DNA from: Scilla litardierei
Taxonomy: Eukaryota > Streptophyta > Magnoliopsida > Asparagales > Asparagaceae
Assembly (NCBI GenBank): GCA_030789695.1
Contig: CM061142.1
Coordinates: 157,948,714 to 158,012,713, forward strand
Direction of reading: 5' to 3'
DNA: 64,000 nucleotides
The translations under genes were made by a program, and so were the position numbers. Below, piece after piece: positions 1-64,000 of the stretch; the first letter of the stretch is position 1; the number at the start of each line of letters is the position of its first letter. The notes below the pieces were generated by a model, which did not search any database, was not told where the DNA came from, and was given only the letters and a program-made list of their open reading frames with translations.

Positions 1-127
1 TTTCCGTATTTGTAGGAGTTTACTGGCATAAGGGACATAAAACGACGATATCGCAAGTCCCCGGAGCAACGGGAGGAGTCACGCGTGATCTAGGGGGTCA
101 AACGACGATGATATCATCTTTCAGCCC

Positions 128-498
128 ATCACCCGATCGGTTGGTCATCTTCAACCGATCGGGTGATGCACGCGTGCACCACCCGGACGCAGCTTGGAGC
201 TCACAAGAAGTCACCCGGTCGGTTCAACGACCGGGTCAAAAGCCCAAACTCTCTGGAATTCGAAGCTGATTGCCAACCGATCGGGTGACCTTCACCCGAT
301 CGGTTCACCTGTAGCTGAATCTCAAAAGCCAAGACACGAAGATCCAACCGGTCTCCTCACCCGGTCGGCACCAAGATCCAACCGGTCACATCCATGCTTC
401 AACCGACCGGTTCATCCTGACCGGGTGAAGTCCCGCATCTCGCTGCCAAAGTTTGAAGCAGGTCACCCGATCGGTTGACTTGTCAACCGATCGGGTGA
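128..498. repeat. Cluster of perfect inverted repeats in U3 of LTR family A
   Basis: Three perfect inverted repeats are built on an ACCGATCGG core: 128-143/152-167 (16-bp arms, 8-nt gap), 275-288/292-305 (14-bp arms, 3-nt gap) and 463-479/482-498 (17-bp arms, 2-nt gap). A shorter one lies at about 215-238 (ACCCGGTCG/CGACCGGGT). The core of each arm, CCGATCGG, is itself palindromic. The same core recurs in the internal UTR at about 4610-4960. In the 3' LTR copy a few arms carry single mismatches. Confidence 0.85.
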
Positions 499-508
499 TA
501 TCAATTTC

Positions 509-516
509 TATATATA
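509..516 (+). promoter_or_regulatory. Putative TATA box of LTR A
   Basis: TATATATA follows the last U3 inverted repeat. Transcription would start some 30 bp downstream, placing the GNRA hairpins at 950-1121 inside the RNA leader. The same box is at 9744-9751 in the 3' LTR. Confidence 0.6.
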
Positions 517-949
517 GAACCCTAGGTTTCCCAGAAACGGGAGTTGGTTATTTTTTACTGTTTTCTTCATTTTGTGACGGCTGTAATTTCCCAGTTTTTG
601 TAAGTTTTCGGATCTTTGTGAAACTTTAGTATTATCTTAATTACTTTACTACCATTGCATTTCTATTGTCGGATCATGATTTTTACGGTCGATTTCTGTT
701 TAGATCGCTTTTTCCTAAATATGTGTGAGTAGTTCCCGAATCTGGGATTTTGGCGGAAACCCCTTCGTGGGCTCTTCCCGATGCGTCCATAGGTCTAGGA
801 AATCGATAGGGATTACGAATCTAACGGTTACGCAGGGTGTTTTATTGTCATCGGCGGGAAAAATACCGCCTTTGACCGTTGGGCCAAGGGGGAATAAACT
901 GGGCGGTTGACTCCCTAGCCATAGCTCACGACCTTAGCGTAGACGCCGA

Positions 950-1121
950 ATCCTAGCGCGCGAGAGCGGCAGGATGAGACGTTGGGAGTTATCGTTGCGA
1001 GCTTAGTGCTCCCGGAGTCGATCAGTGTTAATGGACACGGGAGTGCCCACTGATCGAACCCGAGAAGTCCGGCGTATCATCCTGGGCACCGACCGGAATA
1101 TCGGGCCCATGGGACGTCGGT
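950..1121 (+). other. GNRA-capped RNA hairpins in the R-U5 part of LTR A
   Basis: Hairpin 1 (950-975) has an outer stem ATCCT/AGGAT and an inner stem CGC/GCG capped by GAGA. Hairpin 2 (1018-1057) has a 10-bp outer stem TCGATCAGTG/CACTGATCGA and an inner stem CAC/GTG capped by GGGA. A third inverted repeat, ACCGAC/GTCGGT, spans 1088-1121. In the 3' LTR the first loop changes from GAGA to GGGA, which still fits GNRA. Loop class and inner-stem design match the hairpins in LTR families B and C. Confidence 0.6.
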
Positions 1122-1486
1122 ACCACTTTAAGAGGCAACGTCTCACCATTAGACCCTAATTCCGATCGCTATCCTATCCGTAGGCCGTATCGACGAGAAT
1201 CGCACGATAGGGTGGAAACCAAAGTCCCGGGGTTTTCCTTTATATTTTCTATACCTTGCTTTCCATTTACCGTGACAAACCCTCATTTGATCCGGGCTAG
1301 CTCGCCCATGGGGTGAATTTGATCCTCTTTGACACAAGCACATCCACGCCTCCCTGAGTTCGACCCCCAAGCCACACTACAACACCGTGCGCTTGCGGTT
1401 ACAAATATTTAATTCTCACGCCCCCGATCTTATCGTTGCACACATCGAGAACACGCAATAGCAAAACCGGGGGGCGTCAAGCTTTA

Positions 1487-1503
1487 TGGCGCCGTTGTCG
1501 GGG
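1487..1503 (+). other. Primer-binding site, tRNA-Asp type
   Basis: TGGCGCCGTTGTCGGGG lies 7 nt after the LTR end. It is complementary to the 3' end of plant tRNA-Asp with one mismatch (T for C at the twelfth base). tRNA-Asp priming is usual for Athila elements. Confidence 0.85.
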
Positions 1504-1677
1504 AGGCAACGTGCTTGTAATTTTAGGATTTCATGAACCCTAGTGTCTAGCTCTCATCCCTACCTCACGATAATTTTCGCATTCTTGTTTTTCCTTTTTT
1601 TTTTCTTCTTTTTATTTTATTTCTTATCTTATCTGTTTCTTTCCCACTTTTCGCTTCACGGGTGTTTGTTGTTTTTC

Positions 1678-4410
1678 ATGCGCTGGAGTTCAAGAAGTCT
1701 CGACGACTTGATCCCCGTTGATCCAGAGATAAACGCCACCCTAAGGCTTTTGGCCACCGAGAAGCGAAGAAGAGATGATCTTGAAGCCATGGGGGAGAAC
1801 ACCCCTCCTCACAAGTCCCTGCTGGAGTACTCGATGCCTTCCATCGAGTCCACCTCCGCCATCCGTCCTCCAGCTATTACGGCCCAAAGCTTCAAGCTTA
1901 AGCCATCTTTGGTGACGTGGATCCAGCAGGATCAATTTTCGGGTGCACCCATGGAGAGCCCGATTAAGCATTTAGACTCCTTCTTGGAGAAATATGACAC
2001 CTTCCGGATAAACGGTGTCACAACTGAGGCGATCCGACTAAAGCTGTTCCCCTTCTCCTTGCGAGATAAGGCCAAGCTGTGGCTTAGGGGGAAGGAACCG
2101 AATACATTCAACACTTGGGAGAAGCTCTCAAATGCTTTCCTGACGAAGTTCTTTCCCCCGGTGAAGACCATGAAGCTGAGGAGTGAGATCTCCTCCTTCT
2201 CCCAGGCCAGTCACGAGTCCTTGCATGAAGCTTGGACGAGATACAAGGAGATGCAAAGAAGATGTCCCCACCATGAGCTCCCCAAGTGGCAGATCATAAA
2301 TCTGTTCTATAATGGGTTGAGGGAAGATTTAAAATCTTCCATGGATGCCGCGGCTGGAGGGTCCTTTATGTCGAGAAGCGAAGAAGATGCCGGACAGATT
2401 CTAGAAAACATGGCATCCAACAATGAGCGGTGGTGTGACGAGAGAGCCACACCTAGATCTGGGGGCATACATAGGGTTGAGGACGTCGACAAATTGTCAA
2501 GCAAGTTTGACTTGCTGTCGACCCAGATCTCCGCATTGATGGTAGGCGCCGGTAGCTCCGGTTCACAACAGATTGCTGCGGTGGAATCTGAAGTTTTTGG
2601 AGAGTTCGATGGTGGTGACATCTCACCACCGTTGGATCAGGCGAGCGCGCTATTTTACAATCCTACGGGGAATGCGCCTTTTCCACCACGAACCAAATCC
2701 AACCCGGCCTACTCTTCAAACAACCGGAATCATCCAAACCTTAGCTACCGAGCGCCTTATCAACAGCCGACTCAGCAACAACAGCAGATATATCAGCCGG
2801 CTAGGCCTCAGCAGCAGTTTCAGCAGCAGCAATTTCAGCAGCAACAACCACCACAACAGTACCAACAGTATGCTCCTAGGAATCATCAGCCTACCCAGCA
2901 GCAGTATGGCCAGCAGAGGGCCATCTCTCCGGTTGAGTTCCTCTTGACTCAATACATCGCCAACCAGGAGAAGATCAATCTGAAGCTAGAGATGGGACAG
3001 AGAGTCCTTACTGATCAGGTGACCCAGCTGGGGTTGCAAGTGGCGAACCTTCAGAGGCCGCAGAATCTACTACCGCCACAGCCTGAGGTGAACCCGAGGG
3101 GCGTAAATCGGACCTTGGCGCTCACGCATGAGCATGAGAACGTGTCCGCCATTGTCTTGAGGAGCGGAACGCAAATACCGACGAGAATGCCCCCCAAAGG
3201 ACCGGAAGCACCGTTGGTCGTGGAACGACCAATTGAGAAATTAAATGACGACGGTGCTTCGTCGCCCAAGCCAACTACTCCGGAGGGAGTTCATAGGGAG
3301 GAGAAGAAAAAGGATGAGGAAGGGAACCTAAGAGTATTCAAGCCCGTTGTGCCTTTCCCACAACGGCTCGCCCAAGCCAAGATTGATGAGAAGTATGGCA
3401 AATTCTTTGCCATGGTGAAAGATCTGAGCTTACAAATCCCCTTCCTCGAGGCCATCGAGACAATTCCCTCATATGCCAAATTTCTGAAAGACTTGGTGAC
3501 ACGGGGATGTAGAAAAGAGAAGGTCGTGTTAACGGCGGAGTGCAGCGCCCTCATTCAGTGTGCAAATCCGCCCAAGCTCAAAGACCCAGGAAGCTTCTCC
3601 ATCCCTTGCTCTATTGGGGAAGTGCAAATCCAGAGGGTGCTCGTCGATCTAGGAGCGAGCGTCAGCTTAATGCTCATATCGCTGTACAAGAGAATAGGGA
3701 TGGGAGACTTAGAGCCCACCGGCATGACATTACAACTTGCTGACCGTTCGGTCAAGTACCCGGTGGGAGTAGTGGACGATCTCCCCGTCGATGTGAGAGG
3801 AGTACAAGTGCCGGTTGATTTTGTGGTGATGGACATGTCGGAAGATAAGCACACCCCTATTATACTTGGACGACCCTTTATGGCAACCGCCGGAGTTTTG
3901 ATAGACGTGAAGAATGGGAAGCTTTCCCTCAATGTCGGCCAAGAAAGAGTCGAATTTGACTTAGGGTTGTCGATGAAGCACCCAAATCCCCCGGACGATC
4001 CTAGTATCAGTATGCTAGAGAACGAAGAAGGTAGAGCTGTTGAAACAAGTGCCTGGGAAGTACTCTCGAGGAATCCCCCTGACCACTTGGGAGACCTTGG
4101 AGAGCAAGATGGCTCCCCAAAGAAGGAAGTTGCTGATGAGGCGGTCGCGCAACGTGTGACCCCTCCTGGATTCCCTAAGGCTCCTCCTACGATGAGAAAG
4201 GGGAAGGAGCCCATGGACCTCACCGGTGATGAGGTCCAGATCCTGAAAAAGATGGCGGTAGACGCCAATTTGAATTTGAGGGAGAAGCCCCTGGATCCTA
4301 TCAACAAGGGGAGGGTAGTCGAGCAAGTTCTTTTGTCACCGCTGACTATGGCAAAGGGAGAATCTGAAGCGATGCCGCACTTCGGGCATCACCCCTATCG
4401 TCCGCCTTGA
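1678..4410 (+). CDS. gag: Gag-protease polyprotein of element A1
   Basis: A single open frame runs from an ATG at 1543, but the first 45 codons are a pyrimidine-rich, Phe/Leu-rich leader translation. The ATG at 1678 is therefore preferred, giving 910 aa. Numbering from 1543, a retrotransposon gag core lies at about residues 100-260 (WLRGKEP and TWEKLSNAFLTKFFP motifs). A Gln-rich linker covers about 400-470. A retropepsin-like protease follows with catalytic Asp 702 in DLGASVSLM and the ILGRPF flap-side motif near 780. No CCHC zinc knuckle is seen. The ORF is intact, which is unusual beside the broken genes nearby. It ends in TGA at 4408 with no RT fused or following. The product would form virus-like particles and process itself; pol would have to be supplied by another element. 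Confidence 0.88.
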   Translation: MRWSSRSLDDLIPVDPEINATLRLLATEKRRRDDLEAMGENTPPHKSLLEYSMPSIESTSAIRPPAITAQSFKLKPSLVTWIQQDQFSGAPMESPIKHLDSFLEKYDTFRINGVTTEAIRLKLFPFSLRDKAKLWLRGKEPNTFNTWEKLSNAFLTKFFPPVKTMKLRSEISSFSQASHESLHEAWTRYKEMQRRCPHHELPKWQIINLFYNGLREDLKSSMDAAAGGSFMSRSEEDAGQILENMASNNERWCDERATPRSGGIHRVEDVDKLSSKFDLLSTQISALMVGAGSSGSQQIAAVESEVFGEFDGGDISPPLDQASALFYNPTGNAPFPPRTKSNPAYSSNNRNHPNLSYRAPYQQPTQQQQQIYQPARPQQQFQQQQFQQQQPPQQYQQYAPRNHQPTQQQYGQQRAISPVEFLLTQYIANQEKINLKLEMGQRVLTDQVTQLGLQVANLQRPQNLLPPQPEVNPRGVNRTLALTHEHENVSAIVLRSGTQIPTRMPPKGPEAPLVVERPIEKLNDDGASSPKPTTPEGVHREEKKKDEEGNLRVFKPVVPFPQRLAQAKIDEKYGKFFAMVKDLSLQIPFLEAIETIPSYAKFLKDLVTRGCRKEKVVLTAECSALIQCANPPKLKDPGSFSIPCSIGEVQIQRVLVDLGASVSLMLISLYKRIGMGDLEPTGMTLQLADRSVKYPVGVVDDLPVDVRGVQVPVDFVVMDMSEDKHTPIILGRPFMATAGVLIDVKNGKLSLNVGQERVEFDLGLSMKHPNPPDDPSISMLENEEGRAVETSAWEVLSRNPPDHLGDLGEQDGSPKKEVADEAVAQRVTPPGFPKAPPTMRKGKEPMDLTGDEVQILKKMAVDANLNLREKPLDPINKGRVVEQVLLSPLTMAKGESEAMPHFGHHPYRPP

Positions 4411-4424
4411 ACATCATCAACGGG

Positions 4425-4476
4425 CGTCGAGCTAAACGACGTTAAACAAAAGCGCTACATGGGAGGCAACCCATGT
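4425..4476 (+). other. Post-stop double hairpin (copy in A1)
   Basis: Hairpin I (4425-4441, CGTC/GACG around GAGCTAAAC) starts 14 nt after the gag stop codon. A TTAAAC...GCGCT linker leads to hairpin II (4457-4476, ACATGGG/CCCATGT around AGGCAA). Three related copies at 11297, 17351 and 59417 keep loops, linker and spacing but use other stem bases, for example GTCGGG/CCCGAC for hairpin II. Confidence 0.7.
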
Positions 4477-5405
4477 TCTAAACTTTTGTTTCCAGTTTTT
4501 AGGACTTTTTCTTAATTTTATTTTATCTATTTTTATAAATAAATCCAGCCGCAACAACTTCCGTGGAAGAACTTAGGCGATTTGTGGGTTTTTGCAGAAA
4601 ACAAGGCCCCAACCGATCGGTTGATAACTCAACCGATCGGTTGGGATGTATCAGCTAACGGCCGTGTCTGCCACTAAATGAACCGACCGGGTGAGAAAAG
4701 AAGAGACCGGTTGGCAGACTGGGTGACCTGGGAGAAACTCTCGGGAAAATTTCAGAATTCGTCAACCGATCAGGTGACAAGAAGCAAGACCGGTTGAGGG
4801 ACCGGGTGAGAAACTCTGAACTCTCGGGAAAATCTGTGGAGCGGCCAACCGATCGGGTGAGTTATCACCCGACCGGTTCACCTGTCGCGTTTTTTCAGCT
4901 TAAAATTTCGACCTAAAGTTAACGGATCGGGTGACTTCTCACCCGATCGGTTCGACTTAAACCCTATAAATATCCCCCGACCCACCCGTTCACAGCCCCT
5001 CGCCCGATCGCTTTCTTCGCCGTCGTTTCGCCTTCCAACCTCTCCCAACGGCCGAAACTCCTCTCCCACTTCCTCTCTTCCTCTATTCGTCTCTCTCTCC
5101 ACCTCCCCCTTCCATCTCTCCATCTCTTTCTCTCTCTCTCTCTCTCCCATTTCGCATTTTTCTAGCCCTAATCCCCAAATCCACCCCCACTTTCGAATTT
5201 TTGCTGAAGAAGAGTGCCGCGGCTCCACACTTCCCCATTGCACGGCATTGGGTCAACTACAAGCGAAGAACTCGAATCTCTGCTGGGTAACTTCGCTCCA
5301 CTTCTCAAATTTCAATTTTTACCCTAGATATTTAATTTGCTTGATTGTTCGTGTGTGTGCACTTCGATAATATTTTACACTCATTTGCATCACTCATACG
5401 CACAT
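4477..5405 (+). other. Non-coding spacer between gag-protease and env-like ORF
   Basis: No coding potential is seen. It holds many copies of the AACCGATCGG(G/T)TGA motif between about 4606 and 4960, the same motif as in the LTR U3, followed by a CT-rich stretch (about 5085-5160). That CT tract could act as leader or splice-acceptor context for the env-like ORF. Confidence 0.7.
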
Positions 5406-7121
5406 ATGGCCCGGGAAAGAGATAAGGGAAAGAGTATCATGCGTGAGGAGGAACCATCTCGAAAGAGACGGAAACAAACACGTCCTCCCACACACACACA
5501 TGAACTGACACTAGCCCCTCCCCCACCTATTATCCCCCATGAGGACCCAATGTTGGGCCCGCATAGGTACCTATTTAGGAACCAAGAGCAGAAAGACTTT
5601 TATCGTAGACTAGATGCTCTAGGGCATCTATCAACCAAGTTTGCCCACACCCAATCACTCGTCAACCTCGGTGTCTTCACCGAGGTCGAGACTCTTTTTG
5701 CTAACTTAGGCTGGTTGGCCTTCCTGAATGCCTCTGCGGTATCCTACCCGTCACTCACCCTAGAATTTCTTTCCTCACTTGTTTATGAGTCGGGGTCGAC
5801 TGTCATTTTCCGGGTGCATAACAAAACCATCCGCACCAACCTGGATACGATCAATGGTATATTTGGTTTCCATATTCTAGGGAATGATGCTATCCGACAC
5901 TACGGATACCCCACGGAATTTGACGTCGATAACTTTTGGTTCCGCCTCACCATACTCCCTCGCTATCCCCGAGGTAAGGCCAAGGCCTCCTCCATCATCC
6001 ATCCCATATTTCGTCTGGCCCATAGGATCATATCCTCTGCATTTTTCCCCAGGGACGAGTCAGGCACCGTGACTATCCCTGATCTTTTCATTTTGTGGGC
6101 CATGACTTTCCCCTTTGTTCGTGATGATGATGGGATTAGCTTTCGGGCCCCGACTGTCCCTGTTCATGCTAGCGATTGGCTTATTTACAAGCTTCTCGAG
6201 ATTAGCAGGGCCGGGAAGGGCAAGATCTGTTGTGGGGGCATTATCACTATTATTTCTTCTTACCCCCAGTTTAATATCCATATCCCCCGTGGTCTTCCCA
6301 TCGCCGCAGGACCCTCACGTCTAGATCTTGACGTCCTGCGGCACATTCATATGATTAAGCCCCGCCCCGATGGTCGTTTTGAATTCAATTATGGCCACCC
6401 CCCTCGCCCTTACACCATTCTCCCCAACCCCGCTCTCATGACTGTTGCTATCATGCCGGATTGGACTTTTCCGCCCGATCCCGAGTTTCTAGCGGGGTTG
6501 CACCTTCCTTTCTTTTCCCCGGACGCACGCAGATCACCTTCCCTTGCCGCCCACTTAGGTGAGCAGGATATTCCTGCGTCCCGGGGAGATATCGGGGCTG
6601 GCCCGAGTCACCCAGTTTCTGCTCCTGGCCTTATCCCTTTAGTGAGCCTTTCTCAGGCCACCTTAGGCCTTCTGTCCAGTGCCGGCACGACCACTGCCGC
6701 CGGCACTACTTCGACATCACTTCCCGGTACCACATCCGCCTCACGTCAGTCTACATCTTTTGGTCGCCGTCAGGCCTCGGCTCGTCTCGCTCTCGAGGCC
6801 GAGGTCGCTGCTCTCCGTGATCTTGCCAGGTCCTCTGTCCCCTCGGACCCTTCTCCGTCCTCCTTTCTCACTCACCCACGTTTCCTCGCACTTGAGAGGA
6901 ACGTGGCCGCCATCCTCCGCCTTCTCACTCACCTCCACGGACCACCACCACCCACACCACCACCTTCACCACCTCGTCGATCTTCTCCTCCACCCTCACA
7001 CACATCCCCACCTCCATCACCTCCACCATCCCATACATCCCCACCTCCTTCACCTCCACCTAGGCGATCATCCCCCCTCCCATATCTATTCCCATCCCCG
7101 TATCCACCTCTACTCTCATGA
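5406..7121 (+). CDS. Athila env-like (ORF-1 family) protein of element A1
   Basis: The ORF opens at 5337, but ATG 5406 (MARERDKG) heads the natural basic N-terminus and gives 571 aa. A nuclear-localisation-like cluster, SRKRRKQTR, sits near residue 15-25. A globular domain of about 300 aa follows (motifs YRRLDALGHLSTKF, NLGWLAFLNASAVSYP, GFHILGNDAIRHYG). Then come a Ser/Thr/Ala-rich region, a short heptad-like helix (ARLALEAEVAALRDLA) and a Pro-rich tail. This resembles the plant Athila ORF-1 family found 3' of pol. It is called env-like by position only: no signal peptide, transmembrane segment or furin-like site is visible. The reading frame is intact. The role is unknown. Confidence 0.75.
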   Translation: MARERDKGKSIMREEEPSRKRRKQTRPPTHTHELTLAPPPPIIPHEDPMLGPHRYLFRNQEQKDFYRRLDALGHLSTKFAHTQSLVNLGVFTEVETLFANLGWLAFLNASAVSYPSLTLEFLSSLVYESGSTVIFRVHNKTIRTNLDTINGIFGFHILGNDAIRHYGYPTEFDVDNFWFRLTILPRYPRGKAKASSIIHPIFRLAHRIISSAFFPRDESGTVTIPDLFILWAMTFPFVRDDDGISFRAPTVPVHASDWLIYKLLEISRAGKGKICCGGIITIISSYPQFNIHIPRGLPIAAGPSRLDLDVLRHIHMIKPRPDGRFEFNYGHPPRPYTILPNPALMTVAIMPDWTFPPDPEFLAGLHLPFFSPDARRSPSLAAHLGEQDIPASRGDIGAGPSHPVSAPGLIPLVSLSQATLGLLSSAGTTTAAGTTSTSLPGTTSASRQSTSFGRRQASARLALEAEVAALRDLARSSVPSDPSPSSFLTHPRFLALERNVAAILRLLTHLHGPPPPTPPPSPPRRSSPPPSHTSPPPSPPPSHTSPPPSPPPRRSSPLPYLFPSPYPPLLS

Positions 7122-9117
7122 CCACTTCTATCGCACCCACACCACCTCCTCCCTCCTCCACCGTCACTGGTTATGTGCACCGCAAGAAATTGCAGGTGCG
7201 CTCCAGATCTCTTCCACTGCCACCCACTACCATCACCATCACGTCTTCTCCCCCCATTTCTATCCCTTCTACCATAGCCTTGATCGCCATACTTCCACCA
7301 CCACCCACCACCACCGACACTCCACCCACATTCACACCACCACTGCACCTATTCCTCCACCTCTTTCTCCGCTTCTCCGCACACCCCCAGCCTCCCCCGA
7401 CCACCCATCCACTCCCTCTTCCGAGGAGGACGAGGATTCCCCTTCTCCTGCCTTTTGATTTCACTTTGTTTTTTTGGCATCCCCCTTGCATATCTCTGCA
7501 CTTTCACGATCATATCTTTTCGCTAGCACTGTCACGTCTAGCTTGGGGGAGGTCAAATTTTTGGGTGTTTTGTCGTGTTTTGTTTTTCTTTGTGTGTTTG
7601 TTTATTTGTCGTGTCGCGTGATTTTCTCTCTTTATTTTATTTTTCTTTTCTGTTTTTATGTCGCGTGGTGTGCATTTTTATCTTTATTTCTTATTTTCAT
7701 TTTCGTTTGTTTGATTTTCTTTTCTTTCGTATGTTTTTATGTCTGTGCGTATTCCCCCCATTTTCATTGCCCTCCAGTATTTAATTCTATTGCATTGAGG
7801 GCAATGCAAGCTTCAGCTTGGGGGAGTCGCACTTCGTGCGTCGTTTGTGTCATTTTTGAGTCGTTTTTCTCCATCTTTTTATTTTTCTTTCTCTTTTCTT
7901 CTTTTTATCTCTTTCTCCTAGAGATGAACCCTATGATGAATTGCCACAAAATCACACACACCTAGCATAGCATCGATAATCACATTCACTAACCATAGGA
8001 TATCGAGTCCCCCTGCATTTCACGCATCGTGGGTCCACTTAGCTTTTTGTGAGTCGTGTGCCGTGCCTAGCTGTTTGGTGTGCTTCTGCTTTGTGATTTT
8101 ACTTTATATACCTGTCCAGGAATGACCCCTAGATTATCACGCTTCGATATGAATAATGCGGTATTTGCTTCTCTTGTCTGCTTCTATATGCATGCTATAT
8201 TTATATCGAATGCTTCATTTTGCATGCGCCAGGATTCCACAATTAAGGACTATGATAACCAACTTAGCACATGCTCTAATTAGCGAGAATAGTTTCCTTT
8301 GCCCAAGTGTTTAGATTCCGATTTCTCTTTTGTTTTACTTGGTGCAAATCCCCTCGTCGTGTACCGTTCTCCAACTTGGGAGAGTACACATGTATATACC
8401 CCAATATCCAAAAAATCCAAAAAAGGAGAAAAGAAAAGAAAAACCCAAAAAGAAGAGAGAAGAAAAGAAAGAAAAAAATTGTATAGCCAAAAAGCCAAAA
8501 AAAATACATATATCCAAAACCCAAAAAAATTCCCGTGTGAATATTTCCCCTACTTGCCGAGAATAAAGGGAAGGCGAGAATTTGCACCGAGTGTTCTTCT
8601 CCACATCATCTCAACCCCCATTGGTTTCGAAAACACTTGGCTTAGGAACTTTTTTTAGCTGCTATCTTGGCTATAGTGGAGTGATTTCCTTAACCCTAGT
8701 TGTGGAGTCCCTGACACTTGATATGTTTCGATTCTCTCTCTATTCTCATGCATGCTTGAACTACATATATTCACCGCTTAATTCGAATCGAATCGATATT
8801 TGGGTCATTTCCTGGATATGTGTATATCGAGCTTTATCGCACATCGTAGATAGTGACACCGTCTCCTAGCACACGACCACACTCACTTGCGCTTCACCGC
8901 GTGGGCCCACGGCACTCGTCTGGACTCGTATTCCTTGGTTTAGTGATGGGATTTGGCGTTCGCTTGCTTGGTGTGTCGTTTTTGATTTTGTTGGCCCTGA
9001 CGGGTGATCTAGGATATAGAGTTTTCTTTTTCTCTCTTTCTCTCTATTTTTCCTCTCCGAGCTCCTACTCTAACTCGTCTTCCTCGAGGACGAGGAAGAG
9101 TTCAGCTTGGGGGATTT
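7122..9117 (+). other. 3' non-coding region of A1
   Basis: The first 340 bp are CA/CC-rich and open in several frames (down to about 7458), probably the eroded Pro-rich end of the env-like gene. The rest is T-rich with two copies of AGCTTGGGGGA (7540-7550, 7815-7825) identical to the PPT core, and an A-rich purine tract at 8405-8530. No further gene is recognised. Confidence 0.65.
9079..9117 (+). other. Polypurine tract of A1 with preceding hairpin
   Basis: AGCTTGGGGGA (9104-9114) lies directly before the 3' LTR and is the plus-strand primer. Just upstream, 9079-9098 forms a perfect hairpin CTTCCTCG-AGGA-CGAGGAAG. Versions with one mismatch stand in the same place in B1 (about 22367) and B2 (about 47235, minus strand). 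Confidence 0.75.
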
Positions 9118-10714
9118 TGACGTGCGTTTATATTTCATATATTTGCGCACGTTTTCTTCCGTGTTTTTCTGTATTTTACCACCGTCTTATATTTGTTTTC
9201 TCGTGTTTTCTTGTTTTATTTCACTTTTCCGTGTTTTCCGTATTTTACAGGAGTTTGCTGGCATAAGGTACATAAAACGACGATATCGCAAGTCCCCGGA
9301 GCAACGGGAGGAGTCACGCGTGATCCAGGGGGTCAAACGACGATGATATCATCTTTCAGCCCATCACCCGGTCGGTTGGTCATCTTCAACCGATCAGGTG
9401 ATGCACGCGTGCACCACCCGGACGCAGCTTGGAGCTCACAAGAAGTCACCCGGTCGGTTTAGCGACCGGGTCAAAAGCCCAAACTCTCTGGAATTCGACG
9501 CTGATTACCAACCAATCGGGTGACCTTCACCCGATCGGTTCACCTGTAGCTGAATCTCAAAAGCCAAGACACGAAGATCCAACCGGTCTCCTCACCCGGT
9601 CGGCACCAAGATCCAACCGGTCACATCCATGCTTCAACCGACCGGTTCATCCTGACCGGGTGAAGTCCCGCATCTCGCTGCCAAAGTTTGAAGCAGGTCA
9701 CCCGATCGGTTGACTTGTCAACCGATCGGGTGATATCAATTTCTATATATAGAACCCTAGGTTTCCCAGAAACGGGAGTTGGTTATTTTTTACTGTTTTC
9801 TTCATTTTGTGACGGCTGTAATTTCCCAGTTTTTGTAAGTTTTCGGATCTTTGTGAAACTTTAGTATTATCTTAATTGCTTTACTACCATTGCATTTCTA
9901 TTATCGGATCATGATTTTTACGGTCGATTTCTGTTTAGATCGCTTTTTCCTAAATATGTGTGAGTAGTTTCCGAATCTGGGATTTTGGCAGAAACCCCTT
10001 CGTGGGCTCTTTCCGATGCGTCCATAGGTCTAGGAAATCGATAGGGATTAGGAATCTAACGGTTACCCGGGGTGTTTTATTGTCATCGGCGGGAAAAATA
10101 CCGCCTTTGACCGTTGGGCCAAGGGGGAATAAACTTGGCAGTTGACTCCCTAGCCATAGCTCACGCCCTTAGCGTAGACGCCGAATCCTAGCGCGCGGGA
10201 GCGACAGGATGAGACGTTGGGAGTTATCGTTGCGAGCTTAGTGCTCCCGGAGTCGATCAGTGTTAATGGACACGGGAGTGCCCACTGATCGAACCCGGGA
10301 AGTCCGGCGTATCATCCTGGGCACCGACCGGAATATCGGGCCCATGGGACGCCGGTACTACTTTCAGAGGCAACGTCTCACCATTAGACCCTAATTCCGA
10401 TCGCTATCCTACCTGTAGGCCGTATCGGTGAGAATCGCACGATAGGGTGGAAACCAAAGTCCCGGGTTTTTCCTTTATATTGTCTATACCTTGCTTTCCA
10501 TTTACCGTGACAAACCCTCATTTGATCCGGGCTAGCTCGCCCATAGGGTGAATTTGATCCTCGTTGACACAAGCACATCCACGCCTCCCTAAGTTCGACC
10601 CCCAAGCCACACTACAACACCGTGCGCTTGCAGTTACAAATATTTAATTCTCACGCCCCCGATCTTATCGTTGCACACATCGAGAACACGCAATAGCAAA
10701 ACCGGGGGGCGTCA
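9118..10714 (+). repeat. 3' LTR of element A1
   Basis: The LTR is 1597 bp, begins TGACGTGCG after the PPT and ends GTCA at 10714, followed by the interrupted protease codons of B0. It carries the TATA box at 9744-9751 and the same inverted repeats and hairpins as the 5' copy. A TTTTACAG|G acceptor-like site lies at about 9250. Confidence 0.93.
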
Positions 10715-11283
10715 CAAGGCGATACATCGTTGATTCTTGGACGTCCTTTCTTGGCCACGGCTGGAGTGATTGTAGATGTGAGGGAATGGACCTTGTCCTT
10801 AAACGTCGACAATATTGAAGTTGAGCTCCACATTCCAAAGGCGATGAAGTATATGCCTTGGCAAGAGGACGTGGATTATGTGGACCTCCTCGACGAGGTG
10901 ATAGACGACGCCATGCCATTTGCCATCGGAGCCAAGCATGATGACGGCCTCGAAGATGGCCAACTTGCTAAAGATGGCGAGATGATAGGAGATCCGTCGG
11001 ACCCTCTTATGGATGAGGAGAAGGACGACGCTGATGTCGTCAAGATTAGAGAGCTATGCAAGCTCTCTACGGTGAAGCATATGAAGAAACTCCACCGGAC
11101 ATCAAATCTTCGCCACCGGCCAAAAAGAAGGATGTTAAAAGCTCAAGCTTGGGGGACTCATCCCCCACTACTACCCATGAAGGGGAGCCGAGGAACGCCA
11201 ATGAACATCAACAACTAAATCCAAGCGGCCTTCCCGGCAAGTTTGACGCGCGCATCTCACACGCGCCGAACATCGAGCTTTAA
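10715..11283 (+). pseudogene. Remnant B0: 3' end of Athila gag-protease
   Basis: Translation resumes right after the A1 LTR with GDTSLILGRPFLATAGV, the C-terminal part of an Athila protease. It closely matches the gag-protease of B2 (59758-60744). It passes straight into a conserved acidic tail (DLLDEVID..., DDADVVKIRELCKLST) with no RT between, so B0 also lacked pol. A frameshift near 11090 moves the tail to another frame, where it ends in TAA at 11281. The 5' part lies left of A1, outside the window. Confidence 0.85.
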
Positions 11284-11296
11284 ACGCGTATCTTAA

Positions 11297-11346
11297 GGGG
11301 TCGAGCTCAAGACCTTAAACGAGCGCTTGTCGGGAGGCAACCCGAC
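11297..11346 (+). other. Post-stop double hairpin (copy in B0)
   Basis: Hairpin I is GGGGTC/GACCTT (11297-11302/11311-11316, two G-U pairs) around GAGCTCAA. Hairpin II is GTCGGG/CCCGAC (11329-11334/11341-11346) around AGGCAA. It starts 13 nt after the TAA at 11281. Confidence 0.7.
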
Positions 11347-12092
11347 GGTTCTATCTTATTTTTAGTTGGATTTTTCCTTTTATTTTTGTCTTAGATCTTT
11401 ATTAGTGTTTAGAGTCAATTGCCGAAGAAAAACCTGACAACGGGCAATATTTTTCATTATAGGAGATGGAGAATAAGAAACCATTTGAATGGAGGATGAC
11501 CATGGCAAAGGAGAGCGCTCCAGGGATGTGCTCAGGCGTCAGGAGGAGGAATAAATTGACGGGAAAACGAAAATCAGAAAGTGGAGAAAAAACAGAGAGT
11601 TGGAGCTGAAATTAGCAGCCCACTTGGCCGAGTGACTTTGTCATTCGGTCGAGTGAAGACCCTACTCGACCGAGTAGGGTACTGATCAGGGAAGATTCGA
11701 AAAACCCCTCTCTGCCATTTATATGCCACTCGGCCGAGTGGCTTTGTCACTCGACCGAATGAATCAGACACTTTCAGTACTTTAAAAGCTCTGAGTGACC
11801 TTGTCACTCGGCCGAGTGACTCTTGTCTACTCGCCCGAGTGGGAAGTATCGCTCGACCGAGTCGGTACTTTCACGAAAATTTACGAAAACTTTTTTAAAT
11901 TGTGCCACTCGGCCAAACAGACGCGTCACTCGGCTGAGTGACGCATCTTATATATTCGAAACTTTGCGGCTCAATTCCCAAAATTCCCAAAAATTCCCAA
12001 ATTCAGCCCGAGCCTTCGACTTTTTCCCCCGTTCACCCGAACCGACCCTTCGTTCGCCTGAGCAGCACCGCACCTCCGCCCGAGTCGGCGAC
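11347..12092 (+). other. Internal UTR of remnant B0
   Basis: Non-coding sequence with many imperfect copies of the palindrome CACTCGGCCGAGTG between 11620 and 11950. It corresponds to 17401-18060 of B1 and is cut at 12092 by insertion of B1. The last five bases, GCGAC, would be the B1 target duplication; the partner copy is lost. Confidence 0.75.
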
Positions 12093-12397
12093 TGATCACT
12101 CCATATTTTATACCTTTTTTCTGCATGTTTGCATGCCGTTTTGATCGCCCATATCGCGTTTTTCATGATTATTCGACAATATTGCGATGCTTTTCACTAT
12201 TTCTTGTTTTTATCGTATTTCAGGAAATATGGAACGATTTGGAGCGATTTTGAGATCAAGAGGTTTGCAAGCGCTTAGGAGTGTCACCCACGGCTCATTT
12301 GAGGGCTTATCAGCGATGGAGGATGAGCGGAAGAAGAAGGAAATCAATAGGAGCGACGAGGAGGCAAAAAGAAGGAGAAACAGGCATTTCAGCACAT

Positions 12398-12765
12398 CAC
12401 TCGGCCGAGTACGAATGCTCACTCGGCCGAACAAGAAGTCCCACTCGGTCGACCAGAACAGATACGCACACGGAGTTTTTTAGCGTATACTCGGCCGAAC
12501 GAAGAAATCCTACTCGACAGAGTGAGAAAGCTCACTCACCCGAGTGGTACAGGGAATTTGTCCAGAGAAAAGGCCGAAGTTGCTGCAATTTTCAGAGATC
12601 CTTTGGAGGCTTACTCGGCTGAGTACGAATGCTCACTCGGCCGGATGATGAATGCCACTCGGCCGAGCCATCCCCCGAAGACAGACCCTAAAACATCTGA
12701 AGTTACTATTTTTTTACAGGGTTTGTAACTCGGCCGAGTAACAAGGGTCACTCGACCGAGTGAAC
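12398..12765. repeat. Palindrome array CACTCGGCCGAGTG in U3 of LTR B
   Basis: About ten perfect or near-perfect copies of the self-complementary ACTCGGCCGAGT core (variants ACTCGACCGAGT and one-sided TCGGCCGA) are scattered with no fixed period. The same array fills the internal UTRs at 11620-11950, 17660-17990 and 51650-51890, and the other family-B LTRs. Confidence 0.8.
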
Positions 12766-12846
12766 CGCTCTGCCTGCTGCTAGGGTTGTGATTTTTGGGC
12801 GGCGCATGGGCAGTTTGGTCACGATTTTTTGGACGATTTTAGAGGG

Positions 12847-12854
12847 TATTTAAA
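12847..12854 (+). promoter_or_regulatory. Putative TATA box of LTR B
   Basis: TATTTAAA follows the palindrome array and precedes the leader that carries the hairpin array. Placement mirrors the TATA box in LTR A. Confidence 0.5.
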
Positions 12855-13215
12855 CCCAGTTTTTGCCCTAGTTTAAAGAGCTTTTGAATAATTAATTTTT
12901 AGACTTTCTTTTAAGATTTTGACGGCTACTCTTTGGTGAATTCTTAGCTGGAAATCATTGGCATCTACATTGGTTTGTCTATTCCTATTAAAAACTCAAT
13001 TTTTATGCATTATTTCTCTTTTGCAATGAATTGTGCCGATATTATTGTTGATTTTTCTGAGGTTTGCATGATGTCTAGTGAGTAGTGCCCTCGTCTTATG
13101 GCGTATGGATGAACCCATGGACCCTATTTCTAAATTGTGATGAATTTGTAGAATTGTTGCTAGAATTGATTAGGGTTATGTTGTAATTGATTAATTACGG
13201 ATAGCTAGGAATTCA

Positions 13216-13511
13216 TATCGATTGGGATTTGCAAGAGATTGGATCCCAATTGATAGGAAGGCCTAGATATTCGATTTAGATTGACAATTGGATTTCTCTA
13301 AATTTGGTTTGCAAGAGATTGGACCAAAGCTAGGATTTTTAATTGTGAATCTATACCAATATTTGTTTGCAAGAGATTGGACGGATAGGAAATATTATAA
13401 CCTAGGTCGTAGCTTGAGTTTGTACGAGAGTGGGCTCGGGATACGATTGAACAATGATGTCGTTCTTCACGCTAGCGGCTTAGGCTAGGGTTTGCACGAG
13501 AGTGGGCTCTA
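13216..13511 (+). other. Array of five GNRA-capped hairpins in the LTR B leader
   Basis: Each unit reads outer stem, UUG, inner stem of 3 bp, GAGA, inner stem, G, outer stem. H1 (13216-13255): TATCGATTGGGAT/ATCCCAATTGATA, inner CAA/TTG. H2 (13303-13328): TTTGGT/ACCAAA, inner CAA/TTG. H3 (13361-13386): ATTTGT/ACGGAT with two G-U pairs, inner CAA/TTG. H4 (13413-13440): CTTGAGT/GCTCGGG, inner TAC/GTG. H5 (13486-13511): TAGGGT/GCTCTA, inner CAC/GTG. The B2 LTR keeps loops while stems change compatibly, for example H3 ATTCGT/ACGAAT. Seen directly in DNA; RNA folding is inferred. Confidence 0.75.
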
Positions 13512-13878
13512 TCCTAGGTTTGCTATAGACCGGCAATAGCGCGACAACGTGAGATTGGTTCTACATTAAGTTGCGACTAGTTCACCTATATTCAAGCTTA
13601 GCAACAATGAAACTTATGAATCACAGGGATGAGAGAAGGTCCGTAGTGGGGTTCCCTATCCCTAGACGTTTTATTAAATTGATATTTCTCTTGATATTTG
13701 AACAATTGTGACTGTTATACCCAGAAATATTCTCGATTCTCTTGATAGCTAGGTAATTGGAAAGAGACACAGTCATTTGTTCATCCCTGAGTTCGATACC
13801 CGCTCTCCGCTACACCGTGCGCTTACAGTAAAACTACAAGTCGTTTTTCGGGTGTACACTCGGACGCGATCAAGTTTT

Positions 13879-13895
13879 TGGTGCCGTTGCCGGGG
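13879..13895 (+). other. Primer-binding site of B1, tRNA-Asp type
   Basis: TGGTGCCGTTGCCGGGG lies 6 nt after the LTR and pairs with the tRNA-Asp 3' end with one mismatch. Confidence 0.85.
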
Positions 13896-13911
13896 AGCCC
13901 ACTCAAAGAGC

Positions 13912-15138
13912 ATGTGGAAGTCTGCATGGGGAAGCCCACTCAAAGAGCAGGAACTAAACCCAGATGTTGCAGAAGAGGTCAAGTTTTCACAAGGAGAGGA
14001 AGTAGAGGGTACATCGCCCCCTGAGGTAGAGGTTAAACAATTACCACCAAATCGAAGGTACGCTTTCTTGGGTAATAAATTGACCTATCCAGTTATTGTT
14101 AATGCCCATCTTAGCCATGATCAACTGGAAAGACTCTTAGAATTCCTTAGGAGTCATAAGGATGTACTTGGATACACCATCTCTGATCTTAAGGGAATAA
14201 GCCCTAGGCTTTGCACGCATAGAATCCACTTGGAAAACACCGAAGCCACCTCCATAGAGCCTCAAAGGCGGTTGAACCCTAACATGAAGGAGGTGGTTAA
14301 GAAAGTGATTCTTAAATTACTTGAAGCCGACATTATCTATCCTATCTCTGATTACCGGTGGGTTAGCGACGTTCATGTCGTCCCTAAAAAGGGAGGGATG
14401 ACCGTTATAAAAACCGAAAAGGGAGAACCCATTTCTACGCGTACCGTCACGAGATGGCGGATGTGTATTGAATATAGGAAATTAAATAAATCCACCCGGA
14501 AAGACCATTACCCATTGCCATTCATTGATCAAATGCTTGAGCGGCTCACTAAACATAAATACTTCTGTTATTTGGATGGGTATTCGGGATTCTTTCAAAT
14601 CCCCTTGCATGAAGATGACCAAGAAAAGACCACTTTCATATGTCCTTATGGTACATATGCCTATCGTAGAATGCCCTTTGGACTTTGCAATGCTCCTGCC
14701 ACTTTTCAAAGGTGCATGACATCAATCTTTTCTGATTACATTGAAAATATTATGGAAGTCTTCATGGATGATTTTTCTGTATATGAAAGTGAGTTTGATT
14801 CTTGTTTGGCTAATCTTACTAAAGTCCTCAAACGATGCCAACAAAATAACCTCACTCTTAATTGGGAAAAATGTCATTTTATGGTCACCGAGGGGATAGT
14901 TCTTGGGCATCTTGGTTCTTCTAGTGGGATCGAGATTGATAAGGCGAAAATTGAGGTAATCGAAAAACTCCCGCCTTCTATTAATGTTAATGGCATTAGA
15001 GGCTTTATTGGTCATGCGGGGTTTTACCGCCGCTTTATAAAGGACTTTGCCCTAATTGCCCGACCCCTTACTGCCTTACTTGCTAAAGATGCCCCTTTGT
15101 ATTTTCAGGAGAGTGCTTGCAAGCATTCAACACGTTGA
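13912..15138 (+). pseudogene. pol: Reverse transcriptase domain of B1 pol
   Basis: An open frame runs without a stop from inside the LTR (13777) through the primer site into RT. The first AUG after the primer site is at 13912. RT motifs follow in order: linker near RYAFLGNKLTYPV, WRMCIEYRKLNKSTRKDHYPLP, YLDGYSGFFQIPL, MPFGLCNAPATFQRCM, the catalytic FMDD at 14761-14772 and GFYRRFIKDF. The FMDDF variant is common in Athila/Tat. The domain is essentially complete. At about 15110 a small indel leads to TGA at 15136. A duplicated 17-bp word (13896-13912 and 13933-13949) marks the junction that replaced gag-protease. Confidence 0.88.
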
Positions 15139-15470
15139 AGGAAGCGCTCATTTCCGCCCCCCATTATACAACCACCCGACTGGAGCCTTCCCTTTGAGCT
15201 CATGTGTGATGCAAGTGACCAAGCAATTGGAGCAGTGCTAGGTCAGCGGAAGGATAAAACGCTTCATGCAATATTCTATGCAAGCAAAACATTGGACGAG
15301 ACACAGAAAAACTACACCACAACCGAAAAAGAGCTCTTGGCGGTTGTCTATTCCATCGAGAAGTTTCGGTCCTACCTCCTTGGATCCAAGGTTATTGTCC
15401 ACACCGACCATACAGCATTGAAGTACCTCCTAAGCAAAAAAGAGGCAAAGCCAAGATTGATAAGATGGAT
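15139..15470 (+). pseudogene. pol: RNaseH domain of B1 pol
   Basis: Two compensating indels (about 15110 and a C-run near 15157) put about 50 bp out of frame; then RNaseH resumes in the RT frame. Motifs are [16 protein letters not shown], the Glu in [12 protein letters not shown], and [10 protein letters not shown]. All three acidic residues expected of Ty3-type RNaseH can be seen. A 1-bp deletion near 15468 moves the continuation into the integrase frame. Confidence 0.85.
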
Positions 15471-16914
15471 CTTTTGTTGCAAGAATTTGACTTGGAGATT
15501 AGAGACAAGAAGGGAACGGACAACGTTGTGGCGGACCACTTGTCTAGGCTTGTTTGCGACAAGGAGGATGAAAGCTTGCCAATCGATGACACCTTTGTCG
15601 ACGAGAGGCTATTCTCCGTAAGACCCGGAGAGGTGCCTTGGTATGCGGATTTTGTTAATTATTTGGCTTGTGGGATAAAACCATGCGGAATGCCCACGCA
15701 ACAAAAGAAGAGATTTATGCACGAAGTCAGAAACTATTTCTGGGAAGATCCATATCTCTTCAAGATATGCACGGACGGAGTTATACGGAGGTGTGTTTCC
15801 AAGGAGGAGGCCACATCAATCATTTTGCATTTCCATAGTATGCCATGCGGGGGACATCATGCGGCCTCTAAAACCACCGCTAAGATATTACAGTGCGGGT
15901 TCTTTTGGCCAACCATGTTCAAGGACACGCATGACCTCGTCAAGGGATGCGATAGATGCCAACAGACCGGAAATATATCCAAGCAAAACGAGATGCCAAT
16001 GAAGCCCATTCTAGAAATTGAGCTATTTGATTGTTGGGGAGTGGACTTCATGGGACCTTTTCCGTCAAGCAAAGGAAACAAGTGCATCTTATTAGTCGTG
16101 GACTACGTCTCTAAATGGGTGGAAGCCATTGCGACCCCTACCAATGATGCGATGGTGGTGTCCAAATTTTTCAAGCAAAACATCTTCCCACGCTTTGGAG
16201 TGCCTCGTACTTTGATAAGCGACGGGGGAAGCCACTTTATAGAAAACAAATTTGAAGCCATGTTGAAAAGGTATGGGGTGAATCATAGAATTGGCATGGC
16301 ATACCACCCTCAGACGAGGGGCCAAGTGGAGGTGTCGAACCGAGATATCAAGCAAATTTTAGAAAAGACAGTCGATAGATCTAGAAAAGATTGGTCCATG
16401 AAATTGAACGATGCACTGTGGGCATATCGTACGGCCTTTCGCACTCCCATTGGCACCACACCGTACCGACTTGTTTATGGGAAAGCTTGTCACTTGTCGG
16501 TGGAGTTGGAACACCGCGCATATTGGGCCATTAAGACATTCAATTATGACTACAAGAGTGCGGCGGTGAGGCGACTCTTAGACATTAATGAGCTTGATGA
16601 GATTAGACGTGATGCTTACGAGAGCTCAAGAATTTACAAGGAAAGGACTAAAATCCTCCACGACGCACGCATCACCATTACGGACTTCAAGGTCGGAGAA
16701 AAAGTCCTCCTATTCAATTTCCGGCTCCGACTCTTCCCTGGAAAGTTAAGATCGCGATGGTCCGGACCATTCACCATTAAGCACATACAACCGGGGTGAG
16801 CTTTTGAATTGGAAGGAAAAGACGGGGCCACATTCAAGGTGAATGGACAACGGCTCAAGCATTATTCCGAAGGAGCCCCCACCGGTGAAGTGAATCGCGT
16901 ATATCTACTCAAGG
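15466..16914 (+). pseudogene. pol: Integrase domain of B1 pol
   Basis: The long frame 15465-16799 carries the HHCC zinc-binding domain ([11 protein letters not shown]..., CDRCQQTG) and the catalytic core with D at 16044, D at 16221 and E at 16329 (D-x58-D-x35-E). A C-terminal region follows ([21 protein letters not shown]). An in-frame TGA at 16797 interrupts it, after which the same frame continues (AFELEGKDGATFKVNG) to about 16914. [13 protein letters not shown] replaces the usual PQTNGQAE. No chromodomain is present, as expected outside the chromoviruses. Apart from the stop the enzyme looks complete. Confidence 0.88.
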
Positions 16915-17337
16915 GACGCCCCCACGATCTTTCATACCTCCTTGATGAGGTAATCGACGAAGTCGTTCCATATTCTATGGCGCTCTCCATGATGATGGGC
17001 TTGAAGAAGGCCAAATTTCTTGCATTGAAGAAAAGTTGGAGGACCCTCCTGATAGCTCTACGGCCGATGATGAAGACGACGCTGATGTCGCAAGGATAAG
17101 GGAGCTTTGCAAGCTCTCAACGGCCAACAATTCGAAGAAAGCTCCACCGAATAGAAGGTCGGTGTCGCCGGTGAGGAAGAAGATTGGTTCTAGCTCAAGC
17201 TTGGGGACTTATCCCCCAACTCTACCCATGATGAGGGGATGCCGAGGAAAGCCCACGAGCATCAACAACCAAATCCAAGTGGCCTTTTCGGCAAGTTTGA
17301 CGGGCGTATCTCGCATGTGCCCAACATCACGCGTTAA
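16915..17337 (+). pseudogene. gag-protease tail fused behind integrase in B1
   Basis: Directly after the integrase C-terminus the frame turns into YLLDEVIDEVVPYSMAL and then, after frameshifts, DDADVARIRELCKLST and the Ser/Lys-rich end. This is the same tail that follows protease in B0 and B2. It ends in TAA at 17335. The fusion shows that pol occupies the place of gag-protease in an otherwise B-type element. Confidence 0.75.
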
Positions 17338-17350
17338 ACGAAAATCATAA

Positions 17351-17400
17351 GGGATCGAGCTCATGACCTTAAACGAGCGCTTGTCGGGAGGCAACCCGAC
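17351..17400 (+). other. Post-stop double hairpin (copy in B1)
   Basis: Hairpin I (about 17352-17369) keeps the GAGCTCAT loop but has one mismatch in its stem. Hairpin II, GTCGGG/CCCGAC around AGGCAA, lies at 17383-17400. The block starts 13 nt after the TAA at 17335. Confidence 0.65.
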
Positions 17401-18559
17401 GGTTTCATATCATTCATAGTTGATTTTCATTTTTACTTTAGTTTGTTTCTTAGTGTTTAGAGTCTAGTGTCTATAAAAATCGTGACATCGGGCCCTATTT
17501 TTATTGACAGGAGATGGAGAACGAGAGATCATTCATATGGAGGATGACTAAGGCAAGGGAGAGCGCTGCAGGAACGCGCTCAGGCTTCAGGAGAAGGCAA
17601 GGACTGACTGGAGGAAGAAAAACATAGAATAGAGAGAAAACAGAGAGCCGTTGCAGAAAACAGGATGCCACTCGGTCGAGTAACATATGTCACTCGGCCG
17701 AGCACAGACTCCATTCGGCCGAGTGGAGTACAGACCAGGGAAGATCGTTCTGACCAACTCTTTGTTATTTTTTCAATTTACAGTATAATTTTCCACTCAG
17801 ACGAGTGACTTGTCACTCGGCCGAGTGAATCAGATACCATGCACGCTCTAAATATCGCCAAGTGGCTATGCCACTCGGCCGAATGGAACTTATCCATTCG
17901 GCCGAGTGGGAAAAGTCATTCGGCCGAGTCGTAAATTGCGAAGATATTTCGAAAAAAATTTTCTACTCGACCGAGTGAGATAGTTACTCGGCCGAGTCGC
18001 GACTTTCCTATATATAATCTGAGCGGGTTGCGCGAATTTCGAAACACAAAAAACCCAAATTTCGCCCGAATCGATGCCGCTTCGCTGCCGCTTCGCCTCC
18101 CTTCACCCGAATCGCAGCTCCCCTCGCCCCGCCACCGCACGCCGGCTGACGACCCGCCGCCGACCGGCGCCGACGTCGCCCCGTCGTCGCTCGCCACCAG
18201 TGTTGCCCTCCCTCGCCGCCGGTCACCCTCAGTTCGCCCAAAAACTCGATTTTCTCCTCCATTCTCCCATTTTGTACGCCCATTGCCCCCCCAAACTCAA
18301 ATCAACTCCTATATATATCTGTTATCCCCTACCTCCCCCATGTATATTGATTATCATTCGCTGATTTTATTGTTTACGTTTCAGGTTTGCTTGGGGGAGC
18401 TTGGGGGGGGGGGGGCTTTTGGACACATTCGGAGCCTCGCGGAGGAGGTGTTCTTCGCACACATTAGATTTTGCTCTTGCGTCGTGCTCAGGTATACTCG
18501 TTCCATCATCTAGCACTTCGCGTTTTTTACTTGGGTAGTGGGCGCGTCTCGCGGCACAT
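17401..18559 (+). other. Internal UTR of B1
   Basis: Non-coding. Copies of CACTCGGCCGAGTG lie between 17660 and 17990. A TTTCAG|G acceptor-like site is at about 18378-18384, then two PPT-like motifs (18389-18410) and a run of 13 G (18403-18415). No gene is seen before the env-like ORF. Confidence 0.65.
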
Positions 18560-20518
18560 ATGCCGTCTCGCCTTAGGCCACGCATGCGGGAGCCCGTTTC
18601 CAAGCGAAAGAAGCCAGGTGATCCTGGCTCCTCTTCCGCTAGGGCAGACTCCCCTCCACCTAGCCCACCACCACCTACTCAGTCGCCTCCTGCCGATCCC
18701 ATCCCACCACCTGCACAGCCTGCCCACGCGTTCGATGCGATGGGGATTACATTTCGAGTTGATGCCCAGCGCGCCAGATTCTAGCATATCTCCCATCGCT
18801 CGATCGTACCCACTAGGTTCGTGCACCTCGCTGACTTTGAGCACCTAGTGGTTCTAGAGGGGCTACTCCAGTTGTACGACAGCGTGGGGTGGCGTGATTT
18901 CTTGTCGGTGTCGGCGGACACTTATATCCGCCCGACACTAGAGGTCCTTAGTTCTATTGAGCGGACCGCTGGAGGATGTTCATTTCGCCTGATGGATCAG
19001 GAGTGCCAGGTCACTCTTGACATGCTCCGAGCATTCTTCCAGTGGCCCGCTGTCCCTGACCCAGACCGCGCTTACGCTCCCACGCACATCCCACCCCCGT
19101 CGTTCGACACCCACGCTTTCTGGACCCGGATTACAGGATCACCCCTTACCTTTGACCCTAGTAGGGCCAAGGCCTCTGCCGTCCTCCACCCGTGCCTCCG
19201 CATTGCACAGCGCCTTATGGCGACCACTTTTCTTGCACGGTACGAGCCCGGTACGTTGTCGACGCCAGAGCTCTACATGATCTATACGATGACACATCCC
19301 AGGGTTTTTGAGGGAGCTAACGTTCTGGTCCCCGTTGTAGAGATTGATATCACCAGTTGGTACATCGACCACATCATTATTTCTATCGGCGCTCGTATGC
19401 CTATTTGCTGCGACGGTCTGATTACACTCTTGGCTCTTTTGTGCGGAGTCGACCTCCCTGCTCACTTGCTTCGACCAGCGGGCCCCACTTCACTATCGAT
19501 AGACGTCATGGCCTGGATGAGGATGCTGCGTCCTCATGGTCGTTAGCACTGGGTGTGGCTCCACGGTCCTTTTGCTGCTGATTACATGATTCTTCTGAGC
19601 CCTGCTCGGACTCATATAGGACCCGCGGGCGGAGATTGGATTCCAGCGATGGATCTCCTCATCCCCACCCTTTACGTACTAGAGCCCGATGGTGCTCAAC
19701 AGGAGCCCCTCATTCCACCCTAGGACCCCGTGATCCCTCAGCCTGCACCTGAACTATCTGCACCTCTCGACACCTCTGTCCACACTTCTGTTAGTGTCGG
19801 GAGCACTTTTGCTGAGTCATCGTCCACCACCGCCACCACCTCTGTGCCCATTTCTGTCGATCCCATTTCCGCTGCTAGCCCTGAGCGTCCCGCTACCATT
19901 TTTGAGAGGGGCGAGACCTCCTTTACCGCCGCAGTGGCAGCCCTGTCCTCACTTTTGTTCACGGCCACCCCAGCCGTTGACCCATCTGTCCCCACTGCTG
20001 CTGTTTTCTCCGAGAGCGTAGTGACGTCTGTCCCCACTTCTGTGTCACTGACCTCTCTGCATGCCTCGTCTTTAGCGACCACTTCCACTTCTGCTGCTGC
20101 TCCTTCCTCGCCTTCCTTGCCTGCGTCTCAGCCTCACACAGAGGCCGAGCGATACTTAGCGAGCACAGCACCGGAGCACCACCCAATAGCTGCACCCATC
20201 CTTTACGGCGGCCGCGTGAGACAGCACCGTTCTTCACCTGTCTGACCTGTTTGACCCTCTGCTCTACCTCCCCCCGACACCCTAGTTCAGAGCATTCGTG
20301 CTCTTGAGGGGGCAGTTAGTGGACTCAGAGGAGACTTTAGGGCTCTCTCCACCACCGTCAGTGCAGTCCAGACCTGCGTCGCCATACTTCCTAGTATTCA
20401 GGCTTGCCTGAATCAGATTCTTGTGCGTCTGCCTCTGCCACCCACACCCACCCAGCAGCCACCATGCCCGCCACCACCTCCGCCACAGGACGGTACTGGT
20501 GCACCCCCACCCCTTAGG
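18560..20518 (+). pseudogene. Env-like gene of B1, broken by stop codons
   Basis: Collinear with the intact 659-aa ORF of B2 (49087-51066). It starts with MPSRLRPRMREP and a basic SKRKK cluster, then a Pro-rich linker and the globular domain (GWRDFLSVSADTYIRPTLEV, CSFRLMDQECQVTLDML, PELYMIYTM). In-frame stops lie near 18782, 19545 and 19722, and others follow near 20242-20252. Since frame is mostly kept, decay seems to be by point mutation after insertion. Confidence 0.85.
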
Positions 20519-22405
20519 CACACACTGGATGCCTTCCACATTCTTGCTGTCGATACGCTGGATACTTTTTGTGAGCCTGCTGATTTTGCACCCCTCCTTC
20601 ATAGACCGTTTTGTTCACATTATGGTCATATCTGTATATCTGTTTGGAAGAGAGGGAGTACTTTTTGGGGACACTCATATCTGCACTATTTTGATCTCTG
20701 CATGCATCACCTGCATTCTCATATCATTTTCTTTCTTTTTTTCCATCATGCATTCATCCTCACCCACCCCACCCACTTTTTGTCTCTCGGTGTGCCACAC
20801 TTCGCACATTGAGAACACTGTGCACTTTAGCTTGGGGGAGTGAGTTCTCACACTTTTTATTTTTGTCACATTTTATTTTTATTTTTATATTTTCCACCTT
20901 TTCTTTGTTTTTACACACATTTTCACCCACTTTTTCCTTTATTATCATGCATCACGTTTTTTCTATTTCTTGAGTGTGCTGCATTGTACAGTAGTAGTTT
21001 TTATTTCCTTTTTATCCTTATTTCTTTCATCTTTTCGCTAGAGATGAATTTTCTGTGATGACGACGACGTGGTGCTAGCTTATCTCTATATGCATATTAC
21101 TTTGACATGCCATAGTTTTTATTTCAGATATTATATGCTGTGTCTTGCTATGCATTTGAGATAGTAACCCGCACTTTCATGTATGAATATGGATGAAATT
21201 CTTTTATTAGCTGAATCTGATAATTTATATGTATACTCTTCGTAGAAAACACACCAAGCTTCACGCATTGATTGCTTATATCTGGAGTACTGCTTTCCTT
21301 TCTTATATCACTTCTTATTGCATGAAAATTGTACGCTTCACTTTCAGGTTGAATGAATGTATGTTAGGTTGATATAACTGGACTAGTTTACTTTTTGAGA
21401 TTAAACTGAGTAGATTACATTACTCTGCTGAAAGTTGGCGTGCACGTCCTATAGAGTGAACCGAGTGTTACCTTTATTTCTTTCTCCACATATCTTGAGC
21501 ATTATTTCTATACTTATATTCATTGGTGAATCTCCCTTTAGCGATTCTATCATTGGCATTTCCCCCGCTATTAAATTCCACGCTCCAATTCCCCAAAATC
21601 AAAAAGAAAAAATATGAATATCTTTCTATCTTTTGATTTGGGATCTCAGATGTATATATGCATAAAAAAAGAAAAAGAAAAAAAGAAAAAAGAAAAAAAA
21701 AGAAAAGAAAAGAGAAAAGAAGCTCCCATATCACACTTTTTCTCTCTTTCTTCCCTCTTTTGTTTTTATTTTTATTGGAGCTTCAAAAATGGGGAATGTA
21801 CTTATTGATTTACTTATGCCACCACGCTTATAGATAGGTTTGGGGGAGAGGATCCAATGATGTGTGAGAGAGTGACTACTTGACTGTGCATGACAACCTA
21901 GGCTAGGTAATTTTCTATACTCGGTGAGATTACTGAAAGTTTTACGAAATCCAGGAATTGATACGTAGTATGCACTTCATGAAAACCATACCTCTCTATT
22001 CTTATTGATCCATGATGTGTGATATCTCTTATACTCCAAATAGAAAGCATTCAATTGAAAAGTGTGTGGTCTATGATTATGTATACCACTTTAGATGCTT
22101 CAGACGATGTTAATTCTAGAACGATTCCATATTTCATACTATTTTGCTATTCTCGGGTTTTCTATTTTGAATGCATCCATATGATTGTGATATCGAAATG
22201 AAAATCTTTGGCATGTGTTTTATATTCGCCGTATGCTATATGGGTAAGTAAGGCCCATGTCCTGAGAAAATGATCTAGCACCTAACTCTTTGCCTTCTTT
22301 CTTATTTTCTATCTCTTCCGTTTTTTCTTTTTATTATTTTTCCCGTCGGGTTCGCCTTTTACTTATCTTCCTCGAGGACGAGTAAGAGGTAAGCTTGGGA
22401 GATTT
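20519..22405 (+). other. 3' non-coding region and PPT of B1
   Basis: T-rich, no gene. PPT-like motifs recur at 20829-20839 and 21837-21849. The functional PPT, AGCTTGGGAGA (22392-22402), precedes the LTR and is preceded by a hairpin CTTCCTCG-AGGA-CGAGTAAG (about 22366-22386, one mismatch). An A-rich purine tract lies at 21665-21725, as in A1. Confidence 0.7.
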
Positions 22406-22905
22406 TGATCACTCCATATTTTATACCTTTTTTCTGCATGTTTGCATGCCGTTTTGATCGCCCATATCACGTTTTTCATGATTATTCGACAATATTGCGA
22501 TGCTTTTCACTATTTCTTGTTTTTGTCGTATTTCAGGAAATATGGAGCGATTTGGAGCGATTTTGAGATCAAGGGGTTTGCAAGCGCTTAGGAGTGTCAC
22601 CCACGGCTCATTTGAGGGCTTATCAGCGATGGAGGATAAACGGAAGAAGAAGGAAATCAATAGGAGCGACGAGGAGGCAAAAAGAAGGAGAAACAGGCAT
22701 TTCAGCACATCACTCGGCCGAGTACGAATGCTCACTCGGCCGAACAAGAAGTCCCACTCGGCCAACCAGAACGGATACGCACACGGAGTTTTTCAGCGTA
22801 TACTCGGCCGAACGAAGAAATCCTACTCGACCGAGTGAGAAAGCTCACTCGCCCGAGTGGTACATGGAATTTGTCCAGAGAAAAGGCCGAAGTTGCTGCA
22901 ATTGT
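22406..22905 (+). repeat. 3' LTR of B1, truncated
   Basis: TGATCACTCC... matches 12093-12590 with about 13 differences and then stops at 22905. The remaining 1.28 kb, including TATA box, hairpin array and LTR end, is missing. Confidence 0.9.
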
Positions 22906-23036
22906 CGACTAAGGGGAGACTCCTCTTATTGGGCAAGGATTCTGTAGTTTTGGGTTCATGACTAGTGGAGGGGCGTTCGAAACAGGAACGTCCAAGGGAG
23001 GGGCCGGAGACGAGGACCGACCTGTGCGAAGAATGT

Positions 23037-23925
23037 TCAGGCTGGAAGTCGCCGGCAGATAAGTATGAGACAACGATCCCGAGGCATTCCAATTTCTCTT
23101 CCTTCGCCAGATGAGCTCTGGCTTGGGTGATGCGAAGGGCTAGTGGAGGCACTACCTGTCTTCTTTTTCCTTCGCTGCTCTTGCCGAAGTCTCTGCAGCT
23201 CTGGGGGCAAACTCTCGAATTCTTGATCGACTATCTCTGCAAGGAAAGAGACAATTAATGTAAGCAATCGTATAAAAGGCATCGAGATGATAAGCATTAC
23301 CAGGGCTCCATAAAACGATATTCATCAAATTGTTGTTTAACAAATGCTTAAACGACCTCTCATGTTACGGGAGGCTCAGCAGATATTTTGCTGCCTTGAC
23401 TTCAACCGGAGATAACTTAAATTCCTCGAATAGATACGGATTGGGCTCACCCCAATGAATGAGAAACGTGACTACCTTTGGGAAAGAAACAAAAACAAAG
23501 GTATCTCTCCAGTTGTAAGCAGGACTAGGGAGGTCCCAAAGAAGTCCCCTATCTTCTCGATCAATGATGTGATACCACACACCCTGTGAGTCAAGCTTAA
23601 TCAGGAAAAAGAATCTAAATAGCAGAATGGAGGGTTTTATATTGTTCATCAATGATATCATGATAAAGCCCACCAATGGGGAGATGGCCAAGGGCGCAAG
23701 CTAACACAACGAAAGCTCTAAGTAACCCAAAACTTCAAGGATGAATGGATGAAGTGGAAAGCGAAGACAGAGATGAAAGGCTTTCATATACACCCCGACT
23801 TCCCGCCTTTTAGGGAAACAAACCCTTTCATTTAACTCGGGTATCCGAAATTTGTAAGGATAAGAGAGGTAATCCGTTCGAATATTATCGGTTAAGGGAA
23901 AAGATAATTTGAGGATCGGATCCAA
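23037..23925 (-). pseudogene. Antisense ORF of a Tat-type element, decayed
   Basis: Reading from 23925 downwards: GVYMKAFHLCLRFPLHPFILEVLGY, then after a frameshift DSQGVWYHIIDREDRGLLWDLP and YNWRDTFVFVSF. These are the hallmark phrases of a common plant transposon-encoded protein of unknown function. An in-frame TAA follows LSLP (about 23368). A possible 64-bp intron (GT at 23300, AG at 23237) joins it to a charged exon, EIVDQEFESLPPELQRLRQE. Family resemblance is from memory of the motif, not a search. Confidence 0.6.
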
Positions 23926-24461
23926 GATCTCCAGGGGACATCAGGCAATTTACCAGCGCGTAGTATATGAACTCTAGTCTCCATGAGCAACCCTTTGCCC
24001 TTCATGGAGACCGAATCCCTTTGAGAGGGTTAGCGAAAGTTCAGAGTTTTTGATGGAGATATTCCCCTAATAATCGACATTGGAAGTCAAAGGAAAAAAA
24101 GCAGCCGAGGGAAGAAAAGGCTACCTTAACTAAGGTTGATGAAAAGCGGATGAAACTGAAGCGAAAACAAGATTTCTCAAAGATGAAGTCGAACGAGTTT
24201 GCCTCTTGGGTTCCACTGTACTATTTATAATAAGGAACCAGCTTCCAGACTTGGCTTGGCCGTTCGATTGGATGCATGTGTCCAAATCTGGTGACATTGA
24301 GGTGCCGAACCTCGAGCCGGGACAATGACCGAAGCAAGGAAGTGTGAGTTTTGGCAGTCGAAATCAAACGATCACACTTCGAATGTCGTGCCCATTTAAT
24401 GAGATTTCACATCATTCAGTCGCAATCAAAGCCTTTTTTGAGCCTGAATGATGGGGGCTAT

Positions 24462-25218
24462 TGTTGATACATAGGTCCGACCCACGAAGCGGAGATGTAT
24501 AAGCGCTGCCACAAAGGCTAGGCCCACTTGACGTGGTTCACCTCGGCTCAATGGCCCGAAAGCCCATCAATGAGGAAGAAATCTTATCCAGTCAATAATA
24601 CAGCTCATATGCACGTTGGGTCCTGCTAAACGTACATGATTGGTTAGTAAATACATGAATAAATGGGCTACTGTTACTTTCATTCCCGGAGAGGATCTCG
24701 CCATCGTGAAGGAGGAGCCATTATGTACTACAGGAGAAAATCATCACCTATAAATAGGGAAGATGACAACTGAAAAAAGGTTCAGATTCCAGATGTACTA
24801 AATACTAGGTACTCTGACAATCTTATTCTTTACTCTCCACTCTTACATTTCTTCCTCCAAAAGCTCAGTGTGACTTGATCAAGACAATCTTCCTTGGGTC
24901 GACCTTGACAGCCCCGAGCCTACTTAAGTCGGTACTAATTTAAACATCTGAGGGGATTTGGGTCGGAACTCAAATCCGACACCTATAATGAGTGTCTGTG
25001 TTGCAGGTCGATCGATGCACAACACTGCAGAGAGGTCGAAGGGTCGTTACCTACGACCCTGAGATTGATCAAGTTCTAGCACCGTAGCTCGAAGCCTAGC
25101 CATGTACGACCCTGGTTCCATCAACCTCGGGTCCCATTCAACAGCTGACGGGGCTCCACGTCATCAGAGGCGTCGACGTCGGCCCAATTTACTGTTGGCC
25201 GGAACCCATCCGTCAACA
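24462..25218 (+). repeat. LTR of the Tat-lineage element
   Basis: The LTR is 757 bp, bounded by the perfect 6-bp inverted termini TGTTGA and TCAACA. TATAAATA is at 24749-24756. Only one copy lies in the window, so no target duplication can be tested. Confidence 0.75.
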
Positions 25219-26531
25219 GAATGTAGAAAATTTTAATAAGGGAAAAGAGAACTTGAATAATTTACTAGCTTCACAAAATTTTTATGTTTCCTTTTCTTTT
25301 TTAATGATTTTATGACCAATTAGAAACATGGTTACATAACAGTTGAGTCTAGCATTATTCTTGTCGCTATGCGACATAAGAGACGAGCCACATACTAATA
25401 AAATTAATAAGTAGTTTAAAATATATGATGTGAAATAATACTTGCATCCCTATCTAAAGACCTTGAGGTCTGATTTACTTCCAGGTTCACTGATGATGAT
25501 GCAGGAGGAAAGTGATTTCGTCAGCTAGATGAACATCAACGGGGGGAAAAGAGAACGTACACCGGGATTTTACATGAAAAATTATGCAGAACTCTCTTCT
25601 TCTGTTTTGTTTGAGAGAAGACTAGGTGAGATCATTGTTTTTTCTGGTTGCTTGTTAATATAATTGAAATAAGAGTGATGTGCCAAGTTCATTGAAAGAA
25701 AGTGACGGCAGAGACTACAAAATTGCTTACGATCGTTTCAGAATGAAGACAAGGATGGCTCTTTATATGAATTAAGCTTTTCATCAAGGAAAAGGACACA
25801 CTTAAACAACCCATTTCATGACTTTAACACAAGTCTCCATCACTAGACTCTGAAGAGAACAATATAAAAGAAATGAAAGCAACTAATATTGATATTAATT
25901 AATAGTGTTATACTGTCAGAAAGGAAGTTAATGAGAAAACACAACTCGTAAGTGAAAATAAAAGACGCATCATATTCAAGAAAAGTTCATGAGAAATGAT
26001 TCGACCTGCAAACTTTCTTGTTGTTGGCTATGATGTGCAGATTACAAGATACAAGAAATGCATATCCAACCCATTCAAATCCATCTATACGCTTCGTCAT
26101 TAATTAGTAATGACACATAGACATACCAGATCTATTACTAATCTTTAGGATTTAGCCCATCAATTTGCACAAGGCTAAAATTATGTACACACATCTACAA
26201 CTTTAAAAAATAGAAAAGGAACCTTCTCTTTTTATGATTCCATCCATATATTAGAATTTGATGCATTTTGTCTCCATGAAAGAAATCATAAAAATGAAGA
26301 ACAAGTAAAAAAGCAATATTCATAAGCAAACAATGAACAATAGGCTAGAATGCTGTCTGGTTATAAAAAGGAGCATTAAGGTAGAATCTTGTTTGGTTAA
26401 AGAGACTTGCATAACCAACCACAAAGCCACCACATACCCAATTTCTAACAAGAAATTATCATCACAAGAAACACAACCCCAACGCCCCCCACCCCACCCC
26501 AATACCCAATTTCTAACAAGATGAGGTTGAT
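25219..26531. other. Intergenic DNA 3' of the MYB-CC gene
   Basis: AT-rich unique-looking sequence with no ORF or repeat that can be supported. It should include the 3' UTR and poly(A) site of the minus-strand gene ending at 26532. Confidence 0.6.
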
Positions 26532-29500
26532 TTACGTAGCCTTCCTCTTGAGCTCTGGGGTCTTCTGACAGAATAAGTGGCCGTCTCCGATTGAAGAGAG
26601 CGAGGACTTGTCGTCGGGGGAGTGGAGGGTGATCCCCCCGACTGATATCTGGTGGAAGGAGGGGCTCAGCGGCAAAGAAGACGTGCACATAAATGGGTTA
26701 TTCAAGCCAGCGGAAGAGATCTGGTCGTGTGCAATCTTGCATGCCTTCTCGAGCAAGGTGTCAATGTACTTGTGGTATGCATCCGTTCGGATCTGCACAT
26801 GCTTCTGAACCTGAATGATAGCCAGGGAAGCAAATATCGAGTAGAATCATGTCATGGTTTGTCAGGCGTAACATCTATAAATCAATAATAAACAATAGCT
26901 CGTTTTATCAAGCCATCCCATTCGGTGAATACTTCCTAGGGGCACAAGAGTGATCCGACTTTAAGGCCAAACAGCATCACAACAAAAAAGATATACATAA
27001 AGATCCGTATGGCACTGGCTTTATACTGACCATGCGATTGGGCGTCTTAAGATCGCAACTAAGAGAGGCCTCCTGCATCTTGCCAAATGCTAGCTGAATT
27101 ATATTTGTTAAATAGGTGTTTTGGCATTTGGGAAGATTATTCGCCAATTCTACGACTTCAGACCGAGGTGACATGGCCCCAGGTAAAAAGAACGGGAAAA
27201 AGTAGTTCATTATTGCTCCGAACACTATCATCCATATCACTAGGAAGAAAAAGAGTCCAAGATAAATATAGGATGCACATCACTAAAAAGAGACATGCAG
27301 ACATAGTGGTTCCTACAAGAATAGAAAGAAAATGCATATGCTAACCCGCATCATTAGGCTCTATTACGAAAGCATATGATGAAATGCATTAGTACAGTAT
27401 CACAGACAATGGATATTTCCAACTATGTAAAAAGGTCATTCTGAAGATGTCAGCTACATTATTGTATTCTACATAAGATATAATAACAGTTGCTATGGAC
27501 CGGGACCTCATTGCACAAGAAGGAAACAGATGGATTGAAACTTAGCACTCAAAGGTGAACTACACTGAGTGTTACTGGAAGAAGTAACTATTTCGCTCTA
27601 CCTACCGAGTGTTTGGTCTCTGAGAGGCTCAGAAACTTTAAGCAGTATGGAAAATAGTAAATAGACAGTCAAATCAACAAACATACTGCAGTACAAAAAC
27701 AAGTGTTGCTGATCCTTCCAGTATTTTTCTTACAATTCTCAACTGATCTTAACCTTAAATTTCATTCAGTATTGGCGTAAGTTCAGGATCCCATTAGGAC
27801 CATGTCAGGATCTTTCACATCTTCCTATATCGACTGCTCAGATCTAATCTATATAACTCGATTGCAAGCCCTTCACTGCACTAGTACGCTTATGCAAGAA
27901 CTAGGGGCAGGTGTATGTAACGACATGTTTTCATCAGCACGATAATTTGTGTTTAATCTATTAAACTATTTTTCGTCTGGAGTTTATGATTTCAAAAATT
28001 CCTTATAAAAATATTTTGAAGTATTAAAGTAGTTATGGGGTATTTTAGTAAGTTCAGGTTTCATCGAATACCTCTAAATAATCCGGAAAAAATTCATTTT
28101 TGATTATTACCGTTTTGGCTTAATGAATTAATTTTCTATACAAACATCAGCAAAACGTTTTCAAACTTCTACGGTATCATCCTATAATCATTTAGGGCTT
28201 CCCACATTAATTTCGTAATTTTCTGACGACAAATCAATAGAGAACCCGTAAACCCGCTTCCTAAACGCTTTAGCCCACGACTCGTAATTCCGTAGCTCAA
28301 ATCGTAAATCGGACTTCGTATTCACGATACTCGTGACGATACGAACCCGTGGGTATGTTTTCGTAATTTTTCGGACACGTTTACTAGTAGGGGCAAAATC
28401 GTAATTTTGTTACAAATTTTACCATCGCTAATTACCTTGCCTAATTACTAATTACATTAACCTAATTACTAATTACCCTAACCATGACTAACATGTGTGG
28501 AGGGGTACGTTTAACTTTTCCTAATTTAGTCAAAAAGTAAATCATATCCTAATCTTTCATTAATAACACTTTTTGACTAAATATTAAATGCCTAATTAAA
28601 AAAAATTAGTTTCTAACACCTATTTAAACCCCCTTAATCCCTCTTCTCATGCCATCTTCAACATCCCCTCCGGCAAAGCTCCGGCCAACTTTCCGGCGAA
28701 CTCCCCCATTTCCGGTGAGCCCCCACCAACCTCTACTATTTCCCCATCTTCAACCTCTCTCAACCCCTCTCTATCTCTCTCTATCTCTCTCTAAAAACTC
28801 AAACAAACCCATCCATGGCCACCACCACCATGACCACCTCCGGCGACGGCGAGCTCTCCGGCGACAACCCCATGACCTTCACTCCCCTTTCTCTATCTCT
28901 ACAACACCCTCTCCCTCTCCCTCTCCCCATTGATTCTACACCATGAATCAATCAAAAACAGCCAAACAAAAAAAACTCTGTCATTTTTTCGGCGGCCGGC
29001 CAGTGGCCGTCCCCCTCCCCTCCTTGCTCCCTTGGTCCTTGCTCCCTTGGCTCCCCTCCACTCCAATGATTCTCCTACAAGCAATGAAGAGAAGAAGAGT
29101 TTTGGAAAAAAACGGAATGAAAAAAATTGACAGCTTAAAACAAAAGTGGAGTGTGTTGTGCCATTTTTGTGAAGGAAAATATGAAGGGGAGAAGAAAATG
29201 TGAAGGTTTATTTGTGAAGAAAAAAAATGGGAAGGGATTTAATTTAGAAATGAGAATTGGGTAGTGATTTTGGTAGAAATTGTGTAGGGAACAAGAGTGT
29301 GTATATAGGAATTATTTTTATACGTGTATACGTATACGTGCGTACGTGCACGTAGTACTGAACTTTGTAATTTCGATTATTATATTAATAAAATATGGGT
29401 GCATGCGTGTGGTGTTTGTAGGTAGACGTCCCGGGAAGACACCGACTCCCGGACACGGTATGAGACCCGCCCAAGAAACCGGATTACAACCGGTCACGAC

Positions 29501-32500
29501 TACAGGCAAGTAAATACCGTATATATGTGTGTGTGTGTTGCAAGTATTTACCAAGTACTACCGTATCTATATATGCAAGTATTTCTACAGTATATATATG
29601 CAAGTATTTACCAAGTACTATCGTATCTATATAAGCAAGTAACTACCGGGTGTATGCAAGTAACTACCGGGTGTATGCAAGTATCAACCACCTCATACTG
29701 TGTTTTACTGTACGCAAGTACTCACACGTATTAGTGTTTATGGTTGTCGCACACACTATTGGGCCCTCGGGCATTTACGGAGCACATTACAGAAAACACT
29801 ATTGGGCCCTCGGGCATTTACGGAGCACATTACAGAAAAGCTTCGTCGCGTCCTCGCTCCCAGGTATTTTGGGAAGCGGGGCGTGACAGTGTCACAATAC
29901 TAATTTCACAAAATCCATACATAAATTTATCTCTAGGCTCCGTGGCCCCCAAATTCTGGAATGTGTTATGGATATATTGTAATCAGAATATAGGATGGTG
30001 GTCCCTCTCTCACTCTCTCCATCTCTTGCTTTCATCCATTCTAACAGAGCTAATGAAAGATGATTTAAAAATACTATTTACATGCTATTTAATATTATCA
30101 TGGACGATTGATTTGTCACTATTTCTATAGTATTTAAATATCATAATGTTTAAATTATTGTTAAGAGATATTATATACGATGAGACGCAACCTTCAGCTT
30201 TGAAAGCTACATTGTAGGATTCTGTCCTGTGACTGTTGTATCTAATATAAGACAAGACTGTGTCCTAATATCCTCTGTCCACTAGTTTGTCATTTACCTG
30301 TTAGCAAATGCATAAGTAAATCGGTTGCAAGGGCACTGACAATGATTACATTTTAACTTTTCATTGCGTGCACGCCAAAGACCAATAGCCAGGGCAGTGA
30401 ATCCTGATTTTATAGGTAGAACTGAGTCAATTGACTATGCAGGAGCTAGAGAAAACCGCAAAAGAAGAAGTAGGACAGACGGGAAATCGTACACACTAAC
30501 CGCTTCCATAGGAATTAATACAAGCTTACCACTTTTGAGATTATATTTAAATTAGAAATCATATATTTAGGATGCGCTCAGGACAGTAAACAGACATGTC
30601 AAACTATACAAGGATACTATCTGATCTTTAGAAAGAATAATATTCATCGATTCAATACAAATAGCAGTCTGGATGACCCTTTAATAAGGCATTTCTAGAT
30701 CTTTCGCTCGGCTTGAAGTTTCTGTCCCATTGACTAACATTGGCAAGTTACAAATTATGCTGATCATAATTCATCCATGTACTACATTCTAGATACAATG
30801 CCACCAGCAGTTGGGTAACTTGATGTTCGGAAGAGGAATCTTTTTCTATGTAACCGGTATATCATTTTAAAATAATAAACATGATTCCCAGAACCAGAAA
30901 TGTAAAGCAAAATATTTGGCAAAATTATAAGCAGATCATGACAGAAAAAAATAAGCAAGATCCTCCTTGGTATGCATAGAATGCAAGCTCCAAACGTGCA
31001 TAATCGAATCTTTAAAAACACATGTGGGAGATCAGTTTTGCTATAGTTTCATGGACCACACCCTGATAGGCTAATTATCAGAAGGTTCACAATCCAGAAT
31101 AAAATCCAGTAAGGACGGATGAAAGGCAATCACATACCTCTACTTGTTCATGAAGTCTTCGTTGAACTTCCATTTGCGCTCTAAGTGCCTCTTTGACTTC
31201 CTGGCCCCTACAACATGCATTCAGCATTCAGCATTCAGTTAATGTCCTCGGATATGTAACGTAACCACCATTCACACTGGAATTTGTTGACTATAGACTT
31301 AATTTAAACTATACTGTTCAGAACTATGATCTTACTCATTCACATCAGAAGTAGGCACCCTCGGAGACAAAGCACTGCTGGCGGGGGTTTCCAAAAGGTA
31401 CGGAGCTGAGATTTAACACAAGGAGAAGGTAAGCTAAAGGCTTAGCTAATATTTCTATCAATACTGTAGAAGTACAGCAAGCATCTCATGAAGCGCCCTT
31501 GCCGAGAAATAGCCCCTAGACAATGACACAAGTGGGTAGCATAAGGGTGGGGAAAAACAGTGCTTCGTCTTAATATACTTCTGTAAAGTTTGAAAGAAAT
31601 GAAAATTAATAACTAAGACTTTCTTACTGCTAATTAAGGAAAAAAATCAAAGCAACATGCGATAAAAGAATAGAATTTGGACTGTTAAATTATTCAGCTT
31701 GAAAACTCGACATACTAACACGACAGCTTAAATGGCAACGGCAACATCTGGACGACAGCAAGATCAAAATGACTAGAAAGAAAAGAGAGGAGAAAGTGAC
31801 GTATACTAAAAGAAGAATTTGAGTAAATGACTGTACCATCTTTGGATTGCTCCGACAACTCCTTTCCTGATTGTTTGCCTAGTCTGTATTTCTGCAAGAC
31901 ATTAGAAGAATTATTAATACCATCACTCTGCAAGTGAAGGTTTATTTCATGTGCAGAAGGGGCTACCGACGATGGTTAAAATGCTACAAAATCGCAGACG
32001 AACCTGAAGGTGACTCTTAAGGTGAAAAAGAGTAAGCCCCTTCACACCCATTGTTCGCATGATTGTTTTTGGAGTCGCTTCTGCAATGAAAATTGTATCC
32101 TCAGAATTACAATTTATATAGAACAATTTTGCGGCAATATCAATTCACAAAAAAAGAAGGCAAAAAGATAGATCAATATTTGAAAATTAAAAAGAATCTG
32201 CAAAGTAACACTGAAAAGCATTATCCCTATGTTTCCAATTCGAATACTTTCAAAGGTCCATTCTCGCATTGGGATAAATTAATTTTTCAATCAAGGCCCA
32301 TACAAGCGATATCAAAGAAAAATTAAATCGGAAATGTTGAGCTTACACGCATCAAACAGATCAACACTAGCACTCAATCTCATGAAACCTAAGCAACATA
32401 AAATCATCGAACAGGAAAGAGGAAGAATTCCATTTTACTCAGGGGCAATCATATATGAAGTGAACCCCCGACTGACTTAATCACCATCCTGAGCTGTGCA

Positions 32501-33594
32501 AAACAACTTACAAACAAACTATAAGATGAAACCAACAAAAGTCTAAAATTACTAAAATTTACATCTGCTCCCATGTTCAACGATTGATATGCAACAATCC
32601 ACATAGAGTTGCAATTGTGAGGAACTGACAAAAATTAAAACTAACTGGGGAGGAAAACATAATTTACACAATTATCCAGAAGGACTAAAAATTCTGTATA
32701 TATTCCTCATTCAAACACATAAATATAACCCAATTCTAAATTGCATGCAACAGCTTTCATTGAATAAATAAATAAATAAAAGGAGTTATATAAACCCAAT
32801 AGCACAGAACATTAAAAATGTAGAAATGGAATGAAAAAAAAGCCCAAAACTTCAGCTTGACATAAATTACCAACGACCCAAACATAAAAAAATTAAGGAA
32901 CCCATGTCACAAGCTTCACTTTTTCTCAGATAACATTTAAATTATTCCCCAAAATTAAGAAAAAAATCTAATATTGGAAATTAAAACCCATTACAGAACA
33001 ATGAAAAAGGAATCGGTGAACCAAGAAATTCATTCACACGGGCCAATCAGAAACTTGGATTAACAACAACAATTCCTAAAAATTCCTAAATTTTCAAACC
33101 CATCTAGCAAAATGCACCTTTGGCCAAACAATAACAGCAAAAACATTAATTTGACCAGAAATGACATCAAAGAACACATATAACTAAGAACCCATGTGCT
33201 TAACTTCTAACAATGCAAGAGAAACACAAACACAAGAAATTCTCACAGACCCAAGTCACACGACAAAACAATAAAGGCTTAAATCCACAAGAACGCCACG
33301 AAAAACGCCAATTTGACATGAACCAGCAACAAAGTACACGATATAGAAAGTACCCATTTTCCAAAATGCAATCTTCAAGCCAAAAATAGTAACAAAAACA
33401 AAAAGAGAATAGGGAACACGTATCAAACTTTCTGGTCCTCCGAGCTGGGAGACGGCATCGACGAATCTCTCGTGGAGATCGGCCGTCCATCGGAGCCTGG
33501 GCTTGGGATCCGCCGTTAGTACGAGGCTGGGCCCGTGGATCTCCTCCTGTGTTGGAATCGAAACTTCCTGCCGCTGGATCAAACCAGAGAACAT
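26532..33594 (-). CDS. MYB-CC (PHL-type) transcription factor, six exons
   Basis: Coding exons on the minus strand are 33594-33429, 32080-32004, 31891-31837, 31405-31336, 31207-31138 and 26810-26532. All introns obey GT-AG and phases join to 717 nt (238 aa). Residues 33-85 form the single MYB/GARP-like repeat (RLRWTADLHERFVDAV, ATPKTIMRTMGVKGLT, SHLQKYRLGK). Residues about 124-170 form the MYB-CC coiled coil (EALRAQMEVQRRLHEQ, then VQIRTDAYHKYIDTLLEKA). The family includes PHR1, APL and the PHL proteins, nuclear factors that bind P1BS-like sites as dimers. The ATG at 33594 (MFSGLIQ) is preferred over an in-frame one at 33654. The gene is free of lesions; the exact paralogue is not resolved. 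Confidence 0.9.
27916..29888. repeat. Solo LTR (family D) in the last intron of the MYB-CC gene
   Basis: A 1973-bp unit runs from TGTAACGACATG to GGGGCGTGACA. It is flanked by GTGTA (27911-27915) and GTGTC (29889-29893), a 5-bp duplication with one mismatch. Both ends match the larger unit at 35427-38264. No coding interior is present, so it is read as a solo LTR left by unequal recombination. It lies 1.1 kb upstream of the terminal exon. Confidence 0.72.
29754..29839. repeat. 43-bp tandem duplication inside the solo LTR
   Basis: Two identical 43-bp units, 29754-29796 and 29797-29839, each containing GGGCCCTCGGGC. Just upstream (29520-29700) is a degenerate minisatellite based on GCAAGTA(T)NTACC. 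Confidence 0.85.
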
Positions 33595-33720
33595 CTCCTT
33601 TTGTGTGAGCGTGTGAGAAAGAAGCTCAAAAGTTGAAGGAAAAAAGTTGCCCACTTGCTTCTCCTCCCCCGCAGAGAGAGAGAGAGAGAGACAGACGAGA
33701 GGAGCAGAAACAAGCTAAAA
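33595..33720 (-). promoter_or_regulatory. 5' leader of the MYB-CC gene with CT repeat
   Basis: On the gene's strand a (CT)n tract (33672-33690) lies about 80 bp before the start codon, in a pyrimidine-rich context typical of plant 5' UTRs. No TATA box is assigned. Confidence 0.4.
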
Positions 33721-34840
33721 GAAGAAGAAAAAAGGTCGTTGCCTTTTTGGCACTTCGCTATGATTTAGCTATTGTCTGTTCTTGTAGCTGGAGTGAGTGA
33801 AGCCCAGTTAAAGAAAGTTGGCTTTTTTATCCGTAAAAATTGTTTTTTTTGGGAAATCAAGAAAATGGGTGATTGAGATTTGGATGAGAGGGTGGAGATT
33901 AAGAGAGGTGCCATGTGAGAACAACAGATGTTGGCTTTGTTTAATCCTCAGCTTGTTGACTGATGATGATGTATTATTTCTAAACAAATTTAAACTTAAA
34001 CCTTTTTTACTTTCAAAGAAAACTGCACCGAAGTGAGACACATAAAGTGATCACGGTAGTGGGTGAAAGTGGGTGTAATTTGAGTGGGTGCTTCAGTGCT
34101 TTGCGTGTTTAAAAGGCCAATGGTTGACAAAATGTCAAGTTTGCTTGCCGGCAATGTGCACAACCGTTTATCTTTAGTTTTGTATCTATGCTGGGAGTTG
34201 ATAATCTTTAGTACTAATGGTAACCATCACAAACATGTTTGGTTTCATGACTATATCAATCCGATCTTTTTGGTATTTTTTGGATTCGGATCTGAAAACC
34301 CGAATTTCTTATCGGATCAGATATGTTGGGATTTGTGATGGCAAGGAGAAACACTAGTAGGGGATGAATGTCCCATAAAAAACACCTCATACTATTCTCT
34401 TGACCATAAATTGGCTATGCCTTGAGGTCTCATGATACCCCGTCTAAAGTCGTCAGTTGACAAATTTAAATACATGACTGTATTCGATCTGAGTGTTGAT
34501 AGTTGCACCGCATGACTTTATGATTTCATCACACTTCTAAATTAACCGTATCAAAATCTTGTTATTTATTAATTCACCCATATTTGCATCATTTTTTACC
34601 CTTTATATAAACACTCCCTCATCTTCATTTTCTGTAAATTTCACCGCAAAAAACCCCCCACCCTCCTGTCACTGCAGGATTAAAGTTTGAAGGGGCTTGA
34701 GAAACAATGAATTGACCGTGGCCATTTTGAGGAAACAAAAAAAATTGCAGGCATGGGATAAACTAATGTCTGGATTTGGCTGATTTCGGCCCTTCCAAGA
34801 TGAATTACTACTGTCAGCTTGCGTGTCATAGCCTGCCTTA
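33721..34840. other. Host sequence between the MYB-CC gene and the PIF element
   Basis: AT-rich, no gene supported. It would contain the promoter of the minus-strand MYB-CC gene. It ends with TTA (34838-34840) at the proposed PIF terminus. Confidence 0.5.
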
Positions 34841-35426
34841 GGACCTGTTTCTTTGCGAGGATTTGGGGGTAGAAAGTGGAAAATATATACTATTCCCCGT
34901 CACTTCCATCACGTGCGTCTGTTTTCTCTCTTCACTTTCTCCGCGTGAGTTCCTTTGCATCGACTTCCGCTGCGGTTTCTAGACCCCATCTTTATCTGAC
35001 GTGGAGGGGCAAAATCCTAGCTTCGAAATCGCCAGATTTTGCAGGGATTTCATCGCGATTCCTTGCCATCAGGCCCCACTCGATCTCATCACCGCTCAAC
35101 TCCCCTTCCTTTTAAGCGGGAGCCAACGGCAGGCTGAAAAAACCCTAGGGGCAGAGGGCTTTGCGGATCTGAGGTCGGATCTTTGTTTCGGAGGGTTCGG
35201 ATCTGCCTGCCGTTCGAATCTGAGTTCGGATCTTTGTTAGGATCTGCTACGGGTGTGCCAAACTTGGGGTTTTTGGGATCCTTCGAAGCTCTGTGCAAAA
35301 CCCTAGGCTGCCGTTGGAGGTACCCGTCGATCTTGGTTGCCGACTGTGTAGCCATTGTCGGAGCTGCCTCGGGTGTGCCACGATTGATGGGGACGGACGT
35401 GGCGAGTGTGAGATCGTCATGATTGG

Positions 35427-38264
35427 TGTAACGGCCTGTATTTCTAGTCGTATTTTGATTGTTGTGTGCATGTATTTCTTTACTTCGTTCATCCAGATAT
35501 TTTCGTCCGAGTGATTTTCGTCCACACGTCGACGCGAGCGCGTCTCTATTTTTAGTTTTTACAGTAACGTAATTATTTGCCTTTTTGACCCTAACTAATT
35601 ATTACTGGCTAAGATTAAATTATAGATTTACTAAATTACATTTACCCTAACCCTACCCTATTGAATCCCACCGAAAGAAACCGGTGAGATCCAACATCCC
35701 ATTCATTTCCATCCCTGCCTCCAACTCAACCTCTTCAAGCTGTCTCCCCCTCCACTGTGTTCTTAAACCAACAGGAATGGCAACAACAGTGTGCTATTCC
35801 AACTCCCTGCATTCTACAAACCAAATCCAATATCGATTGCAACACAAACCAATTTCACCATCCTCCTCCCCCATTCAAACCAGAAACCAAAATCAGAAAT
35901 TGGGGAGAATCAATTGAAACCCAAATCGAAATCTCAACCGAATTTGAGAACCAAATCAACCCAATTGGAAACCCAATTTCAAATCCTTCAAACCCAAATC
36001 AGCTTCTCTCTTTCTCTGCCCTCCTCCTACACCACCTTTCGCCGGCCTCCTCTGCAGGCCCCACCCCGTAGCCGCCTGTGCGCGCACTACCAGAGCCGAG
36101 ACGACGACACCGCCGCCGATCTGCCCAGGCCGCCACACCCCGACCCCCAGCCACCGCCCCCACGTGCCCTAGTTGCCGCTGCGCCTCCCTGGCCCCCTTG
36201 GCCGTCCGCCCCCGTTGCCGCTGATCCACTGCAAAGATAGAAAGGGGGGGGGGGGGGAGAACAAGAAGACAGAACAAAGGAGAACAAGAAGAAAGAAAGA
36301 AGGAGAATAGAAGAGGTATAACCTGGGAGTTATCTTATTGGGTTGGGTTTTATATGCTTATTGGATTTGGGTATGGAGAATTATGGGGTATTGGGTTTTG
36401 TTGGATAAGTTATCTTATTGAGTTGTATTGTTTATTGGGTTTGGATGAACAAGTTAGCCTTTTGAGTTTGCTTATTGGGTTGGGTTTAATTTAACTATTA
36501 ACCTTTTGGGCTTTGGGTCTACGTATGGGGTATAAACCATTAACTTATGGAATCATTAGGCCATTTTGTTAAGTTAATTGAATATTCGAGTTTTATTATA
36601 AAGGAGTTTAAGTTAGTATAAAATTGTTAGTTAAGTTAACATTAGTTTTTGTTAATATTAGTTACTAATATGCGTTCACGGTTAGTATGTGAGTATACTC
36701 GCATAACATAACAGTTAGTGAAATTAATGTTAGTAATAACAATAGGTTTCATGAATACGTTAGTTTAAATTATTTCTTTTAAAATTATATTTTTAAGTTA
36801 TGTAACTTGTTTTAAGTTAATAATTAAGTATTAATTAAAGTTAATAGTAAAGTTAAGTTAGTATAAAGTTATTAATAATTAAGTTATTATTTTAATCATT
36901 GTTAGTTTAAAGTTGTAAACTAATTTCTGTTATAGTGTTAGTTTAGGTGATTAAGATAATAGTTAACGTTAGTTCTTAAGTTAATGTTACTTTTAGTAAG
37001 TTAGTTTAAAATATTTTAACTGGTTGATAACCATTAGCCTGATATCACGAATCTAATGCCACAGATAATCACGTCTCTCATTTCGACCGTCTGGACACCC
37101 AAATTTTCGTTTCCAGGAAAGTATTTTATCGTAGATGAAATGCAACCTGAATTGTGCGACTTAGTGCTAAATTCTCTTTTGATGCGCGTGTCAAGCTGAA
37201 CTACATACTTTCATTATATTAGATGTTTTCTGGTTTAAGTAGACACGTAACAATTCACTATACCGATGCTATCTGGTTGAACTAACCTTAATATCTGCAT
37301 GTTAGCAAAACGCACTTATTGGACAGACGGGAGGACATAACCCTCGAAACATATATGTGGAACCATCGAATACAGATGGGATGAAACCATCGAATACAGA
37401 TGGGATAGAACCTAGTCGATGACTAGAAAGACACTTTGGGTGGGGTTGGTTCATGTAGTAGAGTCCGTAAATGTTGTTTGAACATCTTACGGCTACCTCC
37501 ATACCACATTAATGGAGGCAATCATCTTGGCCATCTTCCAGGTTAGGAATGGCAAGAAGCATCACGGTAAACCCCCGATGATAGGGTGTATCGAGAACAT
37601 TTACTTACTCAGACATGGACTTATCACGAGCACACACAATCAAATACTCAGTATACAACTGTTTTCACTTTTAAACTGCAAATCCATGCATGCTCGTACT
37701 TTACTTTTCTGCACTTATTATTCATAATTGCGTACTAACGCTCTTTTGTCCTTTTCTAGTTGTTCCTCGTTTCATTACTTTAAATATCTTGCCGAGCTTA
37801 TCGCTGACATATATTTCAAATGTGTTGATGAAATATATGTTAGGTTCAGAGACAGAGTACTTCGAGGACCCTACTTTTGAGGATCATATCTTAGAGGTGG
37901 ACCCCGCTGATCAGAGATGCGAGGACGCTGAGATCCTCCCCGCGGAAGGCTAGACCGGGCTATTTCTATTCAGTTTTATTATTTAAATTGTTGTTTTCAG
38001 GTATGTTTACTTTCAGCAGATTGTACGGCCATGCTTGGCCTTAATTGCTTGTGTACTTTGCTTTGGACGCTGGTATTTGAAATGTAATGACTATTTATGC
38101 TGCTTCTAAGAAATTCGTGTGCAGGGACCTGCTTTTGCTAATTAACGCTTATTGTGCTTAAGTCAAAGAAGAAAGAAAAAAATAAGTACCTCTTCTTTGC
38201 TTTAAGCACATGCGGACCCGCTCGTGTTCTCACTCCCAAGTATAATGGGAAGCGGGGCGTGACA
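35427..38264. repeat. Solo LTR (family D), 2838 bp
   Basis: Begins TGTAACGGCCTG and ends GGGGCGTGACA. It is flanked by ATTGG (35422-35426) and ATCGG (38265-38269), a 5-bp duplication with one mismatch. Ends match the copy at 27916-29888, while the middle is longer and differs. A 24-bp direct duplication (about 37357-37407) and a run of 14 G (36244-36257) lie inside. The ORF at 37690-37953 has no recognisable domain. Confidence 0.72.
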
Positions 38265-38469
38265 ATCGGTGAACGTCGATCTTTTTTTCTGCGATTTGCT
38301 CGACGAGATATAATTTCTGAAGCCCTAATTTTAATATTCCATTGTTCTCTTGCTGCCATGGGTTCTTGTTATGGTCTCTTGCTGTGATAGGGTGCATGCT
38401 GCTAGGGTTTCATATTTGTGGGGTTTAGGCCCTTTGCAGTGTTGAATATGTGAATTTGGTAGTGTTGGG

Positions 38470-40300
38470 ATCAAGCATGCTTTGTATTTTGCATGTGAGT
38501 GGCTCGAAGCCGTTACCTGTGCAATAATGAAAAATTTGCTTGCGATTGTAGTATGGATTCGATAGTTTGAAGTTACACATTCAAGCTCAGAAAATGCAAC
38601 ACATACATGCTCCAAATCCACGCAAAGACACAAGCTCTTAGTGGTGCATCATTCTAAATAGCCCAATGATGTAAAATTATAAATGAATTTGGAAGGCTTG
38701 GCTTTACAACATTCATATATGCTGGATGGCTTACTTGATTGTTCCTTTTATTACCCAATTTGTTTTCACAGTGTTGGAGGTACATACGCAATGAAAGTGA
38801 TTTTGTTTGAATTTTTAACAGTGTGTCTATTTCAAGTTAAATTTTCAATATTTTGGTATTTTTGAGATTTCATGTTAAATTTTCAATAGTTTAGCATTTT
38901 TTATATTTGTTTCACTTTGTCCTTGTGTACTTGAGAACAATGGGTGATGGGAAATTTTTATGAATTAAGATTTTTACCTTGATTTATGGTGATTGATTTC
39001 TGGGTTGAAATGGAAGGAGCAACAGCAAAGCAACCAGTTGTGAAAATGATTAAACATAAATACTGAGGGTTATGGCAAAGTAGATTGCATGCGAGATTTT
39101 CGTAGCCAATAATTGTTCATTATTGAATAATTTGCCTGCGAGAATTGTATGGATACGATATTTCGCAGTAACACATCCAAGCTCAGAAACTGAAACACTT
39201 ACAAGCTCCAAATGGAGCTCCACTAAAGACACCATATTTATGGTGTAGGGGGCAATTCGTAATGCTTGACGGCTGGTTTAATAGATGAATGATATGACAT
39301 GTGAATTATTCCAAATAGCCCAATGATGTAAAATTATAAATGAATTTGGTAGGCTTGGCTTTGCAACATTGATAAATGCTGGATGGCTTGCTTGATGGTT
39401 CCTTTTATTACCCAATTTGTTTTTTACAGTTTTGGATATACATATGTATGAAAGGGATTTTGTTTGAATTTTTTTACATAAAATCGATTTCATGTTAAAT
39501 TTTCATAATTTAAGTATTTTTGATTTTTGTTCCAATTTGCCCTAATGTACTTGAGAACAATGGGTGATGGGAAATTTTTATGAAGTGAGATTTTTACCTT
39601 GATTTATGCCGATTGATTTCTGGGTTGAAATGGAAGGAGCAACATCAAAGCAACCAGTTGTGAAAATGATTAAACATAAATATTGAGGGCTATGGCAATG
39701 TAGATTGCACGCAAGTGTTTTGAAGCCGATAATTGTTCATTATTGAATAATTTGCCTGCGAGAGTTGTATGGATACAATTTTTTGCAATAACACTTCCAA
39801 GCTCAGAAACTGAAACACATCCAAGCTCCAAATGGTGCTCCACTAAAGATACCATATTTATGGTGTAGGGGGCAATTCATAATGCTTGCCGGTTGGGTTG
39901 ATAGATGAATGATATGACATGTGCATTATTCCAAACAGCCCAATGATGTAAAATTATAAATGAATTTTGTAGGCTTGGCTTGCAACATTCATAAATGCTG
40001 GATGGCTTGCTTGATGGTTCCTTTTATTACCCAATTTGTTTTTTACAGTTTTGGATATATATATGCAATGGAAGGGATTTTGTTTGAAGTTTTAACATCA
40101 AGTCGATTTCATGTAAAATTTTCATAATTTAAGACTTTTTGATATCTGTTTTATTTTGCCCTTATTTACTTGAGTACAATTAGTTATTTGAATGTGTACG
40201 AAGTGGGGTTTCTATCTTGATTTATGACAGTTGATTTCTGGTTTGAAAAGGAAGGAGCAACGGCAAGGCAACCAGTTGTGAAAATGATTAAAAATATATA
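38470..40300. repeat. Tandem repeat of ~0.62-0.66 kb, three copies
   Basis: The anchor GATGTAAAATTATAAATGAA recurs at 38668, 39325 and 39945 (spacing 657 and 620 bp), and long flanking stretches align in register. Copies 2 and 3 are more alike than either is to copy 1. No conserved ORF is seen. The array lies just before the transposase gene. Confidence 0.85.
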
Positions 40301-40513
40301 CTGATGGCTAATTTTTTGGATATGCACAATTTTAGATGAAATGGGATTTTCATATTTTTATATGATATGGATTTAATTCATAGTGGATATCAACAGGTTT
40401 ATTTTTTGAGCTTCCCGTAAGTTATATAGGATACTGGATAGCGACGAGTATCTTTTTCCAATGCCCTACTTTATGGTAATATCATATGTCAGTCATCACT
40501 TACGCGTGAAGTT

Positions 40514-43500
40514 ATGTTTGATGCAAATAAGGTGGACATGGATACACAAAGAGACCATTCAGCTTGTGAGTTATGTACCTCTGCCTCGGCGACAATAACG
40601 TTTGTTATCTTAGCATTACAACTTCACAAATCCGGTAAGGCCGACCCTATACCCAGAGAGTCCTTAGCTACGCGGGATCTGCATAGAAAATCCCACATGC
40701 GGAGAATTCTGTATGGGTCTGACAGTAGTTGTTTGATGATATGCTCTTATTTTACATGATTTATCGCATATTTTCATGACGTATTTCACCTTCCAAACTC
40801 CCATTTTATATGCTTTTATGCTATTATTTGGAACAATATGATTTTTGGAGCGTTTATGCCCATTTCAGGGATTTGGAGCGATATTAGAGTAATTTGGAGT
40901 CAATAAGACGATCTGCGACATGAGAACACCAAGAAAACTCATGATGACATGCTTGAGGTTCCAAAGAAGAAGTCTAGAGAAAGAGAAAGAGAAAGGAGAA
41001 GCCAAGAAGCAACCAGCTTCAGTTTTCCAGGCGACTCGATCGAGTAGCATCAGCTACTCGGTCGAGCTGACACGCAGAAGTTCACAAGGAAACAGCTACA
41101 CCCTACTCGATCGAGTAGGGTGGCTACTCGTTCGAGCCGAACCAATTTCCGGAGAAGTATATTAAAGCTAGAGCAGCAACCCACTGTAGCTCGACCGAGC
41201 ACGAAGGCTACTCGGTCGAGTAAGGCAAGCGCCTAGATTTTCAGACAGCCTCTCACTCTTTTGAAATCTGCTATCATTCCAGCGAGCAAAGTATTTTTCT
41301 TATATTTTTAATGGATAGTAGTCTTCATAACGGTTTCAACATTGTCAAGAATTCATTAATCGAAGGTTGGATGAAATCTGGAGAAGTTCTACAAGTTGAC
41401 GCTGTAGTGCTGAAATCTGTACTCGACCGAGTAGCAAGGCTACTCGACCGAGCATCGTACCTACTTGACCGAGCTGTAGGGAATTAGAAAACATGCAAAA
41501 CCATGCTCTGTAAATCAAACTCGACTCGACCGAGTAGGGGGCTACTCGACCGAGTCAGCGCGGGCCCAGAACTTAAGTTTCGGCCAGAATTGATTTTGGG
41601 CACGAATCTCATAGGGTTTCTAGGGTTATTTGCAAGGGTTTTGAGGGGACTATATATATGTATTGTAGCCGTCATTAGAGAGGACCTTGTTTGAGAGTTT
41701 TGAGTTGGATCTTATTTTCTATCAAGTTTTGGAGACGATCTTTTGGGAGTTAGGCTATGCCATATGCCCCTCTCTTGTATCAAGATAAGAACTTTTGTTC
41801 TCTTTAATTATATCGTTAATTCTATCGTTAATTCTATCACTAATTCTTATTGACTGCTTATTGAATATCTCTTTGATGCATGCAATGAAGTTTTCTATCG
41901 TTCTTATATCTATTACTATCATGCATGGGTAGTTCCATCTAGGGCTAAGGGATTAGCCCATATGGATCTTAGGAAAAAGATGCGAAGTTAGGAATTTTAG
42001 GCTGCATTGGACAATAAACGGGGAGTATTTTGGTTGACTTAGCAAAATCCTTCGGAGAACTCGTACTGAGATCGTGCCCAGGGTCGGTAGAATTGATTAG
42101 CTTAAGGAGTATCATATGGATTTAATTAGGGAGCTAGTGGATTCAACCGATGCTCGTGACCCTGTCCGGCTCGTGCCTTGATAGGATCCACCGACGAACT
42201 ATACCACTAATTGACGGCTACCACCATTGCGTCAATAAGAGCCACCAAAATACATCGAAGCTATAACCCACGAGAGTGGTATGAGTTGAGAGCATTCGAA
42301 CCACGAGAGTGGTGAGATTATTGCAGATCCTTAATGCACATACCGTTTGCATCTATCGCACGAGTGGGGTGAATATGGTATGTTAGATTCACGTAGCCTT
42401 GACGCATGAATTCACTTCCTAGATGCTACAATCCCCAATAAAACCAATGCAATGTACGAGTCCTAACCTAGCATCGACATCCGATGGTCCTAGTGGCGAG
42501 CCCTAATGCCCTAGTCCTTTATTCATTTCTTTGTGGAGATCCTTTGTTTGCGATATCGAGTGACACGACCTTCGCATCCATCACCATTACAACACTCCAC
42601 AATTTGCATCCACAAATAAATCCGCAAGTCTAACTCAACCTAGGAGTAAATATGTAGTATAGCACCGCTTCATGTTCGATACCTGCTTGCCATTATACCG
42701 TGCGCTTGTGGTAAACGACATCGTTTCGGAGTTAATTCCGGGCCGATCATTTGCACTCTTAAGAATGCGAAGACATGCTTTCATGAATCTTGCAGCATTA
42801 ATACGACAGCGTGGCCTTCTAAAGGACACTATTCATGTCTCCATAGAGGAGCAGGTGGCCATGTTCCTGCATATTGTAGGGTACAACTCAAAGAATAGAG
42901 TCATGCAAGTGGATTTTATAAGGGAGGGGGGACAGTTAGCCGTTATTTTAACAAAGTTATGGCTAGAGTGTGTGCACTTTGGGATATATTCATGAAGCAA
43001 GCTCCTAATGAGACGCCACCAGAGATAGTCAATAATCCTAATTGGTTCCCATTTTTTAAGGTATGTCTGATTATCTGTATATGTGTCTGTATAAAAAGTA
43101 TCGTCATGGTGATTGCAAATTGGGCTCATTGACTACGTTGTAGGACTGCATTGGTCTCATTGATGGGACGCACATAGATGCCATGCTACCAGCCAGGCTC
43201 GTACCCCACTTTAGAGGTCGTAAAGGGGTTACACAAAATGTGCTAGCAGCTGTTACTTCAAATAAAAGATTCACATACGTAATGGCCGGGTGGGAAGGAT
43301 CTGCAAATGATTTTATGGTCCTGAAAGAGGCATTGTCTTCACACCCCCCAATGGGGCTACAAGTGTATGAAGGTAATATGCATAATTTTGCATCTAAATT
43401 ATATATACGTCTCTCAGAAAGCGTTGGATCATAAACTGGGTTTATTTTTTCGAATGTAGGTAAATGTTACCTTTGCGATGCTGGATATACTAAAATGCCC

Positions 43501-43845
43501 GGTTTCATATCTCCATACAGGAGTGTTAGATACCATTTGAAGGACCATATTGATCGAGTTTCTCGAAACCAATGAGAGTTATTCAACCTACTTTATTCTA
43601 CCTTAAGATCAAAGATCGAGTCGACATTTGGTATCCTAAAGAACAAGTTTAAAATATTGACTGCCAAGCATCACTACACATTCAACAGTCAGGTCGATAC
43701 CGTATTAGCTTGCACTATTTTGCATAATTACATCCAAATGGAAGATCCTCTTGATCCCCAACTAATTGAAGATGTTGATGTGTTTGAGGAGGATGTAGAT
43801 GGTATCGATGAGCATGATGACGATGTTATGGATCTATCCCAATAG
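40514..43845 (+). pseudogene. PIF/Harbinger transposase, split by a solo LTR
   Basis: The N-terminal part (40514-40756) ends MRRILYGSDSSCL. The frame resumes after the LTR at 42750 with LRMRRHAFMNLAALIRQRGLL and EEQVAMFLHIVGYNSKNRV. Introns at 43061-43143 and 43373-43459 have GT-AG ends and restore HARBI1-like sequence. The DDE triad is visible: D in CIGLIDGTHIDA, D in WEGSANDFMVL and E in IESTFGILKNKF. One in-frame TGA follows VSRNQ (about 43573), in addition to the LTR insertion. It would cut and paste the element with the Myb/SANT partner. C-terminal acidic tail ends at TAG 43843. Confidence 0.85.
40757..42749. repeat. Solo LTR of an Athila-like element (family C)
   Basis: TGATTTATCGC... 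to ...GGCCGATCA, 1993 bp, inserted in the transposase gene. It shares the Athila LTR plan with families A and B: acceptor-like TTTCAG|G about 110 bp in, an array of ACTCGACCGAGT palindromes (41030-41550), a TATATATA box (about 41652), CCAC-GAGA-GTGG hairpins (42268-42313) and the end block TACCGTGCGCTTGTGGTAA. Flanks TTTACA/TTTGCA may be an aged target duplication. Confidence 0.75.
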
Positions 43846-44210
43846 GTGACCGTTCATGAACAAACCAGACAACAGGATCAATGGAAAATGTGCAGGGAGC
43901 AGATAGCTTGGGATATGTGGGTGGACTTCTGTAACATAATTAATAACAGGAACACATTAGAGAATGGGCTATGAGGGGCTCGTCTTAGACTTTGCCTAAT
44001 CAGGCTAAACATTTTAATCTTGTATCTTAAGTAGTGCATTATATTTGCTATGTTGCGTATGACAATTGTTGCATGCTTTGGCTTATCCATTAATTGCTTT
44101 ACAATTCTGAATTTTTATACTCCATGCAGTATAGTATCTGATTATATGATGGTTGGATGTTTATAGCCCAAATTTTGCATGTTCAATATCATATTATTGA
44201 TGTTGTAGGG

Positions 44211-45415
44211 ATGGAAGGAGCTTCAAATTCAGGGCAGGGGGTGAACCATTCCGGGACGATCACATGCAACCATTTTATGAAAATGTATATGGGACCAAAT
44301 GGGGAGAATCAGAACGAAGGGTGGATCCCCATATAAATCGACCAATGCCCAGGAGGATGCCTACTTTGCCATTCCACATGCATGGCTACCAAGTAGGTGG
44401 GCCTGGCCTGGCAAATCAACAATATGGCAATTTCAGAATTGCAATGAAAATGCCAATGGAAATGCCCTTGCATAGTGGAAAGGGGTATATGCATATGCTA
44501 CATGGGGAAGTGCCCGCTTTCACAAGCCCCTCGTCGCAAGGTGCCTTCGCTATGCCAACGCCACCAAGTGGTAATGAAAAAACTCCCAGTAGTGACTCAT
44601 ATAGGAAGTCGAGCCGGCGTAGCGATGATACCGATGGGTCTGTGTCAAGTCCTAGAAAAAAGTCCAAGCTACCATCCTCATCTTCCCAATACAACAAATT
44701 GTGGAAGCCCGAGGACGATGATACACTTATTCCATTCCTAACGGAACTTTCACGGCAGGGGCTTAAAGTCGATAAGACATTTAAAGGGTCTGCATTCAAT
44801 GCCACTATCGCAGAAATCAATAGCATTCATGGTATGGCATTCACAAGTGGGAATGTGAAAAATCACATGAAAGCTTTGAAGACACGTCTCAAAGATGTGT
44901 ACGAGTGCATGGAAATGAGTGGTGCAGGATAGGATGCTGATAAGAAGATAATTGAACTTGATCCCGAAACGTATGCAACATGGGCCGCGGTAATTACTTC
45001 TATCTTATTTATAGGCTAGGTGATAATAAATTAAATATAGCTATAAATACACTTGTAAATATTTGCTCTGCTAATCGTTCAGGCAAACCATCGGAAGCAC
45101 GCGTATGTGAACCATCCCATATCATGGTTTGACGATCTTGTGGTCATCATAGGGGATGACTCTGCAGGGGGGATTTTTGCAAGTCAGTGTACGACACCTT
45201 TGGTGGCCCATTTCTGGTGGTAAAGGAGAGCCCACAACTCCTGAATTGACACAGATTCCTTCTCTAGGTCACTATGCCCTGCAGGACATCCCCACCCAAG
45301 CATCGATAGGTCATTGTCTAGGAGGGACAAGCCATGCTACCCCACCCTCACTGGGAAAAAAGAAACAGCGTCGACGGGCTGTGAGGGAAGATCCCGACGT
45401 CTTGCGGGAGATAGT
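44211..45415 (+). pseudogene. Myb/SANT-like accessory protein of the PIF element, interrupted
   Basis: Main frame 44264-44932 has a basic Ser-rich linker and a Myb/SANT-like (Myb_DNA-bind_3 type) domain: NKLWKPEDDDTLIPFLTEL, FNATIAEINSIHG, KNHMKALKTRLKDVY. At 44930 a TAG stands where the family has Trp (SG-G-W-D), consistent with a TGG to TAG change. The frame then continues through an intron (44990-45082) to ISWFDDLVVIIGDDSAG. After a frameshift a basic GKKKQRRRAV stretch runs into the B2 insertion at 45416. Such proteins assist PIF transposases in DNA binding. An ATG at 44211 is out of frame with the rest. Confidence 0.8.
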
Positions 45416-47196
45416 TGATCGCATCCGGATGTATACCCGAAAAACGACTTGTAGTTTTACCGCAAGCGCACGGTGTAGCGACAAGCGGGTATCGAACTTA
45501 GGAGGACAAATGACCGTGTCTTACTCAAATCACCTAGCTATCAAGAGAAAAAGAATAGTTGGGTGTAATAGTCACAATCGTTCGAATATCAAGGAAATAT
45601 CAATATAATAAAAAGCGTCTAGGGATGGGAAATGCCCACTATGGACCGTCTCTCATCCATGTGATTCATAAATTTCATTGTTGCTAAGCTTGAATATAGG
45701 TGAACTAGTCGCAACTTAATGTAGAACCAAGCTCACGCTCTCTCGCCATTGCCGGTCTATAGCAAACCTAGGATAGGGCCCACTCTCGTGCCAACCCTAG
45801 CATAAGCCGCTAGCGTGAAGAACGACATCATTGTTCAATCGTATCTCGAGCCCACTCTCGTGCAAACTCGAGCTACAACCTAGGTTATGATAGGTCTTAT
45901 TCGTCCAATCTCTTGCAAACGAATATTGGTATAGATTCACAATTAAAAATCCTAGCTTTGGCCCAATCTCTTGCAAACCAAATCTAGGGAAATCCAATTG
46001 CCAATCTAAATCGAATATCTAGACCTTCCTATCAATTGGGATCCAATCTCTTGTAAATCCCAATCGATATGAATGCCTAGTTACCCGTAATCAATCAATC
46101 ACAACCTAACCCTAATCAATTCTAGCAACAAATCTACAAATTCATCACAATTCAGAGATAGGGTCCATAGGGTTCATCCCCATGCCCTAGAACGACGACA
46201 CTACTCACTAGACATCATGCAAATCTCAAAAAAATCAATAATAAATGCGGCACTCATTGCAAAAGAGAATCAAAAGAGAAATAATGCATAAAAATTGAGT
46301 TTTTAATAAGAATAGACAAACCAATGTAGATGCCGACGATCTCCAGCTGAGATTTCACAAAGAGTAGCCGTCAAAAATCCTAAAAGAAAGTCTAAAAATT
46401 AATGTTCAAAAGCCTTCTAAACTAGGGAAAAAACTAGGTTTAAATACCCTCTAAAATCGTCCAAAAAATCGTGACCAAACTGCCCCTGCGCAGCCTAGAA
46501 ATCGCAACCCTAACAGCAGGCGGAGAGGGTCACTCGGTCGAGTGACCCTTGTCACTCGGCCGAGTGACAAACCCTGTATAAAAACAGTAACTTCGGGTGT
46601 TTCAGGGTCTGTCTTCGGGGGGTGGCTCGGCCGAGTGGCTTTCTTCATTCGGCCGAGTGAGCATTCATACTCGGCCGAGTGGGCCTCCTCAGAATCTCTA
46701 AAAATTCCAGAAACATGGCCTTTCTCTGGACGAAATTCCCTGTACCACTCGGGCGTGTGAACTTTCTCACTCGGCCGAGTGGGCTTCCTCCGTTCGGCCG
46801 AGTATATGCTGAAAATCATCGTGTGCGTATCCGTTAATGTTCGGCCGAGTGGGGCTTCTTGCTCGGCCGAGTGAGTGGTCTACTCGGCCGAGTGGTGTGC
46901 TGTTGAGCTCATTCTTCCTTCTTTTCGCCTCCTCGTCGCTCCTATTGATTTCCTTCTTCTTCCGCTCATCCTCCATCGCTGATAAGTCCTCGAATGAGCC
47001 GTGGGTGACACTCCCAAGTGCGTACAAATCCTTTGATCTCAAATTCGCTCCAGATCGCTCCATATTTCCTGAAATACGACAAAAATAAGAAATAGTGAAA
47101 AGCATCGAAATATTGTCGAATAATCGTGAAAACGCGATATGAGCGATCAAAACGACATGCAAACATGCAAAAAAGGTGTAAAATATGGAGTGATCA
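45416..47196 (-). repeat. 3' LTR of element B2 (family B)
   Basis: On the minus strand TGATCACTCC (47196) to GCGATCA (45416), 1781 bp. It has the palindrome array (46520-46900), the hairpin array (46069-45774) and the family end block. Confidence 0.93.
45774..46069 (-). other. Five GNRA-capped hairpins, B2 3' LTR copy
   Basis: H1 46030-46069, H2 45956-45982, H3 45899-45924, H4 45845-45872, H5 45774-45799. Against B1, H3 changes ATTTGT/ACGGAT to ATTCGT/ACGAAT, H4 CTTGAG/CTCGGG to CTCGAG/CTCGAG, H5 the partner of TAGGGT from GCTCTA to GCCCTA, and H2 closes with U-G. All loops remain GAGA. Confidence 0.75.
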
Positions 47197-47240
47197 AAAT
47201 CCCCCAAGCTTACCTCTTTCTCGTCCTCGAGGAAGATAAG
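47197..47240 (-). other. Polypurine tract of B2 with preceding hairpin
   Basis: On the minus strand AAGCTTGGGGGATTT directly precedes the LTR. Before it lies CTTCCTCG-AGGA-CGAGAAAG, the same hairpin as in A1 with one mismatch. Confidence 0.75.
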
Positions 47241-49086
47241 TAAAAGGTGAACTTGATGGACAAAAATAATGAAAATGGGAAAAAGAAAAAGGAAATAGGA
47301 AAGAAAACAAAGAGAGAGAAGTGCTAGATTATTTTCTCAGGATGTGGGTTTTGCTTACTCATATAGCACACGGCGAATATAAAACACATGCCAAAGATTT
47401 TCATCTCGATATCATGGTATAAGGATGCATTCAAAATAGATACCCAAGAATAGCCAAATAGTATGAAATATGGAATCATTCTAGAATTAACATCGTCTGA
47501 AGCATCTAAAGCGGTATACATAGTCATTGACTACACACTTTTCAATTGAATGCTTTCTATTTGGAGTATAAGATGTATCACACAATGAGAAGCAATAAGA
47601 ATAGAAAGATATGGTTTTCATGAAATGCATGCTAAGTTTCAATTCCTGGATTTCGTAAAAACTTCTAGTAATCTCACCGAGTATAGAAAATTACATAGCT
47701 TAGGTTGTCATGCACAGTCAAGTAGTCACTCACACACACATCATTGGATCCTCTCCCCTAAGCTTATCTATAAGCGTGGTGGCATTAGATAAATCAATAA
47801 GTACATTCCCCATTTTTGAAGCTCCAGTAGGAATAAAAATACAAGAGGGAAGAAAGAGAGAAAGAGTATGAGATGGGATCATGTATAAGCTTCTTTTCTC
47901 TTTTCGTTTCTTTTTGTCATTTTTTAGATAACATATATACATCTGAGATCCCAAATCAAAAGAATAGAAAGATTTACATGTATATTTTTTTTCTTTTTGA
48001 TTTTGGGGATATTGGAACATGGACTGTAATAGCGGGGGAAATGCCAATTTAGGATCTCGCTTAACGGGAGATTCACCAATGAATATAAGTATAGAATTAA
48101 TGCTCAAGATATGTGGAGAAAGAAATATATGTAACACTCGGTTCACTCTATAAGACGTGAACGACAAGTTTCAGCAGAGTAATGTAATCTACTTAGTTTA
48201 ATCTCAGAAAGTAAACTGATCCAGTTATATCAACCTACATACATTTATTCAACCCGAAAGTGAAGCGTACAATTTTCATGCAATAAGAAGTGATATAAGA
48301 AAGGAAAGCAGTACTCCAGATATAAGCAGTCAATGCATGAAGCTTGGTGTGTTTTCTACGAAAAGTATACATATAATTTTCAGACTCAGCTAATAAAAGA
48401 ATTTCATCCATATTCATACATGAAAGTGCGGGCTACTATTTAGAATGCATAGCAAGACATAGCATATGATATCTGAAATAAAAACTATGGCATGCCAATA
48501 TAGTATGCATATAGAGATAAGCTAACACCACGTCATCATCATCACAGAAAAATCATCTCTAGCAAAAAGATGAAAGAAATAAGGATAAAAGAAAATAGAA
48601 AGCTACTATACAATGCAGCACACGCAGAAAATAAAAAAAACGTGATGCGTGATAAAAAAGAAAAAGTGGGTGAAAGAAAGTGTAAAAACAAAGAAATGTG
48701 AGGAAATAAAAACAAAAGGCGACAAAAATTAAAAAGTGTGGGAACTCACTCCCCCAACCTGAAGTGCACAGTGTCCTCAATGTGCGAAGTGTGGTACGCC
48801 GAGAGGCAAAAAGTGGGTGGGGAGGGTGAGGATGCATGCATGATGGGAAAAAATAAGAAAAAAATAAAAGAAAATGATATGATAATGCAGGTGATGCATG
48901 CAGAGATCCAAATAATGCAGATATGAGTGTGTCCCCAAAAAGTACTCCCTCTCTCACAAAAAGATATAGACAGATCAGAGCAAAATGTGACCAAAAAGGT
49001 GTGTGGAAGAGGGGTGCAAAATCAGCATGGCTCAAAACAACATCAAAACAGCATCAGCAAAAAGGTGGAAGGCATCCAATGTGTGC
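47241..49086 (-). other. 3' non-coding region of B2
   Basis: Counterpart of 20519-22366 in B1, with no gene. PPT-like motifs lie at about 47750 and 48750 (minus strand), and an A-rich tract on the minus strand near 47900-48000. Confidence 0.65.
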
Positions 49087-51066
49087 CTAGGGGGGTGGTG
49101 GTGGACCAGCACCGTCCTGTGGCGGAGGTGGTGGTGGGCGTGGTGGCTGCTGGGTGGGTGTGGGTGGTAGAGGCAGACGCGCAAGAATCTGATTCAGGCA
49201 AGTCTGAATACTAGGAAGTATAGTGACGCGGGTCTGGACTACACTGACGGTGGCGGAGAGAGCCCTAAAATCCCCTCTAAGTCCACTAACAGCCCCCTCA
49301 AGAGCACGGATGCTCTGAACAAGGGTGTCGGGGGGAGGTGGAGCAGAGGGTCGAACAGGCGAAGAACGGGACTGTCGCACACGACAACCGTAAAGGATAG
49401 GTGCAGCTACAGGGTGGTGCTGGGGTGCTGTGCTCGCTAAGTGATGCCCAGCCTCTGTGTGAGACTGGGACGCAGGAAGAGCTGACGAGGAAGGAGCGGT
49501 AGCTGAAGCGGAAGTGGTGGCAAGCGACGAGGCAGGCAGAGAGGTCAGTGACATAGAAGTGGGGACAGACGTCACGACGCTCTCGGAGTATACAACGGCG
49601 GTTGAGACAGTGAGGTCGACAACTGGGGAGTTTGTGAAGGGTGCATAAAATGACTCCCCAGGAGTCGAGGACAACAATGAGGAAAGGGTCTCTACCGCGG
49701 AAGCAAAAGAAGGCTCACCGCACTCAACTATGGTGGGGGGACGCTCGGGGCTAGCTGCAGAAATGGGATCTACCGAAATGGGCACAGTGGTGGTGGTGTG
49801 GGTAGACTCAGTTGAAGTGCTCCTGACACTAGCAGAAGTGGGGATAGAGGTGTCGGGAGGTGCAAAAGAAGCAAGTGCAGGCTGAGGAATCACGGGGTCC
49901 TCGGGTGGGATGAGGGGCTCCTGCTGAGCACCCGCAGGCTCTAGCACGTATGTGTCAGGGATAAGGAGATCCATCGTTGGAATCCACTCTCCGCCCGTAG
50001 GTCCTATGTGTGTCCGAGCAGGGCTCGGGAGAACCATGTAATCCACAACGAAAGGACCATGGAGCCACACCCAGTGCTGACGACCATGAGGATGTAGCAT
50101 CCTCATCCGGGCCATAACATCTATCGAAAGTGAAGTGGGGCCCGATGGTCGAAGCAAGTCAGCAGGTAGGTCGATGCCGGTCATAAGGGCCAAGAGGGTA
50201 ATCAGACCGCCGCAGCAAATAGGCGTCCGAGCGCCGACAGAAATAACTATGCGGTCGATGTACCAACTAGCAATATCAATCTCGACGACGGGGACCGGGA
50301 TGTCACTACCCCTATCGAAGACCCTAGGCCGTGTCATCACATAGAGCATGTAGAGCTCTGGCGTCGACAGCGTCCCGGGCTCGTACCTCGCAAGAAAAGT
50401 AGTCGCCATAAGGCACTGTGCAATGCGGAGGCAGGGGTGGAGAATCACAGATGCCTTGGTCCTACTAGGGTCAAAGGCGAGTGGTGAACCTGTGATCCGT
50501 GTCCAAAAGGCGTGCGTGTCGAACGACGGGGGTGGGATGTGCGTGGGAGCGTAGGCGCGGTCTGCGACAGGTACAGTGGGCCACTGGAAGAATGCTCTAA
50601 GCATGTCAAGAGTGACCTCGCACTCTCGATCCATCAGTATAAATGAGCATCCTCCAGGGGTCCGGGAAATGGAACTATGGACCTCTAACGTCGGGCGGAT
50701 GTAGGTGTCCGCTGACACAGACAGAAAGTCGCGCCATCCCACGTTGTCGTACAACGTGAGCAACCCCTTGAGTACCCCTAGGCGGTCTAAGTCAGCTAGG
50801 TGCGCGAACCTAGAGGGTACAATCGAGCGGTGGGAGATACGCTCGAATCTGGCACGCTGGGCATCATCTCGGAACGTGATCCCCATCGCATCGAACGTGG
50901 GGGCGGGCGATGCAGGTGGTGGAATGGGAGCGGCAGGAGGCGGCTGTGTAGGTGGGGGTGGGCTAGGTGGCGGGGAGTCTGCCCTAGCAGAAGAGAAGCC
51001 AGGTTCACCTGACTTCTTCCGCTTGGAAGCGGGCTCCCGAGTGCGGGGTCTAAGGCGTGGCGTCAT
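49087..51066 (-). CDS. Athila env-like (ORF-1 family) protein of B2, intact
   Basis: 659 aa from ATG at 51066 (MTPRLRPRTREP). Layout: basic N-terminus with SKRKKSGEPG, Pro-rich linker (about 30-55), globular domain (about 60-340; GWRDFLSVSADTYIRPTLEV, MLRAFFQWPTVPVADRAY, PELYMLYVMTRP), long Ser/Thr-rich region (about 390-550), a putative coiled coil (about 580-635; LVQSIRALEGAVSGLRGD) and a poly-Pro end. It shares architecture and weak similarity with the A1 protein. No signal peptide or membrane span is visible, so an envelope role is not supported. It is uninterrupted although the gag gene of the same element has several stops. Confidence 0.8.
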   Translation of the reverse strand: MTPRLRPRTREPASKRKKSGEPGFSSARADSPPPSPPPPTQPPPAAPIPPPASPAPTFDAMGITFRDDAQRARFERISHRSIVPSRFAHLADLDRLGVLKGLLTLYDNVGWRDFLSVSADTYIRPTLEVHSSISRTPGGCSFILMDRECEVTLDMLRAFFQWPTVPVADRAYAPTHIPPPSFDTHAFWTRITGSPLAFDPSRTKASVILHPCLRIAQCLMATTFLARYEPGTLSTPELYMLYVMTRPRVFDRGSDIPVPVVEIDIASWYIDRIVISVGARTPICCGGLITLLALMTGIDLPADLLRPSGPTSLSIDVMARMRMLHPHGRQHWVWLHGPFVVDYMVLPSPARTHIGPTGGEWIPTMDLLIPDTYVLEPAGAQQEPLIPPEDPVIPQPALASFAPPDTSIPTSASVRSTSTESTHTTTTVPISVDPISAASPERPPTIVECGEPSFASAVETLSSLLSSTPGESFYAPFTNSPVVDLTVSTAVVYSESVVTSVPTSMSLTSLPASSLATTSASATAPSSSALPASQSHTEAGHHLASTAPQHHPVAAPILYGCRVRQSRSSPVRPSAPPPPDTLVQSIRALEGAVSGLRGDFRALSATVSVVQTRVTILPSIQTCLNQILARLPLPPTPTQQPPRPPPPPPQDGAGPPPPP

Positions 51067-51291
51067 GTGTGTCGTGAGTCGTGCCCACTCAAATAAAAAT
51101 GCGATGCGCTATATAATAGAACAAGTGTACCTGAGCACGACGCGAGAGCAAAATCTGAAGTGTGCGAAGAAATGCCTCCTCCGCGAAGCTCCGAGTGCGT
51201 CCAGAACCTCCCCCAAGCTCCCCCAAGCTAACCTGAAACGCAAACAATAAAATCAGCGAATGATAATCAATATACATGGGGACGACAGGGG

Positions 51292-51359
<68 letters not shown>

Positions 51360-51898
51360 TTAATTGGGATATGGGGCGCAATGGGCGTACAGATCGGGAG
51401 AATAGAGGAGAAAATCGAATTTGGGGTGAAATGGGGGGTGACCGGCGGCGGGGAGGAGGCGCCGGCGATGGTCGACGGCGGGGCGACGTCGGTGACGGGT
51501 GGAGGTCGTCGACCGGCGGAGACGAGGGATCAGGTGAGGGAAGCGGCGATTCAGGCGGGAGTCAAAGCGGCAGCGGGCGAGTGCGAGAAAAATTGGGAAT
51601 TTTGCGTTTCGAATTTCGCGCTGCGCCCGCAGCGCTTATATAGGAATGTTACGACTCGGTCGAGTGAAGCTTTCACTCGGTCGAATGGACAAGTTCCACT
51701 CGATCGAGTGGCATAGCCACTCAGCAATTTTTGAACGTGGAGGGTATCTGATTCACTCGGCCGAGTGACAAGTCACTCGCCCGAGTGGCAAATTATACTG
51801 TAAATCGCAGAAAATAACAGAGAGTTGGTCTGTAGGAACTTTCCTGATCTGTACTCCACTCGGCCGAGTGGAGTCTTTGTTTGGCTGAGTGACATATG
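51067..51898 (-). other. UTR of B2 left of the Copia insertion, with TA microsatellite
   Basis: PPT-like motifs (51211-51236), a (TA)n run of about 31 units (51295-51356) expanded from a short TATATATAT in B1 (about 18313), and palindrome copies at 51650-51890. The last 5 bp, ATATG (51894-51898), are the Copia target duplication. Confidence 0.75.
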
Positions 51899-52425
51899 TG
51901 TTGGATATGGACGACATGAATACACCCATACGGGGATGTATGAGGGTATACAGACCTCAGATGTCGCGTCCACGAAAGCATGCGCGAAGGGAACCTTTTC
52001 TCGTGTGAAAAGGACCACTCGATAATTGGAAAAAGTCACTTTATAAGTGCATAAAGGCACTCGATAAGTGAATGAAGAAGAGGATAAGTAAAGGGCTAAT
52101 ATAGGCTAATAAGCTAATAAATGGTTATTTCCTACAATAACTGCCCCTAAAGCCTATAAATAGAACCCAAGGGTATGCCTTTTACACTAATCTAACCATG
52201 CCATAAGTTTGCATAAGGCAACTTGTGTTCTTCTTCTCCCTTCCATTAAAATCCTCTTCTAAATAGAGATTTAGGCGATGAAAATCTGCTTCGATCCTCC
52301 GTGACGAAGTATCGACCGTTGTGGCGAATCCGAGGGTGAAGTTCAGAGACTACGGTGCCGCATACGCAAGCGTAAGTCTATGTTATTATTCGATCCTAAT
52401 GTCGTTGTTTTGACAGGATCCTACA
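51899..52425 (+). repeat. 5' LTR of the Copia element
   Basis: 527 bp, TGTTGGATATGG to GGATCCTACA. Confidence 0.95.
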
Positions 52426-52426
52426 T

Positions 52427-52438
52427 TGGTATCAGAGC
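52427..52438 (+). other. Primer-binding site, initiator tRNA-Met type
   Basis: TGGTATCAGAGC, the standard Copia primer site, one base after the LTR. Confidence 0.92.
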
Positions 52439-53859
52439 CATACGGGTTCGCCCCGGTCTAACCGTCGCCCCGGTCTCAACGATGAACGCGGCGTTGTCTC
52501 TTTCACGAATGAGTCTCCTTCCATTATGGATATGGTAGGAACGCATCGTGACAGAGAGAATCGCAATAGTTGTTCTTTTCACGTTAGGGTCTTCTGCCAT
52601 TACGCATATGGAAGGAACTCTCCGTGACGGGAAGAACTTACCGTTCATATCGCTAAACTCGCGCTCCTCATGGATGCTGAGTCTCCATTCAATTGAGAAT
52701 GTGAACTCTCTTCATGTAGAGCGTGAAGTTTGCGGCCTTGAAAACACGTTATCTTCATTTTTTGGCACACGGCCATTGAAGCAAAACCGTTTTCTCGACG
52801 AACGGGTGCCTCATCGGAGAAGACGATGGTGGTTATTCTCAACGGAGAAGATGACATTTTTGGTGCATGATCACCATGGGCATATGGGCTATGGAGGCAA
52901 TGCATCCCCCCTCCACATGCGGAGGGGATTGGTTACGGCCAATAACAACAACGGCCACCCCTCCGGCGGGGGTGTGCGGCCAACCCCATGCAAGGGGGTG
53001 GTCGGCCATGGCCATCTGGGCCATGGCCGGCCAAGGCCAAAGGGCCATGGCCGGCCCTGGTCGGCCAGGGCCAGGAGGCCATGGTCGGCCTCGGCCAGGG
53101 CCAGGGCCCTGCCTGGCCTCAGGCCAGGACCTGGCCGGCCCTGGCAGAGGCCAGGGCCATCGCCCTGGCTGGCCCTGGCCTTTGCCAGGGCCACAGCCGG
53201 CCCTGGCAGTGGCCAGGGCAAGGCCGAGGCCTGCCCAGGGCCACTGCCGGCCCTGGCCGAGTCCAGCGCCAGGCCACTGCCGGCCCCGGTCTCGGCTAGT
53301 GCCGAGCCCCGGTTGACCCTGTATTTAGGGGGGGCTTACATGAATGGGACATGCATGGCCAGCCCATACGGGGCCGACGGCAGTCGTCTGCGGCAAAATC
53401 CTCCTGTAGGGGGGAGGCATGGATCCATACGGGAGCCGGTGACGGTGGCTTGCAGATAAATTCCCTCAAGGGGGATTCGGCCTAGGCACGGCTACGGCTC
53501 AATCCCGGTAATGGCCAGGGATTGCCGTATATTTCACTAGTATCATAAGGGTACTAAGTTGAAATATCGCATTTGCTTTTGAAAAATACGTTTTCAAAAA
53601 CGCTTTTCCGCTGCGAAGTACTATAAGAGTACTATCGTTTGATAAGTGAGGGGGAAATATTGAAGGTTGTCCTAGATGGTGATTGGAATCGTAGAGACCT
53701 TTCCAATTCTAGAGCAACATCTTCAATATTTTTCGAAAGTAACTTATGAAATGTAATGATATCATTCCAAGTGGGATATTCCAAGTGGGAGTGATATCTA
53801 TGTATAAGAATTTTATGCAGTGTTTTTTGATCGAACCTTCGGTTTTGTGTCTTTTGCAG
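52439..53859 (+). other. Long Copia leader with GC-rich repeat
   Basis: About 1.4 kb between primer site and gag. The part 52980-53310 is an irregular GC-rich repeat built on GGCCAGGGCC/GGCCCTGGCC words. It is open in several frames of both strands (for example 303 aa from 52548 on the plus strand), which reflects composition and not a gene. The first 250 bp contain two diverged copies of a CCATTA(T/C)GNATATGG word. Confidence 0.7.
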
Positions 53860-55189
53860 CATTTTAAAGTTAAAATATCTTCCGCTTCAAAGAACATCGT
53901 CGCTGAGTTAAACAGAGGTGAAAAACTCAACGACGATAATTACAAACTATGGTCCATCAAGATACAATATGTTCTAGAGGAGCAAGACGTGCTCGAAACT
54001 CTAAAGAACGTAATGATTGAACCCGAGTTGGGCACTACGGCCCAACACAGACGAGACAAGGAAGCTTTTGATGCTGGTCTCGGAAGAACAAGATAGCTCG
54101 CATTACGTTATTGTCCAGTATGGCCGATGACATAATGCGCGCATCTTCCGAGAGCATGACCTAGCCATGGGCATATGGTCCAAGCTAGAGGAGAAGTTTG
54201 GTGGCACCTCGGTGTCCAAACTTCATTCTTTAACTATCAGATTTGATTCATACAAGAAACGTCCAGATCATTCCATGGGGAAACATCTGCGACATATGGC
54301 AAATCTCATCTTAGAGTTAAAGGATGTAGGTCATGTGCTCACTGACGAGCAACAAATCCAAACAGTCATACGTTCCCTACCAAATGGGTGGGACCAAATG
54401 AAGATGCATCTCACTCATAATGAGAGCATAAAAAACTTTAGCGATGTTTCAAAGAACCTCGAGTTAGAGGAAGAGCGGCTTGCGGCCGCCAAGCCTAGTG
54501 CAGAAGTGCACATGGTTGCAAGTTCCTCACACGGGGAAAAGAAACGAAAAGATCGTTCGAAGTTTACTAATGAACGTAATAAGCAACCTGAGTCTACCAA
54601 GAAACCCAAACATAAGGGTGGGCACAAGAAATGGCACAAGAAGAAAGACTTGAAGAGGATCAAGTGCTTCAAGTGCAACAAGTTAGGTCACTATGCCCGT
54701 TCTTGTATGGATGAAGGTGACAAGGTAACTTGTAATACTAGTTACATATGTGTTTCTAGTTCAATATTTCTTGTAGAATCTAATCCATTTTGGATAATTG
54801 ATTCAGGTGCCACCGACCACATAGCAATGGACAGACGGTCCTTCGTGGAGTATCACCGGATACCCCAAGGAACAAAGTGGATTTATGTAGGAAACAACAC
54901 ACGTGTTGAAGTGAAAGGCGTTGGGACTTGCAAGCTAGTCTTGGACAACGGCCGCACTATCTTACTACATGATGTCCTCTTCGCTCCAGATATTCGAAGG
55001 AATATTATATCTGTGGTCGTTTTAATGGGTCTTGGTTATAGCTGGTTTTTTCATGATTGTAAAGTGGACTTGTTTTGTATTAATTCCTTAATTGGTACTG
55101 GGTATGTATTCAAAGGATTTATTGTATTAAATACAATATATGACTCTTCATTCTGTAATTTTCCTTGTTGCAAATTCATCAAATTATGA
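53860..55189 (+). pseudogene. gag: Copia gag and protease, frameshifted
   Basis: Gag starts in one frame (LNRGEKLNDDNYKLWSIKI, to a stop at 54096). After a break it continues in another frame from about 54167 (WSKLEEKFGGTSVSKLHSL). The CCHC zinc knuckle CFKCNKLGHYARSC is at about 54664-54705 and the protease motif WIIDSGATDH near 54793. A second frameshift near 55140-55189 separates it from integrase. These would be one polyprotein in an active element. Confidence 0.85.
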
Positions 55190-56045
55190 CTCAGATGTAA
55201 TTTGTCATGTAAGGCTTGGTCACATTGGACCAACGCGTATGGATAGACTTGCCAAACGTGGCCTTCTATCCAATGTTTCAAAGGTCGATATGTCGACCTG
55301 CGAACATTGCCTTGTAGGGAAATCTTGTCGCAAGCCGTTTGGAACCGGCACAAGGGCCGAGGTTCCATTACAGCTCATCCATTCGGACATATGTGGTCCG
55401 ATGAATGTCAAGACAAGACGCGGGAAGTCCTATTTCATCACTTTTATTGATGACTTCACCCGATTCGGTCATATCTATTTGATATCCCACAGAAGTGAAG
55501 CATTAACCTGCTTTAAAAACTATATGAATTTGGTGGAAAATCAATTAGAACGCAAGATTAAGGTCTTGCGAACCGATAGAGGCGGTGAATATCAATCGGC
55601 AAGTTTTAAGGAACTTTGTGATGAAAAAGGCATAGTTCATCAGGTAACTATGCCTTATACTCCGCAACAAAATGGTGTTGCAGAAAGGAGAAATAGGACC
55701 TTAATAGAAATGGTCCGTTCAATGATGGCGCAAGCTAACTTGCCAATCACCTTTTGGGGTGATGCATTATTGACGGCCGCTTTCATATTAAACCGCGTAC
55801 CCTCGAAATCAGTTAGATCCACTCCTTATGAGTTGTGGAACCAAAGGTCTCCTGACTTAAACAATTTAAAACCTTGGGGATGTGCATCCTACGCACATAT
55901 TTCCTCCCATAAGTATGGCAAACTTGGGCCACGGGGAAGGAAATGTATCTTTATATGATACGCAGAAAACTCCAAAGGTTATGTTTTCATTGGTCAGGAA
56001 GACAATGGAGGTCTAATTGAATTTGAGTCGAGGGATGTCACTTTC
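55190..56045 (+). pseudogene. pol: Copia integrase
   Basis: HHCC domain (HVRLGHIGPTRM, CEHCLVGK) and catalytic core with D in LIHSDICGPM, D in LRTDRGGEY and E in QQNGVAERRNRT, followed by the GKLGPRGRKCIFI region. A TGA at 55956 sits where the frame otherwise continues into YAENSKGYVFIG. A CGA to TGA change would explain it. Confidence 0.88.
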
Positions 56046-57586
56046 TTGGAAAATGAGTTTCCAAGACAGGGCGAGATAAGTCAGGACTTATCTCTATTTG
56101 AGATTAATGATCAAGAAGGATTACCTCATTCGAGTGGGAGAATTCTTGGTGAAGACGAAAATACGTTTCAAACTTCACCAATGGATGATACGAATGACGC
56201 TAATCCTATTCCATACGGGAATAATGATCCAAGTGGGAGCATTTCTAACGACATTCCAAGTGGGAGTGATATTAGAATTGATCTAAATTCGAGTCAACAA
56301 GGACTTGAAGAATCTCAAATACGACGTAGTAGTCGTACAAGGTTGGCTCCTCTAAGATTTGAGGATGAATTTCCGCAAACCTTTATGACTTTACTACAAG
56401 ATGATGACGAGCCTGCTACTTTCAAATATGCCGTATCATGCCCTGCAAAAGACAAATGGATGGAAGCGATGAAGGAGGAGTTGGAATCCATGAAAGTTAA
56501 CCAAGTCTGGGACTTAGTTGACTTACCCAGAGGACGTAGAGCTATTGGGAACAAATGGGTTCTCAAGATCAAGCATAAGGCTGATGGCTCTATAGACAGA
56601 TATAAAGCTCGCCTTGTCGTGAAAGGTTTTACGCAACAGGAAGGGATAGACTACGAAGAGACCTTCTCACCTGTTGTTCGTTTTACCTCGATTCGCCTGA
56701 TTCTGGCTATGGTAGCTTGCTTAGACCTCGAATTACATCAGATGGATGTAAAGACTGCCTTTCTCAATGGAGAATTGGACGAGGAGATCTATATGGAACA
56801 ACCAACAGGGTTTGTAAAGGAAGGAAACGAACATAAGGTTTATAAACTTCGTAAGTCCATATATGGTTTTAAACAATCCTCGAGGCAATGGTATATACTA
56901 TTTCAAGAAGTTATCTTATCAAATGGTTTTTCCATGCTTGATGAAGATAACTGTGTATATATCAAGAGGATTAAGAGCAAGTACGTTATTATGTCTCTAT
57001 ATGTAGATGACATTTTAATAGCCGGAAATGACAAGGGCTTTGTGATGGATATCAAGGCTTGGCTTTCATCAGTATTTGAGATGAAAGATATGGAAGAAGC
57101 CGCATATATCCTTGGAGTTAAGATTTCAAGGAATCGTTTGAAGTAACTTCTTTCTCTTTCACAAGAGACTTATATAAAGAAAGTTCTAGAACTTTTTAAT
57201 ATGCAGGACTGTAAGTCCATTGATATTCCAATAAGCATATGCGATAATTTATGTCTAAAGATGTGTCCTAAGAACCAAAGGGAAAAGGAAATTATGGAAA
57301 AAGTTCCATATTCCAGTGTAGTTGGTAGTCTTATGTACGCTATGATGTGTACAAGACCAGACATCTGTTTTGCCGTTGGAATGGTAAGTCGTTACCAATC
57401 CAATCCAGGGCAAACACACTGGAAAGCGGTTAAGAGGATAATTTTGCAAAAGACTATGATAAGACCAAGAAGGTAGACATAAGGTACATATCTACGCATG
57501 AGATGATAGCGGATCCGCTTACGAAGGCGATCCCCAGAAATGTGTTTTACAAACACTTATCATCTCAAGGTTTGCGTAAGAGCTGA
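56046..57586 (+). pseudogene. pol: Copia reverse transcriptase and partial RNaseH
   Basis: RT motifs are NKWVLKIKHKADGSIDRYKAR, EETFSPVVRFTSIR, QMDVKTAFLNGEL and the catalytic YVDD (about 57000). A TAA at 57144 interrupts the frame, which then goes on (SQETYIKKVL, YSSVVGSLMYAMMCTRPD). RNaseH is mostly deleted: sequence jumps near 57450 from WKAVKRI to the C-terminal end THEMIADPLTKAIP, losing the acidic active-site residues. Confidence 0.88.
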
Positions 57587-58601
57587 GTTGTACCAATGTA
57601 AATTCCCATGTCTGTAAAAGATCAAATTTAATAAAAGAATAAGTTCTTTTTCAAACATTGCATATGAGTTTCTTGAAAATGTTTGTGTACATTTTAAAAT
57701 CTCAGCTATATTTTCTAGTATGTCGGACAGATTGAGGTTGGCTCTCTCACATGAGCAACCGCCTTTATTATATCAGACGGATAAAATAAAGATGAGACCT
57801 GTTTAAAGTCAAAATCGTCAGACGGATGATTTAGAGTCATGACTTAAACAAAATGGTCGTATGAAAGATCTGCATCATATGGATGCCTACAAAAGATCTA
57901 AGAGGATTCTTAAATCCTATCTGTCTTATGCGGGATGTGGGTCCAGAAGATTATTTGAGTAGTAAAAGGGACTCAAAATCAGACATTGTGGTGTCTGATC
58001 ACCATCCTTACAACATCATTAAGACATACGCTCCCTGGGAAAGGAGTGATGTTCTAATACGTATTCATACTACGTATGCATTTTGACCATTGTGTTAGAA
58101 TAGTAAGTGTGTTTACTATTATGTGAGACCCAAAGACCACATGGGTCTTAACTCGTTACCCTTATGGACTCTAATTGATTCCTTAAGATTTGACTGGGTG
58201 ATTGCTATCTTAGTATGTTGCTTATGGACTATGGTCAATTCGGTCCGGCGGGGCATGTTAGAAAAGCAAGTCAAGTCAAGATCGAAAGGATCGCAAGAAG
58301 AGGAAGGTTAATTTCATATTCACATTTGGACTTTAGAGATTCAAAGTTGGCCAGCCAATTGTAATCTAAATGGGATTCAATTGTTGAATATAAAGTATAA
58401 GAAATATGAAGAAATAATCTGGGGTAAAGCATGCGTTGATCTACTCAACTTTGCACCTCGAGGAGTGTTGTGTATCTCTAACAAGTGCACAACAGCGGAC
58501 TCTATGCGCATGACGGTCACACGGCCTATTTCTTGGTATGATAAACAGAAGAGTTAAAGGAAAGATGTTTCCTTACAATCCCCTCAAGTGTGAGTGGGAG
58601 A
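57587..58601 (+). other. Copia 3' untranslated region and PPT
   Basis: About 1 kb without coding potential. The PPT GTGTGAGTGGGAGA (58588-58601) directly precedes the 3' LTR. Confidence 0.75.
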
Positions 58602-59129
58602 TGTTGGATATGGACGACATGAATACACCCATGGGGGGGTGTATGAGGGTATACGGACCTCAGATATCGCGTGCACGAAAGCGTGCACAAAGGGAACCTT
58701 TTTTCGTGTGAAAAGGACCACTCGATAAGTGGACAAAGTCACTTTATAAGTGCATAAAGGCACTCGATAAGTGAATGAAGAAGAGGATAAGTAAAAGGGC
58801 TAATATAGGCTGATAAGCTTATAAATGGTTATTTCCTAAAATAACTACCCCTAAAGCCTATAAATAGGACCTAAGGGTATGCCTTTTACACTAATGTAAC
58901 CATGCCATAAGTTTGCATAAGGCAACTTGTGTTCTTCTTCTCCCTTCCATTAAAATCCTCTTCTAAATAGAGATTTAGGTGGTGAAACTCTGCTTCGATC
59001 CTCCGTGACGAAGTATCGACCGTTGTGGCGAATCCGAGGGTGAAGTTCAGAGACTACGGTGCCACATACGCAAGCGTAAGTCTATGTTATTATTCGATCC
59101 TAATGTCGTTGTTTTGACAGGATCCTACA
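58602..59129 (+). repeat. 3' LTR of the Copia element
   Basis: 528 bp, same ends as the 5' LTR, followed by ATATG (59130-59134). Confidence 0.95.
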
Positions 59130-59134
59130 ATATG

Positions 59135-59465
59135 TCACTCGGCAAAGTGGCATCCTGTTTTCTGCAACGACTCTCTGTTTTCTCTCTATTCTCTGTTTTT
59201 CTTCCTCCCGTCAGTCTCTACCTTCTCCTGGGGCCTGAGCGCATTCCTGGGGTGCTCTCCCATGCCTTAGTCATCCTCCATATGAATGATCTTTCTTTCT
59301 CCATCTCCTGTCATTAAAAATAGAGCCCGTTGTCACGATTTTTATAGGCGCAAGACTCTAAACACTAATAATAAAATAAAATAAAAATAAAAATCAACTA
59401 AGAATGATATAAAACCGTCGGGTTGCCTCCCGACAAGCGCTTGTTTAAGGTCATGAGCTCGACCT
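59135..59465 (-). other. UTR and post-stop double hairpin of B2
   Basis: Continues the B2 UTR interrupted by the Copia element. On the minus strand hairpin I is AGGTC/GACCT around GAGCTCAT (59465-59448) and hairpin II is GTCGGG/CCCGAC around AGGCAA (59434-59417). The block begins 14 nt after the stop at 59480. Confidence 0.7.
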
Positions 59466-59479
59466 CCTATGATTTTCGT

Positions 59480-62244
59480 TTAGCGCGTGATGTTGGGCGC
59501 ATGCGAGATGCGACCGTCAAATTTACCGGGAAGGCCACTTGGATTTGGTTGTTGATGCTCGTGGGCTTTCCTCGACGTCCCCTCATCATGGGTAGATTTG
59601 GGAGATAAGTCCTCCAAGCTTGAGCTAGCACCAATTTTCTTCTTACTCGGTGACACCGATCTTTTATTCGGCGGAGCTTTCTTTGAATTGTTGACTGTGG
59701 AGAGCTTGCATAGCTCCCTTATCCTCACGACATCAGCGTCATCTTCTTTGTCATCGATCATAGAGCTATCCGGGGGTCCTCCAACTTCTCTCCAATGCTA
59801 GAAGTTTGGCCTTCTTCAAGGCCGTCATCATGGAGAGCGCCAATAGAATGTGGAATGGATTCATCGATTACCTCGTCAAGGAGGTCTACATAGTCCAACT
59901 CCTCTTGGTAGGGCATGTGCTTCATGGCTTTAGGGATATGGAACTCGACCTCGACGTTTTCAACATTCAAAGATAAAGTACCCTCTCTCACGTCGACTAT
60001 CACACAAGCGGTGGCTAGGAAAGGGCATCCGAGTTTAAGTGAAGTGTCGCCCTCCTCTTTGATGTCCATAAGGACGAAGTCACACGACAAGCATATTCCT
60101 CCCGGTACTTGGAGCGGTATGTCCTCCGCAATCCCTACCGGCCTAGTAACCCGACCATCCGCAAGTTGTATTCTTATGTCTGTTGGCTTCAAGTCAGTCC
60201 CCGTATTTAGTTTTCGAAACATGCTAAGGGGCATTAGGCTCACACTTGCTCCCAAATCTACCAAAGCCTTTTGTAGTGGGACTCCTCCAAGTGTGCATGG
60301 AATGCGAAAGCTTCCGGGATCCTTGAATTTAGTAGGCTCCTTTTCCCTCCGGGTTAACCAAGTTCCTTGCTCGGCAAGCATTATTTTCTCCTTCCTTTTC
60401 TTTCCCGATATTAAGTCCTTCAAGAACTTGGCATATGACGGGATATCCACAATAGCATCCATGAAAGATATATTGAGGCTAACTCTCCTCAAGTATTCAA
60501 GGAACTTGGCGAGCCTCTTCTCAATCTTGGCTCTTGCCAACCGTTGTGAAAAGGGCACCAGTGGCATGTATGTGCGCTCCTCATTAGGCTTCTTCATTTC
60601 AGAATTTCCACCTTCTTGCGGCTCTTTTGTGCGCTCCTCCTTAATAGCCGGCTCTTTGTCATCCAAAATCTCTACCACGGGCTCCTTGGTTTGGACCATG
60701 GCGGGAGTGGTATCCTTCCCGCCCCTAGTAGTAACCGCCACCACTGCATTGATGTGGCCGGTATTGCTTCGTGGATTGGGCTCCGGTTGAGCCGGTAATT
60801 GTTGAGTGTTCTAGTTAAGCAACACAAGTTGATCTCCAAGTTTCGCAACGACGGTATTAAGCGAGTCTTGTTGCGCCGTCAACCTAGCATTTATTTTTCT
60901 TTGCTCCGCCATGAATTCCACCACCCTAGCTTCATGATCTGATCTCGGTTATGCTTGTGGTGGGTTCGGAGCTCTCCAACCTTGATTATAACCCGGCGGC
61001 CTATATGGTCCCGCTTGTTGCCTAGGCGGGTAGTTTTGTTGTGGCAGGCCCCTCGGTTGGTATTGAGGTTGTGGAGGTGGAGGCCTAGATTGATGTTGTT
61101 GCGATGGTGGTGGGTTTAGAGCTCCGTCATTATTAGCATACGGGAAGCCCAGATGATTCCTCGTGGCCGGGTTGGACCAATAACCGGTGTTCCCCGCTAC
61201 ATATTGGATTTGCTCTATAGCACCCTCTCCATGCTCTCCTCCAATGAACATAGCTTGAGATTGGTCTTACCAATCGCTCATATTCCCTCCCGGCATAGAT
61301 GTGGCGGGAGCTCCATGCGGCTCGGTGATATACTTCTCCAATCTCTCCACGACCTTGTGAAGAGAGTCAAACTTATTGGAAAGCTCCGTTACGGCCTTGG
61401 CCTCATATATGCTCGTTGGCTTCAAGGATGTAGAAGATTGCCCTCGCTCGTCGCCCCATTGTTAATTATTAGAGGCCATCTCCTCTAATAGGGCCGTAGC
61501 TTCATCCGGTGTCTTGGATAGAATGGCTCCGTTGGCGGTTGCATCTATGATTTGCTTAGTGCCCGGTTGGAGTCCATTGTAAAAGTTGTGTAGTAGCTCC
61601 CATGCTTCGATGCTGTGATGGGGGCACTGATGCTGGAGATCTTAAAAGCGCTTCCATGCCTCGAATAGGGTCTTATGCGGTCCTTGCTTGAAGGACATGA
61701 GTACGCTCCTTATCTTCATTGTCTTAGATGGTGGGTAGAATTTATCAACAAAAGCACTAGCCAACTCATCCCAAGTAGTGAATATCACTTCCGCTTGTGT
61801 TCTCAACCAATATAGAGCTTTGTCTCTGAGGGTAAAGGGGAAGAGTCTCAATCGGATAGCATCGACGGAAACTTCCGACATTTGAAAGGTGGCGCACTTG
61901 GACAAGAATAGCTGAAGGTGATAATGTGGATTCATATGGGAGTTTCCATTGTATGGGTCTTGTTGCATTAAGACCACTAATCCCATCTTGAGCTCAAAAT
62001 TCTTATCCGCCGCCAACTCCGGTATAGCGATGGAAAAAGTGGTGGAAGAAGTCTTAGGCCGAAGCCTATCTCTGATAGATATAATCCTCGCCATACGTGC
62101 CGCTAATTCTTCCAGTGTCTCCGGTCGGTTCATACAACTGTCCTCTATGTTGAGTCTCTTCTCGGCTCTGATCCTCCTCTCGGTACGCTCGATCTCCGGA
62201 TCAAATATTATATCTTCTGGATTCGTCGTAGATCTCGTGTACAT
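59480..62244 (-). pseudogene. gag: Gag-protease of element B2, broken
   Basis: Starts at 62244 (MYTRSTTN). The gag core reads LRLFPFTLRDKALYWLRTQ and TWDELASAFVDKFYPPSKT, but a stop at 61642 ends the first segment. Further in-frame stops lie between there and 60745; at least two look like CAA/CAG to TAA/TAG. A Pro/Gln-rich linker (61251-60949) leads to the protease segment 60744-59758 with catalytic Asp at 60258-60256 (DLGASVSLMP). The frame shifts near 59758 into the acidic tail, which ends at 59480. No RT lies between protease and tail. Confidence 0.87.
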
Positions 62245-62356
62245 GCACAGAAAAATAGAGATTCGATGGAATTGTTAGCACGATAGAGGAGTAAAAAGAT
62301 AAAAATAATAAAACAAAAAGAAATAACTAAGTAAAGAAAATAAAACACTGTCGCAT

Positions 62357-62373
62357 CCCCGGCAACGACGCCA
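62357..62373 (-). other. Primer-binding site of B2, tRNA-Asp type
   Basis: On the minus strand TGGCGTCGTTGCCGGGG, one mismatch to tRNA-Asp at a position different from the mismatches in A1 and B1. Confidence 0.85.
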
Positions 62374-62379
62374 AAAACT

Positions 62380-64000
62380 TGATCGTGTTCGGATGTATAC
62401 TCGAAAAACGACTTGTAGTTTTACCGCAAGCACATGGTGTAGCGACGAGCGGGTATCGAACTCAGGGATGACAAATGACCGTGTCTTACTCAAATCACCT
62501 AGCTATCAAGAGAACAAGAATAGTTGGGTGTAATAGTCACAATCGTTCGAATATCAAGGAAATATCAATATAATAAAAAGCGTCTAGGGATGGGAAATCC
62601 CCACTACGGACCGTCTCTCATCCTTGTGATTCATAAATTTCATTGTTGCTAAGCTTGAATATAGGTGAACTAGTCGCAACTTAATGTAGAACCAAGCTCA
62701 CGCTCTCGCGCTATTGCCGGTCTATAGCAAACTTAGGACAGGGCCCACTCTCGTGCAAACCCTCGCATAAGCCGCTAGCGTGAAGAACGATATCATTGTT
62801 CAATCGTATCTTGAGCCCACTCTCATGCAAACTCGAGCTATGACCTAGGTTATGATAGGTCTTATTCGTCCAATCTCTTGCAAACGAATATTGGTATAGA
62901 TTCACAATTAAAAATCCTAGCTTTGGCCCAATCTCTTGCAAACCAAATCTATGGAAATCCAATTGTCAATCTAAATCGAATATCTTGACCTTCCTATCAA
63001 TTGTGATCCAATCTCTTGTAAATCTCAATCGATATGAATGCCTAGCTACCCCTAATCAACCATTCACAACCTAACCCTAATCAATTCTAGTAACAAATCT
63101 ACAAATTCATCACAATTCAGAGATAGGGTCCATAGGGTTCATCCACATGCCCTAGAACGACGGAATTACTCACTAGACATCATGCAAATCTCATAAAAAT
63201 CAATAATAAATGCGGCACAATTCATTGCAAAAGAGAAATAATGCATAAAAATTGAGTTTTTAATAAGAATAGACAAACAAATGTAGATGCCGATGATCTC
63301 CAGCTGAGATTTCACAAAGAGTAGCCGTCAAAAATCCTAAAAGAAAGTCTAAAAATTAATGTTCAAAAGCCTCCTAAACTAGGGCAAAAACTGGGTTTAA
63401 ATACCCTCTAAAATCGTCCAAAAAATCGTGACCAAACTGCCCATGCGCAGCCCAAAAATCGCAACCCTAACAGCAGGCGGAGAGGGTCACTCGGCCGAGT
63501 GACAAGGCCGAGTGACCCTTGTCACTCAGCCGAGTGACAAACCTTGTATAAAAACAGTAACTTTGGGTGTTTCAGGGTCTGTCTTCGGGGGGTGGCTCGG
63601 CCGAGTGGCTTTCTTCATTCGGCCGAGTGAGCATTCATACTCGACCGAGTGGGCCTCCTCAGAAACTCTGAAAATTCCAGTAACTTGGCCTTTCTTTGGA
63701 CGAAATTCCCTGTACCACTCGGGCGAGTGAACTTTCTCACTCGGCCGAGTGGGCTTCCTTCGTTCGGCCGAGTATACGCTGAAAATCATCGTGTGCGTAT
63801 CCGTTCTGTTCGGCCGAGTGGGGCTTCTTGCTTGGCCGAGTGAGTGGTCTACTCAGCCGAGTGGTGTGCTGTTGAGCTCATTCTTCCTTCTTTTTGCCTC
63901 CTTGTTGCTCCTATTGATTTTCTTCTTCTTCCGCTCATCCTCCATCGCTGATAAGTCCTCGAATGATCCGTGGGTGACATTCCCAAGCGCGTACAAATCC
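62380..64000 (-). repeat. 5' LTR of element B2, cut by the window end
   Basis: On the minus strand it ends CGATCA at 62380. About 160 bp of its start lie beyond 64000. The hairpin array (about 63035-62730) and palindromes (63480-63860) match the 3' LTR. Confidence 0.92.

Follow-up and report, generated by a model that had tools for sequence, protein, structure and literature searches.

A repeated GNRA hairpin module in the RNA leaders of Athila retrotransposons, with a possible role in packaging

Results

Athila elements in the window

The window, the whole 64-kb stretch of DNA that we analyzed, contains two copies (B1 and B2) of one LTR retrotransposon family, together with an element of a second family, A (Table 1). 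Domain searches confirmed that the element bearing B1 belongs to the Athila lineage of Ty3/gypsy LTR retrotransposons, the lineage to which a first-pass annotation of this DNA had assigned its LTR. RVT_1 and rve domains were found in B1, and the ATHILA ORF-1 domain PF03078 scored 50 bits in B1, 38.5 bits in B2, and 91.8 bits in element A (cut-off 20.2). A TGGCGCCGTTGCCGGGGA-type primer-binding site, which we take to be of the tRNA-Asp type, directly follows the LTR in B1, B2b, B3a, A, and A′; that of A4a is, by eye, one base off this type. The B3, B4, and A4 elements were assigned to the Athila type by LTR similarity, and B3a and A4a also by their primer-binding sites. First-look candidates for these elements numbered 1171 to 9281 per query, with 40 scored for each. 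B1 itself (13897-22406 between primer-binding site and 3′ LTR) has no room for gag, as its reverse-transcriptase domain follows within ~0.6 kb of the primer-binding site.

In B1, an array of five hairpins lies within the LTR, with a TATA box (12847) upstream, as had been noted, and the primer-binding site (13879) downstream. TATTTAA is also present in B3a and B3b, while the TATA box of family A is TATATATAG at 509. Judging from the TATA box, B1 transcription probably starts ~30 nt 3′ of it; if so, the array is within the RNA leader. The computed order of leader elements is TATA box, uORF, rod with its apex, and primer-binding site.

Table 1. Coordinates of the Athila elements and of the features of their leaders
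Feature	Position	Strand	Remarks
Element A	1-10714		PF03078; LTR unlike that of B
Family A first-scanned uORF	676..732	+	18 codons; inner AUG 721 (MCE); ends GAG UAG
Family A predicted rod	742..1230	+	Foot 9 nt past uORF stop
Family A module 1	950..975	+	stem-GC-[G]-CGC-GAGA-GCG-GC-stem
Family A module 2	1020..1055	+	GAUCAGUG-UUAAU-GG-[A]-CAC-GGGA-GUG-CC-CACUGAUC
5′ LTR of B1	12093..13872	+	TGATCA...GATCA; self-BLAST and sequence; 3′ end probable, from sequence
TATA box of B1	12847..12854	+	TATTTAAA
B1 first-scanned uORF	13005..13085	+	26 codons; ends GAG UAG; same in B2b
GTGAGT, splice-donor-like hexamer	13078-13083		Overlaps uORF end in most copies
GAGTAGT, near-invariant uORF end	13080..13086	+	40 or 41 of 41 copies per base
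Predicted rod of B1	13092..13668	+	Foot CGT... pairs with ...ACG; array at apex
Hairpin unit 1	13216..13255	+	14 outer pairs, UG bulge, CAA-GAGA-UUG
Hairpin unit 2 and far stem	13277..13353	+	Core 13303-13328
Hairpin unit 3	13360..13387	+	100% of cells paired
Hairpin unit 4	13407..13446	+	CAC-GAGA-GUG class; UAC in B1
Hairpin unit 5	13486..13511	+	CAC-GAGA-GUG class
U/A-rich stretch after rod foot	13669..13708	+	Candidate landing site, from sequence
Primer-binding site of B1	13879..13896	+	TGGTGCCGTTGCCGGGGA
3′ LTR of B1	22406-22903		Shortened; only 498 bases left
Athila copy B2	45415 to window end	-	
Array in 3′ LTR of B2	45774..46069	-	Shape scan 5/5 units; covariance model 5/5
Array in 5′ LTR of B2	62739..63034	-	Shape scan 3/5 units; covariance model 5/5
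Element A4, in flank	about 163.4-169.9 kb of joined stretch		LTR unlike that of B

The five-hairpin array

The five hairpins reported by the first-pass annotation are all present at 13216-13511. Each has an outer stem of free sequence, followed by a U-G pair, a bulged UG, CAA or CAC, a GAGA loop, and UUG or GUG. The asymmetric UUG/G internal loop that had been described is a fixed feature of the units, but it is better drawn, as in the RNAfold prediction, with a U-G pair next to a bulge of UG (or of a single G).

We scanned both strands of the window for this shape, defined as a GNRA loop, 3 bp, a 2-nt 5′ bulge, and at least 6 pairs. The scan recovered 5/5 units of B1, and every one of its 13 matches fell inside the three arrays of the family, compared with 0.1 matches per strand in 20 mononucleotide shuffles. 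The folding energy of the array was below that of 200/200 dinucleotide shuffles in both B1 (z -4.8) and B2 (z -7.5), and the antisense strand of B1 also folded below its shuffles, less strongly (z -3.6). On the strength of these two sets of shuffles, we rejected the idea of chance hairpins. Pairing holds in 94.4% of cells across 13 distinct units, versus 73.9% in shuffled ones, with a covariation of 0.626 versus 0.238. The hairpins are well supported.

A covariance model built from 14 window units and run against 269 kb from 23 sources detected array units down to an E value of 2e-6. Below these came a fragment truncated at a locus end (E 0.004) and a single weak hit (E 2.2). Rfam gave no matches in the 64-kb window at the gathering score, in keeping with the earlier statement that no described motif of this form was known, and a search of 12850-13910 returned nothing but Ocean-VII at 14.7 bits, under the cut-off of 53.5. 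The exact core was found in 94 stretches of viral contigs, with one match each among the 80 listed, and a search of viral contigs with the Athila reverse transcriptase found no relative. We found no earlier report of the hairpin motif in the portions of the open-access literature available to us; the hairpins in the accessible part of PMC10418216 are synthetic RNAi constructs. The repeated module is thus apparently undescribed.

Frozen cores and drifting stems

We compared 28 B1-type copies with copies of the B2 (2), B3 (6), and B4 (7) subfamilies, all from one genome; for the base pairs, we counted only those shared by 60% or more of the copies in a subfamily. The hairpin cores contained almost no fixed differences from B1-type copies (0/75 in B4, 0/74 in B3, and 1/73 in B2), while the rest of the array had 32/217 in B4 and 24/217 in B3 (Fisher p = 6e-5 and 1e-3 for cores versus the rest, respectively). 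The B4 differences outside the cores were divided between the outer stems (15/100) and elsewhere in the array (17/117). Uncompensated stem mutations in other copies had been named as evidence that would count against the hairpins. Pairing was mostly kept, in 12/13 of the changed array pairs in B3 and 15/17 in B4, as well as 2/3 in B2, compared with 35-56% of changed pairs in slid controls over the whole structure (B3/B4).

The kinds of change were also uneven. Since B3 and B4 have some pair changes in common, distinct changes were counted once for this tally. Distinct one-sided changes from Watson-Crick pairs gave 10 G-U, 1 A-C, and 2 other pairs in the array, and 20, 4, and 10, respectively, in the array plus rod. 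The two kinds of transition are balanced in the same leaders, at 10 to 13 in unpaired columns and 38 to 37 in all columns, making 1:1 a fair null for G-U versus A-C; against it, p was 0.006 for the array and 0.0008 for the array plus rod. Compared with slid structures, which pooled to 42 G-U and 26 A-C and of which two of six were about as skewed as the true structure (11 to 3 and 11 to 1), the G-U excess was borderline (Fisher p = 0.05 for the array and 0.04 for the whole structure). Among 33 copies, variants found in at least two copies comprised 20 G-U and 6 A-C, and singletons 8 G-U and 6 A-C. Since a G-U pair corresponds to an A-C mismatch on the opposite strand, the stem changes with their G-U excess point to selection on the sense-strand RNA. 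An antisense RNA is held unlikely given the G-U excess, borderline as it is over slid controls, and the absence of antisense matches to the module in the leaders (see below).

Other comparisons bear on covariation. An alignment of ten arrays has 98.0% paired cells and two pairs that changed on both sides, but its rows are close relatives in which 97.4% of cells pair even after shuffling, so the alignment is weak by itself. Two-sided changes relative to B3 and B4 occurred in the unit 1 outer stem (UA to CG) and in the unit 2 far stem (CG to UA, seen in 3/10 rows). Between B1 and B2, the first-pass annotation had seen compatible or compensatory changes in H3, H4, and H5. Those between B1 and B2a are compatible, but all are one-sided, from G-U to Watson-Crick, and double compensation was not found. 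Two-sided changes were also seen between units, in line with its claim that the inner stem covaries between units. Inner stems of the module, across lineages, vary yet pair: CAA/UUG, CAC/GUG, CAU/AUG, CGC/GCG, and, in one LTR, CGU/ACG.

The module in related lineages

A and A4 are ~78% identical to each other across some 325 leader bases. The leaders of A, A4, and B have one module build in common, consisting of a bulged purine, a C-G-based 3-bp stem, and a GNRA loop. Examples from A and A4 are CGC-GAGA-GCG, CAC-GGGA-GUG, CGU-GGGA-ACG, and CAU-GUGA-AUG. Between A and A4, both inner and outer stems contain two-sided changes, alongside some broken pairs. Variants shared within A and A4 across the whole structure were without G-U bias (7 G-U, 8 A-C, 11 Watson-Crick, and 8 other).

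We expressed this build as a grammar. As it was written after A and B were known, its counts describe rather than test: seven A, A4, and B leaders contained 1-5 matches each, compared with 0.00-0.02 in 500 shuffles of each. When 264 kb were scanned on both strands, 32/36 matches were in the sense orientation within 12 Athila-type leader stretches (11.7 kb), and no antisense matches were found within these stretches. The 32 leader matches comprise 20/25 B units, one extra match in B2, module 2 in 7/7 A and A4 leaders, and module 1 in 4/7; module 1 fails the grammar in the other 3/7. One of the four matches outside the leaders (joined stretch, 193880, minus strand) was dropped as unrelated by eye.

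The A4 lineage (L038 from about 9460 into L039) has two LTRs merely 5.4 kb apart, and 40 scored genome matches to a piece of its leader are 98-100% identical. This spacing and near-identity suggest a young, perhaps non-autonomous, family.

The rod and the uORF at its foot

RNAfold and RNAalifold both placed the array atop a long rod, and a similar rod was predicted for family A. Folding energies of five leaders were 2.1 to 4.7 SD below those of their shuffles. Several AUGs are located inside the rod. Pairing of the predicted arms is only modestly supported: 12/20 changed pairs were kept in B3 and 13/24 in B4, barely above slid controls, and 9/9 in B2. The rod is thus less certain than the array. 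The stretch that follows the rod foot is rich in U and A in some leaders. AT content there is at the 95th-97th percentile of the leader's own values in B1, B2b, and A5 (in B2b, AT 0.78 and the 97th percentile), and lower in A4a (76th), A′ (74th), and B3a (64th).

Upstream of the rod, a uORF ending in GAGTAG was found in 29/33 B rows, 10/11 A rows, and 2/2 A4 rows; in two of the four B exceptions, the end is GAG UAA. Counted from the putative cap, this uORF is the first AUG frame in B1, B2b, B3a, and A; in A4 it comes second. Families differ in the codons ahead of the end but retain the frame and an inner AUG in that frame. The uORFs are long (18-26 codons), and lengths of 3-6 codons arise only from the in-frame inner AUGs, which in B1 are at 13026 (19 codons) and 13068 (5 codons). 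The inner peptides are MMSSE, MNCE, MINYE, MCE, MNFCE, and MFFTIE. In the minimum free energy folds of B1, B3a, and A′, the long helix begins inside the uORF stop codon. When each leader was shuffled 60 times, 7-15 of the shuffles placed the first-uORF stop between -3 and +9 nt relative to a helix of long span. We therefore rejected uORF spacing as proof by itself; given this frequency and helices that start inside the stop, it counts only through its recurrence.

The uORF end also contains a potential signal for splicing. GTGAGT is present at this position in A, in 4/6 B3 copies, and in 5/7 B4 copies, and GAGTAG is retained despite loss of the GT in A4 (CGAGTAG), 2/6 B3 copies, and 2/7 B4 copies. 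GTGAGT could be kept as a splice donor, serving splicing to the distal ATHILA ORF.

Discussion

To our knowledge, it is largely open by what means plant LTR retrotransposons select their RNA for packaging and translate gag past long AUG-rich leaders. The Athila module resembles two known kinds of hairpin. Retroviral packaging (Psi) leaders contain GNRA-type or GACG hairpins, and both they and the Athila 5′ leader have a number of short hairpins whose tetraloops are rich in purines; Athila differs in having one module five times, with a fixed 5′ bulge, inside the LTR and upstream of the primer-binding site. The coat-protein operator hairpins of MS2-type phages also set a bulged purine at a constant distance from a tetraloop, within a stem whose sequence is free, whereas the Athila hairpins have 3 bp rather than 2 bp between bulge and loop, a GNRA loop, and tandem copies, and belong to a plant element.

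The arrangement of the whole leader unexpectedly resembles that of a pararetrovirus. Caulimoviridae such as CaMV and RTBV have a similar order of a 5′-proximal uORF, a long stem-loop, its apex, a U/A-rich stretch (in Athila a candidate one, marked in some leaders), and the primer-binding site. Ribosome shunting in these viruses is driven by the uORF before the stem together with the U/A-rich stretch on which ribosomes land, and the uppermost stem-loop bears the packaging signal (PMC5902531). Athila elements are LTR retrotransposons, with LTRs, an integrase, and the ATHILA ORF, rather than pararetroviruses. Their uORF is longer, their apex consists of repeated GNRA hairpins where caulimovirids have a purine-rich sequence, and shunting in Athila is putative. 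In the open-access literature available to us, we found no shunting in an LTR retrotransposon, and the retrotransposon passages we saw of PMC5902531 report none.

The explanation we favor, to which we assign a probability of about 0.5, is that the array is the packaging apex of a shunt-type leader and binds Gag multivalently. That loop and bulge hardly vary while the stems are free in sequence suggests recognition by a protein, repetition of the hairpin suits a multimeric ligand such as Gag, and the location within the leader agrees with this role. The array would then have a function in the genomic RNA, displaying five copies of a protein-recognition hairpin at the rod apex of the 5′ leader, and would most likely be a packaging signal, a role that the first-pass annotation had reasonably guessed. 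Several Gag (nucleocapsid) molecules may bind the repeated hairpins and so single out full-length RNA to be encapsidated and reverse-transcribed. The rod could allow a single RNA to be both translated and packaged: scanning ribosomes would translate the uORF, terminate close to the rod foot, shunt past the rod to the U/A-rich stretch, and continue to gag, while the apex stays folded. We infer Gag as the ligand, packaging, and shunting from the anatomy of the leader and by analogy.

Four other explanations were considered, each of them improbable. Retroviral transport elements export unspliced RNA from the nucleus, and the hairpins might likewise recruit an export factor for unspliced genomic RNA, with GTGAGT serving as the splice site from which an mRNA for the distal ORF would be made. 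The array lies 3′ of this donor, so only unspliced RNA would contain it, and the hexamer overlaps the uORF end in A and in most B3 and B4 copies; the RTBV donor, too, lies within its uORF (PMC5902531). Retention of GAGTAG without the GT in A4 and in two copies each of B3 and B4 argues against such a role, and we consider it unlikely. We give similarly little credence to an RNA-RNA tertiary element, in which helices of the leader itself or of a partner genome would receive the docked GNRA loops, giving a compact or dimeric fold. Docking had been raised as a possible function; five copies would permit it to be multivalent, and the second base of the GNRA loop varies in the A lineages (GAGA, GGGA, and GTGA). 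Docking alone does not account for UUUG and the 3′ G hardly varying among the B cores, and dimerization through the loops, also suggested earlier, is unlikely since by inspection GAGA is not self-complementary.

Invariance of the cores also bears on the idea that rod and hairpins merely block scanning or soak up Dicer as a silencing decoy, the repeated cores being incidental. A long leader, several AUGs within the rod, and folding energies lower than those of shuffles would all fit; yet the cores are invariant while the stems drift, and a simple barrier would not preserve one loop and bulge, making this slightly less probable than the export or docking roles. By far the least probable explanation is that the repeats act in DNA, as double-stranded protein-binding palindromes of the LTR. 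The core contains ATTGG, which is CCAAT reversed, in units 1-3, other palindromes crowd the U3 of both families, and the G-U excess over slid controls is borderline. However, ATTGG is absent from units 4-5 and from the A modules, G-U pairs are kept and A-C mostly are not (10 to 1 in the array), and the leaders are free of antisense matches to the grammar.

Returning to a Gag-binding packaging apex, a broader proposal, which we put forward tentatively and think somewhat doubtful as a whole, is that Athila uses the leader plan of pararetroviruses, with uORF-driven shunting over the rod and a multivalent Gag-binding GNRA array at the apex. The distal ORF would perhaps be spliced from a donor where the uORF ends, as RTBV has its donor inside the uORF (PMC5902531). 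If true, plant reverse-transcribing elements would have an ancient or repeatedly evolved way for a single RNA to be both mRNA and genome, and a plan common to Athila and Caulimoviridae would inform views of how these elements evolved. Since the module occurs in abundant elements, it offers concrete nucleotides to test and a scannable marker of such leaders elsewhere.

Other features of the window

The U3 of B1 (12400-12760) contains short CG-centred palindromes of the CTCGGCCGAG type, or halves of these, with 9 matches, and the U3 of family A (133-495) contains different CG-centred palindromes, of the CCGATCGG type, also with 9 matches. In both Athila families, these are possibly promoter or enhancer repeats. 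Copy B2 is interrupted by a copia-type element (51899-59129) with LTRs of ~0.53 kb that are 95% identical, and it also contains a near-perfect self-complementary stretch of ~70 bases (51292-51360). Tandem units of ~620 bases, 84-90% alike, occupy 38500-40310.
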